NCBI GenBank assembly: GCA_000827205.1
Contig: KN832555.1
Location: forward strand, 980,893 to 1,044,892
Length of the DNA stretch: 64,000 nt
Source: Plicaturopsis crispa FD-325 SS-3
Lineage: Eukaryota > Basidiomycota > Agaricomycetes > Amylocorticiales > Amylocorticiaceae
Reading direction: 5' to 3'
Position 1 is the first letter of the stretch; every line of letters begins with the position of its first letter. Position numbers and translations under genes: made by a program. Below the pieces are notes generated by a model. That model saw nothing but the letters and a program-made list of their open reading frames with translations, ran no database searches and was not told where the DNA came from. Shown here piece by piece: positions 1 to 64,000 of the stretch.

Positions 1-3000
1 GTTAAACAAAAGCCGCTGTTCAATGGGTCAACAGATGGTATCATCTCTGCCAGTTCATTCCTAAGTATTGCTGCGTCAGAGTGCACTAAGAGCCGCCGTC
101 GTATGAATCCACGCTCACAGAGTGTCACTTGTCTCAGTGGAAGCACTCCTCAGATGCTCGGGTATGATTTCCTTGACGAGCGTCGGGATACCTGAAAAGG
201 CGTCGCGCACAAGACTCAAATGGCTGTGGTGGCATCTGGTTAGTGCTACTCTGATCTGAGAGAGACCAGAAGCTTACCGACAGAAGTCGTTTCGCCATAC
301 AGCATCCCTCGCGATACCTGGAGACACACATTAAGATCAGCAATTCGATCTTGAAAGGTGAGTCTCACGGTTATCGAGGAGGGCATCCAGGGTAGCCAAC
401 GTGGGCTCTATCAGCTCCTTGAATATCTGTAGCGTAAAGTCGATCTCCTCTACATTTGGCACATGCCAGGTTAGCTACGGAGTTGTCAAATGAGCCGTGA
501 ACTGATTTTGCAATAACTAGGCGGCGTACTTTTACTTCGTCTGGCTTGTATAATTTCCCCCAGCGTTTATGGTGGTTCCAGCGGAACTCTGCAGGGAAGC
601 GTAAATTGAGCTGAGCAATACGCATTGAGATGAGAACTCACCATCACTGGCCCACTCGTCTGGGTTGACGAATTTATTATCGAGCGGATAGGTGTGAGTG
701 AGCGTCAAAAGTGTACTCGCTAGGAGTTTTCCACTCCAAGAGAATCCACGCTTAGACAGTGTCTTGTTGTGGAGTAAGGAGAACAACGACAGGAAGTCTT
801 CCTTGAATGGCAGTAGCTGCGCGGAGCACGATGATGAGTATGACGAGGTGCCTATAAATGTGAGGGAGTCTTACAGCACGACCATCGCTGAGATCGAAGG
901 CTCGTTTAGAGCAGGTATTGCACAGAATTGGAAATGGCTCACTTGTAAACACAGCCTCGTAACAGTGCCAGATCTATGATTGAGATGAGCGAACGCAAAC
1001 CGACGAGGATTAGAGGTCGGATGGAACATAACTAACTCCAGTGAAGGGTAGCATCGGAGGGCAGCGGCAGAGATGACATGGTCGTTCGAAGCGAACTGGC
1101 TCCGTTCTCAAGCTCTACTTGTATATTGCGAAAGCAAAAAGAGAAAAACTTGGTGACAGTTTTCTCGGGGTTGGCATTCGAAAGGCACCCAACCAGTTCA
1201 TGCATGCCGCGGACAGCGTTTGAGCGAACGTTTGTGCTTGCATAGTCAAAGACCATGTTTAGAGCGAGGTCAAACAACGACTCCGACAGATGGACACAAA
1301 TCTGGCTACACGCGCACGTCACAGCGCTGACGATTTGTGCTGAAAAGAAATTGTTAGTCCTGGGGTGGAATTGAATGGTAAATTGTACAACCTTCAGAGG
1401 TACCGCCTGTGGCTCCGTCGCTTCCTTCTTCGGGCAAGTTTTCCAGCAGTTGAATGACTCTGCGGATAAATTTGGCTACCCAGTCGGCAAAGTCTCCAGT
1501 GGTATCTCGGAGGATCGCATCCTCATCCTCGTCCGACAGTCTGGGTTCGACGCCGTCGATAAGCTCGTTCAACTCGTGCGGAGATAGTGTCGGCATGGTC
1601 GGAGCGCCGTTAGGAGGGGAGGCGGGTTCGATGGGCTCAGTATCCAATGTCGCGGACATCGGAGCATCTAGACTCGTCAGATCACCAAACTTGATGTATT
1701 GCGAGACCTCTATCAGAAAAGACGTGGTGCACAACTGCACCCGTATCAGCACGATGTATACCGCATTGTTGTACTTGAACTCACTGTCTTGGACGGGTCG
1801 TTCTAGAGTGTCGTCTTAATCAATTCTGATCGGTCTACCACAGACTGCACGTACCAAATCGATTCCTGGGATTAACAGGTGCAAGATTGGCACCAGATGT
1901 TTCGCGCCAGGATAGTAGATATCTCTGGAAACTATCGCCGGTACAACGGCTCCCAGCGCCTTGATCACAGCAGTCGTACGTTGCGTCTATGAAAGATGTA
2001 AGAAACCATGGGTCAGGTAAGAGTCTGTTACGAACTTCGACCAGAGCTTCCAAAGAGGGGACGGCACGCTCTAGAACTGGATGAAGGATGAGGTCAGGCT
2101 CCATTTCACTCATCGACTTCATGCAGCTTTGGATGTTGGACACCGTAGTGCTGTCCTGCGAGAACATCGCAAGCAGTGCGACCGTCCGCAGGGATTTCAC
2201 GAGTTCGCGTTTCATTTGCCTCGTCAGCCGGCGGTCTGTCGGGGTGGTGCAGTCTGGTTCTTGTTCTTTATGCCATCCTGTACTCGGCCATTCATATCAG
2301 TTTCATTATAAACGTCGCGAAGACGAGTTCGACTTACGTTCGTTGAAGTAATAAACGATATACTTGATGAAAGCGCTCAACTGTAAGATATGTTTCGGGT
2401 CAGCGGTTCCATCACGCGCACACCTACAGACGGCTCAGCAAGCGTAAAAAAACACATACATCGGCGGTCCAGTCTCCGGAATTCGAGGGGTGGAAGAAAC
2501 TTTCCGTTGACGCAATCAACCTTGCTAATGAATCTAAAGCTTTAGAGCCAGCAAGGTAGGTTTTGCCTCTGGAGCTGGATTTCTTTCCAATGGGCGCCGC
2601 CAGGAAGTCTGCTAGTGTGCTTGTCTGGATTTGCGGGGTGTTGGTCCCAGACTGCAACGGCGTGAATAACGGTGTGGGGGCGGTAGATGCGGGGGCAGGA
2701 AGGCCGTCGGGGGCCATCGAGTAGACGATGATACATGCTAATGATTCTGTACGCGGCCGTGAGTACGGTACCTCAGATGATTAGCTGGCACCTACGAATT
2801 CTCCATCTCGCTTTCGGGAGTCGAGTAATCTCAAACCTCGCCTCGTTGTCCGCGGAAGGACCTGTCGTAAGCGACCCTGCATCAGCGAGAGGGATCTCTG
2901 AGATCCGATATGTTGTGTTGAGAATTCGTAACAATAGAAAAGGGTCAGGAGGCGTACCCATAGAAGCGAGACATTTGCACATGAGGAGTTGCCATTCATG

Positions 3001-4110
3001 CTCTGTAAAGATCCCCACGTCCTTGTAAAGGCCGCCATGGCGGCCGGTGCTCGTGCCTAGGTCATCCTTGGGCCAATTTGGTCTTCCCTCGCCGTCACTT
3101 TTCTCGTCGTCCGGGAGCTCTTCAATCTTGGCAGGATCACTGACTGAAGGATCTACGTGCATTTCTGCAAGGCGCGACAGAAAATGTAACATCCTCTCGT
3201 CGTACATATAGGAGTTTATGGACTCCCACATTCGAAATAACATGGGCAGATACGATTGGGGGTGCGTCAATGGTAGAAAAGTCAGCATGTAATATTGCGA
3301 CGATAGGATACTCTAGAGGGAGCGCGTCAGCGATTGTCGATTAACGGTGAAGTGTGGCATAGACGCACGTCCAAGTCGGTTCCGTTCACGAGGGGAACAA
3401 ACGTTGCTAGCATCTCGTCGATAGCGGCAGGGTGGAAAAATCTCCGCGTGTGGTCGGCGATATAACCCATGTAGAAGGACAAAGAGCTGTATAGATAAGT
3501 GTGTTAAATAATTCAGTTCATTCTCTTCCCAACTCGGACATACCTGTATTCAAATTGTCTCCGAGTCAAGAACAAGTCTTTGCTCAGAAGTTGATATATG
3601 GGCTTCCACGGAAGTCGGAGATCCTCTATGGATAGTTTCTTGCGCGACCTAGCCAGCCATTGCAGACTGCCCGAGCATATGGAAATTATCGAGGTGGGCA
3701 TTCCGGGCGTGGTCGCCAGATGGAAATAAAATCTGATAAGTTTTATTCGTTTTTCCTTCGGTATGGGGTATTTGAGCATACTCCAGCTGTATACACAGAT
3801 GCATTGAGCGTCCAAGGAGGGCAGAGAGCTTGATGTGATACGCCACTTACTAGCCGAACATGGCATCCCAATGCAAGAAGCCGGGATCGTAGTCCTTCGC
3901 CTGGACACACTGTGCCATGCGAGTCAAGATGAAGTCAAGCAACTCTTGCATCCTCGCATTTGATTCCACAGGGTATGGCACGGATAGGGCATAGTTCCTC
4001 AATTTTTGGATGTACCGATCGTCGGATTGCAGCATATCGTCCGGAATCGTGGGCCTCGGAGAGGGGCCCGTGTCATGAAGAGACAGCGAAGAGATATCTG
4101 GCACGCGCAT
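1..4110 (-). CDS. BLM10: Proteasome activator BLM10/PA200, 5' part, cut by the window edge
   Basis: BLM10/PA200 is a very large HEAT-repeat protein that caps the 20S proteasome and opens its gate. The ATG at 4108-4110 starts MRVPDISSLSLHD; the upstream in-frame codons lack conservation, so I chose this start. Spliced exons give the family's N-terminal and middle blocks: YPIPKEKRIKLIRFYF (near 3.7-3.8 kb), FLPLTHPQSYLPMLFR and WESINSYMYDERML (3.2-3.3 kb), YKDVGIFTEHEWQLLMCKCL (about 3.0 kb), then LLIPGIDL followed by NDPSKT (about 1.8-1.9 kb), and NVRSNAVRGMHELVG (about 1.2 kb). The LIPGIDLNDPSKT block is a strong family signature. NDPSKT sits on its own 18-nt exon (1785-1802). About ten introns are apparent. 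The C-terminal half lies beyond base 1, so completeness cannot be judged. Family assignment is firm; exact intron borders are less so. Confidence 0.9.
1785..1802 (-). other. 18-nt coding exon in BLM10
   Basis: On the minus strand the exon reads AACGACCCGTCCAAGACA and encodes NDPSKT. It is preceded by CTCTAG and followed by GTGAGT. The upstream exon ends in LLIPGIDL and the downstream exon continues LCTTSFLIEVSQYIKFGDL, all in phase 0. Without this exon the conserved PGIDLNDPxKT block of the family is incomplete. Confidence 0.8.
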
Positions 4111-4451
4111 TCTGTCGTGTATGGGGAATTGGAAAAGCAAGGAGTTTACGCGTCTGTGCTCGGGCACTTGCTTATATGTTAGCCGCACAGCAGCTGGGAG
4201 GAGAAATATTAAGCGCCCTGTCGGTTGCCTGCAAGTTGGCGCTCGGTGGCGCCAAATTCCCCGCGGAAACACGGGGTAAAGTTGTGGTGACTGTTGGGTG
4301 ACTGCGAAGGTCTCCTCAGTCTGTGTCCAATCTGTTTCCTCGAATTTTCATGCCTCAAGCCTCAGGGCCAATATGCAGAGCAATTGCAAGAGGGCGTTGG
4401 ATGATATACACCACACAAAAAATACAAGTATAAAATGTGCAATACCCTCGC
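4111..4451. other. Intergenic, no gene seen
   Basis: This gap holds the BLM10 upstream region and the 3' end of the next minus-strand gene. I see no coding signal, repeat or clear TATA box. Confidence 0.6.
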
Positions 4452-5539
4452 TCAGCTGAGCGCTACATCCTGAAGCTCCTTTAGAGCGCGCTCACGCACC
4501 ATCTCCCAGATCGTGTCTCTCTGGGCGCTCACATCACCTAAGCCCTCCCGGATCTCCTCTAACCTTTCCACGTACTCGCGCCCGTCGTCCTGAAGCTCTC
4601 GCAGCGTCGCCAAGGACTTCTCCAGTGTCTCTCTCTGCATCTCCGGGGACGAGAAATGCGAAGGCTCGAATACCGGAGGGGCTCCACCATTGGTGTACGC
4701 CAAAAGGAACAACTTGTCTGCCGATGGCGTCAAGTCCGGCGCGCGCGAGACCCTACGATCCCTCTCGTCTTCCTCGCCGGTCATGTCTTCCTCTTCTTCG
4801 CGCTTAGGGACGAAGGAGTCACTGGGGCGTTTGTCGGGATCTTCGCCTATGACCTCCCATAGTCGCCCCAATGCCTTCCGCATAGTCGCTTCGCCCTCGA
4901 TGAGCCCATTTGTAGCCTGTTCCAGCTCGTCCAACAGGCTTGACCGGAACGAATGGGTTACGGCTTTGTCCATCACATACGACGAGAAGCTCAGGTGTTG
5001 TACGTTCGGAGGTGGATAAGGTGATTCCAGCGGCGGGGATGGTGAACGTAAATGAGGCAGTGAGGGTGGCGAGGGCGACCGGCGAGTGGCCGGTAACAGT
5101 AACTTGAGCCGTTTGCGGGCGCGCTCCTCCGCCTACTGCAGGTATGAGCTGCATGACCACGCTATATACCGCAGAAACGGCGCACCTGCCAATCTTCCAT
5201 CCCAGGACCCCATGCTACCATCTTTCCCTTGCGAACCCATCTAGCGTCTCTGGTCATTTTCTTGCCCCAGTTTCCGTTCTTCGTGCTCGGGTTGAGTGGC
5301 TCCTCGTCAGAGATGTAGCCTTGTGAAGGGTAGTACCACGCGTTTGGATCTGCTACTGGGAGTGTGACATATTCGCTGGACAGACATCGTCAATAGGACT
5401 CCAGTCATCGAGCTTGGACTACGCACTTGTCTTCATTTTGAGTAGCTGCAGGCCGCTTTTGCGCATTCGACGGCCCAGAGTGCTGGTGACTCGTTGATGG
5501 ACGGGAGGTAGGGTGGCTGCGAGGCACGATATCCGCCAT
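4452..5539 (-). CDS. Conserved fungal coiled-coil protein of unassigned function
   Basis: Three exons join cleanly. Exon 1 starts at the ATG at 5537-5539 (MADIVPRSHPTSRPSTSHQH). Exon 2 gives YPSQGYISDEEPLNPSTKNG, then NWGKKMTRDARWVRKGKMVA and WGPGMEDWQ. Exon 3 continues AEERARKRLKLLLPATRRSP and runs open to the stop at 4452-4454. The protein is about 280 residues. The central block, rich in basic residues and tryptophan, looks like the conserved part. The C-terminal third (ending ERALKELQDVALS) is strongly helical and charged, probably a coiled coil, after an acidic stretch (KREEEEDMTGEEDERDRR). The basic block reminds me faintly of RXT2-type subunits of the Rpd3L deacetylase complex, but I cannot support that by eye. 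A nuclear role is inference only. Confidence 0.75.
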
Positions 5540-5964
5540 GGAAAAAGGTTGCTGGGAGCTACACAGTGAAACGGTTTAAAACCAGTCGTCTATGGGCAGC
5601 AAACGGGTAAATGACCATCGGCGGCAGATACAATCGGAGATCGGATATGCACTCTCGATCTCAGATCGAAAACAAAGTCGAGCGCCGCAAATTGGCCGCA
5701 GGGAACTTGGAACGCGAAGGTGCGCTGGGCAAAGGTCTGTACTGCTGCAGAAAAGGGGAAAACAGGTCGTGTATTGATATCGATTACTTAGTAGTGTACG
5801 TCTAATTATACGGAAATACGGTAAGTAGTCATTTGCCAACGGGGAACTTCAGTAGGGGGCAGCGCGATATCCGGGCGTAAGTACTATCAAATACAAGGGG
5901 AGGCAACTTGTCGGCCCTGGTCGAATTATATTGGTACAGAGGAGTCTATGCAGAAAGGTAGAAA
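5540..5964. other. Intergenic, no gene seen
   Basis: The stretch holds the upstream region of the coiled-coil gene and the 3' flank of the exonuclease-like gene. Small open frames here have no conserved content or splice support. Confidence 0.55.
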
Positions 5965-6988
5965 TCAGCAGAAATAGTCGGCATGAGAGGAGGGGGGAAG
6001 AGTGCATGGCCACATTCCCGTGGCGACGAGGTTCTCCCAGTTGTCTTTACAGGAGCGGAAGAGATCTAACGCGGCGCGGACATCTTCGAGCTTCATAGAT
6101 TCGCCTTGAGTATTTGTATAGTGAGGTTGAACACGACTAAGGGCTTACTGGATGCTCTACACCGAGTCCAATTTCTCGCCCCATAAATCGGTAGACGAGG
6201 ACGGACAACGACACGGTCGTCCTGCACCGCAGTGTCCGGCGTAGGGGCAAGAAAAGCGCTACGTCGCGCGTGTCTATAGCCGGATGCGTGATTCCTAGAA
6301 CCTAGAATATATATCAATTGAAGAAGGCCAACGCGAAGGGTACTGCAGCGTATATCTACCGAGAGAAATTTCCAGAGGCAGTAGCCCACAATGATTTTTC
6401 TCGAGATTGCCGCCACGACCTGACGTTGAACCACATTAAATGGCGGTGCTAGAGATACGATTTAGGATGATGCTTTGAGATCGCACATGGCTGAACGCAC
6501 CATGAGCAAAATGCAGAGGCTGGAGACCCGTCTGGGCATTCCTGTAGTCGGTCACAGGCTGGCTGTCAACGAGTATCAGAACCGCCAAACATCCCAGAGA
6601 GAGAAGATACTCACGTAGGAGCAACGAAGGTATCGATGATCGTTTTCCCCCTGAAATCCGTGATGGATACGCGCCTGCATTTTCGCCATGTCAGTATCAT
6701 CGTAGGCAGACCGAGACGATCGTATACACACGCTACCATGGGTACTCGCCGGTTGACCGAACCGATGTAAACAATCTGCGCCTCCACAGCAACATACCTT
6801 CGATGCATACAGTCAGCAAGAACAAGAGACCTCGTACACAGAAACAGAACTAACTTGGAGTTTCTTGGTTGGACCGCGGGCGTTACGGAGGCATTTGAGG
6901 TCGAGCTCGCACCCGCTGCTGATCCCGAGTACGCGATACGCGGTACAGGATACAGGTTTGGACGCTGCTGTGGAACTGACATCGACAT
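5965..6988 (-). CDS. REX4-like 3'-5' exonuclease fold protein, catalytic residues apparently substituted
   Basis: Spliced exons give a DEDDh (REX4/ISG20) exonuclease fold: NSKYVAVEAQIVYIG, VPMVARVSITDFRGKTIIDT, FVAPTQPVTDYRNAQTGLQP, FNVVQRQVVAAISRKIIVGY, LGITHPAIDTRDVALFLPL, YRFMGREIGLGVEHP and LEDVRAALDLF, with the stop at 5965-5967. The start is the ATG at 6986-6988; a second ATG lies two codons in. At least five short introns are needed. Order and spacing match REX4 (VxITDxRGxxxxDxxVxPT, TDYRTxxTG, GHxLxxDL, RDTxxY, GREIQ, EDARAxM). The expected DCE of Exo I is VEAQ here. The GHxLxxDL block is GYCLWKFLSV, which loses the catalytic Asp. Only the Asp of LEDVRAAL is kept. If the exons are right, this is probably a non-catalytic relative. 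The fold assignment is good; loss of activity is inference. Confidence 0.72.
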
Positions 6989-7635
6989 CGAGTGCAGTGA
7001 GACTGTGCAGGTTCAGAGGAGCACAAACGTGGGGGGCGCGTACGCAGCGAGGGCACTACATACGACGCATCCGAGCGGCAGAAAAGTATGCGGCACAGAG
7101 AGTTCCGTCTTGCCCTCGCACACGCCGCATTAAGCGGAATGCGCACATAGGGAGCCGGAAATGTGGCGGCTGTGGACATGTAAAGAGAGTTGCAATTTCA
7201 CCGGCGCTAATTGCATGAATTATGACTTGCCTTGCAGTTACAATCGGTGCAACTGTTCGCGGCGTGCATTAGAAGCAGGCGGAGGTCGGGCTGAAATCGA
7301 TTGCGGCCACAACGACGGACAATTTTGTCGGTTTCGAACGCACGGAGTGGTCCAGACAGCGAAGAATGAACGAACACGGTCCGCGAACAAGACTGGCTTC
7401 TGACTTTAGAAGTAATCCAGAAGGTGATGGCATACACATGCTCAAACCTGCAGATAATCTATCCACGAAGGAAAGTAACGGACCAACGATCGAAGTGCAG
7501 CACCGTTTGAATCATCTAGATTGGGTTACATGTGGTATTGTACATAGCTCTATATTCCAATTCGCCATCAATGTCACCGTTTCGTATGAATTGAAACAAA
7601 ACACCCACTTCCGATATCTGTCCGTTCCTATACAA
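6989..7635. other. Intergenic, no gene seen
   Basis: The gap lies upstream of the exonuclease-like gene and downstream of biotin synthase. Plus-strand open frames of 80-117 codons overlap the first exon of the neighbour or lack ATG and conserved content, so none is called. Confidence 0.5.
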
Positions 7636-9051
7636 TCACCGCTGTAGCTGGAGGTTGACCTCCGGTTCGATTTCTACCGCACGCTCGAAATTGGCGCCTT
7701 CCTTCCTCCTGACGCCGGACTGCTCGAAACTCTGCATCCCGTCAAGCCCCCACCTATCCATCATGGCCTTGTCCTCGTCCCATGGCGAGCACGGTGTCGT
7801 CAGCATCTGCTCACCCGTGAACACGGCGTTTGCACCCGCCATAAAGCACATAGCTTGCTCGGCTTCGCTCAAGGTACTTCGGCCGGCAGCGAGACGTATG
7901 ATCGTTCCGGGAAGGACGACCCGAGCAGTCGCGATCGTTCGAATGAGTGTGTGGTATTTGACAGGATCGTTCTTCTCAAGTGGCGTGCCTGGAATTGGGA
8001 CGAGTGCGTTGACAGGGAAGGACTCGGGATGCTCGGGCATACTGTACATTCACATCTATGGGTTAATTATCGCGGTATATGAGCAGTGGGGTGGCTTACT
8101 TGGACACCTCCCATATGAGGCCAACACGATCCTCGTCGGACTCACCCAGACCTAGAATTCCGCCGGAGCATACGCTGATTCCCGCGTCGCGGACATTGGA
8201 GATGGTATCTAGACGCTCGTCGTACGAACGGGTAGTTATAACCTAAGGCGTTTATTTAGCCGGCTATGGGACGTGCTATAAATTAAGGCGCTCACGGAGG
8301 GGTAAAATTCCCGGGAAGTATCCAGGTTGTGGTTATATGCCGTGAGTCCTCTGATGAATCCGATCAGCAAACATCCTGCGCGCCATTACACAGACCCATT
8401 TGAAGAGTATACGCACGCCTCTTTCAGCTGTCTTGCCTGATCGGCACTGAGCATGCCCAATGTCGTGCAGACCTCCATGCCCATTCCCCGGACCTCCTTC
8501 ACCATGGTCAGGATCCGGGCGAATCCACTCTTCCGGCCAGCGAGGTCACGCCATGCAGCGCCCATGCAGAAACGCGTGCTTCCATTTTCTTTGGCTTTAC
8601 GCGCTGCTTCGAGGACAGGTTCAATATCGACGAGCTTGGACGCTTTTGTAGATGTTTTATGCTTAGACGACTGGGAGCAGTAGGAGCCTGTAGGATCCGT
8701 CGATATATTGCAATGGAGGAGATAAATTCAGTGAATTATTCGTACAGTCTTCTGTACATCCTCCAGCTGTGGGGGATAGGGAGATGAGTGCTATTTCGGC
8801 GGTAAAGCGGCTTTAAACGCACTTTTGATATTCATGAGCGTGCATAGCTGAATTTTCGTCGGGTCGTGGTGCTGTCGGTGAACAGCAGCTGAACGAAAGA
8901 CAAGGTCCAGCAGCGGTGTATTGTATATCTGCTGGATCTCCTGCTTGGACCAGTTATGGCGAGTTGCCGGCGGTACGATCGGTGCAGTCGCGTGAGTCGC
9001 CAATGCCCGATAAAAGTGGGGGGCCCGCGCAGGCAGCAATGTACGCAGCAT
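7636..9051 (-). CDS. BIO2: Biotin synthase, mitochondrial radical SAM enzyme
   Basis: Biotin synthase inserts sulfur into dethiobiotin, the last step of biotin synthesis, in mitochondria. The ATG at 9049-9051 opens [20 protein letters not shown], a basic, Ser/Ala-rich leader that fits an import signal. [19 protein letters not shown] and [20 protein letters not shown] follow. Next is a 21-nt exon (8746-8766), and splicing gives [20 protein letters not shown] with the radical SAM CxxxCxxC cluster motif. Further exons give [72 protein letters not shown] and [16 protein letters not shown], all family blocks. The stop is at 7636-7638. Length is about 375-380 residues, normal for fungal BIO2. The gene looks intact, with about five short introns. 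Confidence is very high. Confidence 0.95.
8746..8766 (-). other. 21-nt exon carrying part of the BIO2 Fe-S cluster motif
   Basis: On the minus strand CTGGAGGATGTACAGAAGACT lies between CCCACAG and GTACGA. Spliced in phase 1 it gives TGGCTED, and the next exon supplies CSYCSQSS. The first cysteine of CxxxCxxC is on this exon and the other two depend on correct joining. Confidence 0.85.
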
Positions 9052-10011
9052 TTCCGTGGGCGTTCAAACGAGTGAGATTGACCACACCGGTAGCAGCTAG
9101 CGTCGAGGGACTGTGGTGGTATGAAGAAAAAGGTGAAGGCTTGGCCAATGGACTTGGGGCAGAAACGCGTGAATAGGAGCTTAGATCGGATTATGTAAGC
9201 CCCACGGACAATTATCACGCTCAACGGAAACCACGTTCTCGCGCACCTCCGCCGCAGACCGCGAAAAGTTGGACTTCAAACTTGCTTCAAACAGCTGACA
9301 ATCGTTTGCCAACAGTGTCTTCGAGTCCGTGAAATCGTGACCATTCTTTGGTGCCTTTCAATTTTTGAGCCTTTCCCATCATCACTTATACCAAGAGGCG
9401 TGCGGTCGAAACATTTCAGACATCCACCTCCCAACTTTTCAAACTCCGGAGGGGGGGGAGGGGGGGGTACGTAATGATGGGATCTTGAGGACCCCATCTG
9501 CCTCGAGGCTCGCAGGAAGGCGGGACGGAGCGAGCGCACAGGCCGACTCCTTGCTGCAAGACTTGGCTGAAATATTCAGTATACTACTAGGTCGAATACT
9601 ATGTGGATGATGTACTATGATTACTGTAGTATTATATACTGTGGTCTATGAGAATTCTGTGAATACTAAGAAATTGAAGTATAGGTACTGCACGAAAAAT
9701 GCAAACTCGAAGTACGGTTAGTATGGAAAATTGAGTGCGTGTAAATATGGCCCGGGACTGGTAAGTAAGTGGGTAGGTGATAGCCTGAGGTGAAAGGCCT
9801 GCTCCGAAATCAGGCATACCATAATAGGGCTGCAGTCGGCGTGTTCTCGTCCTCGACTCAGACAGAGTCATGTAATCCCAGCACTCTCCCTGTACCCAGG
9901 AGCTGCTCGCCGCTCCAGAACGCTTGTCGACAGGAATCCGAGAGCATTGGGCACATAGCCAACTAATGGGCGACGATGGAATGGGGAGATCGGACGTAGT
10001 AGCAAGACCTC
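9052..10011. other. Intergenic, with a purine-rich G run
   Basis: I see no gene in this 960-base gap between BIO2 and the transposase-like gene. It includes two long G runs separated by one A (9448-9467), which could form a G-quadruplex, and an AT-richer part near 9.6-9.75 kb. It may hold the 3' end of the transposable element, but I could not find a terminal repeat matching the right side. Confidence 0.5.
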
Positions 10012-13000
10012 CTATGTGGTTTTGCGCGCGCGCGCGCGCCGTGGACGTTTCTCCTTGCCACGAGAAGTGTCCTCGTCCTGGCCTCGTTTTCTCGAGTGGT
10101 GGCCACCAATCTGAGGAGCAGAACCGTTGGCTGGCGCACTTCCTCGAGTGGACGGTCCTGCCGCCGCCTCCGAGTTGCTTCCGGCATTGTTGGAAGCCGG
10201 CCTGCTGACCTGCGTGAAGGGAGGGGGGATGAACGATGGAGGAATTCCTACGCCAATTTCCTCCTCGTGTGTGATCTTCATGTCATCCCATAGTTCGAGC
10301 GGGATGGCACGACCAATCGGGTTGCCGGGTGATGCGTATTCGGAATGCTGAACGCGGATATGCTCAGCCATATTGTAGCGCCATACACCATCATATACAA
10401 TGGAACGAGCAGGAGCATGTCGAGGACACAACGTGCAGACTATGGGGACATTTCGACAGGGGGTATCCTTCGTGCCTTTTGTTGCCCAGCCATAGGTAAT
10501 TTTCGAAGCGTACGGACATTGCGAGACAACCTTCACCGATTTCGACGACACGGTAAGCTCCACTTTGCATTTTGGATTGTTCGATAGGCCGCAGAATCCA
10601 CAAGGCATGACTTCACCGACCTGCGATGAGAAAGAAACATGAGCACACTCATCATTTCACAAAACACAAGTGACGGACCTCTGGGCAATTCTCGGCAGGA
10701 CCGCGCAGTCCAGTGTCCCGTATCTTGTGGAGGATATGTGCACCAATGTGTCCTCGCCATGACTCCTTTTTCCCAGAGACCGCCTCCCCGCAGATATGGC
10801 AATTGCGGTCGACATTCTCGTTATATGCCGTAGCGAGCTCATCAGGAAAACCCTGAACCGTGAATTTGAACAAATTCATGCAAATTCATTCAAATTCATC
10901 TAAATTTACTGAATTCATACGATTTAAAAATCTAGGCGGTCCCCATAAAATCAGTGTTAAATTCATGGTGAATTCGAGTGAATTTGACAAGATTCATGAA
11001 ATTCATGTGCGATGTACGACAGATCTATTCTATATTATGGCTGTATTCATGCACATCTTCATATCAATTGACCATACATCTGGACCATGAACACCGAAAA
11101 AAATTTGATTGCATTCAATGAGCTACACGCAGGACAATGACACTATCTATGGAGAGCATATCCAAAGGAACTCCACTGCAGGGCAAAAGCAACTATAGTA
11201 CCAGCATGGACTGTAGTTGGAGTTTACAGATGTAGCTAACAGCTTGCACACATTATTGTTAGCAAGTAGTAAATGTGACGAACGACGGAAGCCCACATAC
11301 CTGACACTTGCACTAGCACTCGAGGACCGACCATGGTGAAGGAAGCACTGACAACGAAATGGGTTAGTTTCAAAAAGTTGCGATGAGGGAGGAGCGCGCC
11401 GGCGTACCTCGTATGCCAGCCAGTAGTCAGGTACATCCTATCGGGCCTCGCGGTTGTATGCGTGTACACGGCACTGAGCAGAAGGGGCGTTGGTCGGAGT
11501 TTGTTCGTCGAAAGCGCTTACCCCGGTATAATACGGCCACGGATGGTAGCTGGGCAGGGGCAGCGAGGCGCAGGCCAGTCCGAGAGAGGCGCTGCGGCAA
11601 GTGCGTAAGCCTGACCAGCGCTCGCGGACCGCAGAGCGTTGCGAACCATGCGATCGATATTCAGTAATTCATAGGACATTGTTGATGATGCGAATACACT
11701 TACCAGGACGCCACGCAATGCTCCACGTAGTCGGGTTTGATTGCGCTAGCGGACAGACATAACAATATTGCAGGATGAAGAACGATCGAAGGAAAAGGAA
11801 AACCATGGCTGCTGAGGTGGCAGTCTTTAAATATGAGGACGGGCGGAGTTTGAATTTTCACGTTCTCGAGACTTCCGGTCTCGATTCCGTCACATCTCGG
11901 AAATTCTTGTGACCACTCTCGACCGACGTCGACAAACTTTTGCTAAGTCTCGCTGTCTCCTCCAAGGTCTCCTCCTCTTCGCTCAAGGCCTCACACACGG
12001 CTAGCTCATGCTTGCGCGACGGCACTGTCCCCACAAGCCACGACGACGATAGTCTATGTCTCGTGCCCTTGCCGTCTCATCCCAAAATGGTCTGGCACCG
12101 TACAAGCCCTTCGCGCGCCCCCAACAACAACCACGTTCAGCCCCTGCTATGGTCACATTAGTGGAAGTGGATGGGCCGTGTTTGGACAGACACGAAGGAC
12201 GGTGCGTATGCCTAGTATACCGTATCTTCTATTTACTTACATACTTCACAAGCGCACGGCCCGCATCCAACAGTAAGAAGACGAGACGCCGCTCGGTGTC
12301 GCGTTCATGTACATTCGCCGTACTCACCATATCCCTCGCTCGCCACAATTGCCGCGTCAGTGAGACGCAGACGACAGGACGGCCCCGGTGAGCATCTACG
12401 CGCGCACGATGCATGCCAGGCCCGCAACGCCGCTGGGTACGGTGTAGAGTAGCCCTGACGAGGAGACCGCCGGTCGGGCACCTCCTCTTCGCTGCTTACG
12501 CATACACATGCCGTAGCAACCGCGTCGGCGAGCGGAGACTCAACGTACGTTCCGTTCTATCACGCACTTGAAGTTGTGTGCTCTCCGCGAGAAATGAATC
12601 TAAGGTGTGCAGTTGCCTCGGACCTCAAGATTGAGGGCGCAGCGCCTGCTAAAATTTGAATGTATTAATCGGCCCTCAATGAAATTTGCATAGATCAGAG
12701 TGAATTCGCAGTATTTGCACCGTTTGTGCAACATTCAATGGAAATTTATGTGATTTTTTGTGTTCACATTGATTTACATGAAATTTATGTGAATTCACAA
12801 TCTGAGGTTTTCCTGATGCTGCTGTGTTCCTTCCTCGCATACTAATCCCATTTTATCTGTGCAGGCATCGCGAAGTCAGAGTCTATAGCATGGAGCATGA
12901 GGTGTGGCATAAGGGTAACTGACCGCCGTCAAAAAGATAAGGGAAGTCCGGAGATTTGTCGACGGACGGAAGGGAGTCGAGTGCGATGCCTTGTGAAGAT

Positions 13001-16000
13001 ATTACCTGCCAGATCTCCGCACCAAGGGCACCCAGAAGTCCGTCATCAAGTTCCCATGTCGTCGAGGCCGAGTTAATCTTGCGTGAATCGGAAACCGCGA
13101 TGCGCCCATTGGTAGAGACGATGCGAGGGTTGACAGCGCGAATAAGATGACCTGGAACACTTATTTTGCGCGCTTTCTCTGTGACTGCGTCTGTCCCTCG
13201 CATAACAGAATCTGCCATGACGAACCCACCATTCCATACCCATGACCAAGGAGATGTTTCCCGCTCCGGAACACAAACACCGGTGGCCTCTTCGTCGGTG
13301 TCACCATGCATATGACTGGCGTCGGATTCAGGTTCGGAATCGTTGTCGCTATCCATACCTGAATCCGAGCCCTCAGCATCCTGACGGCGCGGGGGATCGT
13401 CAAACGTCGGGACTAGGCGCATGGTCATGATCTGGCCCTCAATCTTGACGTTAGCCTTTGGGTTGGCGATAGTCGTAAGTGGTATCGAGCTGCGCGCAGT
13501 GCTGCCTTCGTGGATGCTGGTGGATCGGATAGTCGCTACTGAAAGAACTTTGTCCGTACGCACGAGCGCTACAAAATTGTCGCCTTCAATGAAACAGCCG
13601 GGGCCCGTCACATCATCGTTGTTGAGATCGCGGTACACGGTCTTTGGCCTCGTAAATCCACGGACACGCTCTGGGCGGTTATGGGATTTTGCGATGTAGT
13701 CCGGGGTGATGTATTCCCTGCAGAGACGTGCCTTGTGGACCCATTTCTTCTTGACTAGAATCCAATCCTCTGGAACGACACCGGGTCCCGCAGGTAGTTC
13801 GAGACGTTCGTCAGGCTCGAGGAGTTCTTCGAGGGTAGGAACACCTGCATCTGAGTCAGAGGAAACGGTGTTGGATGAAGCAGGCGATGCCGACTCGGAT
13901 GGTGCCGATGATGCTAACGGTGTAATTTCGTCGGCAATGGAGCGATCAGGCTCGTCGGTTTCGATACCCGGATATTTATCGTTCGCAAATGGCCGAAGAA
14001 GGTCCACATTGCTATCCGCAAATATTGCCTTGAAGTCCGCAGCCGAGCATGGCATCTGTGACTGAGATATAATCTCGGATGCAGCCGCTGCACCCGCAGC
14101 CCACGCCGATGGAAGATCGCAGTCGCCTGCGATCACGTTCCCCTCCCACATGATAGCATTCAGATGGTCGAGAGCCTCGGTGCGGGTGGTGCTCAGGCGT
14201 CTCTGCCCTTTATCGAGATCGGGCTGGCGCATATAGGCTTGATCAATGTCCATGGCATGGCCCAGTCTTTCGACTCCCTGGCGGTAATTTATGCCCGAGT
14301 CATGCCCACCAAGCATGCGTATACGCCCGAATAATTTCTCGAGGCGATCATCTCCCAGGTCGAAGAAGTAGAATGGCTGCAACCGATCCAGTATCTGCTG
14401 TTTGCATATGCAGAACATTGCGTTCTTAACCATCGTCTGTGAGTCACCATAGAGCTGATTCGACATGAAAGCGAGCCGGTAGAGTCGGAACGAGGTGAAA
14501 GTAAGATGGGCATACGTGCTCAGCAGTCGCACTTGATCCGTGAGTGAGAGTTTGACATTGGTAAACGGCTCAAGGATGGCCTCGAGTATATACGCGAGAT
14601 GTTTGATAGCATCGAGATCAGCTATGACGCTGGGATCGGCGAGCGGGATTTTGAGATCGCGCAAGGCAATGATGGCCTTCATCAGTTCTATGGCACGGGG
14701 CACATCCTGCGGATCGTCGGGAAATAATAGTCGCCGTACGGATTTCGTGTCTTGGCCATCAAGCAGCAGCAGATATCTTGAGAGGAAGGCTGGGTTCATG
14801 ACCCGACCACCGTTAAGCACGATCCCGGCCGGAGAACGGAGTAAAGTACAAATTCCTGGAGGTACACGATGAGAAAACGATACACGCGTGGAGAGAATTT
14901 GAACGTACTTTTCAGAATGTGCTTCCAGTCGAAGTCGAGCGTGATTTCTTTCAAGCCGGTGAACAGGTTGAGTCCGGGCATACGCGAAAGCGTCCCGTAA
15001 AGCTTCGACGTGTTGGAAAGCATATAACGGACGAACAGCTTATATCCTGCAGCGCGACGTGTGGCATCACCATCGGTTGCAAATGACCAGATCTCGCCCA
15101 ACTTTGCCGCCGCCGTTGCACCCCAGCTCCCAATGATCAATTCGCATATGTACTCCATGTCCGATTGTGACTCCTGCTTGCAAGTAGGGGCAGCAAGGAT
15201 AGGATAGGTGCCTCGCTCTCCGAAGAATGAGATCGATGCAACCGTCATCTCCTTTCCCAAATGGACCGTTCCCTTTGCAAGCTCGATTGCAATGTCTGTG
15301 GCTGATTCGAATGTACGAAGGACGAGATTTACGAGAGGGGCATGCTTCCAGCAAAGGCCACCAACACTGTTCGAATGCCGAAAGTGGACGGCGGTTTCTT
15401 CGAGCGCGATCTCGTCCATTAAGACACTGACACCACGAGGCGGTTTCTTGTCTAGGGATTCCTCGCGGGGCTTGATGATAGTCTCTTGGATGTTGTGTTT
15501 AATAGTGGAGTCAATGATAGTTCCGACGGTGGGCATTATGCGAGTGAACGACATGTGGTTCCGGAGCGTCTTCAGCGAAGGGAGTCCCGCACCATGGTTC
15601 ATCGCGTACAGCAGCGAACGCCCGCCTAAACGGTATGTGAGGACAGCCATGTCCAAGGCACGGGCCCCGAAGCCTCGGGGATGGTAAAGCCCTTCGTACG
15701 CTCGCTCAATCTTGTTGACGATCGCAGATGTGCTAGCGCCATTGCGGATCGCAGTCTGGACAAGAACACCAACGCGAGGTACGTCGTTTTCCGCGATCGC
15801 CATTGCAAAGCGGCGGCAATCGAACGCTCTCCGGGCAGCAACACCGAGTTTTCGTGCCATATTTAAAGTCTGAATAATGCGTTAGCAAGTTTGTTTACAG
15901 GAGACATTGTACGTTCGCGCAAACCTTGAGTTTCCAGCGGTTTAGTTCGGTAGCACGATCGGCAAGAAGGTCGCGAAGTTGCGAGGCGTTGAGATATCTG

Positions 16001-17602
16001 TGGTTCGTGTGTTTTTTTGCCTCGCGTGCGATGGAAGCAAGGTCTTGAATGCGCTTGGGTACGAGCAGGCATTCGGCACAAGCGTCTTCTCCGGGCCAAG
16101 CTTCACCCGTGCAAGTTTTCGCAATCGCGCGCATTGATCTACCCTTGTCACGAACCTCCACGGAGAACGGCAGTGAGTCCACTCCGTTGCCCACTCTCGA
16201 CCAAGGGAACGTATCGTTGAATGGTCCGAGCTCTGCGGGCCACTCGAGTGGGACTCCGACACAATCTGGACGGCTAGGCTGGTCCGCCAGTCTATCAGCC
16301 CACTGGGCTTCGGGTGGTGCAGAAGACGAACGTCCGTACCTGTAAGCATATACTTCAGTAACATCTTTCGAAGGAGAAAACCTGGAAAACTCACGTAAAC
16401 TCGTGATCAGACTTCCCGTCGTCATCATCATCCATTGCACTGTTGTCTGCAGAAGGCTGCCCAGAGAACCCGTACTCAAGCGGTGCAGTCGACGCGCGGA
16501 TCGAGCTCATGGAGGGCTGACGACGAGGCGGTGTGGTTTTGGACTCTGGGAAGGATACATGGCGGGTGTCTCTCGCTGCGCGGGCTACAGTACGCGCGAC
16601 AGAGCATTTTCGCTTGCTGCTGCGATGGCTCTGTAGTGTGCTGTAATGTCCCGCTGCAGTTCCGAGGCGAACATTGCCGCGGATTCCTGTAGCGACTGCG
16701 GCGCCGCAGTCCGGACACTTGAAGTTCCACGCGCCGAGCTCGTCCACGTAGGTCTGTATGCCCCCGATTGAATGCAACTGCCTCAGGGCATTGTTCGTAT
16801 TCTCAGTCCGATCTGATGGTACTGGGATCAGCTTCCCGGTCCTAGGTGGGTAAGATTGTAAATGCAAAGGCTCACTCGTGATGACTTGAGGCTGTTGCTG
16901 AAGGGAAACGACATCATCGTCACGATTATTTTCAGGATGCCGTGAATGCGAATGTGAATGCTGAGATGGAGGGGGTGGGATAGGTCGGTGTGTTTGGGGC
17001 GGCGGGACATCTGAGAGATCAGGAGGAGGAGTGCCGAAAGCCGAATCTAATGAATAAGGTGTCCGTGAAAAGGGATTGTACGAGACGTTGCCCGACGCTG
17101 TTGGTGTCACGGGCGGTGAGTAGACGCTGAATGACGAATGCAGCGAAGATGTTCGTGCATGTCCGAATGAACGCGATCCCTGGTAATCTGAATCCTCGAA
17201 AAGAAATGAGGTCGAGGTGGTTGGTGTAGACGACGACGACGCCGATGACTCTGCAGTACTGGGCGAGGGCTGTGGGGAGGAAAAAGACGCGTAACGTTGG
17301 GGTTCCTGTGGTAGTCGCAAGCGGCTGGGAACCGATGACAGCGGGGGAAGAGCGGGGCGCTCGTGTGGGAACAAAGCGGAATCCGCCCTCAGAGGCAAAT
17401 CCTCGGGCATGAACATGCCCTGCAGGTAGGCTTCATATCCGGGTGTCGAGGTTGTTTGAGTCGCGTCCGAGAAGCCAGGCTGCGCGTCTGGATTCTCGTC
17501 ATGGTCTGTTGCTGGTGGTGGTGGGGATTGCCAAAAATTGAACATTGCAGCATAGGCAAAACAGTACCAGGCGACTGCGAGATATTTCGCGAGGGCGCGC
17601 AT
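10012..17602 (-). CDS. P-element/THAP9-like transposase gene of an agaricomycete family, interrupted by a 2-kb insert
   Basis: Reading leftward, the first exon (ATG 17600-17602; an alternative ATG at 17543-17545 avoids a hydrophobic stretch) encodes a disordered region and a zinc-binding block (FKCPDCGAAV ... HYSTLQSHRSSKRKC). It then enters the catalytic part: KLGVAARRAFDCRRFAMAI, VLMDEIALEETAVHF (15.4 kb), EIWSFATDGDATRRAAGYKL (15.06 kb), DFDWKHILKRICTLLRSP (14.9 kb) and DDRLEKLFGRIRMLGGHDSG (14.3 kb). LMDE, TDGD, DxxH and LExLFGRIRxxGG echo the acidic triad and D/H block of P-element transposases. An acidic linker and LFDGDKMGLVCEEGTQQHQ (12.8 kb) follow. The C-terminal finger domain (NCHICGEAVSG...HIGAHIL, then MPCGFCGLSN) resumes left of the insert and ends at 10012-10014 after RRARARKTT. 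The family is multi-copy in such genomes, from memory. The P-like assignment is my inference. The insert makes this copy probably inactive. Confidence 0.6.
10024..10039. repeat. (GC)8 run
   Basis: Sixteen bases of alternating GC lie inside the last codons of the transposase-like gene, encoding the Arg-Ala tail. Such runs can adopt Z-DNA form. Confidence 0.9.
10840..12818. mobile_element. ~2-kb insert with AT-rich inverted ends inside the transposase-like gene
   Basis: CATCAGGAAAACC at 10840-10852 is matched by its reverse complement at 12806-12818. Just inside, both ends carry related AT-rich inverted arms built on GTGAATT...AAATT.CATG.AAAT, extending about 40-60 bases. On the host minus strand, TCAG occurs on both sides directly next to the arms and could be a 4-base target duplication. 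The host protein reads into the right end as CEEGTQQHQENL and resumes from the left end as QGFPDELATAYNENVDRN, so the insert splits one gene. Joining the flanks over one TCAG does not keep the frame, so a host intron may lie there or the host copy was already damaged. I see no transposase inside; it looks like a non-autonomous DNA element. Ends are accurate to a few tens of bases only. Confidence 0.55.
11010..12640. other. Interior of the insert, no intact gene
   Basis: The interior has donor-like sites on the minus strand (GTAAGT near 11.70 kb, GTAAGC near 11.52 kb, GTATGT near 11.30 kb) and short open segments such as RPDRMYLTTGWHT and ASFTMVGPRVLVQVSG. This resembles a piece of a spliced host gene carried inside the element, but I cannot name the gene or build a continuous reading frame. 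Confidence 0.3.
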
Positions 17603-19874
17603 CGCCGGCGTGCTTGACGGGACTCAAGAGATATGGCGACTTTGAATTTATAGGTAGAGACCTACGCGACGCGTTGGCGACGCGACGCGACCGGTGCATA
17701 GCAGTTGTAAGTGCGAAGCTACGCGTTGTCCCGACGCGTCGTCAGAAGCTCTCGGAAGTAATTGAGATTAAACATGTCCGTTCAACTTATTCTGCTTGTA
17801 TCTTGGTCATTTCGTATCCTACAGCAAAATAAAGGACATGGGCGGTATCAGAGCTATCAAAAATGGGGGGGCTCGTGGTCTCTAAAATGATTTCTGCTCA
17901 AAACTGAAGTAGCAGTCGAAACTTTGTCTTTCTCGAGGGAGAACCCCGTGAGAAAAGACCCCGGAACCACTTTGGGGGGGAGGTCAACTATGGTCTGTGT
18001 CTCGGACTTTTCTTCCGCACGCCTCTTGACTTATACGCTGAGAACGTCGACGTGAATTGTAACCGTGAACACTGAACTACCTCTCGACTCTCAGGTTCCG
18101 CAGCGATCTACCAATGCCTTTTGTCCTCTTAGATAAGTGTACCACGGTACCGCTCCTCTCATAAGGAGGAGGGCTGCAACTCGAGTCGGGGTCGACTCAC
18201 ATGCATGGCACAGCGCCGCGGCGACCGCAACGCGCTCGGACGCGTAGCCCCCAGATTTTACGGTGCGTTTATTCCATGTTTCTCATTAGATTATCGCAAA
18301 CGGTATCTCCTGAATAGTCTCCCTAGACAAGAAGTCTTAGCATCATTGGTATGATGTGCAGTTGGTCGACCAGGTTCAGCCACTGGCTTTCGAAGAATCC
18401 CTCGGATGCCCATTTCGACATCCAGTACTAGCCCTGGAACTTTGACGTGTGCATGGCTGACTTACATTTGGCGCTATATATCAAACTCAGATGCTCCACG
18501 CTATTCTGGACGCTGGGTCAATGCCCGTCAACGTCTCAAGACTTCCTGTCGGTGGGTCTTCCCCACCCACGTAATATTGGCGATGATATCATCACAATGA
18601 GCTCCCAGTCGCTTTCTGCGACGTTGGAGTATGTCACTATAACCGCAAGGTGAGAACTGCTTATGAACATCCTCACCTTCGTAGAGCGAGAACAATTCAA
18701 TGTACACCTTCGCGGAAACCTGTCGTGCCCCCACGGTGAGTCCTTCTAGACGCTAGTACACAGCGCTTACATTGTCAACGATGTTCTACCCATAGCATGC
18801 CCTTCACTACGTCATAACGCGGGCAGTTATCTACCCCAAACGCTTATGCGATGCGTCCCACCCCGTTCTTCCCAGAATTATCGGGGGTAGTCCTGGAACC
18901 AGGAAATGTCCTTGGAACCTTTGCCTGTTGTGGTGTTAGGAGCTGTCGATGGATCTAAGCACACGTCCACCGTGCGGAGTAGCTCCATCATCCCGTGAGC
19001 ACTTTACTGGCGCATTTTCTCATTCCGGATGATCAAATGACGGCATACAGGAGCAGGGTCTGTCGCAATCTCTGAGGCTCTCACTTCGACTATGCACGGC
19101 CGGGCTGATCTGCTACGCTTGATGTAGAGCAGACGATCCGTGCATGATAGAGAGGACTTAATTGCGGACTGTGTGCGAGTGATCGCCGCTTGGAGCTGGT
19201 ACTCCGGATGCCAACGGGGTCTTTTATATCATCTCTTCAACGATGCATGGGAGGGCGTGCTCCGAAGTGTGGCGTGATGCCTCTGGTTCAAGTGATTTAG
19301 CTGGTGGTAATATTATGCATATGCTGGTGTGTACATCTATAATGCCCGGACTCGGCGAGGCGCGAAGAGCTGACGCAACGTCCGCTATATGTCAGGAAGC
19401 AAGAATGCGAAGATGGTGATACATGGTAGAAGCCACTATCGAAGACTAGGATGATGTACATGTGAAGATACAACTCGTGGGCTGTAGACGATGTGGGACC
19501 CGACCCTTCGACCTGTCCATCGAGTGAGAGCAGTATGTAATGAAGTAAGTGTAAGCGACATTATATGTGACTGTTCTGCTGAAGCTACACTGTAGACGGT
19601 GACCGGGCGTCCTCCAGGTGGACCCGGCGTGTATGTTAGGTAGAGTTTGTGCTAGGCTGAGCAACTGGCTCTGTGATAGGGTCGCATATATTGTAAGTGC
19701 TAATGAACGAATACTAGCGAGAACCCTTACCTGGTCTATCTATCGAACGTTTAAGCCCGTAGCCCCGCGCCTACCTCCATAATTAGGGGAGATCTGGGCG
19801 TAGTCGATAACATGCACCCCTGCATAAAATACCAATCGGTTTCGTTCGGTCGACGACGCCAGAAATGTTGGACC
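17603..19874. other. Gene-poor stretch
   Basis: No open frame over 95 codons and no conserved protein block is visible in these 2.3 kb. Near 17.65-17.75 kb there is a patch of repeated CGACGCG words. Around 17845 an 11-base word resembles an LTR-retroelement primer-binding site, but with nothing else to support it. The region may be old repeat debris from the right flank of the transposase-like element. Confidence 0.5.
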
Positions 19875-20084
19875 CTAACCGTTGGCATTCCTTGGAGTTC
19901 GAGGATTCGACTCCTTGTCCTCGCCATCGCGTGGAGGCTCGTCCGCCGTGCGGCCTTCATTGGCCTCACCTTCGCGCTCCTGTTTCTCCAGCGCCTCGCG
20001 CATGATATTCCACTGCCGCAGGGTGTGCTGGGCGAGGTCGTGGGAGTAGTGGGCCTTCTTCTGCTCGAGCGTCTGCGCGGTCAT
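19875..20084 (-). CDS. Small hydrophilic protein, 69 residues
   Basis: The ATG at 20082-20084 opens MTAQTLEQKKAHYSHDLAQH and continues TLRQWNIMREALEKQERE to a stop at 19875-19877. The first half looks like one amphipathic charged helix and the rest is polar and acidic. A clean TATA element lies about 92 bases upstream (20176-20182), which makes a real promoter likely. I do not recognise a domain. The ordered N-terminal helix with a disordered tail suggests a small adaptor or ribosome/mitochondria-associated protein, but that is speculation. It stands alone beside gene-poor DNA. Confidence 0.6.
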   Translation of the reverse strand: MTAQTLEQKKAHYSHDLAQHTLRQWNIMREALEKQEREGEANEGRTADEPPRDGEDKESNPRTPRNANG

Positions 20085-21406
20085 GGTAATTAGAGTAGGG
20101 AAAATCAATGAAATGTGGGCGGAATTTGCGGCGAGTGGATGGTAAGAGGCAGAGCTGAGGCGGCTGTGGGTGGACTTTTATAGGGAAACGAAAGGGCTAG
20201 ACGAAGTCGCCTCTCCACCAAAGTACTGAGATGACGTCGGACCACGCTAATTACTTTTTACAGGATCGGAGTTCTAATCCACCGTTCCACGTCCTTTTTT
20301 GGACATGAAGGTTCGCGAGATCTGCCTCGGTTTTTTCTTGGAATCCGACGCTCGTCTTTGCGTTTGCTATGCTGCGATATATGTTTCTATCGTCTGTCGT
20401 ACTGCTCTCGGGCTCGTAAGGCAGTCCTGTCCACTGTGGTGCTGTGTACGCAATGCCATGTCAAGTTTTCGAATAAGGCTTTAAAGTTGGCCCCGCTGAC
20501 CGGGGTGACGGCGCGATGTCCTTTCTCGACATCTTTCGGTGGCCGAACTTCATCTATTTCGCTAAGTACGTTCACCAGCAGTACACCAATGCGTTGGAAG
20601 GAAGGAGTCCAGGAAGAAAGGTGCAGCGAAAGCCCCAGATTCAGCAGCATGCATCGTAAGCGTGTGCCTCCCAGTTTCGGGTTTTCTAAACGCCTCGCGC
20701 CGAAAGCAGCTTTTGAGGGTATTTCGACGGCCGGACTAGCCGGAAAACGAGGTGCTTGCAGGCAGTCGTCCGGGCGGATGGTCAATATAGAGCCACAACG
20801 ATCGAGGTTGGAGTCGGGATGAAACATGCAGCGGACAACGTTTGGTGCAGTGAGGCGTCGGGTGACGCGCACATGACGACGGAACGCCGAATACTGGGCG
20901 CTGGTGAAGGGCAGGGAGCGCCTCAAAGCTTAAGACTTTAGGTGCATCGCGGGTAAGCGTCAGAAAGCATTTGCAATGAGGCGACTCAAGTTGGGGAGGG
21001 TCACACGAGAAGATAAATGCAGAACCAGCTTTGTTATTGCCAGTGCCATTAAGGCAGGCGAGAGAGACGAGAGTAAAAAATACAGTGTTGTCGAGATATT
21101 ACGGAGGCATCTAGGTTAATACAGATCGAAACCCAAGGGAAAAAGTCATGCGGTGAGGGTGAGATGCTACACATTCGGTATGATGATGATGAAGACAAAG
21201 AAAAAGTGCGGGTGAGTGAAGGCGGATTATGCTATAAGTGGATGAAATGGTATGCTTGCTATATGATATAGGGGGGTGAAGAGTCCAGAAATGTCGTTAT
21301 TGGTTTTGCGGTTTTCGTAAAAAGGTGCGTCGAGCGGAGTAAGAATGAGGCGTCGTGTCAAACGTCAGAGTCGGATGCGAAACAGTGGTGGGGGAGAGCG
21401 TCGCGT
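20085..21406. other. Intergenic, no supported gene
   Basis: Apart from the TATA element listed separately, open frames of 154 (plus) and 179 (minus) codons overlap each other at 20.36-20.93 kb. Both begin at non-ATG codons in the six-frame reading and neither has a recognisable domain. The part from 21.0 to 21.4 kb is probably the 3' UTR of the BTG/Tob gene. Confidence 0.5.
20176..20182 (-). promoter_or_regulatory. TATA box of the 69-residue protein gene
   Basis: On the minus strand the sequence is CCCTATAAAAGTCC. It sits about 92 bases upstream of the ATG at 20084, a usual distance for a short 5' UTR. Confidence 0.6.
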
Positions 21407-22453
21407 CTAAGCGCGGAAACGCCAGCTGGTGGCGGAGGCGACAGGTGCGAAGCGGGCGGCAGGCGCCTTGGGGGCGACAGGCTTGGGGGCGGCAGGCTTA
21501 GCCTTGGCACCGAGCATGACACCGCCGGTGAGGACAGTGGTCTTGCCGCCGTCATAAGGAGTCACCACGTTCTTCGAGGTGTCAACGAAGACGCGCGCCT
21601 GGCGAGCACGCTCCCGGCGCGAGAGCTTCGGCTCCTCGGCCGCCTCAAGGGGCTTGGTGGACGAAGCCGGCGACGAGGCGAAGGAGGAGATGGAGGTCAT
21701 GGACTCGCCCTCAGACGCGAACGAGTACATCGAGAAGTTGTTGTCGGACGCGGAGCTGGTGCGCGAGTGGCCGGAAGTGACGGATGCGGGAGAGTCCGAC
21801 CGTGCAAAGGTGGGCATCTGGTCGAAGGTGGGCGTCATGTAAGTCGGCGCGCTGACCTCGTCGGCGATCATGGCGAAGATCTCATCATCCTCCTGCTTGT
21901 CCTCCTCAATCATCTGCTGCGCGAGCGTCTTGCTCTCCTGGGCCTTGAGCGCAGCACGAGCCTCCGTCTGAGCCTTCAGCTTGCGCTGGATGGTGGCCTC
22001 ACGGAGTTCGGCGATGGCTGCGGAAGCCTTCGCTGACGAGGCAGCAGGAGCGGGCGCGCTGGACCAGATGCTGGTGAGCTGAGCACCAGAGTTCTTCTTG
22101 CCGTAGCGGACGGCAACGGAGCCCGGGTCGACAAAGAGGTCGAACTCCCGGTTGCCGAGGAGGGCGACCCAATCGAACCACTGCACACCAGCGGCGAGGC
22201 AGGCGGCGTAGATGGCGCGAGGGGGAAGGCAGCTGGGCGAGAGGGTGAGGCAGCGACGGCCGGAGCCACGAGTGGGCTCGTTAAGGACCCAGGAGTTCGC
22301 AAAGAGGGCCACAAGGTTAGCCTCAAGGACGAGCTGCAGCTTGATGATGGTGGTGGCGGAGTAAGAAAGGATGAGAGGCCGGGTAAGGAAGGCGATCGCG
22401 TGTGCGACGGAGATGGAGAGGCTCATGGAGGCGGTCATGGTGGAGGCAGACAT
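21407..22453 (-). CDS. BTG/Tob (anti-proliferative) family protein
   Basis: A single 348-codon frame starts at the ATG 22451-22453. Residues 10-135 form a BTG domain: AHAIAFLTRPLILSYSATTI, then GSGRRCLTLSPSCLPPRAIY, AACLAAGVQWFDWVALLGNR and EFDLFVDPGSVAVRYGKKNS. The GSGxRC and VDPGxVxVRxG motifs are family hallmarks. In animals BTG/Tob proteins bind the Caf1 deadenylase of the CCR4-NOT complex and slow growth; a link to mRNA decay here follows from that family knowledge. A helical segment (IAELREATIQRKLKAQTEAR) and a Ser/Ala/Pro-rich disordered tail follow, with a basic RRERARQAR patch. The gene has a 5'-UTR intron and a TATA box upstream. Confidence 0.88.
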   Translation of the reverse strand: MSASTMTASMSLSISVAHAIAFLTRPLILSYSATTIIKLQLVLEANLVALFANSWVLNEPTRGSGRRCLTLSPSCLPPRAIYAACLAAGVQWFDWVALLGNREFDLFVDPGSVAVRYGKKNSGAQLTSIWSSAPAPAASSAKASAAIAELREATIQRKLKAQTEARAALKAQESKTLAQQMIEEDKQEDDEIFAMIADEVSAPTYMTPTFDQMPTFARSDSPASVTSGHSRTSSASDNNFSMYSFASEGESMTSISSFASSPASSTKPLEAAEEPKLSRRERARQARVFVDTSKNVVTPYDGGKTTVLTGGVMLGAKAKPAAPKPVAPKAPAARFAPVASATSWRFRA

Positions 22454-22647
22454 TGGGATTGAGTGAAGTGCGAGAGGTTGAAGTGTTTGGAGTGGTTTTG
22501 GTGAATCGACCTGCGATAGCGTGTTGGATATATGGATACGCGGAGAGAGGCTTGACGACGACGTGAATGAGATAGCGAAGATATGCGAAGAGTTGGATAT
22601 AGCAAGGGCCGAATGTGTAGCGAGGGATGTGGTGGGTGAGATGAAGG

Positions 22648-22797
22648 TGTCTGAAGAAACAGGAGCCCGTCAGCCGTCTTAAATACTGGTATTTTAATCG
22701 AGACCACATACCTAATGAACTATAGGAACGGAACGCGGAAATAGGCGGAAGCAAATTAGTGAATGTTCTCAATGATATAGCCATTGAAAGACATACC
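22648..22797 (-). other. Likely 5'-UTR intron of the BTG/Tob gene
   Basis: On the minus strand TTCGTTTCAG is followed by a good donor (GTATGTCTT) near 22797. A pyrimidine-rich acceptor (TTTCTTCAG) lies near 22648. The ATG comes about 195 bases later. The interval is longer than local coding introns; borders are by eye. Confidence 0.5.
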
Positions 22798-22890
22798 TGA
22801 AACGAAGACTTGAAGCTGAAGAGAGGAGTGGATGTAGGAGAGGTGTGTAGACCTTGGGTAACGAAAGTGAAGGAGCGCACCTGGGCAGTC

Positions 22891-22896
22891 TTTATA
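22891..22896 (-). promoter_or_regulatory. TATA box of the BTG/Tob gene
   Basis: The minus strand reads GGGTATAAAGACT. With the proposed 5'-UTR intron the transcription start would fall near 22860. Confidence 0.5.
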
Positions 22897-24171
22897 CCCA
22901 ACCCGGGCGCAGTTAACGGACAATGAGCCACGCCTTGCGCTTCATTACGCCGTTCAGAGGAAAAAAGAGATTTTTTTGTTGTCCTTCGCCTAACGATGGC
23001 GGTCGGAAGAGTCGAACAAAGAGCGCATGCCCTTTGCAGGTCCGTCTTCGATTACGTAACACTGCCACCAAACGCCTATTGTCTTTCGCTGCCTCTTTCA
23101 GCACAAGGCACCTGCCGTACATTGTCCCCTTTCCGCTCGACAACGCTGCACCGCGCCTGCCCGACTCCTTCTCTCAGGGCTCGGTTTCCTTATCCTGCTA
23201 GACTCTACCGGACTCACCCAGGCTTTCACAATAAACGATTGGCTTCGACGTTTCAAGTCGTATGGACCGTGTATGCGACAATTCCGCCGCTTAATCCTCC
23301 GCAATGTATCGTTACGTTCTGGAATACACGCCGCTCCTTGGTCTTTTGTGAGCGTTGGCAGCTTGAGGCCAACTGACCTGCGCACTAAGCTCTCACCCGC
23401 GGACTGATCTACATTTGGTCCTGGGCGCTCACTTCGGCGGGCAACAGAGTGTCCGCCTCTCCCTGCGGCTTATTATCTGCTCTACGTATCCGGGGAAGTG
23501 CTGTGCAAAGTTATGTGTGTATTGTATGCCTTCACCGTTCTCCGGTCTTTCTAAATCTAGCAGACATAGTATTCTCGTCGGGCTATGCTGCTCAGACGAC
23601 CTCACGGCGCTTGTGCTGTGACATGCCGAAGTTCTCTCGCCTTGTATTCTTGGCTCTTTGCATTCCACAACAAGCGAGGACACCGAGGTAAACCATCCAT
23701 GTACTTATTGCTTTCCCCTGGACCTGTAGGACGCATGACATGTACTTCCATTGCGCATCAGGGATGTCAAATTCTATTCCTTGGCCCCGAGGATTTCTCA
23801 AGTTCTATGCACCGTAAGAGAGCTCGCCACTGGTAAGGCATATGCAAAAGTGCATCATGCTCAAATGTCTGCTCTGTAAGTACTGCGATCCCACCCGTGT
23901 GCCATCAGAGGCGGTGGGTGAGGGCCAGATTGGAGGGAATAGGGGCTGTATCCTGAATGGGTGCACCCACGTGGGTACTGAACGGAACCGAGACCGGCAT
24001 TGTCAAGCCGAGTCAGTCATTTCGATCTCCGACCAGCCCAAACTCTAATTTCTCTGGCAAAATCATCACCACCCCCGCCACCGTCGCCGCCGCCGTCGTC
24101 CAGCCCAGCGCTCTCCTACCACCAAAAAAACAGAGTTCAGCACTGTCCTTTAGCAGCTCTCGTATCCCATC

Positions 24172-24620
24172 ATGGTGCGTTCAGAAAAACGAAAATGAGG
24201 GCGAAGAGATAGATGCTAACGGGTGTATGTGCATGCGTGCGACAGACTCTCGCCGTCGATCTCCTCAACCCTTCGCTCGAGCACGAGAAAAAGCAGCACA
24301 AGCTCAAGCGCCTCGTACAGTCGCCCAACTCGTATTTCATGGACGTCAAGTGCCCCGGTGCGTCTGGCTGCCTTTTGAGCGATTCTGATCAGTATGCTCA
24401 TGTGCGCGGATATCTCGATAGGCTGCTTCGCGATTACGACTGTGTTCTCGCACGCGCAGACCGTCGTTCTTTGTGGCTCATGCGCGAGTGTTCTGTGCCA
24501 GCCCACCGGTGGTAGGGCACGGCTTACCGAGGGTGCGTTTCATCTTCATGTCTTGGTACCGTATATCTGTATTCATCTCTGCTCGTCTCTCCAGGCTGCT
24601 CTTTCCGCAGAAAGAACTAG
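24172..24620 (+). CDS. RPS27: 40S ribosomal protein eS27
   Basis: eS27 is a small zinc-binding protein of the 40S subunit. Four exons were traced exactly: 24172-24174 (the ATG alone), 24246-24357, 24422-24532 and 24595-24620. The product reads [76 protein letters not shown] and CSFRRKN, then stop TAG. The CPGC and CGSC pairs form the zinc finger. Length is 83 residues, as usual for the family. The intron directly after the start codon is common in ribosomal protein genes. The gene looks intact, and its 3' end converges on the thioesterase gene. Confidence 0.96.
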
Positions 24621-25082
24621 GCAATATACACGCTTTTGCTCTTCTCGTACACTCGCATATCTACGCATCAGCACATCATAAGCCCTCGCCTCGTCCCTCT
24701 GCTGCTTTGGATCGATTATTTCCTTTCCTTCTCCACTTCCCGTTGGCCAGGTCAGAGCGGGAGGAATGACCGACGACGCCGACGTCCCAGCACAAGCCCC
24801 ATGTCTCCATGTATTCCCAATGCAACCTCTAAAAATCTGAATGTATGGGATAATCACAATACCGTGGGTGCGAATGAGCGTATGAGGCGATCCGCAGTCA
24901 GAGTCAGACGCCTCCGCATGACATCGACGGCAAGCAGTTCTGCTACTCCGTCAAGCTCATTGTTGTGCGCCTCATGAGATTTCCGAGTGGGCAGCCAGCA
25001 TATCCGTCTAAATTATTAAAATGCTGTATACATAGACCCCACATCCGACCTTCCACTACCGATAAACAAATAAATGCACAGC
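24621..25082. other. Convergent 3' flanks of eS27 and the thioesterase
   Basis: No separate gene is supported. A plus-strand open segment that continues to 25153 is the antisense image of the last thioesterase exon. One intron-like segment (about 24.85-24.90 kb) is visible but no coherent protein emerges. Confidence 0.5.
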
Positions 25083-26485
25083 TCAAAGCTTTGCAGCTGG
25101 TGGCTCCTTGGGCCCACGTATACCTGCGCGAACAACTCCCTCCTGTGTGGTAATCGCGACAAGATCACCTGTACGGGTATAGACCTGTCGTGCGTATATA
25201 GACGTCAGTACAATATTGCTTAGCTGCATGGAGTCTAGACATACCCGACCGTGCACGACTCCGCGTCCGGACCCAGCACGGGGGGAGACGATCTATGCAG
25301 TCAGAAAGAGATGAGCACAACATTTGCAAAAGGTGAGCGAAACGCCCGTGCGTACGTGGTATAGTATCCAATCTCCGCAGTCGAAATCGTCCCTAGAACA
25401 TAATCACATATTAGGGCAGGTTGAGAGACGGAAAGACAATACGCGTACTTGTAAAACCAGATAGAGTGGTCTAAAGTCGACTAGATTACAAGATTAGCAT
25501 CGGTTCGACAACGAGGAGATGGGAAGAGCGTACGTTCATGGACTGGTATTCCGGGCCTACCCCATATCTTTTCAATCCTAGCGCCTTAGCAGAAACGGAA
25601 ATACTGCGACACGGATGTGTGAGTGACTCAGACTGAGATGCCAAAAAGAGGAACATACAAGTATAGGTCCGACAGGTAAGACAAGATACACTGACCAGAT
25701 CATTTAGCACTGGGCAGTATATAGGGGAGAGCATGGAGTACATACCTTTTGAAATGCCGGCTCGTATTTTGGAATGTCCCGCGCCCGCATCCAATACATG
25801 AACGACAACTTGCCCTCTTTATCAGGCGCGTACTCTTTCGCAACCTTGACAGCGATAGGGCTAGTCGTCCTCTCCCGCGAGAACTCCTCGAAGATGCTCT
25901 TTAAGCGCGCGTCCAGCCCCTCCTTCAGCGCGCGGCGGGCATACACGACCTCCTCGAGCTCACACTCCTCCGGCTGGGGGATGCCCGCCGGCATGGCCCA
26001 CTGCGTGCTCGGCTGCCACGGCTCGGGCTTGTGGAACGAGCACATGAGGATGAAGATGACCTTGCCAGACTGGACGGCCTTGACGGAGCGCGTCGTGTAG
26101 GAGCGGCCCTCGCGTAGACGCTCGACGTAGTAGACGATGGGGACTGCTGGGGAGCCGCTGAGGAGGAAGTAGCACTTCGGGAATACGCGTATCAGTGGTC
26201 GCTCTGCGATACGGGAGGAGTCAGACGCACATGGACGGACTTCATTACACGGTGTCAGTGGCGCCCTCAACACGAAGAACTTCGGGCACTCACATGCAAG
26301 CCATATTGTGGACTGACGGACTTGGTAGCCGACACAAGCGCCTGCGAGATGACCTGACCACCAAAGACGCCCCGAGATCGAACGGGCAACCAGAGGGATT
26401 TGGAACGGTACAGGTTGGTTTCAAGCTGCTCGACGTCGAGTGCTGCAGAAATGTGGTGGTGCTCTTCTGAGTTCTCCTCGGCCAT
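25083..26485 (-). CDS. TES1: Acyl-CoA thioesterase II (TesB type), probably peroxisomal
   Basis: The enzyme hydrolyses acyl-CoA to free fatty acid and CoA. The ATG at 26483-26485 opens MAEENSEEHHHISAALDVEQ; the first hotdog half has RGVFGGQVISQALVSATKSV. Splicing LH to CYFLLSGSPAVPIVYYVERL gives the family's next block, followed by REGRSYTTRSVKAVQ and FILMCSFHKPEP. The second half gives CILSYLSDLY, GVGPEYQSMN, STLDHSIWFYK (the catalytic Asp), DDFDCGDWILYH, SPRAGSGRGVVHGR and VYTRTGDLVAITTQEGVVRA (the active-site Gln). It ends GPKEPPAAKL at the stop 25083-25085. The terminal AKL is a peroxisomal PTS1 signal, fitting a role in fatty-acid oxidation. About seven introns are inferred; one exon is only about 32 nt. 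Length is about 330 residues, as expected. Confidence 0.92.
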
Positions 26486-26797
26486 CGTGTTATTGGGAAA
26501 CGGGTGCGGGCGACGTTGACGCGCCGAGTCTTTATGTGCAGGCGGTTGCTGGATGACGATACATACAACGCGTAAAGTCGCTGCCCGTGTATGCCGACGT
26601 TAGACAGGACTTTGAGGATTTTGGGAGAGTCGCCTGTGATAAATGAGCAGGTATAGGTTGAGGATACCGAGGCGCGCTCGCATCCGGAATGAAAGGTTCC
26701 CGGTAAACCTCCGACGCGACGATTCCGGTCTGACTTACGAACTCGTTCTTACTGGTCTCCCCATTTTCAAAAAAAATATTGAACGAATAACATATAG
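26486..26797. other. Short intergenic gap
   Basis: The gap holds the thioesterase upstream region and the RAD14 3' flank. An A-run near 26.77 kb lies close to the RAD14 stop. No other feature is seen. Confidence 0.5.
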
Positions 26798-27945
26798 TCA
26801 AAGCTCCTCGACCTCTATCGTAAACCCACATTCGTGACAGACCTGCGCGCCGTTTTCGACTTGCCCAAAGACGTGTTTGTGCTCCTCGTCCTTCCGCCGC
26901 TGCCAGACACCCTCCCGCGTCTTCCGTCTCAGGTCCCTTAGGCCCTGCTCGAATTTGCGGTTCTTCTTCTTCCGCTTTTCCGCCATGCGCTTCTCGTACT
27001 CGGCGTCAAGGGCCTCGGGAGATCCCCATTTCTTCCATGCGAACTCCTCCACTTGGAGGCGCAGGAAAAGCATCATGTTTGCAAAGGTGGACGCGTGCGG
27101 GTTGGCTTTAAGTAGATGGGGTAACAGCTCGGTGTCCCGAAGTTCGGCTGAAGGGAATAGTTAGACGGTTGGCGGTATATGTTGGGATGCGACTTACGAT
27201 CAGTCAAGAGATAGTCCTGTATGCAGACCAATTAGTATCCGCAGCTACATCCAACCATGTATCGACGTACCTCTTTACATTCGGTCTTAGTCAGTAAACT
27301 ATACTTCTCCGGCTTTTCGTTCTTGCATTTGTTACACACGATGCACCCGAAAACCTTCTTGTACATCGCGTCGATATCCATCGACTGGCATTCCTTGCAT
27401 TTAGGATTTAGCGCCGGGTCCAGGAACATCGCTACACACAGCCGTCAGTACGTACTCTCTAGTAATTGAAGGCGATCCCAAGCGACTTACGTGGTTGTAG
27501 GTTCTGTTGTGCCCTCTGCATCTCTCGCTGCTTCTCCTTCCGCACACGCTCCTCGTCGACCTCTTTCCCCTCCTCCACCAAGAATCCTCCCTTCGAGTTG
27601 ACCATCTTAGATAAGTCATAGTCATAATAGTTCCCCAGCCGCGAGTCGCGCTTCAGCTTTGCCGGTGCGGTAGGGGATTTGGAGGTGGCGGGGACGACGC
27701 CCAGCGGACGCTTGTTATTGGCATTCACCGACGACGAGCTGGAGGCCTCCTGCTCGCGCTGGCGCTGCTGTGCCTTTGCTACATAGAGAGAGTATGAAAA
27801 TTGAGAGGTGATACGGTAATATTAGAGCGTGCATACCTTTCATGCGATTGATTTCTACCCGCTTGACCTGCTCAGGGGTCAGCTGGAGGCTAGTAGAGGT
27901 AGACGCCCTCGGAGGCGGCGTTGTAGGTCTCTCAGTGTCTGCCAT
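26798..27945 (-). CDS. RAD14: DNA repair protein RAD14/XPA
   Basis: RAD14/XPA checks damaged DNA and organises the nucleotide-excision repair incision complex. The ATG at 27943-27945 opens MADTERPTTPPPRASTSTSL. Splicing gives VKRVEINRMK, then [117 protein letters not shown] and MLFLRLQVEEFAWKKWGSPE. CKEC and CNKC are the two zinc-finger pairs. The [17 protein letters not shown] block and the AWKKWGS block belong to the DNA-binding domain. The tail has an extra basic helix and a terminal CxxC...CHECGFTIEVEEL element before the stop at 26798-26800. About four introns and 310 residues fit the family. Confidence 0.95.
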
Positions 27946-28288
27946 GAGAGCTGGTATTGTCCTCAGAGGTATATTCGAGAAAGTGTTGTGGTGGTAAAGG
28001 TTCAAGAGGCTCGGGCGGATTGTCGTGACTCTAATTTGCAGACGCGTCTTCGGCTGCGCGTCTCACGAGACCCTCGCTTATTTCCTACGACATGACCCTC
28101 GACTTCATTTTGAATTTCACGAACAAAATGCAAGGAGCGTGGATTGTATTCGAGAGTCCGTGTTTGAACTTGGAAGGTAAGTACAAGGTGAATATATAGG
28201 TACATCGGATCCACCATGCTGGGCGACCCCCGGAGAATAAATCAAAATAAAGTCCAATGAGCCTTAACTTCACCATGCATCTTGCCAT
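27946..28288. other. Intergenic gap
   Basis: The stretch lies between the RAD14 start and the 3' end of the first NBR1-like gene. I see no gene and no clear promoter element. Confidence 0.5.
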
Positions 28289-31200
28289 TTACTCCTCCTC
28301 GGAAGAGTTCTCGTCGTAGAGCAACACGTATTCCATGCCTGCGCGGACGTGCTCCCGCGGCGAGACGACAACATGGGACCTACTGTCCTCCCAAATCGCG
28401 TCGTCTTCGTCGTCGGACGAAGACGGCATGCTGATCACGGAGATCTCAGAACCATCATCGGAGCCCTCGTACGCGGAGGAAGGGTGCGACGGAGCGGTGA
28501 CGGGCGAGGTAGAGGGCGACGCCTGCGCACTTCCTTCCCGAACGGGGCTGGACGAGGCTGACTGCGGCATGATGACTACGGATGAAGCCAGCGAATCTTC
28601 ACCGGAGGAGCCATCGGCTGTGAGGTGGTTGGCTTCAACGACCTTTACACTGAGGCATTGCAAAGATTAGCCATTTTGTCCTCAAGGATGTGTATAGTGT
28701 TACTCACGTCACAAGCAGCGGCTGTCCGAAGAGTTGATCAATCCCGTCATGCAAGCTATACCATCCCCAGTAGGTTCCGGGAGCCTCTGGTGCCTGTAGA
28801 TAAAAAAAAACCCGTCAGCTAGCGCAGATACACTGGCAACTTTCTACGCACCCGCAAGTCCGGTTGTAATATATCGACTTCGGCACCTACTGCGACAGCC
28901 CCTACATGGACATCGGTATGTTTAAAGAAACGTTCGCCTTGCGTCCAGTGCAACTCAGTGGTTTCAGGCCAGGCAATATCACCAGAGTTCCGTACGCGCC
29001 AAGACTTGACAAATTCGGCGCCGACTGGGAGGACAGGCTGCTCCATATCCGTGGTCGTTCCCGCGACGAGAACAGCGCTCAGCGAAGGGACAGACGCAGC
29101 TGCAACTTCTTCACCTGGAACCTTGCTATCGTCGCCGGCTGTGTTAGCGGGCGGCTCGGCACTGATCAAATCGGACAGCATCTGCTTCAAGGTAGGAAAG
29201 CTATGAGTGTTGCTGCGTTGCGCCATCTCGGGCTCGGTTTCAGCAGCCTCGGTGAGCGTGAGTTCCCTGAGGGCCTTGTCGAGCGCCGACGTGCTGTCCT
29301 CAGGTGCTGTGATCGCGGCGGGGATGGGGCTGTCTGTAGTTGTCTCTACTTGCTGAAGAGTCTCGGTCGCACGGCGAGGGTCTGATAGGTCTTGGAACTC
29401 CCGAACGACGCGGTCCCACATGAGGTCGAATGTCATGCTAGGCAACGAGGAAGGAGCGGGCGTGGATTCAGTGGACGGTGCAATGAAGTTGATATCCGAC
29501 GATACTGGCGCTGCTGAGGGAACAGGCTCCTCGATTTCCGGAGCCTTGAGAGTGTCATCGTTACCGAGGACCTCGCCTGCACTGTGACCGACGTCGGCTA
29601 GCGAGGAGACGCTGGAAACATATTCCGGTTCGTACCCCTTGGCGCGGTGCTCCAAGAAGGACGGAACCACAAACCGAGGGCCTACAGGCGACGAGAAATC
29701 GACCAGGGTCTCTCCAGGACCTTCCGGTTCCGACGATTTGGGAATGACGGGGGGCGATGAAGTCGTGATGGGGGCAGCACGAGCACCCTGCGGGCGACGC
29801 TGGACCAAGGGGATGGCAGCGTCTGGGTCACGAAGCTTCAGCATGGGATGCCTCGGGGGATGCACGGGAATGGGGAGGGCCTCGCAGTTCTGGCATAGGT
29901 CGTAGTCGGGGCAGTCTGCGTGCATACACTGAAGGTAACAATTAGATCCTGCTTACGCGTACTGCTTAGTCACAACGTACCTTGTACCGCGAACCGCATA
30001 TCCTCTGGTTACATTCTGTCGAGCGAATTGATCAGCAAAAGACATACAGCTCAGTGCACCTGTACGAATTACCATTGCATGTTGCAAAATGCACCTTGTC
30101 GAGGGACAATAGATTGCGGACCTGGGTGTGAAGAGATGAGATCCCGGCCTGAACGGCAGAAGATTATGACAACATACCAAAAGATCGTCCGCCTTGCGGA
30201 TGATCACAAATCCATGTCCGGGGTGCTGCTCGGACGTTATGCTGCGAGGAAAGTCAATCAATACCTGGTAGCAAATCAAGAATAACTAGTCGCCACATAC
30301 GCAAAGCAAGAAGCACACGTGTCGTAGTCAGGGCAGTTCAAGCATTTCTGCGGGAAAAGTATGTCAGTGGAAGGAACAGCGAAAGAGAGATAATCAACGA
30401 ACATAACGATCACCACGAATGCGGTTACCACACATATCGCACGACGCGTTGTGTGCCACCACGGGCTCCTGCTCCTGCACACTCCTGGCGCGATCGTTCC
30501 TGTTGCTGTTCCCTCCATTTATGCTATCCCTTTCGCCGTCTCCGCTGAACACAGTGTGCACGACGACACGCCCCGGCTCACTGATCTCAAAGAACTCGTG
30601 GAACGCATTGTGTCTCTCCGCACCATCGTCCTCAATGCACGACGTGCACAGATCATAATCCGGGCAGTCGAGACATTTGTGCCGTACACCAACTATAGTG
30701 CGGTCGCAAATATCACAAACGACGCCGTTGTGAACGGCCGGCGCGCTAGTGTGCACCCCGTGAGAGCGGGTTGCTATCGGACTACTAGACCGGCTGCGAT
30801 TGTACGAGCGGCCGCGAGGGCTAACAGAGCGCCTGGGGTGTTCGATGTGAGAGCCACGGCTGAGGCCGTGGTACCTGAATGGTGAGGGCGATCGACTCAG
30901 AGCACCTCTGGCGCTGAAAACCCGACCACGAGTGCATCTGCCGTTAAGCCGGGAATCCTGTTCGTAAGGCATGGAACGAGAACGGGAACGGCGACGGGGA
31001 GACTGGGACCTAGAAGATGAAGTGGAATAGCCGCGGCCACGTCCTGCGGTGCTGATACCCTTGTGCGAAGCGTCCGGCACGAAACCAAGTGGCGCATCGG
31101 TTTGCCCTCGTTGGCTGGATATGATACGCTCGAGGTCCACCTTGAAAGCCTCAAGCACAGACTGCACCTCTGATTTACATTGCGAGGCGTGACAACACTG

Positions 31201-32011
31201 CGGTTGGGGCTGAGAAGCGACAGACTGTGCCGATTGCGTACTTGAGGGCACGGGGTGACCGTGGTTCAACCATGTGCCGGCCGGCATGGGGATGGGTGGA
31301 AGCTGGTGGAACGGCGGCTCCTGCAGACGAGAGACCTGCGGGAACAATGTCGGCAGCGAGGGCAGCGTCGTCGTCTTGGCGGGAGAACGGGGGTACAGAA
31401 CTGGTGGCGGTGGGATACGGAAAGGAGAACCAGATGACGTTATGGGTGCAGAGGGATAGAAGATAGGGGGCGGCGGAATATGACTACGGAAAGTACTCGG
31501 GGGTGTCCCAGCACCGACCGAGGAGTCGCTGACGAGCTGCGGCGTACCAAGACCATGCCCAGGAGTCGCGGTCGACGACGAGTAAGTGTCGAAGAGCGAA
31601 CGCTGGGTCGTAGAATTCGAATCCGAGACTATGGAGGGTACGCTGGGTGCTTTGTGCGGCGTCTCATCGTATACGTCGAACCTCAAGAGTGCGCGAGACC
31701 AGGTACGACCATGGAAAGGTGCTACGCACGCAGCATAGTCTTCTGCAGTGTGAACCTCCCTGCGCAACAGCACGCGGGAAGGCTTGGTTGCGTCCGGCGA
31801 GAATAAAAGCTTCGAGAGGTAGTAGTCCTGGCTTATAGGAAAGACACGATAGAGCTGTGGATGGTGCGCGTTAGCAGGGGCCGCTCTAACGACGATAAGG
31901 AGCTAGCGGGCTCACTTCGTGGCAAAGTTCAGTATATGAAGGAAAGAACGAAGCAGTAGGAAACGAGAACTTGCGAGTCTCGTTTCTGTAGGTTGCTTTG
32001 ACGGTGAACAT
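28289..32011 (-). CDS. NBR1: NBR1-like autophagy receptor: PB1, RS-rich linker, three ZZ fingers, four-tryptophan domain
   Basis: Start ATG is 32009-32011. A PB1 half (MFTVKATYRNETRKFSFPTA) is joined to LYRVFPISQDYYL and LLRREVHTAEDYAACVAPFH. A Pro/Ser-rich linker follows, with a conserved CC...KSEVQSVLEAFKVDLER helix (about 31.1-31.2 kb) and an Arg-Ser-rich tract. The three ZZ fingers are VVCDICDRTIVGVRHKC, SCDMCGNRIRGDRYKC and CNQRICGSRYKC, each followed by CPDYDxC. The NBR1 four-Trp domain comes next: LPVGAEFVKSWRVRNSGDIA, WPETTELHWTQGERFF, APEAPGTYWGWYSLHDG and INQLFGQPLLVTVKVVEAN. The tail ends with WEDSRSHVVV and EYVLLYDENSSEEE at 28289. Such proteins carry cargo to Atg8 membranes; EYVLL next to acids could be an Atg8-interacting motif. 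Length is about 1,100 residues with seven or more introns. Confidence 0.87.
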
Positions 32012-32290
32012 GGTGGTAAAGGAAAGAGAGACGAAGGACTTGGAAATGGCGCTGCGGCTTCGTGATATACCGAGGAAATGACCGCAGCAGCCAGCACGTG
32101 AAGCTTATTTCACTGGGGCGCGACGCGCGTCAAGAACGGCTGCAGAAAAGACACGGAGCAGGTTCCAAGAAGTAGATTATTTGATACATAAAGTAGCCAT
32201 TATCCGCTCACTAAAGCCAAGAAGATAAGTAAGGTATAGACACGGTAAGCACTTGAGTCAAGTCGTGGAAGGTCGCGGATGGCCTCACAG

Positions 32291-35200
32291 TCACCAGTGG
32301 AATTGCGGCAGAGCAAGCCATTCAAGCTGGAGAGACATAAGTCAGTACTGTAGTAATAAAACTCGGGGATACCAACTCACCCCGTTCGCATCCCACCGAA
32401 TATGCTTGTCATCGTGGCCTTTGATGACCACGAACCTTCGATATCTTGAGAAAACCTCAGGCTGGGCCTGCAAAGAAAGAACAAAGTCTTTGATCTCCTC
32501 CTCATTGGCTCGGTCCCAATCAGCCTCGCGCGTATGGGCATGCTTTGAGGCGAAAGCGTCGACGCATATCTTGAGTAATTCTTGGGCATCGCAGCCCACG
32601 ACATCGAGGCCCCAGCGGCGCAGGTTTCGACCACAGCGGACATATGCATCTGAAGCAGGTGAAAACGGGCTGCTGGTTAGAAGCTCCAGCTGCCCTTTCT
32701 CAATGGCTTCCAGAAGCCATGCGTGCATGAATTCTTCTCTGTGTGATCACTGTTCGTCAAGATGGTACTTTGGAGAAAAAGAGGGACCTTTTCTTACCGC
32801 TCCAGGGCGTCCGTGGCGTCTCCGTAGGTCTTTGCAACCAAGCCCACGACGGTAGGAAGGATGTAGCATTCCCACCTGTCGTCGCGGTTCGCGATGAGAT
32901 TGCATATGCCAGCTGGATCATCCAGCAATGCATTTGCAGTAAAGGTGACAATCCCAGCTATTACGCGGACCATCAGCAGGGAAGGAACATGACGGTATCG
33001 AACCACGTACTACGAGCAGGGAATATCTCACGAATTCCGCGAGGTGTGGGATGCATATTTTCGTCGGATCCATAGCAGAGGAATGTCGCGGCCATGTCGC
33101 GTCGCCGGTAAGTTAGACTGGGTAGTGAGGAGATCGTTGTCATAGCTGATGCATGGACGAAAACAAACGCTGCAGGCCTCATCTCCCAATTTTTACCACG
33201 GATATCTTGCGCATGGTGTTTGCGCAACGACATTGTCAGATACGACGTTTCTCGCTCGCACGTGCGGCTACTAGCGCCGTCTACCTCGCCCCAGATGAAA
33301 TATTTCTTGCCAGAGAGTTCCTGAGACAGATAGTCGGGAATCTTGAGGTCCTGGGTCATTCGCGCATAATCAAGCCTGATTTGACGGGGGCGGTCTGACG
33401 GGGACGCCTCAGCTAGCGACGTAGATGTGGGGTTCTCGTGCCCGTCGGGCTCATCGGTGCGCGACGTTTTACTGTGATCATAGTGAGCTAGTATCCTGTA
33501 CTGACATAGACATACGGAATACTTACGGCCCCGGTTGCACTTCCAGATTGATCGGCGTTGTTTTCCGGGAGTGAAGCGTTGCCTGAGAGTCTTCAATAGG
33601 TGACATCAGGGTGTTCAACTCAAGGACAGGAGGGTCTAGCTGGACGCTTTCGGCTGGCGTTGACGCTTGCCTCTCCGGCACATCGGTAGGGCTCACCAGA
33701 GTGTGTCTGAGAGTCATTATTAGTTACTTAGTATCATGCTAATGCAATGATTGCTCACTCCCTGTCGAAGAAATCACCGAGGTCGATAGACACTGAGTCG
33801 AAGTTGTCTAGCACTGGGGACTGCGGTACCTGCGAGTCTTCGCCGTCTGCCTCAGGCATTGGCTCATGATGTTCCTCGCGAAGACACATCTCCACCACCT
33901 CATCGCGGTCGAGTTCTCCATCGCTAGGAGTCCCGGTGTCCTGCCTTCAAAAATCCACAAAGCTATCAGTACAGGCGGTATTAACGACCGAATGATAAAT
34001 ACTTACAGCCAGTCATTGAAGGAGAAGGCAGGCTCTTCATATAGAGGAATATTGTCTTGGAAATCATGGGATGTCGGCGACGTCGGGAAAATGGCCTCGA
34101 CAGGTGGGGGTGGGGGCGGCACAGCGGATGAGGAATCATGGCTGGCCTGAAGACGATCTGGCTCGAAAATCCTTTCCGCAATCCTTAGCTTTGTAGCCAG
34201 AGCGTTTGGCGGGAGCCTGGGTACGATGGCGGCGTCGTGAGTCTCCACGGGAGCCTGAGGCTTACCCTTTTTAGGGCGTAGAAAGATGTCTGGTGGCTCT
34301 TTCCGCAGTCTCTCAATGACTGGCGGGCGTGTGATAGGTCGGGAATCAGCCGGAGGGACGAAGTCGTTAGCGGGTTCAGAAGTAGGACTTTGGGATTCGC
34401 CTGCGACGTCGGGTGTTGGAGATTTGGAGAAAAGAGAGGAAGGAGATCCAGCGGATGGTTGTTGTTTGTCTGTCCTAGCTACCTTCCGCGGCGGCTCGCC
34501 ATCTGGCTGCGAGGATATCTTGGGAGGCAAACATATGACATATCAGCCTACAATGTGAATGGGTGCTAGCCACCCGAGACACACACCTGCGACTCAGTCA
34601 CGCTTTGGAAGCGCCGTACCGCAGCTGCGGGAATCCGGATCTTCAGTGCGGGCGTGCTGTCGTCCCGCTTCCTCTTTAATTGAGAGAGTGGTATATCGTC
34701 CGAATCTGTGTCCTGCAAAAACACCACAAAAATGAACTCTTTGGATGCACATGCAAATGCACCACAGAACTCACACGAGGCTCTACTACAGGATTTGCAG
34801 AGGGGACGCCATTCGACTGCTCCCAGCGCTCTATGTCCTTCTTTAGTCTATCAGGATCAAGTTTCGATGTCTTTCCGTAGACTTCTGCATAACGTGCTTT
34901 TTCGAGCTCTGTCACAAAATTATACAGTTAGAAAAGCGCTTCTCATCTGCTCCGTCGCGCAGTAAGAGGGAACATACCAATCCATTCAGGATTCGCTGCG
35001 ATCTCAGTGCCAACGGGGCACTTTTTCGGGTCTGGCACGTCGACACCATGGCTCCAGAAGCTCTCGCGAAGGCGCTTGCAGCTCGGCATTACGTTCGCCG
35101 TAGACAGCCACCTACATGATGATAAACCATGATAAATCAAGTCATAAGCAATGGATTATGCGGACTTACAGGTTGAACCTGTCAGGCCAATCTGCCCACT

Positions 35201-35467
35201 GTGGCAAAAAACCTCATCTATACATTATCGACACACGAAACTGAATATCTTACCTTGACGAGGTAAAGCTACAGGTCAAAGGTTAATGCATCAGTGTGGG
35301 TGGTGATATTGTAATGGTACGTGTAGAGTACCCACCCAGCTTCTCTTGGAGACCTTCCGGGCTGCAAGGAAGACCTCTGCAATACTGCCTTCAGATTGAA
35401 CTTCAAGTCGTTGTGCGGAATGCTACTCACCGACATCCCACTGCTCTTCCTCAGGCTCTTTCGGCAT
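32291..35467 (-). CDS. Chromodomain protein of a basidiomycete-specific type
   Basis: The ATG at 35465-35467 opens MPKEPEEEQWDV. Short exons then give LYLVKWADWPDRFNLTWLST and ANVMPSCKRLRESFW, a chromodomain ending; chromodomains bind methylated histone tails. An exon with ELEKARYAEVYGKTSKL and LKKDIERWEQSN, a long disordered linker with basic nuclear-type patches (LKRKRDD, PPRKVARTDK), and a conserved C-terminal domain follow. The latter includes RQIRLDYARMTQDLKIPDYL, AATFLCYGSDENMHPTPRGI, VVTFTANALLDDPAGICNLI, MHAWLLEAIEKGQLELL and RYRRFVVIKGHDDKHIRWDA, ending LEWLALPQFHW at stop 32291-32293. From memory, this chromodomain plus C-terminal layout recurs in mushroom genomes. About ten introns; around 870 residues. 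A role in chromatin silencing is inference. It lies between two NBR1-like paralogues. Confidence 0.8.
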
Positions 35468-35877
35468 GCTCGCTATCGTGGACGATGGAGAGCAAAGTGG
35501 ACGCGTTCCAGCGAACGCCAGTCGCCGTTTCTCCTTGACAGCTCATAACGCAATCCCCGCTCATATATCGTTGGCAGCGGGAGAACACCGATCGCTGAGG
35601 ATCCCGGACGCGACATGTCCTCCTTTGAGATGCTTCCGTGCAAGAACGCGAGTGAAAGTATGTGAAAAAGTCGCGGCCGCAGCAGCGAACCAAGACAATG
35701 GTACAAACTTTATTTTCCCCGCATCTGCTAGCAGCATTCATGAACATTGTCATTGGAAAACATACTCGACGAAAACGAGTCACACCTTTGCATACATGGG
35801 TATTGTACAGTATTCTACAAAGATCATCAGCTTATTACAGTAAGTTCCCTAAAGAGAAGGAATCAAAAACTCGTAAA
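35468..35877. other. Intergenic gap
   Basis: Upstream region of the chromodomain gene and 3' flank of the second NBR1-like gene. No gene is supported. Confidence 0.5.
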
Positions 35878-38800
35878 TCATGCTCGCTCGTCCTCAGACG
35901 AGCTCGCATATGGGACAACATACTCCGCAGCGACCGGAGCAGAGACAAGGACTTGCGACCTGCTTTCCTCCCAAGCAGCGTCGTCAGATTCAACGGGTGA
36001 AGATGGGATGCTGATCAAAGATAAAGACGACCCGCCCGACCCGTTATCCGACCCCGCGTAAAGAGTAGCAGGATGCGATGGGGCTGTCACAGGAGACGTA
36101 GGGGTGGACGTTGACGAACATTGACCGTCGTCCGTGGCGAGTGCAGGCGGGGTGTAGACTTGTGCAGCGGCAGCAACGCCAATAAACTCGTGAGCGTTTT
36201 CTGGCACTGCCGAGCTGTGGTGTACGATGCTGACGCGTTCATCACCATGGAGGCTACCAATAGCAGGGCTGCCGACGGTGCTGAGAGAGGCAGCGAGTGA
36301 GGATGGTGCTGCAGATGCTTGCTGGCTTGCCAGCAACATCTTGAGCTGACGGTCAATCGACGCAAAGTGATCCGCGCCGCCTGGTTCGACCCTTTCCGAA
36401 GCACATGGTGATACCGAACGCGACGTCACTCTGCTTGCGAGCTCGTCATCGTGGGCAGGGGTGATCTCGGGTAATTCTCCCTCGCCAGTCAAATCGCGCT
36501 GGGCAGCGTCGTGAGCAGGGATGGGGTTGATAAGTTCACGGGAGCCGTTGATATCGTCGAGGAAGTGTCTGATCTCCTGCGCCACGTGAGGCCACATTGC
36601 TTTGAACAAATCGCCGTTGGGGTCCAAGGATAAAGTAGGGAGGATGGCCCCTGCCACAGGCCGCTCTGTCGAGACAGATAAATCTCCGCCTGACGGAGCA
36701 TGGGAAGCCTCAGAGGCGGTAGATACAGGCACTGGACTTTCTGCCGGAGGTGCGAATGGTGCTGGAGCATTGACGGAGAACGGGACTGTACACGCGGGGC
36801 CATATTGGTGTCCTTCGACTGGTAGTGGATCAGCAAGGGGTGTCGAGGGCAATTTAGTCAGAGGTTGGGTGCGCGGGACAACAGGGATAGTAACGCCGGG
36901 GCTGCGTATCTTCAGCAGGACATGGTCAGCAGGATGCACGGGCATTGGCAACGCCTCGCAGTTAGAGCACAGATCGTAATCCGGGCAGTCCGGGTGCGCA
37001 CACTACGACACACGAAGGTCAGTCAAGGCTCGGTAGATGCAAGACACTTGAAGGTACCTTGTAGCGGATGCCCCGAATCTGCTTATGGCAATCTATACGA
37101 AGCGCATTTCAGTGTTGACACTAAACGCGATACATATGATATAACGCACTATCGCAGGTAGCAGGGTGCACGGCCTGATTTGTTAGCCCATCGCGTTTCT
37201 GATCGTGACATTTCCGTCAGCGAATCGACTTGAAGATGCCCTTTAAAAATAGCTTACGATGTAATCCTCATCGCGTCGTATCTTTACGAAGCCGTGACGA
37301 GGGTGCCGCTCTATAGTAGACCTATTGCGCACGATAAGTGAACGCCAATGACTATATGGCGACGGATAACGCACGCGAAACAGGAAGCACATGAATCAAA
37401 GTCGGGGCAATGTGTGCATTTCTGTAGGAGAGAAGTCAATGTTGTGAGTGAGCAGAAGTCCTAACATGGGTACGCACGTAACGGTCTCCGAGGATGCCAG
37501 CTCTGCAGAGATCACAGATCGCATTCTGCCTCACCGCAGGTTCCTCCTTCTGCGTCACAGCGGCAACAGGTGGCGCATCTTCGTCGTCGGACTGCACTTG
37601 CCCATAATCTCTGAGTCTGCCCATTCGAATCTGCCGCACCCGTCTTTCCTTTCTCGCCTTCTCGACAGCCTTGTCCATCGCTACCAAATCATTCGCCTCC
37701 CAAATCTCTGCGAATGCATGGGTCCTATCGTGCTTGACGATATCGCCTCTGAACACGCACGCCCCACAGACGTTGACGTCACCACAGTCGATGCATTTAT
37801 GCCGCAGACCCACAATAGGACCCATGTTGCACAATGAGCAACCAACAAGGTGCACAGGCTGAGGCTTCTCGATCTCGACGAAATGGTGCGCTCCATTGAC
37901 CCCGTAGTGGTGCATGTTGTGTGCTTGGCGCTGGCCTTGTGCTACGCACGCAGAGCAAAGGTCATAATCAGGACAACATGCACACTTGTAACGAATGCCT
38001 TTGATCGGGCAAGCATTGCATGCATCGCAGCGAATGCCAGTATGCACATCGGACGGCAAAGGCGGATTGAGCGACGTGGGCCCTTGCGGTGAACGCCCTT
38101 TATACGAGGTGTAGGAAGAGTTGGGGATAGGAATAGGTACGATCAGTGCAGGGTTATTGGACGCCCCACCACCGGAAGAGCGTACTGCCGGGCCACGGAG
38201 TCCATTCCAGGTTGGCATTGGCATGACCGGGCGAGGGGCCTGTCCACATCGAAGGGGAGATCGTCCGCGGTCATGATTTAGTGGTAACGGGCTACGCCCG
38301 CGACTGGGTGGACTGATGGAACGAGGCCTCGGCGACTTGCTTCTGTGACGCCACGAAGAAGACCACGAGGACCTGCGGGAGCGCACGGGCGTAGGAGAGG
38401 GTGCGCGCGTCACTGGCAGATAACAAGGCACTGGCCCCTGCAGCGTGCGATGCTCAATACGAGAAAGACATCTCGGGACATCGGGTCCAAGAGCTGAGAG
38501 ACGAGGCGGCGACCTGCTCCGACTTGTAGACCTGCTCCGCCTTGTAGACCTTACAGACCTGCTCCGACTATGAGAGGGACCTTTGAAGACATCGACACCG
38601 ACCATAGGGGGACGCGTCGGCGGATTCTGTAAAACAATGATCGGAGGTGGCGTGCGGGACCTACTACGAGACGGACGTCTGTATGAAGCGGGGGACCTAC
38701 TACGAGAGCGACTCATCGCATGGCCGCCCAATATTATCGGGGAATACATGCTCCTGCTCCGAGTTCGAGACCTGCCTCGGCTGTCACTGCGATCCGACGA

Positions 38801-40065
38801 AATACGATGAGGGACCGCGATATCAGAGGCCCTTGGGAGTAAAGTATCTTGGACAGTGTGGGGCGCCCACGCGTTTGTATTGGTATCAACGCTCCCGAAA
38901 GTACCACGCATGATGCGCTCGAGATCCGCCTTGAAGCCTGTGAGGAGGGTCTGCACCTCCGCCTTCGCTTTCGCTACATCGCAGCATGGTTGCGGGAGCT
39001 GGGGGACTGGCGACACGGAAGGCGCGCGTGAACGTGCTTCAACGGACTCCGGGCGGACCGATTCAGGACGCGGACGCATTTCAGAGGGTGCATGAGGGTG
39101 CGCCTCTGAGCGGCTCGTCACTGAAGGTGGACGTGGTGTCTCTGTGCGCGCGTAACTGGGGCCATATTGAGAACGTGAGACCGAACTATCTGGCGTTGGA
39201 CGCGCGGTAGCTCCCTGAGGACCCACTACCACCACCGTTGGAGGAGTGTCCCTGATCCAGGGATACATAGGTGTCGGGGGCAGCGGACGCTCGCGCGTCA
39301 GGGGCACCGGTGGCGGGTTCTGGGGGCTCGAGTCGTCCGACACCGTGATTGGTGGGCGGTGAATGGTATCTGCAGGTCGGGCTATCGGCTGTGACCATGT
39401 ACTGGCATCGCTATTCGACGGCTGCTGACGAAGGCCGGGCATGGCATTCGACACTCCTTCACTAGCCGGAGTGAATGGCCAGCCTGGAGGAGGTAGGATG
39501 TCTTGGCGTTTATTATCCGATAGGAAGCGCTCGTGGAGATACGGATAAAGAGAGTAGCGAAAGATTTGTGGCGGCTGCGCGTCTATGAGCTGTGCGGGAA
39601 GCGCGCTGGGCCATGCATCGGCGCTCAGCGACGCCAAGTCGTCGTGCACTTTGGCTGTACTTTCTGAGGCGGTATCCAGCACAGATTCAGTGCGCGTAGT
39701 AAATGCTTGTTCCTTATCGTGAACCGTGAACCTAAGCTTCGCGTGTGGCCAGCGCCTTCCACCGCCAAGCCCCAAGCGCTGCACAGCGGCGTCGTACTCC
39801 TCCAATGTACGCACTTCATAGCCCAGCATAACATTCCTTTCCTCGTCTGAATGAGGGTAGAATGCCACACCAGAGAGGTATACGCTGAGACAGTGTGTTA
39901 GTGGGAAGACGCGATAGAGCTGTGTGGCGTCAAGTCAGATATGTGAGTCGAAGTCGTTGCACTGCATAATACCTGAGTGCAGAGCTGAGCATAAGAGGGA
40001 AAGACGTCCTCCGCAAAGGAGATCTTGCGAGTTTCGTTGCGATAAGTCGCCTTTACGATGAACAT
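35878..40065 (-). CDS. NBR1-like paralogue: PB1, long RS-rich linker, four ZZ fingers, no four-Trp domain
   Basis: The ATG at 40063-40065 opens MFIVKATYRNETRK, closely matching paralogue 1; GYEVRTLEEYDAAVQRL and RRWPHAKLRFTVHDKE complete the PB1-like part. The linker has the CCDVAKAKAEVQTLLTGFKA helix (38.92-39.0 kb) and repeated Arg-Ser tracts (38.3-38.8 kb). Four ZZ fingers follow: RCDACNACPIKGIRYKC, GCSLCNMGPIVGLRHKC, ICDLCRAGILGDRYKC and CHKQIRGIRYKC. A basic helical insert (KAVEKARKERRVRQIRMGRL) lies between fingers two and three. The C-terminal exon (35878-36951) is disordered with DRQLKMLLASQQAS and ends WEESRSQVLVS and EYVVPYASSSEDERA. Where paralogue 1 has the four-Trp domain this protein has only low-complexity sequence. 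About 1,240 residues. The function is probably a scaffold related to NBR1, but cargo binding through the missing domain is not expected. Confidence 0.82.
38480..38720 (-). repeat. Degenerate tandem repeats coding the Arg-Ser tract
   Basis: GACCTGCT/CCGACTTGTA-type units recur in this segment and near 38.64-38.70 kb (GGGACCTACTACGAGA twice). They encode RS repeats, so the repeat is coding and may change length between strains. Confidence 0.6.
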
Positions 40066-40247
40066 GGTGGCCGTACGAAACAGAAAGAGCGAGCGGTAAA
40101 GTTACGCCACAGCTGTAATAAGTGACCGGGGAGGTATGTACGCTGACGTAATCCCAGGCTACTGCGCACGGGGATCCATTTCCCTTTCAAGTTTCTATGC
40201 AGCCCCGATTATAATTTTTTTGACCAAGTCTTTCTCCACCTGCGACC
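40066..40247. promoter_or_regulatory. Divergent promoter, NBR1-like paralogue 2 / aminodeoxychorismate lyase
   Basis: Two ATGs face away from each other over 182 bases. A TATAATTTTTTT stretch near 40210 is the only AT-rich element. Confidence 0.45.
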
Positions 40248-41660
40248 ATGTCCGGGTCCCCTGCACCGTCTCTTCCCCCTTCGCAGGACTCGTACTGCCT
40301 GCTTTCTTCAACAAAGTACGACCCTTTTCTCAAGTCGCTCAAATGGAACAACGACACCGGACCCACTCCCTTTTTTCTGTTGCCATACCACTTTCACCGC
40401 TTAGCGCTGGCCGCAGAGGTCCACGGCTGGCGCGATGTCGCCAGCGGCCTTACTTATGACGCGCTCAAACGCGAGTGCGAACGCGCTGTTGCAGAGTATG
40501 CGAGAGATGGAGGAGATGCTCCGCTCAAAGTGCGTGCTTTTTATGCTTCGTTTTGCGACCCGGCACCCTTGGATGCTGTCAGGCAAGGCGATCTGGTTCT
40601 ATTTCGCTTCCGCCCTTTTGAGAAGCACTTTCGAGAGATAGTGTGATCTTCCTCAAAGGACACGATACATAGACTCTCGAGTCTTTTCTTTTCTAGGGGC
40701 AGACACGGTAGCACACTTGGGGCGAATATGTGCCAAGGGAATGCACTGGCTGCTGCGCCCTGCTTGGTCTTGAAGGCGTTGCAATGCTTCCGATCTCATC
40801 GCCTGCGCGATTTTCCGTGCGACTTGATCTTGCCTGTACTCCGCCGTAGCTTTGCCCGCAACAGCTACAGAGCCCTTCACTACAATCGTATGTGCACTCA
40901 AGGATTCTATACCGTGTCGACACCTCTTCTCTCCTTCAATTGTTCTCGTTCCAGGAATTTCGCATATTTCCGACCATAGTACTAACGCTTCTCCCAGGTC
41001 CGCATAACACTCTCTCGCAAGGGCGCCTTGCACGCGACCGCCCAGCCCACCCGAGCATTCACCGCCGATCCGTCAGCGGCGTCCTTTTTCCAGCCCGACA
41101 CGGATAATCCCTCCCTCTTCCGGCCCGTGCACACCGTGCGGCTCGACACGCGCCCGACCGCGCCGAGCCTGTTCACGCGCACGAAGACGACCTGGCGCGT
41201 GTCGTACGACGAGGCGCGCGCGCGCACCGGTGTGCCGCCGCTCTCCGTCGCCGCGCAGGCGCAGGCCGAGTCTGACGCCGCCAAGGCGCAGGGCGACCCG
41301 AAATCGCACGCGCACCCGCCTCCGCCGCTGGACGTCATACTGTACAACACGGCGTCGCAGATCACGGAGTGCAGCACGTCGAACGTCGCATTCTACCGGC
41401 ACCGGCGGTGGATCACGCCGCCGCTGTCGACCGGGTGCCTTGCGGGGGCCCTCCGGCGGTGGCTGCTCGCACAGGGCAGGATCAAGGAGGGGGAGATACG
41501 CAAAGACGAGGTCAGGGAGGGCGAGTGGGTGTTGCTGTTCAACGGAGTTGGCGGATGCCGCGTTGCTCGCGTTGTCGGCGTCGGCGATGCGTCAAATTGT
41601 GCAGAGCGGAACGGGAACGGGAAAGTCCATACGGCTGATGCCGCGGAGGAGGATATATGA
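40248..41660 (+). CDS. ABZ2: 4-amino-4-deoxychorismate lyase (class IV aminotransferase fold)
   Basis: The enzyme makes p-aminobenzoate for folate, using pyridoxal phosphate. Exon 1 (40248-40529) opens MSGSPAPSLPPSQDSY and has YHFHRLALAAEVHGWRDVAS. It joins phase 0 across a 468-base intron to VRITLSRKGALHATAQPT (from 40998). Exon 2 has RPVHTVRLDTRPTAPSLFTR, TKTTWRVSYDEARARTGVPP (probable PLP lysine region), DVILYNTASQITECSTSNVA and FYRHRRWITPPLSTGCLAGA, all typical of the family, and ends at TGA 41658-41660. Length is about 314 residues. A perfect TACTAAC branch site (40980-40986) supports the acceptor at 40996-40997. Exon 2 is notably GC-rich compared with exon 1. The intron is eight times the local norm, so a missed small exon is possible. 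Confidence 0.87.
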
Positions 41661-41936
41661 GGGTCGGTGCGGAGGAGGGTTGGTTTATCTGGGCATTTTT
41701 CTTTGGTTATCTCGGAGGTGATATAGGTGGCAACGATTCCGATACGCATGCTCGCTTTCCAGTTGTGGTATTATACATTATATGGTGTACTAACTCCACA
41801 CGATACACGACGTCAGCGACTCTAATACTTACAGGCACACGTTCTTAAACAGCTGGAGTGATTGGGGCAAGACAAGCAGGAATGAATTTCAAATCAATCA
41901 TGAAGCCTTATAACGGTGCAGAGTGAGGTAGATTGC

Positions 41937-44190
41937 TCAGTCGAAGTCGCAAGACGAAGGCGTGCTGCCAAGTGACGCGGACGACCAGCTCGACCCAGCT
42001 GCCGATCGGGCCTCGCCAGACAGTGCCGAAGGTGTATTCCTAGGCGTGGGCTTTTGCTGTTCTCCTGTCATGGATGCACCGAGGCTCGCTACCAAGATCC
42101 TAAGGGCCTCAAGCTGTGCATTAATGTCCATTTGCTGCTTGGCTGTATGCGGGGCGGTAGCGATGGCTACCGCTGGACCAGGAGAGGCCTGCATGTCAGG
42201 CTTGCTTCCATGGGAGATAGGCGTAGAACCTGCGGGCTGCGTAGAATAAGGCGTTGCACCCGGAAGGGCTGCAAGAGAGGTAGGCGTCGCAATAGCACTG
42301 GTAGCAAGATGTCTAGGAAGGTCGGGTGCCACCACACCGGCAAGTGGAGGGGGAGGAGCCCGCTATCACAGAGTTCACTTTAACAGTCGATCGCTACCAG
42401 TCAAGTCAGAATTTGACACGCACTATGATGTCTTCAGTATGTCGGACTCTCACAAAGCTGTGAGCGCCGTGGATACGTGGGCTACATGAATATATAGATC
42501 AATACTGTGCTCGTGACCGTGTAGAATTTGAAAAAGGAGCGTACTAGAAACAAGAAGAGCAAGTGTTGAAACCCGGACAGCTGAGACATTTCTGTGCAGT
42601 GACAGTCAGTCGAGCTCTGATCATGTAGAACTTGGGTGAGAGGAATCATAGAACGCACATAACGATCCCCTTGTATTTCCGACCGGCACATGTTGCATAC
42701 AGCGCGATGCATATCCGTGTCCGCTGTTTCCATTGCATGCCCGTTACGCCCTGCAAAGCTCCGTGTAGCATCGCCACCGTCCTGGGAGACCGCTGACGGC
42801 CGCATACTTATCTCCTCAAACTTTGGGTGGGGAGTCGAGCGTCGCATGTTGTGCAGCTTTAATGCTCCCCCGTTGTTGCAGCTGTAGCACACCTTGAATC
42901 CAGGACATCTCGGGCATGCGTAGCACACTGATTTAAGCGGTAGGCTGCAGAGATTACAGCTTAGGTCTGCGTCCACAACGGAACGTGCGTGGCCACGTTC
43001 CGGAGCCGATCTGTCGCGAATCGAGGGTGGGGCAGGATACAGCTCATAGTTTGATGTAGCGCGCCCTGCTATAGTGGAACTTGGAGCCCATTGGGAGGTT
43101 GGGGGATCGACCACGTACGCAAAGCCTGAAGGTGCACCAGGCCCTGTGGCCTCCGATGCATCGCCCAAAGCCCAAGAAGAACCAGGAGGTAGGTAACAGC
43201 CTTCCTTGTTATCGCCAAATGTCTGTGAAATGGGGTACTGGGAGCGTTCGGCTGTGTCGTGTCCAGACCTCGAGGTCCTAAACGTGTTGTGTATCGCGCT
43301 CCTGAAGTTATCGTCGCCCCCGAATGGAGCCTGAGGTGTTTTCACCAATGGTGGGAGGGGGTGTGGTACGTCTGGGAGCCCGTTATGAAGCGCGTTCCTG
43401 CCCGTCGTTCCGAACGCCTTGTCTAGCGTTGTCTCGAGGCTTGCCATGAACCCTGTAATGAGAGCCTGGACCTCCGCCTTCGCGGTGGAGACGTCACAGC
43501 ACGGTTTCTGAAGCGACTGCTGCGATGAGGGTACCTGGGACGATTCTTCCGCATTGGTTGGAGTCTCGGGACGCGTGGGCGCCGTTACCTTCGACGTGAA
43601 TGCAAGCAGTCTGAAAAGGGCAAGTCGGAAATCGTGAACTGCGGGTGAGTCCGCGCTAGACGACGAGATAAGGCCACTCGCGTCGATGGAAATGTTGATT
43701 GTCGGAACAGCCGGCGGCGCCTCGTTCTGAGGGGGTGTCATTGGCGCTGCTTCGCCGTGTGTGAGCGGTGCATTGTCGGTGATCACCGCAGCGTTGCATT
43801 TTGAGCAAACACTGTCATCGAGAGCCGTCTCCTTATCGTTCAGCACGAACTTGAGCAGCATGCCGGGGTAGCGCTTATCGAGGTATGACTTCAGAACCCC
43901 TGCATAATCTTCTGCGTTGTGGACCTCGCCGGCAAGTGGGTAAACATCGCTTGGATTCAGGCCGGGCCCTATTTCGACGGCGGAGAGAAAAAACGCGTTT
44001 GATTTGATAACAGACCCGAGGATAGGTGAAGCCTGTGCATAGAAAACGCGTCGAGTGCATTGCGACAACGTCTGCCGCTTTTCGGACTCACTGCTAAAAC
44101 ATCAAGCAGCTCTTCGTATGTCGGCAGGCCGTCGTACGGCAGGATGAACCTGTGCGTCCTGCCGTGATACGTCGGTTTTACATAGAACAT
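41937..44190 (-). CDS. Short NBR1-like paralogue: PB1 and two ZZ fingers, no four-Trp domain
   Basis: The ATG at 44188-44190 opens MFYVKPTYHGRTHRFILPYD and splices to ASPILGSVIKSNAFFLSAVE. GEVHNAEDYAGVLKSYLDKR and MLLKFVLNDKETALDD finish the PB1-like part. The linker carries CCDVSTAKAEVQALITGFMA (43.43-43.5 kb). ZZ 1 is SCNLCSLPLKSVCYAC; ZZ 2 is CNMCRSEIQGDRY spliced to KCLSCPGFNTCSSCF and then HGAHSFVRVRHTEDII. The last exon has MDINAQLEALRILVASLGAS and ends SLGSTPSSCDFD at 41937. About 665 residues. It lacks the RS tract, one or two fingers, the four-Trp domain and the shared tail. The exon layout matches paralogues 1 and 2, so it is a shortened or early-branching copy. Function is unknown; PB1 could let it pair with the other two. 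Confidence 0.78.
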
Positions 44191-44441
44191 GGTGATTAGG
44201 TTTTTGAAATTTTGTCGTCTGTCGTCTGGACAAGACCGGCGAGTCGAAGAAAAGTCGAAGGAAAGCCGAGAGCAAGCCGCGGCGTCGAATCTCCACGTGG
44301 AATTAATCTTGGTTCGGCCTCGGTCGGGGCACTTTTCAGGCGCGGCGGCAAATGTAGCGGCTGAACGCGAACTTGTAGATAAAGATTCAAAACTTATATA
44401 GCTCTGCTAGGTCCTGCTAACTTTTCTACAACGACAGCAAC
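44191..44441. promoter_or_regulatory. Divergent promoter, NBR1-like paralogue 3 / F-box protein
   Basis: A 251-base region separates the two ATGs. A TTATATA element at 44394-44400 lies about 45 bases before the F-box ATG. Confidence 0.45.
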
Positions 44442-45599
44442 ATGGTCTCCAACAACGCCTGCTTACCGCCCGAACTATGGCTCCAGATATTCCACTGGGC
44501 AACACACGACCCCGAGACACTCGACCATCTCACCTCGTCGTACAAGCCATTCCAATCCATCGCACCTAAAACCCTCGCCGAGAACCTGCGCACCAAGCGC
44601 GTGCTGGTCCTCGTATGTAGAGCTTGGAGGGCATGCGTCCTCAAGATGCTCTACGAAGACCTCCGCGTCGACAGAGGCCAGCAGCATCTGCGCGAAGTGT
44701 TAAAGTCGGCAGACGGTTTCGGAGGATGTGTACGCCGTGCAGAGATACCCTACAGCAGCACCAGCACAGAAACGTACGTTCGACCAGCTCTCGCCCTCCG
44801 CATCCTCGAGCAGTGCCCACACCTTGAGGTGCTGGTCCGCCCAAAGCCCGATTACGACCCCGAGCGCCGCTTCGAGTTCGACGCCAACTGCCTACCACTC
44901 CCCTCCGTCAAACGCCTCGAGTGGTGGCAGTATGATACTGCTACGCGTACCGGCGGCATTAACTCCCTCCGCGACGTGCTGCTCTGCACCCCCAATCTCC
45001 AGTACCTCATCGTCGGTGGCGATCTGGGCTGGCCAGGCCTCATGAGCGGCAAGGCCACAGTCGCACTCCCCGCGCTACACACCATCCGCTTCCAGCGCAC
45101 GACGCCCATATTCCTCCGCCGCATCTCGCAGTGGACGCTCCCCGCGCTCACGCACGTCGTCTTTGACACCCCCGTCGCCATCGAGCACGGCACGATGCAG
45201 CTCTTCTGGGAGACGTTCGGCGCGCAGCTGCGCACCGTGGAGTTCGGCAAGAGCCTACGGTTCAGCGTTGAGGACCAGCTCACGCCGATGCTGCAGCTGT
45301 GTCCGCAGCTTGAGACCGTCAACTATCATGTCTACTTCGCCTGCCCCGAGCCCGCGCTTACCCAGCCGCACGCCACGCTCTCGGCCGTTGGGCTGCATGC
45401 AGACGGGAACCCGTTCGGAGGCGAGGATTGGGAGTGCATGCAAAAGCAATTCTCGTTCCTCTGTGGCGATGCTTTCCCCGCGCTGAAGAAGATCACCCTA
45501 TACGGCCAGTGGAAGTTTGCGGAAGCGCATATTTCAGAGCTTGTGGCAGACTTTACGCGGCGCGGACGCGCGATCGAGTTGGCGCCTTCGTTATTCTAA
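44442..45599 (+). CDS. F-box protein
   Basis: A single 385-codon exon starts at ATG 44442. The N-terminus, LPPELWLQIFHWATH, is an F-box opening; the helix LVLVCRAWRACVLKMLYEDL closes it. F-box proteins bind Skp1 in SCF ubiquitin ligases and choose substrates. The rest shows leucine-spaced segments (LRILEQCPHLEVLVRP, LLCTPNLQYLIVGGDL, MLQLCPQLETVNYHVY) that look like degenerate leucine-rich repeats. Mushroom genomes hold hundreds of such genes, so no substrate can be guessed. The gene appears intact. Confidence 0.83.
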   Translation: MVSNNACLPPELWLQIFHWATHDPETLDHLTSSYKPFQSIAPKTLAENLRTKRVLVLVCRAWRACVLKMLYEDLRVDRGQQHLREVLKSADGFGGCVRRAEIPYSSTSTETYVRPALALRILEQCPHLEVLVRPKPDYDPERRFEFDANCLPLPSVKRLEWWQYDTATRTGGINSLRDVLLCTPNLQYLIVGGDLGWPGLMSGKATVALPALHTIRFQRTTPIFLRRISQWTLPALTHVVFDTPVAIEHGTMQLFWETFGAQLRTVEFGKSLRFSVEDQLTPMLQLCPQLETVNYHVYFACPEPALTQPHATLSAVGLHADGNPFGGEDWECMQKQFSFLCGDAFPALKKITLYGQWKFAEAHISELVADFTRRGRAIELAPSLF

Positions 45600-46175
45600 A
45601 TTCTAGTGGTCTGGTACGCCGTTTCATAGAGGTTAGTGCTCATACTCTTAGTTACTCGGCGTTCGCTCACCTCTCATAGGTTCTTCGCTTTGCTCACTTC
45701 TCCGTTATTCACTATGCCTACTAGATGTCGACCCTGATACGTGATCCCGCAGTTCCTTCAAGTCGTTGTGCCATGATGCTTAATTCGTTTGTAAAGTACC
45801 TTCTAATAAATACTAGACAATTCTGTTCCTCGAGCTTTACTTCACGCAAATTTACAGCTCGTCAAATCTTCAGCAACTTTTCGCGTAGAGTACTTATGAG
45901 CAGTCGTGCATACAGGCCCCTTCAAATCCCAATGACCAAGTGGCGTTTGTTTGTCTTGGCACCAGAGAACCAAACAACGCCTACGGGTCGACCGTCTCAG
46001 TCTGGGATCTTGAACTTGGACCTCCATCATCAACTTGATCTTCTCACCTGCTTGAACAAAATCTGGCAGAAATCCACGTCTGTGCTGGGAAGACTACAGC
46101 AGTATCAGGTATGGCTCTACAAGTCGTTCGGGATTTTCGATGCTTTAACATCGACATAGCAGGTGGCACGGCATC
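45600..46175. other. Intergenic between two F-box genes
   Basis: A plus-strand frame of 144 codons (from 45725) lacks conserved content and ends just before the next gene. I regard it as the 3' UTR of one gene and the leader of the next. Confidence 0.5.
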
Positions 46176-47315
46176 ATGGCATCGCCCTTGCCACCGGAGC
46201 TTATCGATTGCATTCTTGATTACATACGTGTCCCCAAATCGCACTCCTACTACTCTCATCCCAAGAGCAAATTTTACCCCTTCCTCTTCATCAACAAGCT
46301 ATGGCACGATGTAACAGAGCGCCGTCTCTATCATTCTGTCTGTGTAAACGACCCGAAATCGGCTTCATCGCTCTGTTCGACGCTGACGGACTCGCGGCGG
46401 ATCGCATCTTATGTCCGAGCGCTCTGCTTTGGAACCAGATTCCTCGATTTCGACGAGAGTACAGACCACATCGCGATCCTCCGTCTCTGTCCCAACGCCG
46501 ACACCATCCAGATCTTCGGATACAACGAAGACACTATACCAGAGTTCTGGGCTGCTCTGGCTTCGAAATCTCCCACTGTGCTCGCGATTGGGCGACACGG
46601 CACAGGCAAAATAACAGGGCTCCGGTTGTGCACTACAACAAAGATGTTACGGATGATGGGGTTGTGGACACGTTTGAGGAAACTGGACATCCAGTGTGCG
46701 GCGCTGGGTGGCGGGTACGAGGACACCGCTGGATTAGATCTTTTGCCTGAAGGATGCCTCCCCGAGTTGCGCACCGTCAACTTTGGCGGCGGAGTGCCCT
46801 TCCGCGACGCTCATCTCACCGCTCTCGCGAAAATGGCACCCTCGCTCCAGGAACTAGCAATGCCGCTCGACAAACAAAACTCTGTTAGCGACGCGGCTCT
46901 GTTCTCGAGCCTTCGTCGATGGGCTCGAACCCTCCGGTCGTTGTCGCTGACTCGATACTGCAGCGTGAGATCCGTCGCCGTGCGCTCGTCTCAGTGGGAA
47001 GAGAGCCTGCAGGACGTGTTGCCGCTAATGGTGAACTTGGAGTACCTCCTGGTATATGCAGACCTGTTCAGCATATCGTCCCTCGCGAGATGCGGCCCCA
47101 AGCTGCGCAGTCTCGGCTACTATGAAATACGCACGCGCGCCGAACTGGACGACTTCACGCGCCATCTTCGAGACACCTCATTCTTGCCCAATCTCCGAAA
47201 ATTGTGGGTCAACAGTACCTCGCGCCGCGTCGATCTTGCGTCAGGACGAGGCGAACTCAAGCTCTGGCATACTTGTTATTCCCGAGGCATTATCATGGAT
47301 CACACATGGGTGTAG
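46176..47315 (+). CDS. F-box protein, second copy type
   Basis: One 379-codon exon starts at ATG 46176. PLPPELIDCILDYIRV begins an F-box-like helix and FLFINKLWHDVTERRLYHSV completes it. Leucine-rich segments follow (ILRLCPNADTIQIFGYNE, GLWTRLRKLDIQCAALGG, MVNLEYLLVYADLFSISS). The sequence is not a recent copy of the first F-box protein; the shared feature is layout, not identity. The substrate is unknown. The TAG stop is at 47313-47315 after IIMDHTWV. Confidence 0.83.
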   Translation: MASPLPPELIDCILDYIRVPKSHSYYSHPKSKFYPFLFINKLWHDVTERRLYHSVCVNDPKSASSLCSTLTDSRRIASYVRALCFGTRFLDFDESTDHIAILRLCPNADTIQIFGYNEDTIPEFWAALASKSPTVLAIGRHGTGKITGLRLCTTTKMLRMMGLWTRLRKLDIQCAALGGGYEDTAGLDLLPEGCLPELRTVNFGGGVPFRDAHLTALAKMAPSLQELAMPLDKQNSVSDAALFSSLRRWARTLRSLSLTRYCSVRSVAVRSSQWEESLQDVLPLMVNLEYLLVYADLFSISSLARCGPKLRSLGYYEIRTRAELDDFTRHLRDTSFLPNLRKLWVNSTSRRVDLASGRGELKLWHTCYSRGIIMDHTWV

Positions 47316-47653
47316 CCATGATAACAGCGGCATGACTCGCCATGGATAGCATCGCGCCTGTACACGTTCGCACAACTTGTAGTGCGGCCAAACAAAGAAG
47401 ATCTTGGGCGGAATGTTCGATGACAATGTATACGTAGTGTTACTTGCTGCCTGCTTCGATGCCTTCCCCCGTGTACAGATGCCTCTCAAATGTACTTGTG
47501 TGCCCCACGGTAAACTAGCCTTACTGTACTCCTCTACATTACGACAGCCGAAGCAGCTGCAATAGTATCACAGGCAGTTCTTGGAACGGTCAACAGGTAC
47601 TAAACGAATAGATGATACGTTACTTTTGGGGTCGTACATTCTCTCAAAATACA
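47316..47653. other. Convergent 3' flanks
   Basis: The gap lies between the second F-box gene and UTP13, whose 3' ends face each other. Nothing else is seen. Confidence 0.5.
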
Positions 47654-50506
47654 TCAGACCTCCACCATCTCCACATCGCCGTCTAAGCCGTCCACCTCTC
47701 CATCGATGAACATCCCATCATCCATCTCCGCGAGCACATAATCCACCACGTAGCTCTCCTGCACAAGTCTCTCCATCCGCGCTAGGTGACGTTCCGTATA
47801 CGGGATCAGCGCGTCGACAAGCTCCTTCGCTCCGCCTCCGCTGGTCTTTCCTACCTGGCGTGTTTCTGCCTCGTCGCCGTCAATCTGATCATTATTGACG
47901 TCTGAGGCAGAGATGGCAGCAAGCACATCCTCCGCACGCCGGAGCTTCAAGATGGCGTGCAGCACGCGCTGAGCGACACCACTCGTGCGTGCGCTGGCGT
48001 TCCATGCCCGAACGTACCGCAGGAGCTGTGCGAGGGATGCATGTGGGAGAGTGCGAAGAACAGTGTCGACAGCTGCGTGTCCTGTAAGCGATTCCTGATG
48101 GGCGGGTGATGTTGACGGGGAAGATTCAGGCGATGGGGAAGGGGGTGCCGTATGTATGGATGTGAATAGAGAAAGCAGGCGCCCAGGTTGTGCCATGGCA
48201 AGCGCGAGCTCTATTGCCCGCCGGTAGTCGTGCAGCGCTAGATAGTTGGTGAAGTCTTGTTCTCTGCGATCACGAAGGACATCGATAAGTCCGGAGAAAA
48301 GAGCGTAGTGAGTTCGGTTGAAACAACACGTACTTTAATGCGCTCTCTGCGCGCTTGTTCTCTCGCTCCACCTCACGCTCCTCCGTACAATCCTCCCACA
48401 TATTGACAACAGAATCTGCAGCGCCCGAGACAATAGTCCGCCCATCGGCACTCACCGCTAATGCCCAGACCTTTGTAGGTGATTTGTATAAGTAGAATGA
48501 ACACGACGGAAAGAGTTCAGCTACTGACCTTATCCTCATGTCCGTCCAACGTACATACGCACTCCTCAGTCCGCATGTCCCACAACTTCACCAGCCCATC
48601 GCTCCCACTGCTCACCAGCTGCTCCTGCTGCTGTCCTTTTCCAACCCCATCATGTTGCCCTCCCAGGAAGTCAACGCGCAGCACCGAGTTGGTGTGTCCC
48701 TCAAATGTACCGACGCATGCAAAATCGTCGACTCCCCATAGTTTGACTGTGCGATCTGCACTCCCTGTAGCCAGTACCCGAGAGCCGCGAGCAAATTTGG
48801 CGCTCCACACCCCACGCTTGTGGCCCTTGCACACACCCAGCAGACGGAGCCCCGCGTCCGCGACGGCAAATATTTTCGCCGTGCGGTCCTGCGAGGCGGA
48901 CGCCAGGAGCGCAGACGTCGGCGCGAGCGCGAGCGCATTGATATCCTTCTCGTGCGCCCGCTGTGTCGTCAGACTCCGGCACTTCGCGACCTGGCCGTTG
49001 TGCACGGACGGGAGCTCCCACATCTTGATCGTGCGGTCCTGGCTGCCCGTGAATACGCACCGGTCAGAGACAGCAAGCGCGCCGATGCTCTCCGCGTGCC
49101 CCTCGCATACGCCGACACATCCCCAAGCGCCGTCATCAGCTTGTGACCATATGCGCGCTGAGCGATCCTTGCTCCCGGAGACGAGCATCCGTCCGGAGGC
49201 ACTGGCGGCGAGACATAGCACGATGCCAGTGTGGCCTCGTAGCAGACGCGCATCACGCGTTGCGGTGGTGTATACGCGTATTAAGGAAGAGTTGGTAGCG
49301 AGTGCGAGGTAAGCGGATGAGAGAAATGTAGCATCAACAATTTCGTCGTTGAATCCAACGAGCTGTCGTGTAAGGGTATGAGTAGTGGCAGAGTGGAAGA
49401 GGATGTTCTGGTCGGCGTGGACGGATATGATCGTGGCTGTAGAAGGGATGTACCTGCGCTTGCGTTAGAAAAGCGTAGAAACCATATAGCTGAAGTGCAT
49501 ACATAGCGCTGACTATCTGCTTTCCCTCCTCTTCGTCTTCGTTAAGCGCTTCTTCTGGCTCGTGCCCAAGTGTTGATACGACATCTCCAGATCGGGCGTC
49601 CCATATTCTAACGACACCTTTCGAGCCTGCAGTGAAGAATCGCAGAGCCTCTTCCTCTAGAAGACCGACCGCCTCGACGCGCTCAAGGATAGGTATTGTT
49701 TTTGCCAGTGTCACAGTACCTTTCCCTTTCTTTCCCTCGGGTAAAGAGGACAAGTCCCATACGAGCACCACCGAATCACGTCCACCGGAAATAAGCCATC
49801 GGCCGTCCTTGGATACCGAGAGACCGCGGGGAACAGACACATGACCCTCAAGGACGGCCTCTGGCTTTGAGGAGCCCGCAAGGTCGAATATTCGCACTCT
49901 CGTATCGACACTTGCAGTGATCAATTGCATCTTGCGGCCGGCACGTGGGACTGCCTCGAAATGGGCGGGGTAATTGAATGCCAGTGCACTCACGACACCG
50001 CCATGGCCTTTGAAAGCATGAGTTGCGTGGGGCGGGCCATGGATGCGGAATACCTTTGCTACGCCGTCTGCGGAGCCGGATGCGAGGTATGTGGACGAGG
50101 GGTCTGCTGTGCAGGTGTGCACGGGTGCGTCGTGCGCTCGTGCGAGCACGTGTGTCGGGTGTATGCGGTTGGAGGGGGTGGAGGGGATGGGATAAATGCG
50201 AAGAGCGAGTGCTGAGGTGAAGAGGAGGAGCTGGGATCCGTCGGGGGTGACACACATGGCTGTGATGGCCTGGGTATCGCCCACAAACCGACCCAATTCC
50301 ACACCAGTATCGACCTCTGTCAATAGGATTTCGTCTTCTATGCACGTAACTATTCTTGTGCCATCTGGTGTGAGCGCGACGGGTCCTCCGGTGTGCAGCG
50401 GTCCAATTGTATGCGCCTTCTTGAAGCTGTGCCCTGTGGGTAAGATCTATACTCCTCAGTGAGAAAAGAGAGACACTCACGCGGTTTTTAGTTTCGAGGA
50501 CGACAT
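47654..50506 (-). CDS. UTP13: U3 snoRNP WD40 protein UTP13 (TBL3)
   Basis: UTP13 belongs to the UTP-B subcomplex of the small-subunit processome, which matures 18S rRNA in the nucleolus. The ATG at 50504-50506 gives MSSSKLKTA; after an intron come GGPVALTPDGTRIVTCIEDE and two WD40 propellers. Clear repeats include LASGSADGVAKVF, LISGGRDSVVLVWDLSSLPE, FFTAGSKGVVRIWDARSGDV, LVSGSKDRSARIW, VFTGSQDRTIKMWELP, LASASQDRTAKIFAV, LATGSADRTVKLWGVDDF, VSSGSDGLVKLWDMR and IVSGAADSVVNMWED. The C-terminal UTP13 domain has QDFTNYLALHDYRRAIELAL and AMAQPGRLLSLFTSIH, then an acidic tail ending DVEMVEV at 47654. About 875 residues against 817 in yeast. Four introns are visible. Confidence 0.94.
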
Positions 50507-51758
50507 TGCAACGCGTAGAGTCAGCAGGAGACGGTGTATAAAATCTCTGCACTCCCGGGACAACGTCTAACTCGAGACCTAGAGGCTGGTAGTAGATCCA
50601 TCGACCGTGAGACCACCAAACCAAACATATAACTTCCCTACGCACCTCTTTCTCCTGTAGAGTGCTTGACGCTACGCTTCGACTAGAGTTAAGGAGAAAA
50701 ACAAAATGGGCTTGAGCTCGAGCTGCAGCGATGAAAACCTGCATGCACAAATCGGGACTCAAAAGCCCCTGTGTTGCGATCGGTAGCAACTTACTCAGTG
50801 GTCGATGATTTCCTCCTTGCACATCTCCTCCTACTCACTGGCTACTCCTCCTTCAAATTCTTGTTGCTGCGGCTGAAAACATCTTATTTTACTGCTACTG
50901 CTTTGTGAACCTCAAACCGATCCTACTGAAACCGCACACAAAATGGTTGCTTGGAGCTTCCTGACTTAGAAGCCAGTCGCAGTGCGCATCGCAGTGTCAA
51001 TGCCGCAAGCATGACACGGCGACAAAGAAAACGACCACTAGTATCGCTTGTAGGAAGGCAGGGTATCATGCGTGGGAACATATGGGTAGAGCAGAATGGC
51101 GATGGTGAGCTCCAGAGTTCAATTCGATACCAAGCATTGATGTTGCCCTCTTCGCTACGTACCGTCGCGCACACATGCGGGACCGTCCGGTTCTCTCGCG
51201 CTCGCATGCATCGCTGCACGTAACGAGAGCATTCGGGCAATCATCTGTCCGTGGGCATTGGGTAGCGCAAGTGATTGGCCAAACAGCGATGCGGCAGGGT
51301 CATTCGCGTCTTAGCCCGCTCGTTAGACTTGCGCGCTACCGAATCCATCATCATCATCAGCGGCAGGGTCAAAATATCGGTGAGCAGCAGACACTCCAGA
51401 TTCGCAGATATTACATGTCTCCATAATGGTAGTGTGATTATACAAACCGTTCGTAGTGCATTTATACAATTCACCTTTATCGATATCCATGGCCTATACA
51501 TTCCACCAGTCTTCCGCGCTCCTCCTCGGGTCATGAACTTTGTCGGACCGTCTTATCGCTTTTGCGATGGCTAGAGCATAGCTTGCTCCATACTTGCGTG
51601 CAAGTGAGCACGAGCAGGTTCCAATGCGCACTTGATCATCCTGCAGGATCGATTCGTCAGTGATCGTAATCGCATCGAGGCAGACATGCGCTCACCTGCA
51701 CGCTTTCCTAATTTCCAGTTTCTCCTGACGTTCGCCCTCATCCTGTCCAAGCCCACTT
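50507..51758. other. Intergenic, no supported gene
   Basis: This 1.25-kb gap lies between the UTP13 start and the forkhead 3' end. Frames of 90-105 codons on both strands overlap each other and show no domain or splice pattern. A short CAT run lies near 51.35 kb. Confidence 0.5.
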
Positions 51759-53112
51759 TCAATCACTGCAACTACTGATGCTCCCGCTCAAACTCCTGCT
51801 CATACTCAAGCTCCTCCCCCTGCGCCTCAACTCCTCCTCAACCTCTCTGCGCCGTCTTTCTGCATCCATCGCTGCACGCTCTGCTTCCCGTCGCTTTCGC
51901 GACTCCTCCTCTAGCATGGCCTCTGCGGCGCGCAGTGCCGCTTTCGCTCGCGACGCCTCGGCCTGTACCGCCGCGAGTTGGTCGCTCACTCGCATCGATG
52001 CCCCCGCCGCGTCGGACGTCTGACGCTTGAGGCCCTCGATCTCGATACGCAGCCGGTCGATTGTCTCGTACGGGCTGCCCCCACTGCCCCCTCTCCCGCG
52101 GCCGCTGCCACCACCATCCTGGCGAGTGCTGGGCCCCGCCCCGTGGCTGACATTGCTCCCACCATCAACACGCCCCGGTATGAATCGCCAGACTGTGCTC
52201 GATCCGGGCTGTGATTGTGGTTGTGGCTGCGTGCGTGATATCGACATCGTGTGCTGGAATGGATACACCATATCCTCTTCGCTCTCAAAGTCGTCGTCGT
52301 CCAGTCCTTGCCCATCGTCCATCATGAGCATCTCGGTGTCCGACTCCTCCCCGTCGATGTCGTGGCCTGCACGCAGTGCGGAGATCTGGCACGCACGCAC
52401 GCGCGGATTGAGCGGGCGCATGTGCGACATGCCGTTCACAGAATGCGCATCGTCGCTCTCGTACGGATGCAGTGGCGGCGAGGGCGAGGGTGGCTCAGGA
52501 CGTGCGGGCAGCCGGAGCTGTAGTCGCGGTGGGGTATGTGTGTGCATTTCCGCTGGCTCGCTCTCGGCTGCGACGGCTTTGCGTGGGCGTCCGCGTTTCT
52601 TGGCGGGCGCTGCTGCGGAGTCATCGTCGTTCGCATCGCGCGTCGTGCGGCCGCGCTTTCGTGGGCGCTTGGTTCCGGGTGGCGCCTCCAGGTTGACGGT
52701 CCAGTACGAGCCGAAACCGGGGTCTGTCACTGGCCGCGGCTGGCGCTCGAACAGCCTGTTCAGCGATAGATGATGTCGTACCGATTGCTGCGAGCATGTC
52801 AGTATAACAATAACGAATATGACACAAACAAAGGAGGAGTGCACGGAATGCAAAGAAAGATATGATGAAAGGGTGAACTCGACGTACTTTCCATGTTGGC
52901 CCCGCTGTCTTGTAATAAGGGTACTTGTCCTCCATGGCCGCGTATATCTCCCTAATCGTAAGGCGCTTCTTTGGGCTCCCGAGGATGGCGCAGCGTAATA
53001 TTACAGGAAGCGTGTGTTGCGGGCGGCCCTCCGCGTCGGGGAGGCAGTCAAGGGTGTCTGGGCAATCTGGATGGGGCGCGTGTTCGACATTGGTGCTCGT
53101 CTTGCCACTCAT
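51759..53112 (-). CDS. Forkhead transcription factor
   Basis: The ATG at 53110-53112 opens MSGKTSTNVEHAPHPDCPDT. The forkhead domain (residues about 25-95) reads LPVILRCAILGSPKKRLTIR, EIYAAMEDKYPYYKTAGPTW and, after one intron, KQSVRHHLSLNRLFERQPRP then GSYWTVNLEAP. The WKxSVRHxLSxNxxF recognition helix and the GxYW wing are kept. Basic stretches follow (TKRPRKRGRTTRD; an AT-hook-like KKRGRPRKAV), then an acidic region, and a final coiled coil (AAVQAEASRAKAALRAAEAM onward). The intron falls inside the DNA-binding domain. About 410 residues. Targets are not predictable; fungal relatives act in cell cycle and morphogenesis. Confidence 0.9.
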
Positions 53113-54540
53113 TGTCGAGCCTGCCGGCGACGAGCTGACCCGTCCTGGCGATAGCGTTTTCTCATTCTCGCTCGGCGCTCTGCAGAATAAAATGCATCAA
53201 AAAGTGCTCCTGTAGCGATAAACACGGGCGAAAAAAGGGAGAATGACAAAGGGGGGCGCGCGCGGAGAGGGGGGGCGCCTAGAAATATGGGCATACGTAC
53301 CGCGATGCGACTGGCGACTGTTCCTCTGGGTTTAGGAGATTGGATATGCTCGACATGGGGGCGTTCTGGGTGATGTTATTGTTTTGAGGGGGATTTGGGC
53401 TGCCTATATTGGGTCGGTAAAGTTTGGCAGGACCCACAAGCGCAAATACAAGGCCCATGTTTCGTTACGTAATCTCAGACTCAGCCCATTATTCTTTATG
53501 AGATCCGACGCAGATCCAGACTCCGCGTTCTCTTGCCGGCGTCCTTCGAGTCTTCGACAAGTTCTTTCCGAGGGCGGTTGCACATGCTTTGGCCAGGACG
53601 CTTGTCTCCCTGAGCATCCGTCGAGACAGTTCTTTCAACCTCACGGGCTCGGATACAGTACTTATTCTTGTCAAACGTCTGCTTTTTATAAGGGGGGTCT
53701 TGTCAATAGGTCAATCAGCCGAAGCTCGGCGCGGTACTGAACGCGTCCTCGTCGCGAGCGCTCTGGACACGGACCTCTACGCGATATTGTAGTGCTCATT
53801 CCGCGCCTAAAACTACTTTATTCACCTTTATGCAGACAGAGCCTACTAAGAATATGTGTTTCCTTAATTTAGTATGATCTTCAGCCGCAGAAGTAAGTGT
53901 GTCTACTCCCTCCGCCCATCTTAGAAGAGTCTGACAGACTTGCGAGACATAAGTAACAGCTGTGAGGAGAATTCTGCACAAATCGTCGTAGTACATACTG
54001 CTGTTCTACGTACGTACCATTTCTGGACTTTGCGTTCGGTGCGACGCAACGATGTGACACATAAAATTTCAGCAAACGATGGCAACGCGTTAGTGAAGTT
54101 TGCGCGGTTCACAGCGTATCGCCCTTATCCGTGCCTATGCAGCGCGGGATGAATGACAAGTGCCATTCGAGGCCATGCAAGTTGAGGCGTACAAGTGGGA
54201 CCGGTCAACATCCGGACTCTGGACATCACCAAAGCCTGTTGATAGATGAGACTCAGATACAGCGCGATATATATGCGGAAAGCAGTGTGGAACGCACGAA
54301 AAGAGCCAACGAGTCGTCGACGACGACGTATCCGCAATTGTCCGTGTAAAAACCGACCTGTCGACAAGCCCCCCGCGTAGACTACAGGACGCGCACACTC
54401 AAGGGCATTGAAAACAAGGACCGCGTTCATTCAGGAGTCGTGAAGGTCGTCAAAGGAAATACCATATAATCGAAAATGGACCGTGTAGTATTTATTAGAT
54501 GAGTGTGAAAGGAATGAGAAAAAAGGCAGTACTAGTTCTT
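53113..54540. other. Intergenic, no supported gene
   Basis: A 1.4-kb region upstream of the forkhead gene and downstream of the CBS/PB1 gene. A purine-rich G tract lies near 53.25-53.28 kb on the plus strand. No conserved coding block is seen. Confidence 0.5.
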
Positions 54541-57118
54541 CTAGTAGTCCGACCTCGTGAGCCGCGAAATCGTGAACACGCCCACAATGACCGCGGCCAG
54601 CGCACCGATGCTCGCAGGGAGCAATAAATCCTTGGGTATACCGAATATCTCGTCCTGCGCAGGCACGTGCGGGTGCGATGGCGGCGTGAACGACACGCCC
54701 TCCGGAAGCACCGCTTCGCCCTTGTCGAGCTCCTTCGTCTCCTCCTTCGCCGCTGCCGCTGCCTCCACGGCCTTACCCTCAGCCTTGCCGGAGCCTGCCT
54801 CCGCCCACGCTTTGCCGCCTTGCACGAAGAGCACGACGCGGTCCGTCCCTGCCGCCCGTGCGATCTTGACAGCGTCGGTCACGTCCGTGTCCGATGTGAT
54901 CAGAACGGTGTCGCCGTCTGCATCTGTGTACGACAGATGGAAGTCCTCTGGGTCCGGCCGCGCGTGCCCATCGTCCTCCTCGGGGGTCTCGAAGAACGGG
55001 TCCGTCGCCAGCTTCCCCGTGACGATATCCCGCAAGTTCTCCACGTTGTCGTGCCGCGCCTGGAATCGGTGCGTGCGCCCACTCGGCGTGCGGAACTTGA
55101 ACACGTACGTCCCATCGTCAACGGGCAGAGCCGACGGCGCAAGGCCCGTAATCGAAGGGAGCGCGCGGCTGTTCTTCCGCGAGTGGCCTTCGAAGACAGA
55201 GCCGTGGTCGTCGTCCATGACGGAGGCGGAGTCGTTCGGGTGGACCTCAGAGTGCGGCGATTGCGGCAGCCGCGAGAGGCTGTGGTGGAACGAATTGTCC
55301 GTGGGCATGTGCGATCCCGACATGACGGACTCTGTGTCGTCGCCACCGCCGAGGGAGTCGAAGAAGCGGCCCCACATAGGCCCACCTTCCTGTTCTTGAA
55401 CGGCCTCGCCTCCGCCTGTGTTGTCAGATCCCATCGAGTTCATCTGCACAATTCCTGTTAGTTCAGACAGAAACGAAACCGAAAGCGCTGACGCCGTACC
55501 TGCTCGAGGGTCGCATAGGTGAGCTTGAGCACGTCCACGATGGCGACCAAACGGCCATCAGCCTCGACAACAGGCAAGTTGAGGTAGTGACCATCTGAGA
55601 GTAAGGATGTAAGCAAGTTGAACGTCGCAAAGTCCACAATTGTACGCACTGTGCATCTTTTTCAGCGCATCATGTACGCTAAGCGTGGGCTCCGCGGTAT
55701 CCGGATGGGGCGTCATCACTCTGATGACACTGCATCTGCCCGCATCAAGCCCTGCCGCAATGACACGCAACACGACGTCCTTGCTGGTAAAGATACCCGC
55801 AATCTTGGGCGGCGGCGCAAGCGGGCCATGCTCGCCCTCCATCACACACACGGCCGTGGTGCGGCGCTCCTTCATGAGCTTCGCAACCTCGCGCACAGTC
55901 GTCTTGGGGCCGACCGTCGCGGGTTGGGTGCGCGCGTCCATGACGGTCGTGAGATCCGGCAGTGCGGTCTTTTCGCGCAGCGCGTCGACGTACGCGAGCA
56001 TCGCCGCGGCCTGGGGGTTCGTGCCCATGCCCGAGCCGAGCTCCGACTGCACGCCCGCGAGCGCGCTGTAGAGCTTCTCGGACGCGGAGGAGCTGCGCTC
56101 GACTTTGCCGAGAGCCTCGTGGAACACTTTCGTGATATCGAGGAGGCCGACGACGTTGCCTTCTTCGTTGCAGACGGGCTATAGGGCATTTGTCAGCGGC
56201 GTGTTTCTTTTGTTTGGAGGACAGTTGTGACATACAAGATGCCTAAAGTGCCTTGTAACCATGAGCTGCAAGGCTTCTGTCGCGCTGGTCGTGTCTCGGG
56301 TGACCATAGGGCCGCGCGTCATGATCTGGCTGACCGGAGTCGTGTGTGGGTTCAGACCGTCCGCAGTCACCTGCGTATGAGTTAGCTGCTGAACACTAAA
56401 CGCGCTGCCAAGTCCACGCATACCCGATAAGCAAGGTCCTTCGCGGTAAAGATACCGCTCAGTCCCTCTTCGTCATCTACAACCAACACGCAATCTGTTC
56501 GTTTCGCGGCGCAGAGCTGGCTGGCCTCTGCGACGGTAATATTCTCGGGAACGGTCAGCGCGGGACTCGGCTTGAGCGCGGCGACCGTGCCTTTCGCGAC
56601 GGCGGATTTGCCGCTGCGCTTGCCTCTCCCGGGGGCATGCGTAGTCGATATCGTGCGCTTCCGAGACAGCTCAGACTCGATCTTCTTGCGTATCGCCTGT
56701 GGGAGTTTCGCGATGTGAGCACTCGTCCTCCGCGGGTACGTTGTTCGCAGACGTGATATATGATTCGACGCTGAGTGGGCGCGCCCGTCGAACACGTATG
56801 GGTTCGAGGACATGGCCGGGGAGATAGTGGTGTATGCAACACGTGTGTTGGGTGCATCCATACGCCCTCTCCAGCGTGCAGTGCCTATGTATGACAAAGA
56901 TGGACAGTGGGACTGACCTCGTCCTTCTTGGACTGCTTTCGCCTCGTCTCGTACAGACCGCCTGTTTGCCCTGATACAGCAGACATTGACACGGAAGGAC
57001 CGGATTGGTGACGGCTCAAGGGGAGCGGTGAAGCCGAGCGGTCTGGAAAGCTGACCGAGTTTGCAGATGCGCTTTTGTGAGAAGGCGAGTGCGATGCTGG
57101 CACGGGAATGCGGGACAT
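54541..57118 (-). CDS. CBS-domain and PB1-domain membrane-anchored protein (Mug70-like)
   Basis: The ATG at 57116-57118 gives MSRIPVPASHSPSHKS. After a Ser-rich N-terminus come CBS domains: ALTVPENITVAEASQLCAAK with RTDCVLVVDDEEGLSGIFTA and KDLAYRV; VSQIMTRGPMVTRDTTSATE with PVCNEEGNVVGLLDITKVFH; then ATVGPKTTVREVAKLMKERR with IAGIFTSKDVVLRVIAAG; and SVIRVMTPHPDTAEPTLSVH with LPVVEADGRLVAIVDVLKL. A PB1 domain follows: GTYVFKFRTPSGRTHRFQAR, then DFHLSYTDADGDTVLITSDT. The C-terminus has a hydrophobic span (LLLPASIGALAAVIVGVFTI) before RLTRSDY at 54541. The order CBS x4, PB1, transmembrane tail matches fission yeast Mug70-type proteins. CBS pairs usually bind adenosine nucleotides. About 750 residues. 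Confidence 0.88.
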
Positions 57119-57582
57119 CAACTGTTCGAGTTTTTGTCGAAGAATAAATCAGCGGCAGACGAAAGTTGCGGTCCAACCGAGAAATTTCGTGTTTAGTCCC
57201 GTTTTGAAGTCGCGCGGGAAAACTCGCTTCCCTCAGCTTCTCCACCTTCGGACCGACGTGTTCTCAACCACAACGGCTTGTCTTACATCTCTGGGTGCTC
57301 TCCTGAATTCGTATCGTCCATCTGCACACAGCGGTACCACAAACACGACGGAAACGCGAGAAATCTTCCACTTCCTGCTAACTGACGCGTAACTGTGGCG
57401 TCGTCCCAATCCATTGCTATGCGGCCGGTCATGAACTTGTTCGCAGGATTCCAGACGGCATTGGCGATACATTGTGTGCTAGCTAAGACGGAATTACAGT
57501 AACATTACGAACATAGTTCTCGCTCTTGGATATCCTTGCTGCATCTGCTCCCGAGAGTCGCGTCGACACCTGGGCCAACCCC
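57119..57582. other. Intergenic gap
   Basis: Upstream region of the CBS/PB1 gene and 3' flank of the KKRI membrane protein gene. No gene is seen. Confidence 0.5.
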
Positions 57583-57946
57583 CTATATCCTCTTCTTCGA
57601 CGCCCGTTTCACCCCTCCCTGTTGCTTGTACTTTGTGGTGTACAGATAGTACCCGCCCCCTAGAACCAGGACAACGAAGAAATTCGCTGAAAAAGATGTT
57701 AAGAACGAGCGCCCACTTTAGGTCCAAGTTGAAGACAGACGCACCGGCTACGAAGCCAAACACACCCTGGAACAGGTCTATGCCTAGCTGTACAAGAGTC
57801 TGCAGCAGGTGGAAGACCTCCTGAAGGATGTTTTGGCCGAGGCCGATGATAGACGCGAAGACGGCCACGACCGAGTTGAAGAGCGAGATCCCTATGCCCG
57901 CGAGGGCTTGGATAAAGTCGCCAATGGATGCTGTTACGGATGGCAT
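57583..57946 (-). CDS. Small double-spanning membrane protein with KKRI end
   Basis: The ATG at 57944-57946 opens MPSVTASIGDFIQALAGIGI. Splicing VFGFVA to ANFFVVLVLGGGYYLYTTKY and KQQGGVKRASKKRI gives about 100 residues with the stop at 57583-57585. The first part has long hydrophobic and amphipathic segments; the second is a clear membrane helix. The C-terminus is KKRI, a KKxx signal that returns proteins from the Golgi to the ER when facing the cytosol. The family is unnamed to me but the fold suggests an ER membrane protein. The donor (GTGCGT) and acceptor (TTTTTCAG) are good. Confidence 0.75.
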
Positions 57947-58316
57947 GGCTGTTGAAAGCTAGGCGTTGAACACAACGCCATCGGAAACCAGCTTGCTTTT
58001 AAAGTGTCCAACTGACGCCTCAAGGGCGCGGATGCAGCTCCCATGCGCTCATTCATCGTCCCTCGGAACGTCATTGCAAGGTGGCGGTGCAATAATATTT
58101 CAGAAGTCCTGACTTGGTCCTGACAGAAAATTAATTATATACGATAGATGTCCGGCTCAAAACAGGTCGGATTTGCAGCTACTGACGACTCGAGTGTACA
58201 CATAGCGAGAGATAGGTAGTCCACACAAACCCGCATCTCTATGTACTGGTTTCGATGAAAAAGCGTTGGCAAAAGGAAAACGGGAGAGACTACACACAGC
58301 AGTCCAGATAACAGAC
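57947..58316. other. Intergenic gap
   Basis: The stretch between two minus-strand membrane-protein genes shows no gene. Confidence 0.5.
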
Positions 58317-59499
58317 CTAATTACGCGCCGCGCGGGGGACACCAGCAGCCGGGACAGTTTGCGGGGCAATCGAGCTCCCTGACCACCTCCCGATGAGCAT
58401 CTTCAGCTTCTCCCACACCTGTAGCGCCACGGGAGGGTTTCCAGGCCTGCTGGCGAGCGCGTCGATTCTCCTGGTCGCGACGCCGATCGCATCGCGCGTG
58501 AAGGCGCTCTGGAAGTACCGTTGGCGGAGGAAGTGCGCATATACGAGCGGGGAGAGCAGCGAGTTCTGGAAGGTGACGGCACCGATGACGACGCGGGCGA
58601 GGATGACGAGCTCGATGTAGGCGACCGCTTTCATCGCGGTGTCGTAGTTGGCTGTTGCATCCACGCGTAAATTACAGTGAGGACCACGAGTGCACGGCGT
58701 GACCACTGACCTTTGACCCAGACTTGCAGTTTCTTTGCGAAGGGGTGCGGCTGGGGAGGACCACCGGCGTTGGCGGGCGCACCGGGGGCCAGGAATTGTG
58801 GCATGAGGGTCGTACGCGTGAACGTTAAGGCGTGGAAGAGCGAGAAGATCGTGTACGGGACGAGGGTAACTAAATCGTACGCGTTCAGACGTCATTCACG
58901 AATAAGACGAAATTAGCGTACTAGTGATAGGCTTCGAGGACCACCAGAAGAACGCGAGAATGAAGTATTGCACATTCTACAAGCCAAATCCCCATCAGAA
59001 GCACTCGTTAAAGTGAAAGATGGCCACATACCTCGTCGAGCAACGCGCGCCTAATGAATGCCATGTTCGGTTGGGGTGTCTGGCAAATCATGAGACATAG
59101 TCTTTACGTCATGAACAGCACACAAACTCACTCCCAATGATTTTCTGCCAGAGCGTCCACGACGATTAGAAAAACAAGTCAATGCAGCGAAACACGAGGC
59201 AAACGCACTGGCAAACGATAGCATAGCTGACGAGAGCGCCCGTAAAGCTGGCTGCGGAGTGTGAGCTGTGATTGAGCGGCCTACTCGCACAATCGGCTGG
59301 GACAAGTTACACGTACCTTTATACCACCACGCCGACACGTTCTTGAACATGACCCATGCTACGAAGTAACGCAAGGCCGACACCAACAGCAGGAAATGGC
59401 CCGACGCCCAAAGATAGTGCTACGCGAAGTCGTGATCCACTCAGTAAACACGCTTTCCTACGATTAGAAACCCGACCGAAATACCTGTGTCGTCGCCAT
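58317..59499 (-). CDS. TMEM33: TMEM33/Pom33/Tts1 family ER membrane protein
   Basis: These proteins shape ER tubules and help nuclear pore distribution. The ATG at 59497-59499 gives MATTQ, spliced to HYLWASGHFLLLVSALRYFV and AWVMFKNVSAWWYK. ASFTGALVSYAIVC, MAFIRRALLDE, VPYTIFSLFHALTFTRTTLM and PQFLAPGAPANAGGPPQPHP follow. The last exons give ANYDTAMKAVAYIELVILAR, VVIGAVTFQNSLLSPLVYAH and FLRQRYFQSAFTRDAIGVAT, ending VPAAGVPRAARN at TAG 58317-58319. Several membrane helices and the YxHFLRxRYxxSxxTR block fit the family. About 295 residues with five or more short introns, some exons being only tens of bases. Confidence 0.9.
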
Positions 59500-59783
59500 T
59501 ATTTGGAAGAGATAAGTTCAACAAGAGCGAGACCACGCCGATTTTCGACTTGAGTGGATGGCGGTTGAAAAGGTGTCCGAATGAGCAGCACATCCTCCTG
59601 ACGCACGCTTTAGGGCGGGTTTGGGCCACGCAATCACCACGTGTATTATAGCGGCCCGTGTATGACATCCCCCAGCCTGTTTCATCTCGTCCTCGAGGAC
59701 GAATACATACACCGCAAAGAATTAGATAGCAGGACATCCCAGTGGTAAGAAAAAATCAAGCAAGAACAACAAGTAGAGTAGGA

Positions 59784-61692
59784 TCATCGACTCCATCCTT
59801 TTTGTCGGTCGGCGCGTTTTTTGTACACCTCCTTCTCCACCTTTTGCCGCCCGTTCGTCTCGATCCGCCGTTCCTTCCCTTGCCTCCGCGCTTGACTTCT
59901 CGGTGCATCGCCGCCTTCACCTTCGTCTCCGGACGCGTCTTCCCACTCTTCCTCGCCCTCGCTGCCCTCGACGTCGTCTCTCGAGCGCTTCTTCCCGGTG
60001 GCCCCCTTGCCCCCGCCGATATTGACGTTGACCCGAGGAGGCACGGCGAACCCAAACGCCTTGCCCACTTTCGCGAGATCGAGGGCGTTGACGTCGAAGA
60101 TTTTCTTCAGCGAGTAGGATGCATATGCTTGCAAGTATGACCGGTACCCGTCTCGCGCCGACTGGTGCAGGAAGTAATTCTTCTGAAGAAGTTTCTCAAG
60201 CTGTGGAGAAAATCAACAAACGGGCAGCGTCGCAGAAGGATATGTACACACCTGACTCTGGACATTGGCAATTCGATCCGCAGGGAAGCTGAACTCGTTC
60301 AACGGAACTTTGGCCTCTTTGAGATATCGCAAGAACCCTAGCTCGCTCTCGAGCAGGAACAGTAAACTCTTGCCGACTTTACCAGCGCGTGCTGTCCGGC
60401 CGACACGGTGAATGTAATCACGAGGGTCGTCTGGCGGGTCGAACTGCACAATCCAGTCGACTCGAGGGATGTCGAGCCCTCGGGCAGCTACGTCCGTGGA
60501 TAGGAGTATGCCGGACTCGGCGTTGATGAACTCAAAAAATGTGTTCGTCCGTTTTTGTTGTTTTTGTTTTCCCTGAAGAACGTACAATGTTAGCAAGTAG
60601 CGAGAATATTGTAGCGGAGATACGCACGTGAAGATCCAAGACAGGCACATCGATATAATTTAACAGCTCGCCGTGGTATTTGACCGAATTACAGCTGGAG
60701 AAGAATACAATGATTTTCTTCTTGAGATTTTTCTTGAGGAAGGTGAAGAGGAGGAGGAAGCGGCGGTCGGAGGGGCAGACGACGTAGCCCTGGGATAATG
60801 TAGACACAGTGCTCGTCATCTCTTCTTTGTCGACATCGATATGTATTGGCCCGGGTCGTAGCGACATGCGTGCAAGATCCTGTACTTTGGTCGTTTGTGT
60901 TGCAGAAAACAACATCGACTGGCGGTTGTCTAGATTTGGGATGTTAGGAGATGGCCAACTGAGCATGAAATGGGGAGCTTACCGTTAGGCAAAATTGATA
61001 TGATTCGCTTCATCTCTTCCTCGAACCCGACTTCTAATATCCGGTCGGCCTCATCTATCACAAGTGCCTTCAGATTCCGGAAAACAAAACCCTTCGTATC
61101 CTGAACAGTGAAACCAGATGAGCTTCGTCCACCGCTTTTTGCTGCAATAGCACGAACCATAAGATGATCCAGCAGCCGACCCGGAGTAGCGACGATCAGG
61201 TTGACGCCTTTCGCCAACTTATCTGCCTCTGCTTTCCGGTTGGCACCGCCAATAACGATACCGAATGTCTGCGAGTGGTGGGCCATGAGATCTTTCGCTA
61301 CGCCGAATATTTGCAGCGCAAGTTCTCGGGTCGGAGAGACGATAATGATTCCAGTACCTACAACACTCCGTGAGTTTTATCGCACCACATTGTATAGTGA
61401 CACGACAAAGCGCACCATTTCGAGGCTTGAATTTCATCCGATGTAACAACTCGACTGCAGGAATGAGAAAAGCCAGAGTCTTTCCAGACCCTGTCCGTGC
61501 CGCGCCAAGCACGTCCTTCCCAGCGAGAAGCGGCGGGATCGCTTTTGCCTGCACAGGCGTCATCGTCGTAAAGCCCATATCTGCGAGGGCCCTATTCGTC
61601 GGTTCAGAGAGCTCGAGCGTGGAGAACGGGAGTCGTCCGGGGGCGGACTCTGCGGGTACCGCAGATGGCGCTGCGACATCTTCGGCCGCCAT
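59784..61692 (-). CDS. HAS1: DEAD-box RNA helicase HAS1
   Basis: HAS1 releases U14 snoRNA and acts in both ribosomal subunit pathways in the nucleolus. The ATG at 61690-61692 opens [20 protein letters not shown]. Motifs in order are the Q motif ([20 protein letters not shown]), [81 protein letters not shown] and [13 protein letters not shown]1-specific blocks include [19 protein letters not shown] and [20 protein letters not shown] with [15 protein letters not shown] charged, acidic then basic tail ends [10 protein letters not shown] at 59784. About 520 residues, normal length, with six or so introns. Confidence 0.96.
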
Positions 61693-61901
61693 TTTTGTTG
61701 TCCTAATCAAAAAGTCGTTTAAAGGGCGTTAGATGTAGTAGATAGCAGCTACAGTTGATTTGGATAGAGTATATAAAGAGCAGTCTGCGCGCTGCAGGAG
61801 ATTGAGATGGGTGCAGAAAGTAATTTTCGGTAATCGGAAGTCCCCTGCAAAGTTTCCTCGGAGCTTGCCGAACGACCTCGACGCAATTAATTACCGCGAC
61901 G
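61693..61901. promoter_or_regulatory. Divergent promoter, HAS1 / PTH2, with TATATAAAG
   Basis: The two start codons are 209 bases apart facing away. TATATAAAG at 61770-61778 suits a PTH2 transcript starting near 61.80 kb, about 125 bases before its ATG. Confidence 0.55.
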
Positions 61902-62927
61902 ATGCTCGCGCCCTCACAAAGTTCGTTGGTCGAAATGCTTTCTATCTGCTCGTCTCTGACAACAAAACCACAGTCGCTTTCGCCACCGCTCTTGTTGCCG
62001 CATCTTTAACGGCTGGCTACCAACTTGGGAAGTTGACACGAGTACCTCCGTCTCAAACGCCGAACTTGGACGCGAAGCAGGACGAGACCGAAGTTCAGGA
62101 TGTGGAAGAAGATGAGGACGACAGTGAAGACGAAGGTGCGCTCCGTGAGAGGGTGAAATAAATGTAGTGGACGACCCATTGACAATCGCGTTGTTAGATG
62201 AATCCGCCGCCGATGGAGATTTGGCAGCTATACAAGCAGGCTTCATGGAACCGTGTAAACTGGTAAGACGCATGCTCAATTATGCACCTGTATCGATCTT
62301 GAGTCGTACTTGAAGGTTCTGATCGTCCGGACAGACTTGAAGATGACACCAGGCAAAATAGCTGCACAGTGAGTGATCCTGCAGGTTACGTCTTCGAACG
62401 TCGTTAATTAATGGCATGTCTCTTAGATGCGGGTATGGATTCAAGACTCACAATCTTCTTAACGTCCGTTGATAGCAAATTAGGCACGCGACACTGGCAT
62501 GCTACAAGGCATTGGTCAAAAAGAACCCAAAGCTCGTTCAACACTGGGAGCGTATAGGGTATAGCATTCAGGTATCTCCTTTGTCTTATAGCATTGACCA
62601 ATACAGCGTTCTAGGCAAGCCAAAATCGCGTTGAAGGCGAATTCTGAGGAACAACTACTGGAGCTAGAAGCTATCGCGAAAAGCCTCAACTTGTGTGCCC
62701 GCTCCATACAGGACGCGTCAGTAATCCGTTTATTTTTCGGAGACACATCTTCTTACGGGTTTTTGCTGGCAGTGGTCATACGCAGGTGGAGGCAGGATCG
62801 CGCACGGTTCTTGGAATTGGCCCCGGTAAGTATTTGATGCTCACAAGATGCGCGTGACGCTAATACTCGTCGAACAGCGCCGGTGAATTTGATCAACGAG
62901 GTTACCGGAAAATTACGATTGTTGTAA
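61902..62927 (+). CDS. PTH2: Peptidyl-tRNA hydrolase 2 with N-terminal membrane anchor
   Basis: PTH2 frees tRNA from stalled peptidyl-tRNA. A 19-base first coding exon (ATG 61902-61904, MLAPSQ) splices to IAFATALVAASLTAGYQLGK, a single membrane span as in yeast Pth2 at mitochondria. An acidic linker (VQDVEEDEDDSEDE) follows. The enzyme domain is CKLVLIVRTDLKMTPGKIAA, QCGHATLACYKALVKKNPKL, VQHWERIG, QAKIALKANSEEQLLELEAI, SIQDAGHTQVEAGSRTVLGI and GPAPVNLINEVTGKLRLL, stop at 62925-62927. The KMxxGKxAAQCxHA block, DAGxTQ and GSRTVLxIGP are hallmarks. The Cys-Gly pair of AAQCGHA needs a 6-base exon (62426-62431). Seven introns are inferred. Confidence 0.92.
62426..62431 (+). other. 6-nt microexon in PTH2
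   Basis: ATGCGG is flanked by TCTCTTAG and GTATGG. Joined to ...GCTGCACA before and GCACGCGACA after, it gives A-A-Q-C-G-H-A-T. Skipping it keeps the frame but removes the invariant-looking Cys-Gly pair. Confidence 0.8.
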
Positions 62928-63161
62928 TGCTACGCATAAACGATAATACAGTGTTACCATGCGGTTCTTCCGCTTCAAGCTGTCGTATCCGGAAAAGACT
63001 CTGGTGGTGATACAATTCTTGGTCAATACACTAATGATACAAGTCGCAGACGTCTATGGCTTTGGGGTGCACTCAGGCATGGAAGCCCTCCGATTTCTCC
63101 TCGAGACTGTGTCTCTTGGAGATGTACGAAGGGCGTTGCTTTAATGTGTCGACTCTCGCTT

Positions 63162-63776
63162 TCATCGCCTGCGGCCAACGCTGGGGCCGCTGCCTGCTTC
63201 ACCGCCTTGGCCTGCATTGCCTGTCGGAATCTCGTATCAGCAATCGGTACCACCGCGCAGTGTCGCACTACTGACCTGAGAACAGCTCCACCAACCCTCC
63301 TGTCTTGCCGTCGACGCTGCCGCCCGGAGCAGAGCCGCCGACACCTGTGTATGCATTGCTGCCACTTCCTCCGCCTCCGCCTCCTCCGCTGCCGCCGCCG
63401 CTCGAGATGGCTTTGTAGCCCTTGAACTTGATGCGCCTCCCTGTGCCCGCGGGCCCAGAGCTAGCATCCCCTCCTTGGCCTGCATTGTCTGCGAATGCCA
63501 TCGTCAGCAAAGGTGCTCGTGCTATAGCCGTACATGCCGCGTATACTCACCAGAGAACAGGTCAACGAGACCTCCAGTCGAGCCCAGCCCGCTGGTCCGT
63601 TCGGAACCGAAGCCACCGGATGAGCCTACTACTGATCCACCGGGAGCCTTCCCGCCTGCCCCGGTGTATGCGTCGCCTCCGCGGACCATGATCTGCCTGG
63701 GCAGAGGCCATGGTGCTGCGGCTGCGAGCTGGAGGGAGGCGGCGAGGACGGTGAAGATGATGGTGGTGGAGCGCAT
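63162..63776 (-). CDS. Small secreted glycine-rich repeat protein
   Basis: The ATG at 63774-63776 opens a signal peptide, MRSTTIIFTVLAASLQLAAA, with likely cleavage after AAA. The mature part is repetitive: DAYTGAGGKAPGGSVVGS and STGGLVDLFSG in exon 1; DNAGQGGDASSGPAGTG, RRIKFKGYKAISSGG, a Gly-run, NAYTGVGGSAPGGSVDGK and TGGLVELFSG in exon 2; GNAGQGGEAGSGPSVGRRR then stop (63162-63164) in exon 3. Both introns split LFSG/xNAGQGG at the same phase-1 place, so exons 1-2 look like copies of one unit. About 165 residues. It could be a cell-wall or pheromone-like secreted protein; function is unknown. A TATA box lies 125 bases upstream. Confidence 0.7.
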
Positions 63777-63897
63777 GATGGTGGAAGTGCGAGTGAGAAT
63801 GGGTGGGTGGAAGGCAAGTATTGAGCGGCGGGGAAGTAGTGAAGTGGTGGTGAACAACAAGGGATGTTGTTGGAAATGTCTAGGATGTGGGCCCGCT

Positions 63898-63903
63898 TTT
63901 ATA
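63898..63903 (-). promoter_or_regulatory. TATA box of the secreted glycine-rich protein gene
   Basis: The minus strand reads CAATATAAAAGCGG about 125 bases before the ATG. Confidence 0.5.
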
Positions 63904-63908
63904 TTGCT

Positions 63909-63976
63909 AGTGATCTGAGGCTGACGACGTGAGGCTAACGGTTTCAGTGGCTGACCTGAGGCTGACCTGGGGCTGA
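63909..63976. repeat. Short imperfect tandem repeat, TGAGGCTGAC units
   Basis: Units close to CTGAGGCTGAC occur about four times at the right edge, just upstream of the TATA box of the secreted protein gene. They may be promoter repeats. Confidence 0.55.
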
Positions 63977-64000
63977 CTGCGAAGACGCGACCAGCGCGTT

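Follow-up and report, generated by a model that had tools for sequence, protein, structure and literature searches.

Positions 28289-44190 of the window, as we term the whole 64,000-nucleotide stretch of DNA analyzed here, encode three NBR1-like proteins (A, B, and C) that differ in module content. We place a probability of roughly 0.55 on a reading in which an ancient local duplication of one NBR1-type autophagy receptor gene was followed by complementary module loss among its copies, so that A and B would be cargo receptors, C would tune or cap receptor clusters, and the N-terminal heads would pair with an acidic PB1 protein. A review describes NBR1 as the ancestral soluble autophagy receptor and reports a single gene in most nonmetazoans (PMC9582228), which agrees with the premise of the original prediction that NBR1 is usually single copy and sets the three copies found here apart from the fungal proteins CtNbr1 (Chaetomium thermophilum) and BbNbr1 (Beauveria bassiana).

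Gene models and module content of the locus

The hand-built, sequence-based models of all three genes are complete and lie on the minus strand, with the stop codon of A ending at 28289 and the ATG of C beginning at 44190. Gene A (28289..32011; 9 exons, 1,088 aa) encodes a head, a helix, an RS-rich linker, three ZZ fingers, an FW domain, and a conserved tail. Gene B (35878..40065; 7 exons, 1,284 aa) encodes a head, a helix, an RS-rich linker, four ZZ fingers, and a tail as in A, without FW, and gene C (41937..44190, with its stop at 41937; 5 exons, 667 aa) a head, a helix, two ZZ fingers without an acidic pocket, and an unrelated short tail. Removing 8, 6, and 4 introns of 52 to 67 bases from A, B, and C leaves uninterrupted proteins; intron edges were chosen by hand from GT..AG ends and homology, and the count of 18/18 GT-AG introns therefore holds by construction. 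The trio had been predicted to occupy 16 kb of the minus strand with 3, 4, and 2 fingers and to be interleaved with two unrelated genes, and the models and Pfam ZZ stretches confirm each of these points: a multiexon minus-strand gene, whose start gives a chromo match below the cut-off (E 1.5e-4), lies between A and B, and a plus-strand class IV aminotransferase gene lies between B and C. The C-terminal tail is common to A (28292..28510) and B (35881..36099; BLASTP E 9e-10). Gene C ends where the fourth intron of the family lies, and its final exon has no significant likeness to the A or B tail (245 and 221 of 1,000 shuffles reach the score), so a derivation from these was rejected.

The FW (N_BRCA1_IG) domain of A (28640..29034, low end approximate; aa 880-972, spanning two introns) matches Pfam at E 9.2e-19 (68.4 bits, cut-off 28) and gives PDB sequence matches to ILRUN (6vhi) and human NBR1 (4ole). 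B and C have no Pfam match to it, and A holds the single FW match found across the 33.2-Mb genome, for which absence claims are lower bounds because the genome-wide searches did not list the ZZ fingers of C or, for PB1, any of the three heads. The domain is thus confined to the first gene, as predicted, but the four-Trp signature attributed to it is not intact: in alignment with ILRUN, the first two Trp match, the third is one residue out of register, and the fourth is Leu. Mapped by spacing, the domain carries F651->L, D654->G, and W763->L, with D658 kept, and differs in this from CtNbr1 and BbNbr1; it seems to have lost three of the four Ams1-binding residues, and the pocket looks degraded. 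S. pombe Nbr1 is reported to have also lost key FW pocket residues, including F651 and W763 (PMC9233695). Of the predicted full and stripped relatives, B and C lack FW, and the "full" member is itself altered.

A Met-Gly-Gly start for the Ams1 of this genome (L050) was considered and rejected, the sole ATG-GGN-GGN in the first 2,900 bases lying at 2737, inside the gene body and in another frame. Its absence weakly supports an altered FW pocket in A, the Ams1 start being our own reading, with only a Pfam match below threshold (E 0.009).

No Pfam match to a UBA domain appears in A, B, or C at E values up to 1; UBA was lost in most fungi according to the review and is not a requirement for fungal NBR1 members (PMC9582228). 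Atg8-type cores (W/F/Y-x-x-L/I/V) number 12, 14, and 9 in A, B, and C against 12.2, 11.8, and 6.7 in shuffles, and by this count no Atg8-binding motif stands out from chance in any of the three. An Atg8-linked receptor role, even for A, is therefore assumed from the family, and a motif difference between the tails (Y-V-L-L in A, Y-V-V-P in B) was dropped because such motifs occur at chance level.

ZZ fingers and the N-terminus-binding pocket

The ZZ stretches of A match Pfam at E 7.3e-26, and ZZ-type cysteine cores average 0.0 over 500 composition-preserving shuffles per protein. The cysteine-core search places the first core of A at 30637..30717 (aa 412-438), ZZ1 and ZZ2 of B at 37757..38029 (aa 662-752), and the first core of C at 42878..42958 (aa 392-418); combined with the gene models, it places ZZ3 and ZZ4 of B at 36958..37516 (aa 833-925, spanning five introns) and the second core of C at 42545..42697 (aa 479-505, spanning intron 2). 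Roles in N-terminus binding are reported for Asp129, Asp147, and Asp149 of the p62 ZZ domain (PMC6098011). Counted by eye from the core sequences, acids occupy these places in 8/9 cases in A and 10/12 in B, where three of the four fingers keep all three acids and ZZ2 keeps one, and in 0/6 cases in C.

The first finger of C nevertheless keeps all eight zinc ligands, and in a Foldseek search with its structure model (mean pLDDT 73.9), p62 ZZ domains take ranks 1 to 16 (TM by target 0.72 to 0.85, probability 1.00), with a best E of 4.3e-3 and none at or below 0.001. The ZZ fold is retained in this finger as modeled. In the favored reading, C is a co-assembling member and, judged by its residues, probably unable to bind N-terminal cargo in the p62 manner. 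The earlier suggestion of decoys has some support for C alone. C could instead act as a receptor through a novel ligand surface, not as a brake, its fingers binding something other than a free N terminus. The intact zinc ligands and the retention of the protein sequence against saturated synonymous sites (see below) would suit such a role, as would a report that S. pombe Nbr1 has extra cargo-specific surfaces besides the N-terminal pocket (PMC9233695), but C lacks FW, the shared tail, and a recognizable Atg8 motif, and we consider this possible but unlikely.

N-terminal heads and the shared helix

The three proteins had been described as sharing a PB1 start, a linker helix, and ZZ fingers. A conserved head, a helix, and fingers are found in all of them, but the PB1 label is weak. 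The sole Pfam PB1 match in the trio covers residues 2-41 of A at E 0.011 (16.1 bits, where the cut-off is 23.6); B and C gave none, and a profile-profile comparison for PB1 (hhalign) gives a probability of 2% at E 0.023. Each head spans intron 1 (A, 31666..32011, aa 1-95; B, 39716..40065, 51% identical to that of A; C, 43832..44190, 33% identical to that of A), and the three share a conserved N-terminal block that keeps basic residues, with Lys5 invariant. The acidic D-x-D-G motif is absent from all three heads and present in 5/5 PB1 domains compared, a set that left out a sixth, sub-threshold match in the genome (L016) that by eye also lacks it. The lack of the motif in every head makes PB1 chains among A, B, and C unlikely, and PB1-mediated hetero-assembly, as originally worded, is not borne out. 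Such PB1-to-PB1 assemblies would be in keeping with the basic block, with the weak match in A, and with the B head being richer in acids at the OPCA place (7 D/E versus 4 in A and 5 in C), yet the PB1 membership of the heads is itself unproven and the review describes PB1 as lost or degenerate in fungi (PMC9582228); we judge them distinctly doubtful. A separate PB1-ZZ protein on contig 10 has a PB1 domain above the Pfam cut-off (E 5.6e-7, from hand-joined exons) with the acidic motif, and the basic heads may pair with an acidic PB1 protein of this kind rather than with each other.

The helix segment lies at 31075..31221 in A, 38861..39007 in B, and 43376..43522 in C, and an alignment of the three copies has 11 invariant columns, with those of B and C matching by BLASTP at E 5e-10 (55% identity). 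For the copy from B, modeled as a monomer, AlphaFold2 predicts a 26-residue helix (residues 11-36, pLDDT 91-94 in two central blocks). This predicted helix would offer a better joining surface than the PB1-like heads, with helix-to-helix joining suggested by the monomer model only.

Common descent and proposed division of roles

The first six introns of A and B and the first four of C have the same positions and phases (0,0,2,0,1,0 in A and B; 0,0,2,0 in C), which indicates that all three genes descended from one NBR1-like gene. BLASTP links A with B (E 9e-61 for the fingers, 5e-24 for the head), A with C (6e-21 and 1e-9), and B with C (9e-17 and 2e-8), and, together with the introns and Pfam matches, upholds the predicted derivation of the trio from an NBR1-like gene with differing module content. 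Synonymous sites are saturated in 9/9 block comparisons (dS at least 2.19), which argues that the copies are old duplicates and not a fresh tandem array, as had been proposed, and the dN of 0.35 to 0.77 against this saturation points to old copies whose protein sequence is retained. Leftover likeness among 14 pairs of homologous introns is unremarkable for 14 tests, the lowest results being 13, 15, and 27 of 300 shuffles.

Decay of B and/or C into copies without function would account for the truncation of C, the missing pocket acids of its fingers, and the second finger of B lacking two of its three. We find this very unlikely given open frames of 1,284 aa through 6 introns in B and 667 aa through 4 introns in C and a dN well below dS in all nine comparisons, unlike in a long-dead gene, a pattern compatible with a recent loss of constraint. 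An unrelated origin of B and C, as ZZ proteins that merely adjoin NBR1, would fit the lack of resolution in a tree of 15 single fingers (0/12 inner branches well supported, none past 95/80; above 80 only the A3-B4 pair at 94/94 and the pairing of A2 with a finger from S. pombe at 88/78) but is extremely improbable against the shared introns, head, and helix, the tail shared by B, and genome-wide protein searches with B and C in which the other matches fall at this locus, bar one chance-like match each (E 0.07 for B, 0.015 for C).

Under the favored history of local duplication and complementary loss, a single fungal NBR1-type receptor gene would have given rise to A, which retains FW but three fingers; to B, which retains four fingers and the A-type tail without FW; and to C, reduced to head, helix, and two fingers. 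A and B would serve different cargo, gripping it through the acidic pockets of their ZZ fingers, and the di-glycine pocket of the A FW may no longer be in use. C would join A and B via the common helix but could not grip N-terminal cargo, and would thus tune or cap receptor clusters.

CtNbr1 and BbNbr1 resemble A in having an N-terminal head, several ZZ fingers, and then FW, and B in having four fingers (PMC9233695, PMC12042473); they differ from the trio in that B and C lack FW, A has three fingers, and no Atg8 motif stands out here. S. pombe Nbr1 has three ZZ fingers and FW, as in A (PMC9233695), and matches it at E 5e-10 (PDB chain 7dd9), but it is described as a single gene, and A additionally has the conserved head and helix. 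In animals, the review has p62 arising once, early, as a shortened NBR1 paralogue without CC and FW (PMC9582228). Like B and C, p62/SQSTM1 is NBR1 derived, with an N-terminal head and ZZ but no FW (PMC9582228), and its ZZ is the best match of the C first-finger model. B and C differ from it in giving no UBA match, in keeping the helix, and in having several fingers, with the N-degron acids missing from C, and their location and introns suggest an independent origin. It is conceivable, if rather unlikely, that this fungal lineage independently repeated the NBR1-to-p62 split, with A as the FW receptor, B as an FW-less multi-ZZ receptor, and C as a cargo-blind scaffold or brake, held by the shared helix and with basic heads docked on an acidic PB1-ZZ protein encoded elsewhere. 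Within the titles and abstract openings on fungal NBR1 paralogues, a scope mostly outside the subscription literature, we found no FW-less NBR1 copies described in a basidiomycete.

If true, a fungal set of NBR1 derivatives that arose independently and whose losses complement one another would provide a natural experiment in module separability, asking whether FW can be parted from ZZ and cargo binding from assembly. C gives a sharp prediction, that of a ZZ protein of this family unable to hold a free N terminus.

Origin and domain content of the three NBR1-like genes

The three NBR1-like genes are all encoded on the minus strand, and we refer to them and their proteins as A (32011-28289; 9 exons, 1088 aa), B (40065-35878; 7 exons, 1284 aa), and C (44190-41937; 5 exons, 667 aa). 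The models are hand-built, with intron edges set without RNA and with GT..AG and homology as the sole criteria. They agree with the outer coordinates of the original prediction, and Pfam recovered the 3, 4, and 2 ZZ fingers it had counted, as well as the N_BRCA1_IG (FW) domain that it had restricted to the first gene, with a match in A and none in B or C. The two unrelated genes said to be interleaved with the trio were both found at the locus. Directly upstream of C, the plus strand carries a pair of long frames, of 392 and 388 aa (44421-47315), that by eye look like F-box proteins.

Origin and domain content are established for the trio. An N-terminal block (the head), a helix segment, and the fingers can be aligned among A, B, and C, and introns lie at matching positions, with the phase series 0,0,2,0,1,0 shared by A and B, and 0,0,2,0 in C. 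These common introns cross the fingers and, numbering from the N-terminal side, anchor A2 = B3 = C2 and A3 = B4. A C-terminal tail of ~70 residues is common to A and B (BLASTP, E 9e-10); the likeness of C to the family stops at the intron 4 site, and the last exon of C is not significantly similar to either the A or the B tail. Because synonymous differences are saturated (pS 0.71 to 1.02; dS of at least 2.19 in 9/9 blocks), dN is 0.35 to 0.77 over the same comparisons, and homologous introns show no resemblance beyond chance in 14 pairs, sequence comparison indicates that these are old copies, as predicted, rather than a fresh array, and that selection has acted on their proteins during most of their history.

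Across the genome (33.2 Mb, 49 contigs, with the window on contig 2), the only FW match is the one in A. At E up to 1, the whole-protein queries returned 12 matches for A, 13 for B, and 9 for C, with 12, 12, and 8 falling at this locus; the two off-locus matches (E 0.07 for B and 0.015 for C) look like chance. A search with the Pfam ZZ profile yielded 10 matches, of which 7 exceeded the cut-off; three of the 7 are off-locus: two in one contig-10 gene and one on contig 9, in a frame that we take to be SWI3-like. Since this search did not list the fingers of C, such searches overlook diverged members. Fungal NBR1 proteins that occur singly and combine two to four ZZ fingers with an FW domain are described in the available text of PMC9582228, PMC9233695, and PMC12042473; within the portions of the fungal NBR1 literature covered, we found no description of a local trio with FW-less members.

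Heads, helix, and linkers

The original prediction labeled the head PB1 and proposed PB1-mediated hetero-assembly. Of the three heads searched, Pfam matched PB1 in A only, below the cut-off (E 0.011); profile-profile comparison with PB1 gave a probability of 2% at E 0.023, and a PDB profile search returned no PB1 and 3 weak matches, to CooA. Lys5 is invariant in the heads, and the D-x-D-G motif is absent from 3/3, versus present in 5/5 PB1 domains in the same comparison (the contig-10 gene and four of the five matches of the genome PB1 search); the remaining match of that search, below the cut-off and outside this count, also lacks it. The head, if PB1 at all, would thus belong to the basic kind, and basic heads without the acidic motif should not chain mutually, which argues against the proposed assembly.

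A possible partner of basic heads, by a pairing that we infer, is the multi-ZZ gene on the minus strand of contig 10 (1152500-1157000), which has ZZ-like fingers and a PB1 head that carries the acidic motif and exceeds the Pfam cut-off (E 5.6e-7, two exons joined by hand). It was recovered with none of the three proteins as query. Within the window, on the minus strand at 54541-57263, a frame that ends in a likely membrane anchor has a PB1 domain (E 7.4e-9) and adjoins a CBS domain (E 6.9e-8); the two matches are probably one CBS-PB1 gene, ~10 kb from C.

We favor the shared helix as the putative joining surface. The 49-residue segments, each read directly from a single exon, align with 11 invariant columns, and that of B is predicted as one helix (residues 11-36; pLDDT 91 to 94 in central blocks). 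By eye, the spacing of Val18, Leu22, Phe25, Leu29, and Ile32 is 4-3-4-3, with Thr at the last place in C. A self-interacting coiled coil is noted for some fungal NBR1 proteins in the available part of a review (PMC9582228). Between helix and fingers, aa 286-404 of A and aa 378-655 of B form Arg/Ser-rich, SR-like linkers, with 17 RS/SR pairs versus 10.4 expected (reached in 21/2000 shuffles) and 41 versus 17.0 (0/2000), respectively; the C linker has 6 versus 2.1 (15/2000) and just 6.4% Arg.

Predicted cargo pockets and proposed roles

In p62, the free amino group is gripped by Asp129 and Asp149, and the first peptide bond by Asp147; single changes at Asp129, Asp147, or Asp149 lower binding ~30-fold (PMC6098011, available text). 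Acids occupy the corresponding places in 8/9 cases in A, 10/12 in B (1/3 in its second finger), and 0/6 in C, which has N/G/K in C1 and N/G/N in C2. C1 retains all eight zinc ligands; its structure model (mean pLDDT 73.9, pTM 0.57) has p62 ZZ domains as all 16 best PDB matches (TM by target 0.72 to 0.85; E 4.3e-3 to 2.1e-2, none reaching E 0.001). C2 spans an intron, and the finger model covers C1. Given these ligands, this model, and the missing acids, C is predicted to fold yet not to hold a free N terminus as p62 does.

Compared with ILRUN and human NBR1, the FW domain of A has the signature Trp at places one and two, the third one residue out, and Leu as the fourth. Ams1 binding in C. thermophilum is abolished by alanine at any one of F651, D654, D658, and W763; these places are Leu, Gly, Asp, and Leu in A, mapped by spacing because CtNbr1 itself was not among the structure-sequence matches. 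With three of the four changed, and with the S. pombe FW lacking F651 and W763, among others (both species from the available text of PMC9233695), A has by analogy probably shifted cargo binding off the FW pocket. The only Glyco_hydro_38N locus found in the genome, an Ams1-like alpha-mannosidase gene on contig 3 (2424500-2430500; four exon matches), shows no Met-Gly-Gly start in the stretch examined, and its apparent start lacks Gly-Gly. This agrees weakly with an altered pocket in A, because the first exon lacks RNA backing. Core-motif counts against shuffles singled out no Atg8 motif in A, B, or C.

From these features we infer joining, cargo division, and braking. A and B would be receptors with mostly intact ZZ pockets and differing extra modules, and C a short relative that would join via the helix and, taking no N-terminal cargo, would cap or dilute receptor clusters. 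The closest parallel to the trio is the split of animal NBR1 into NBR1 and p62.
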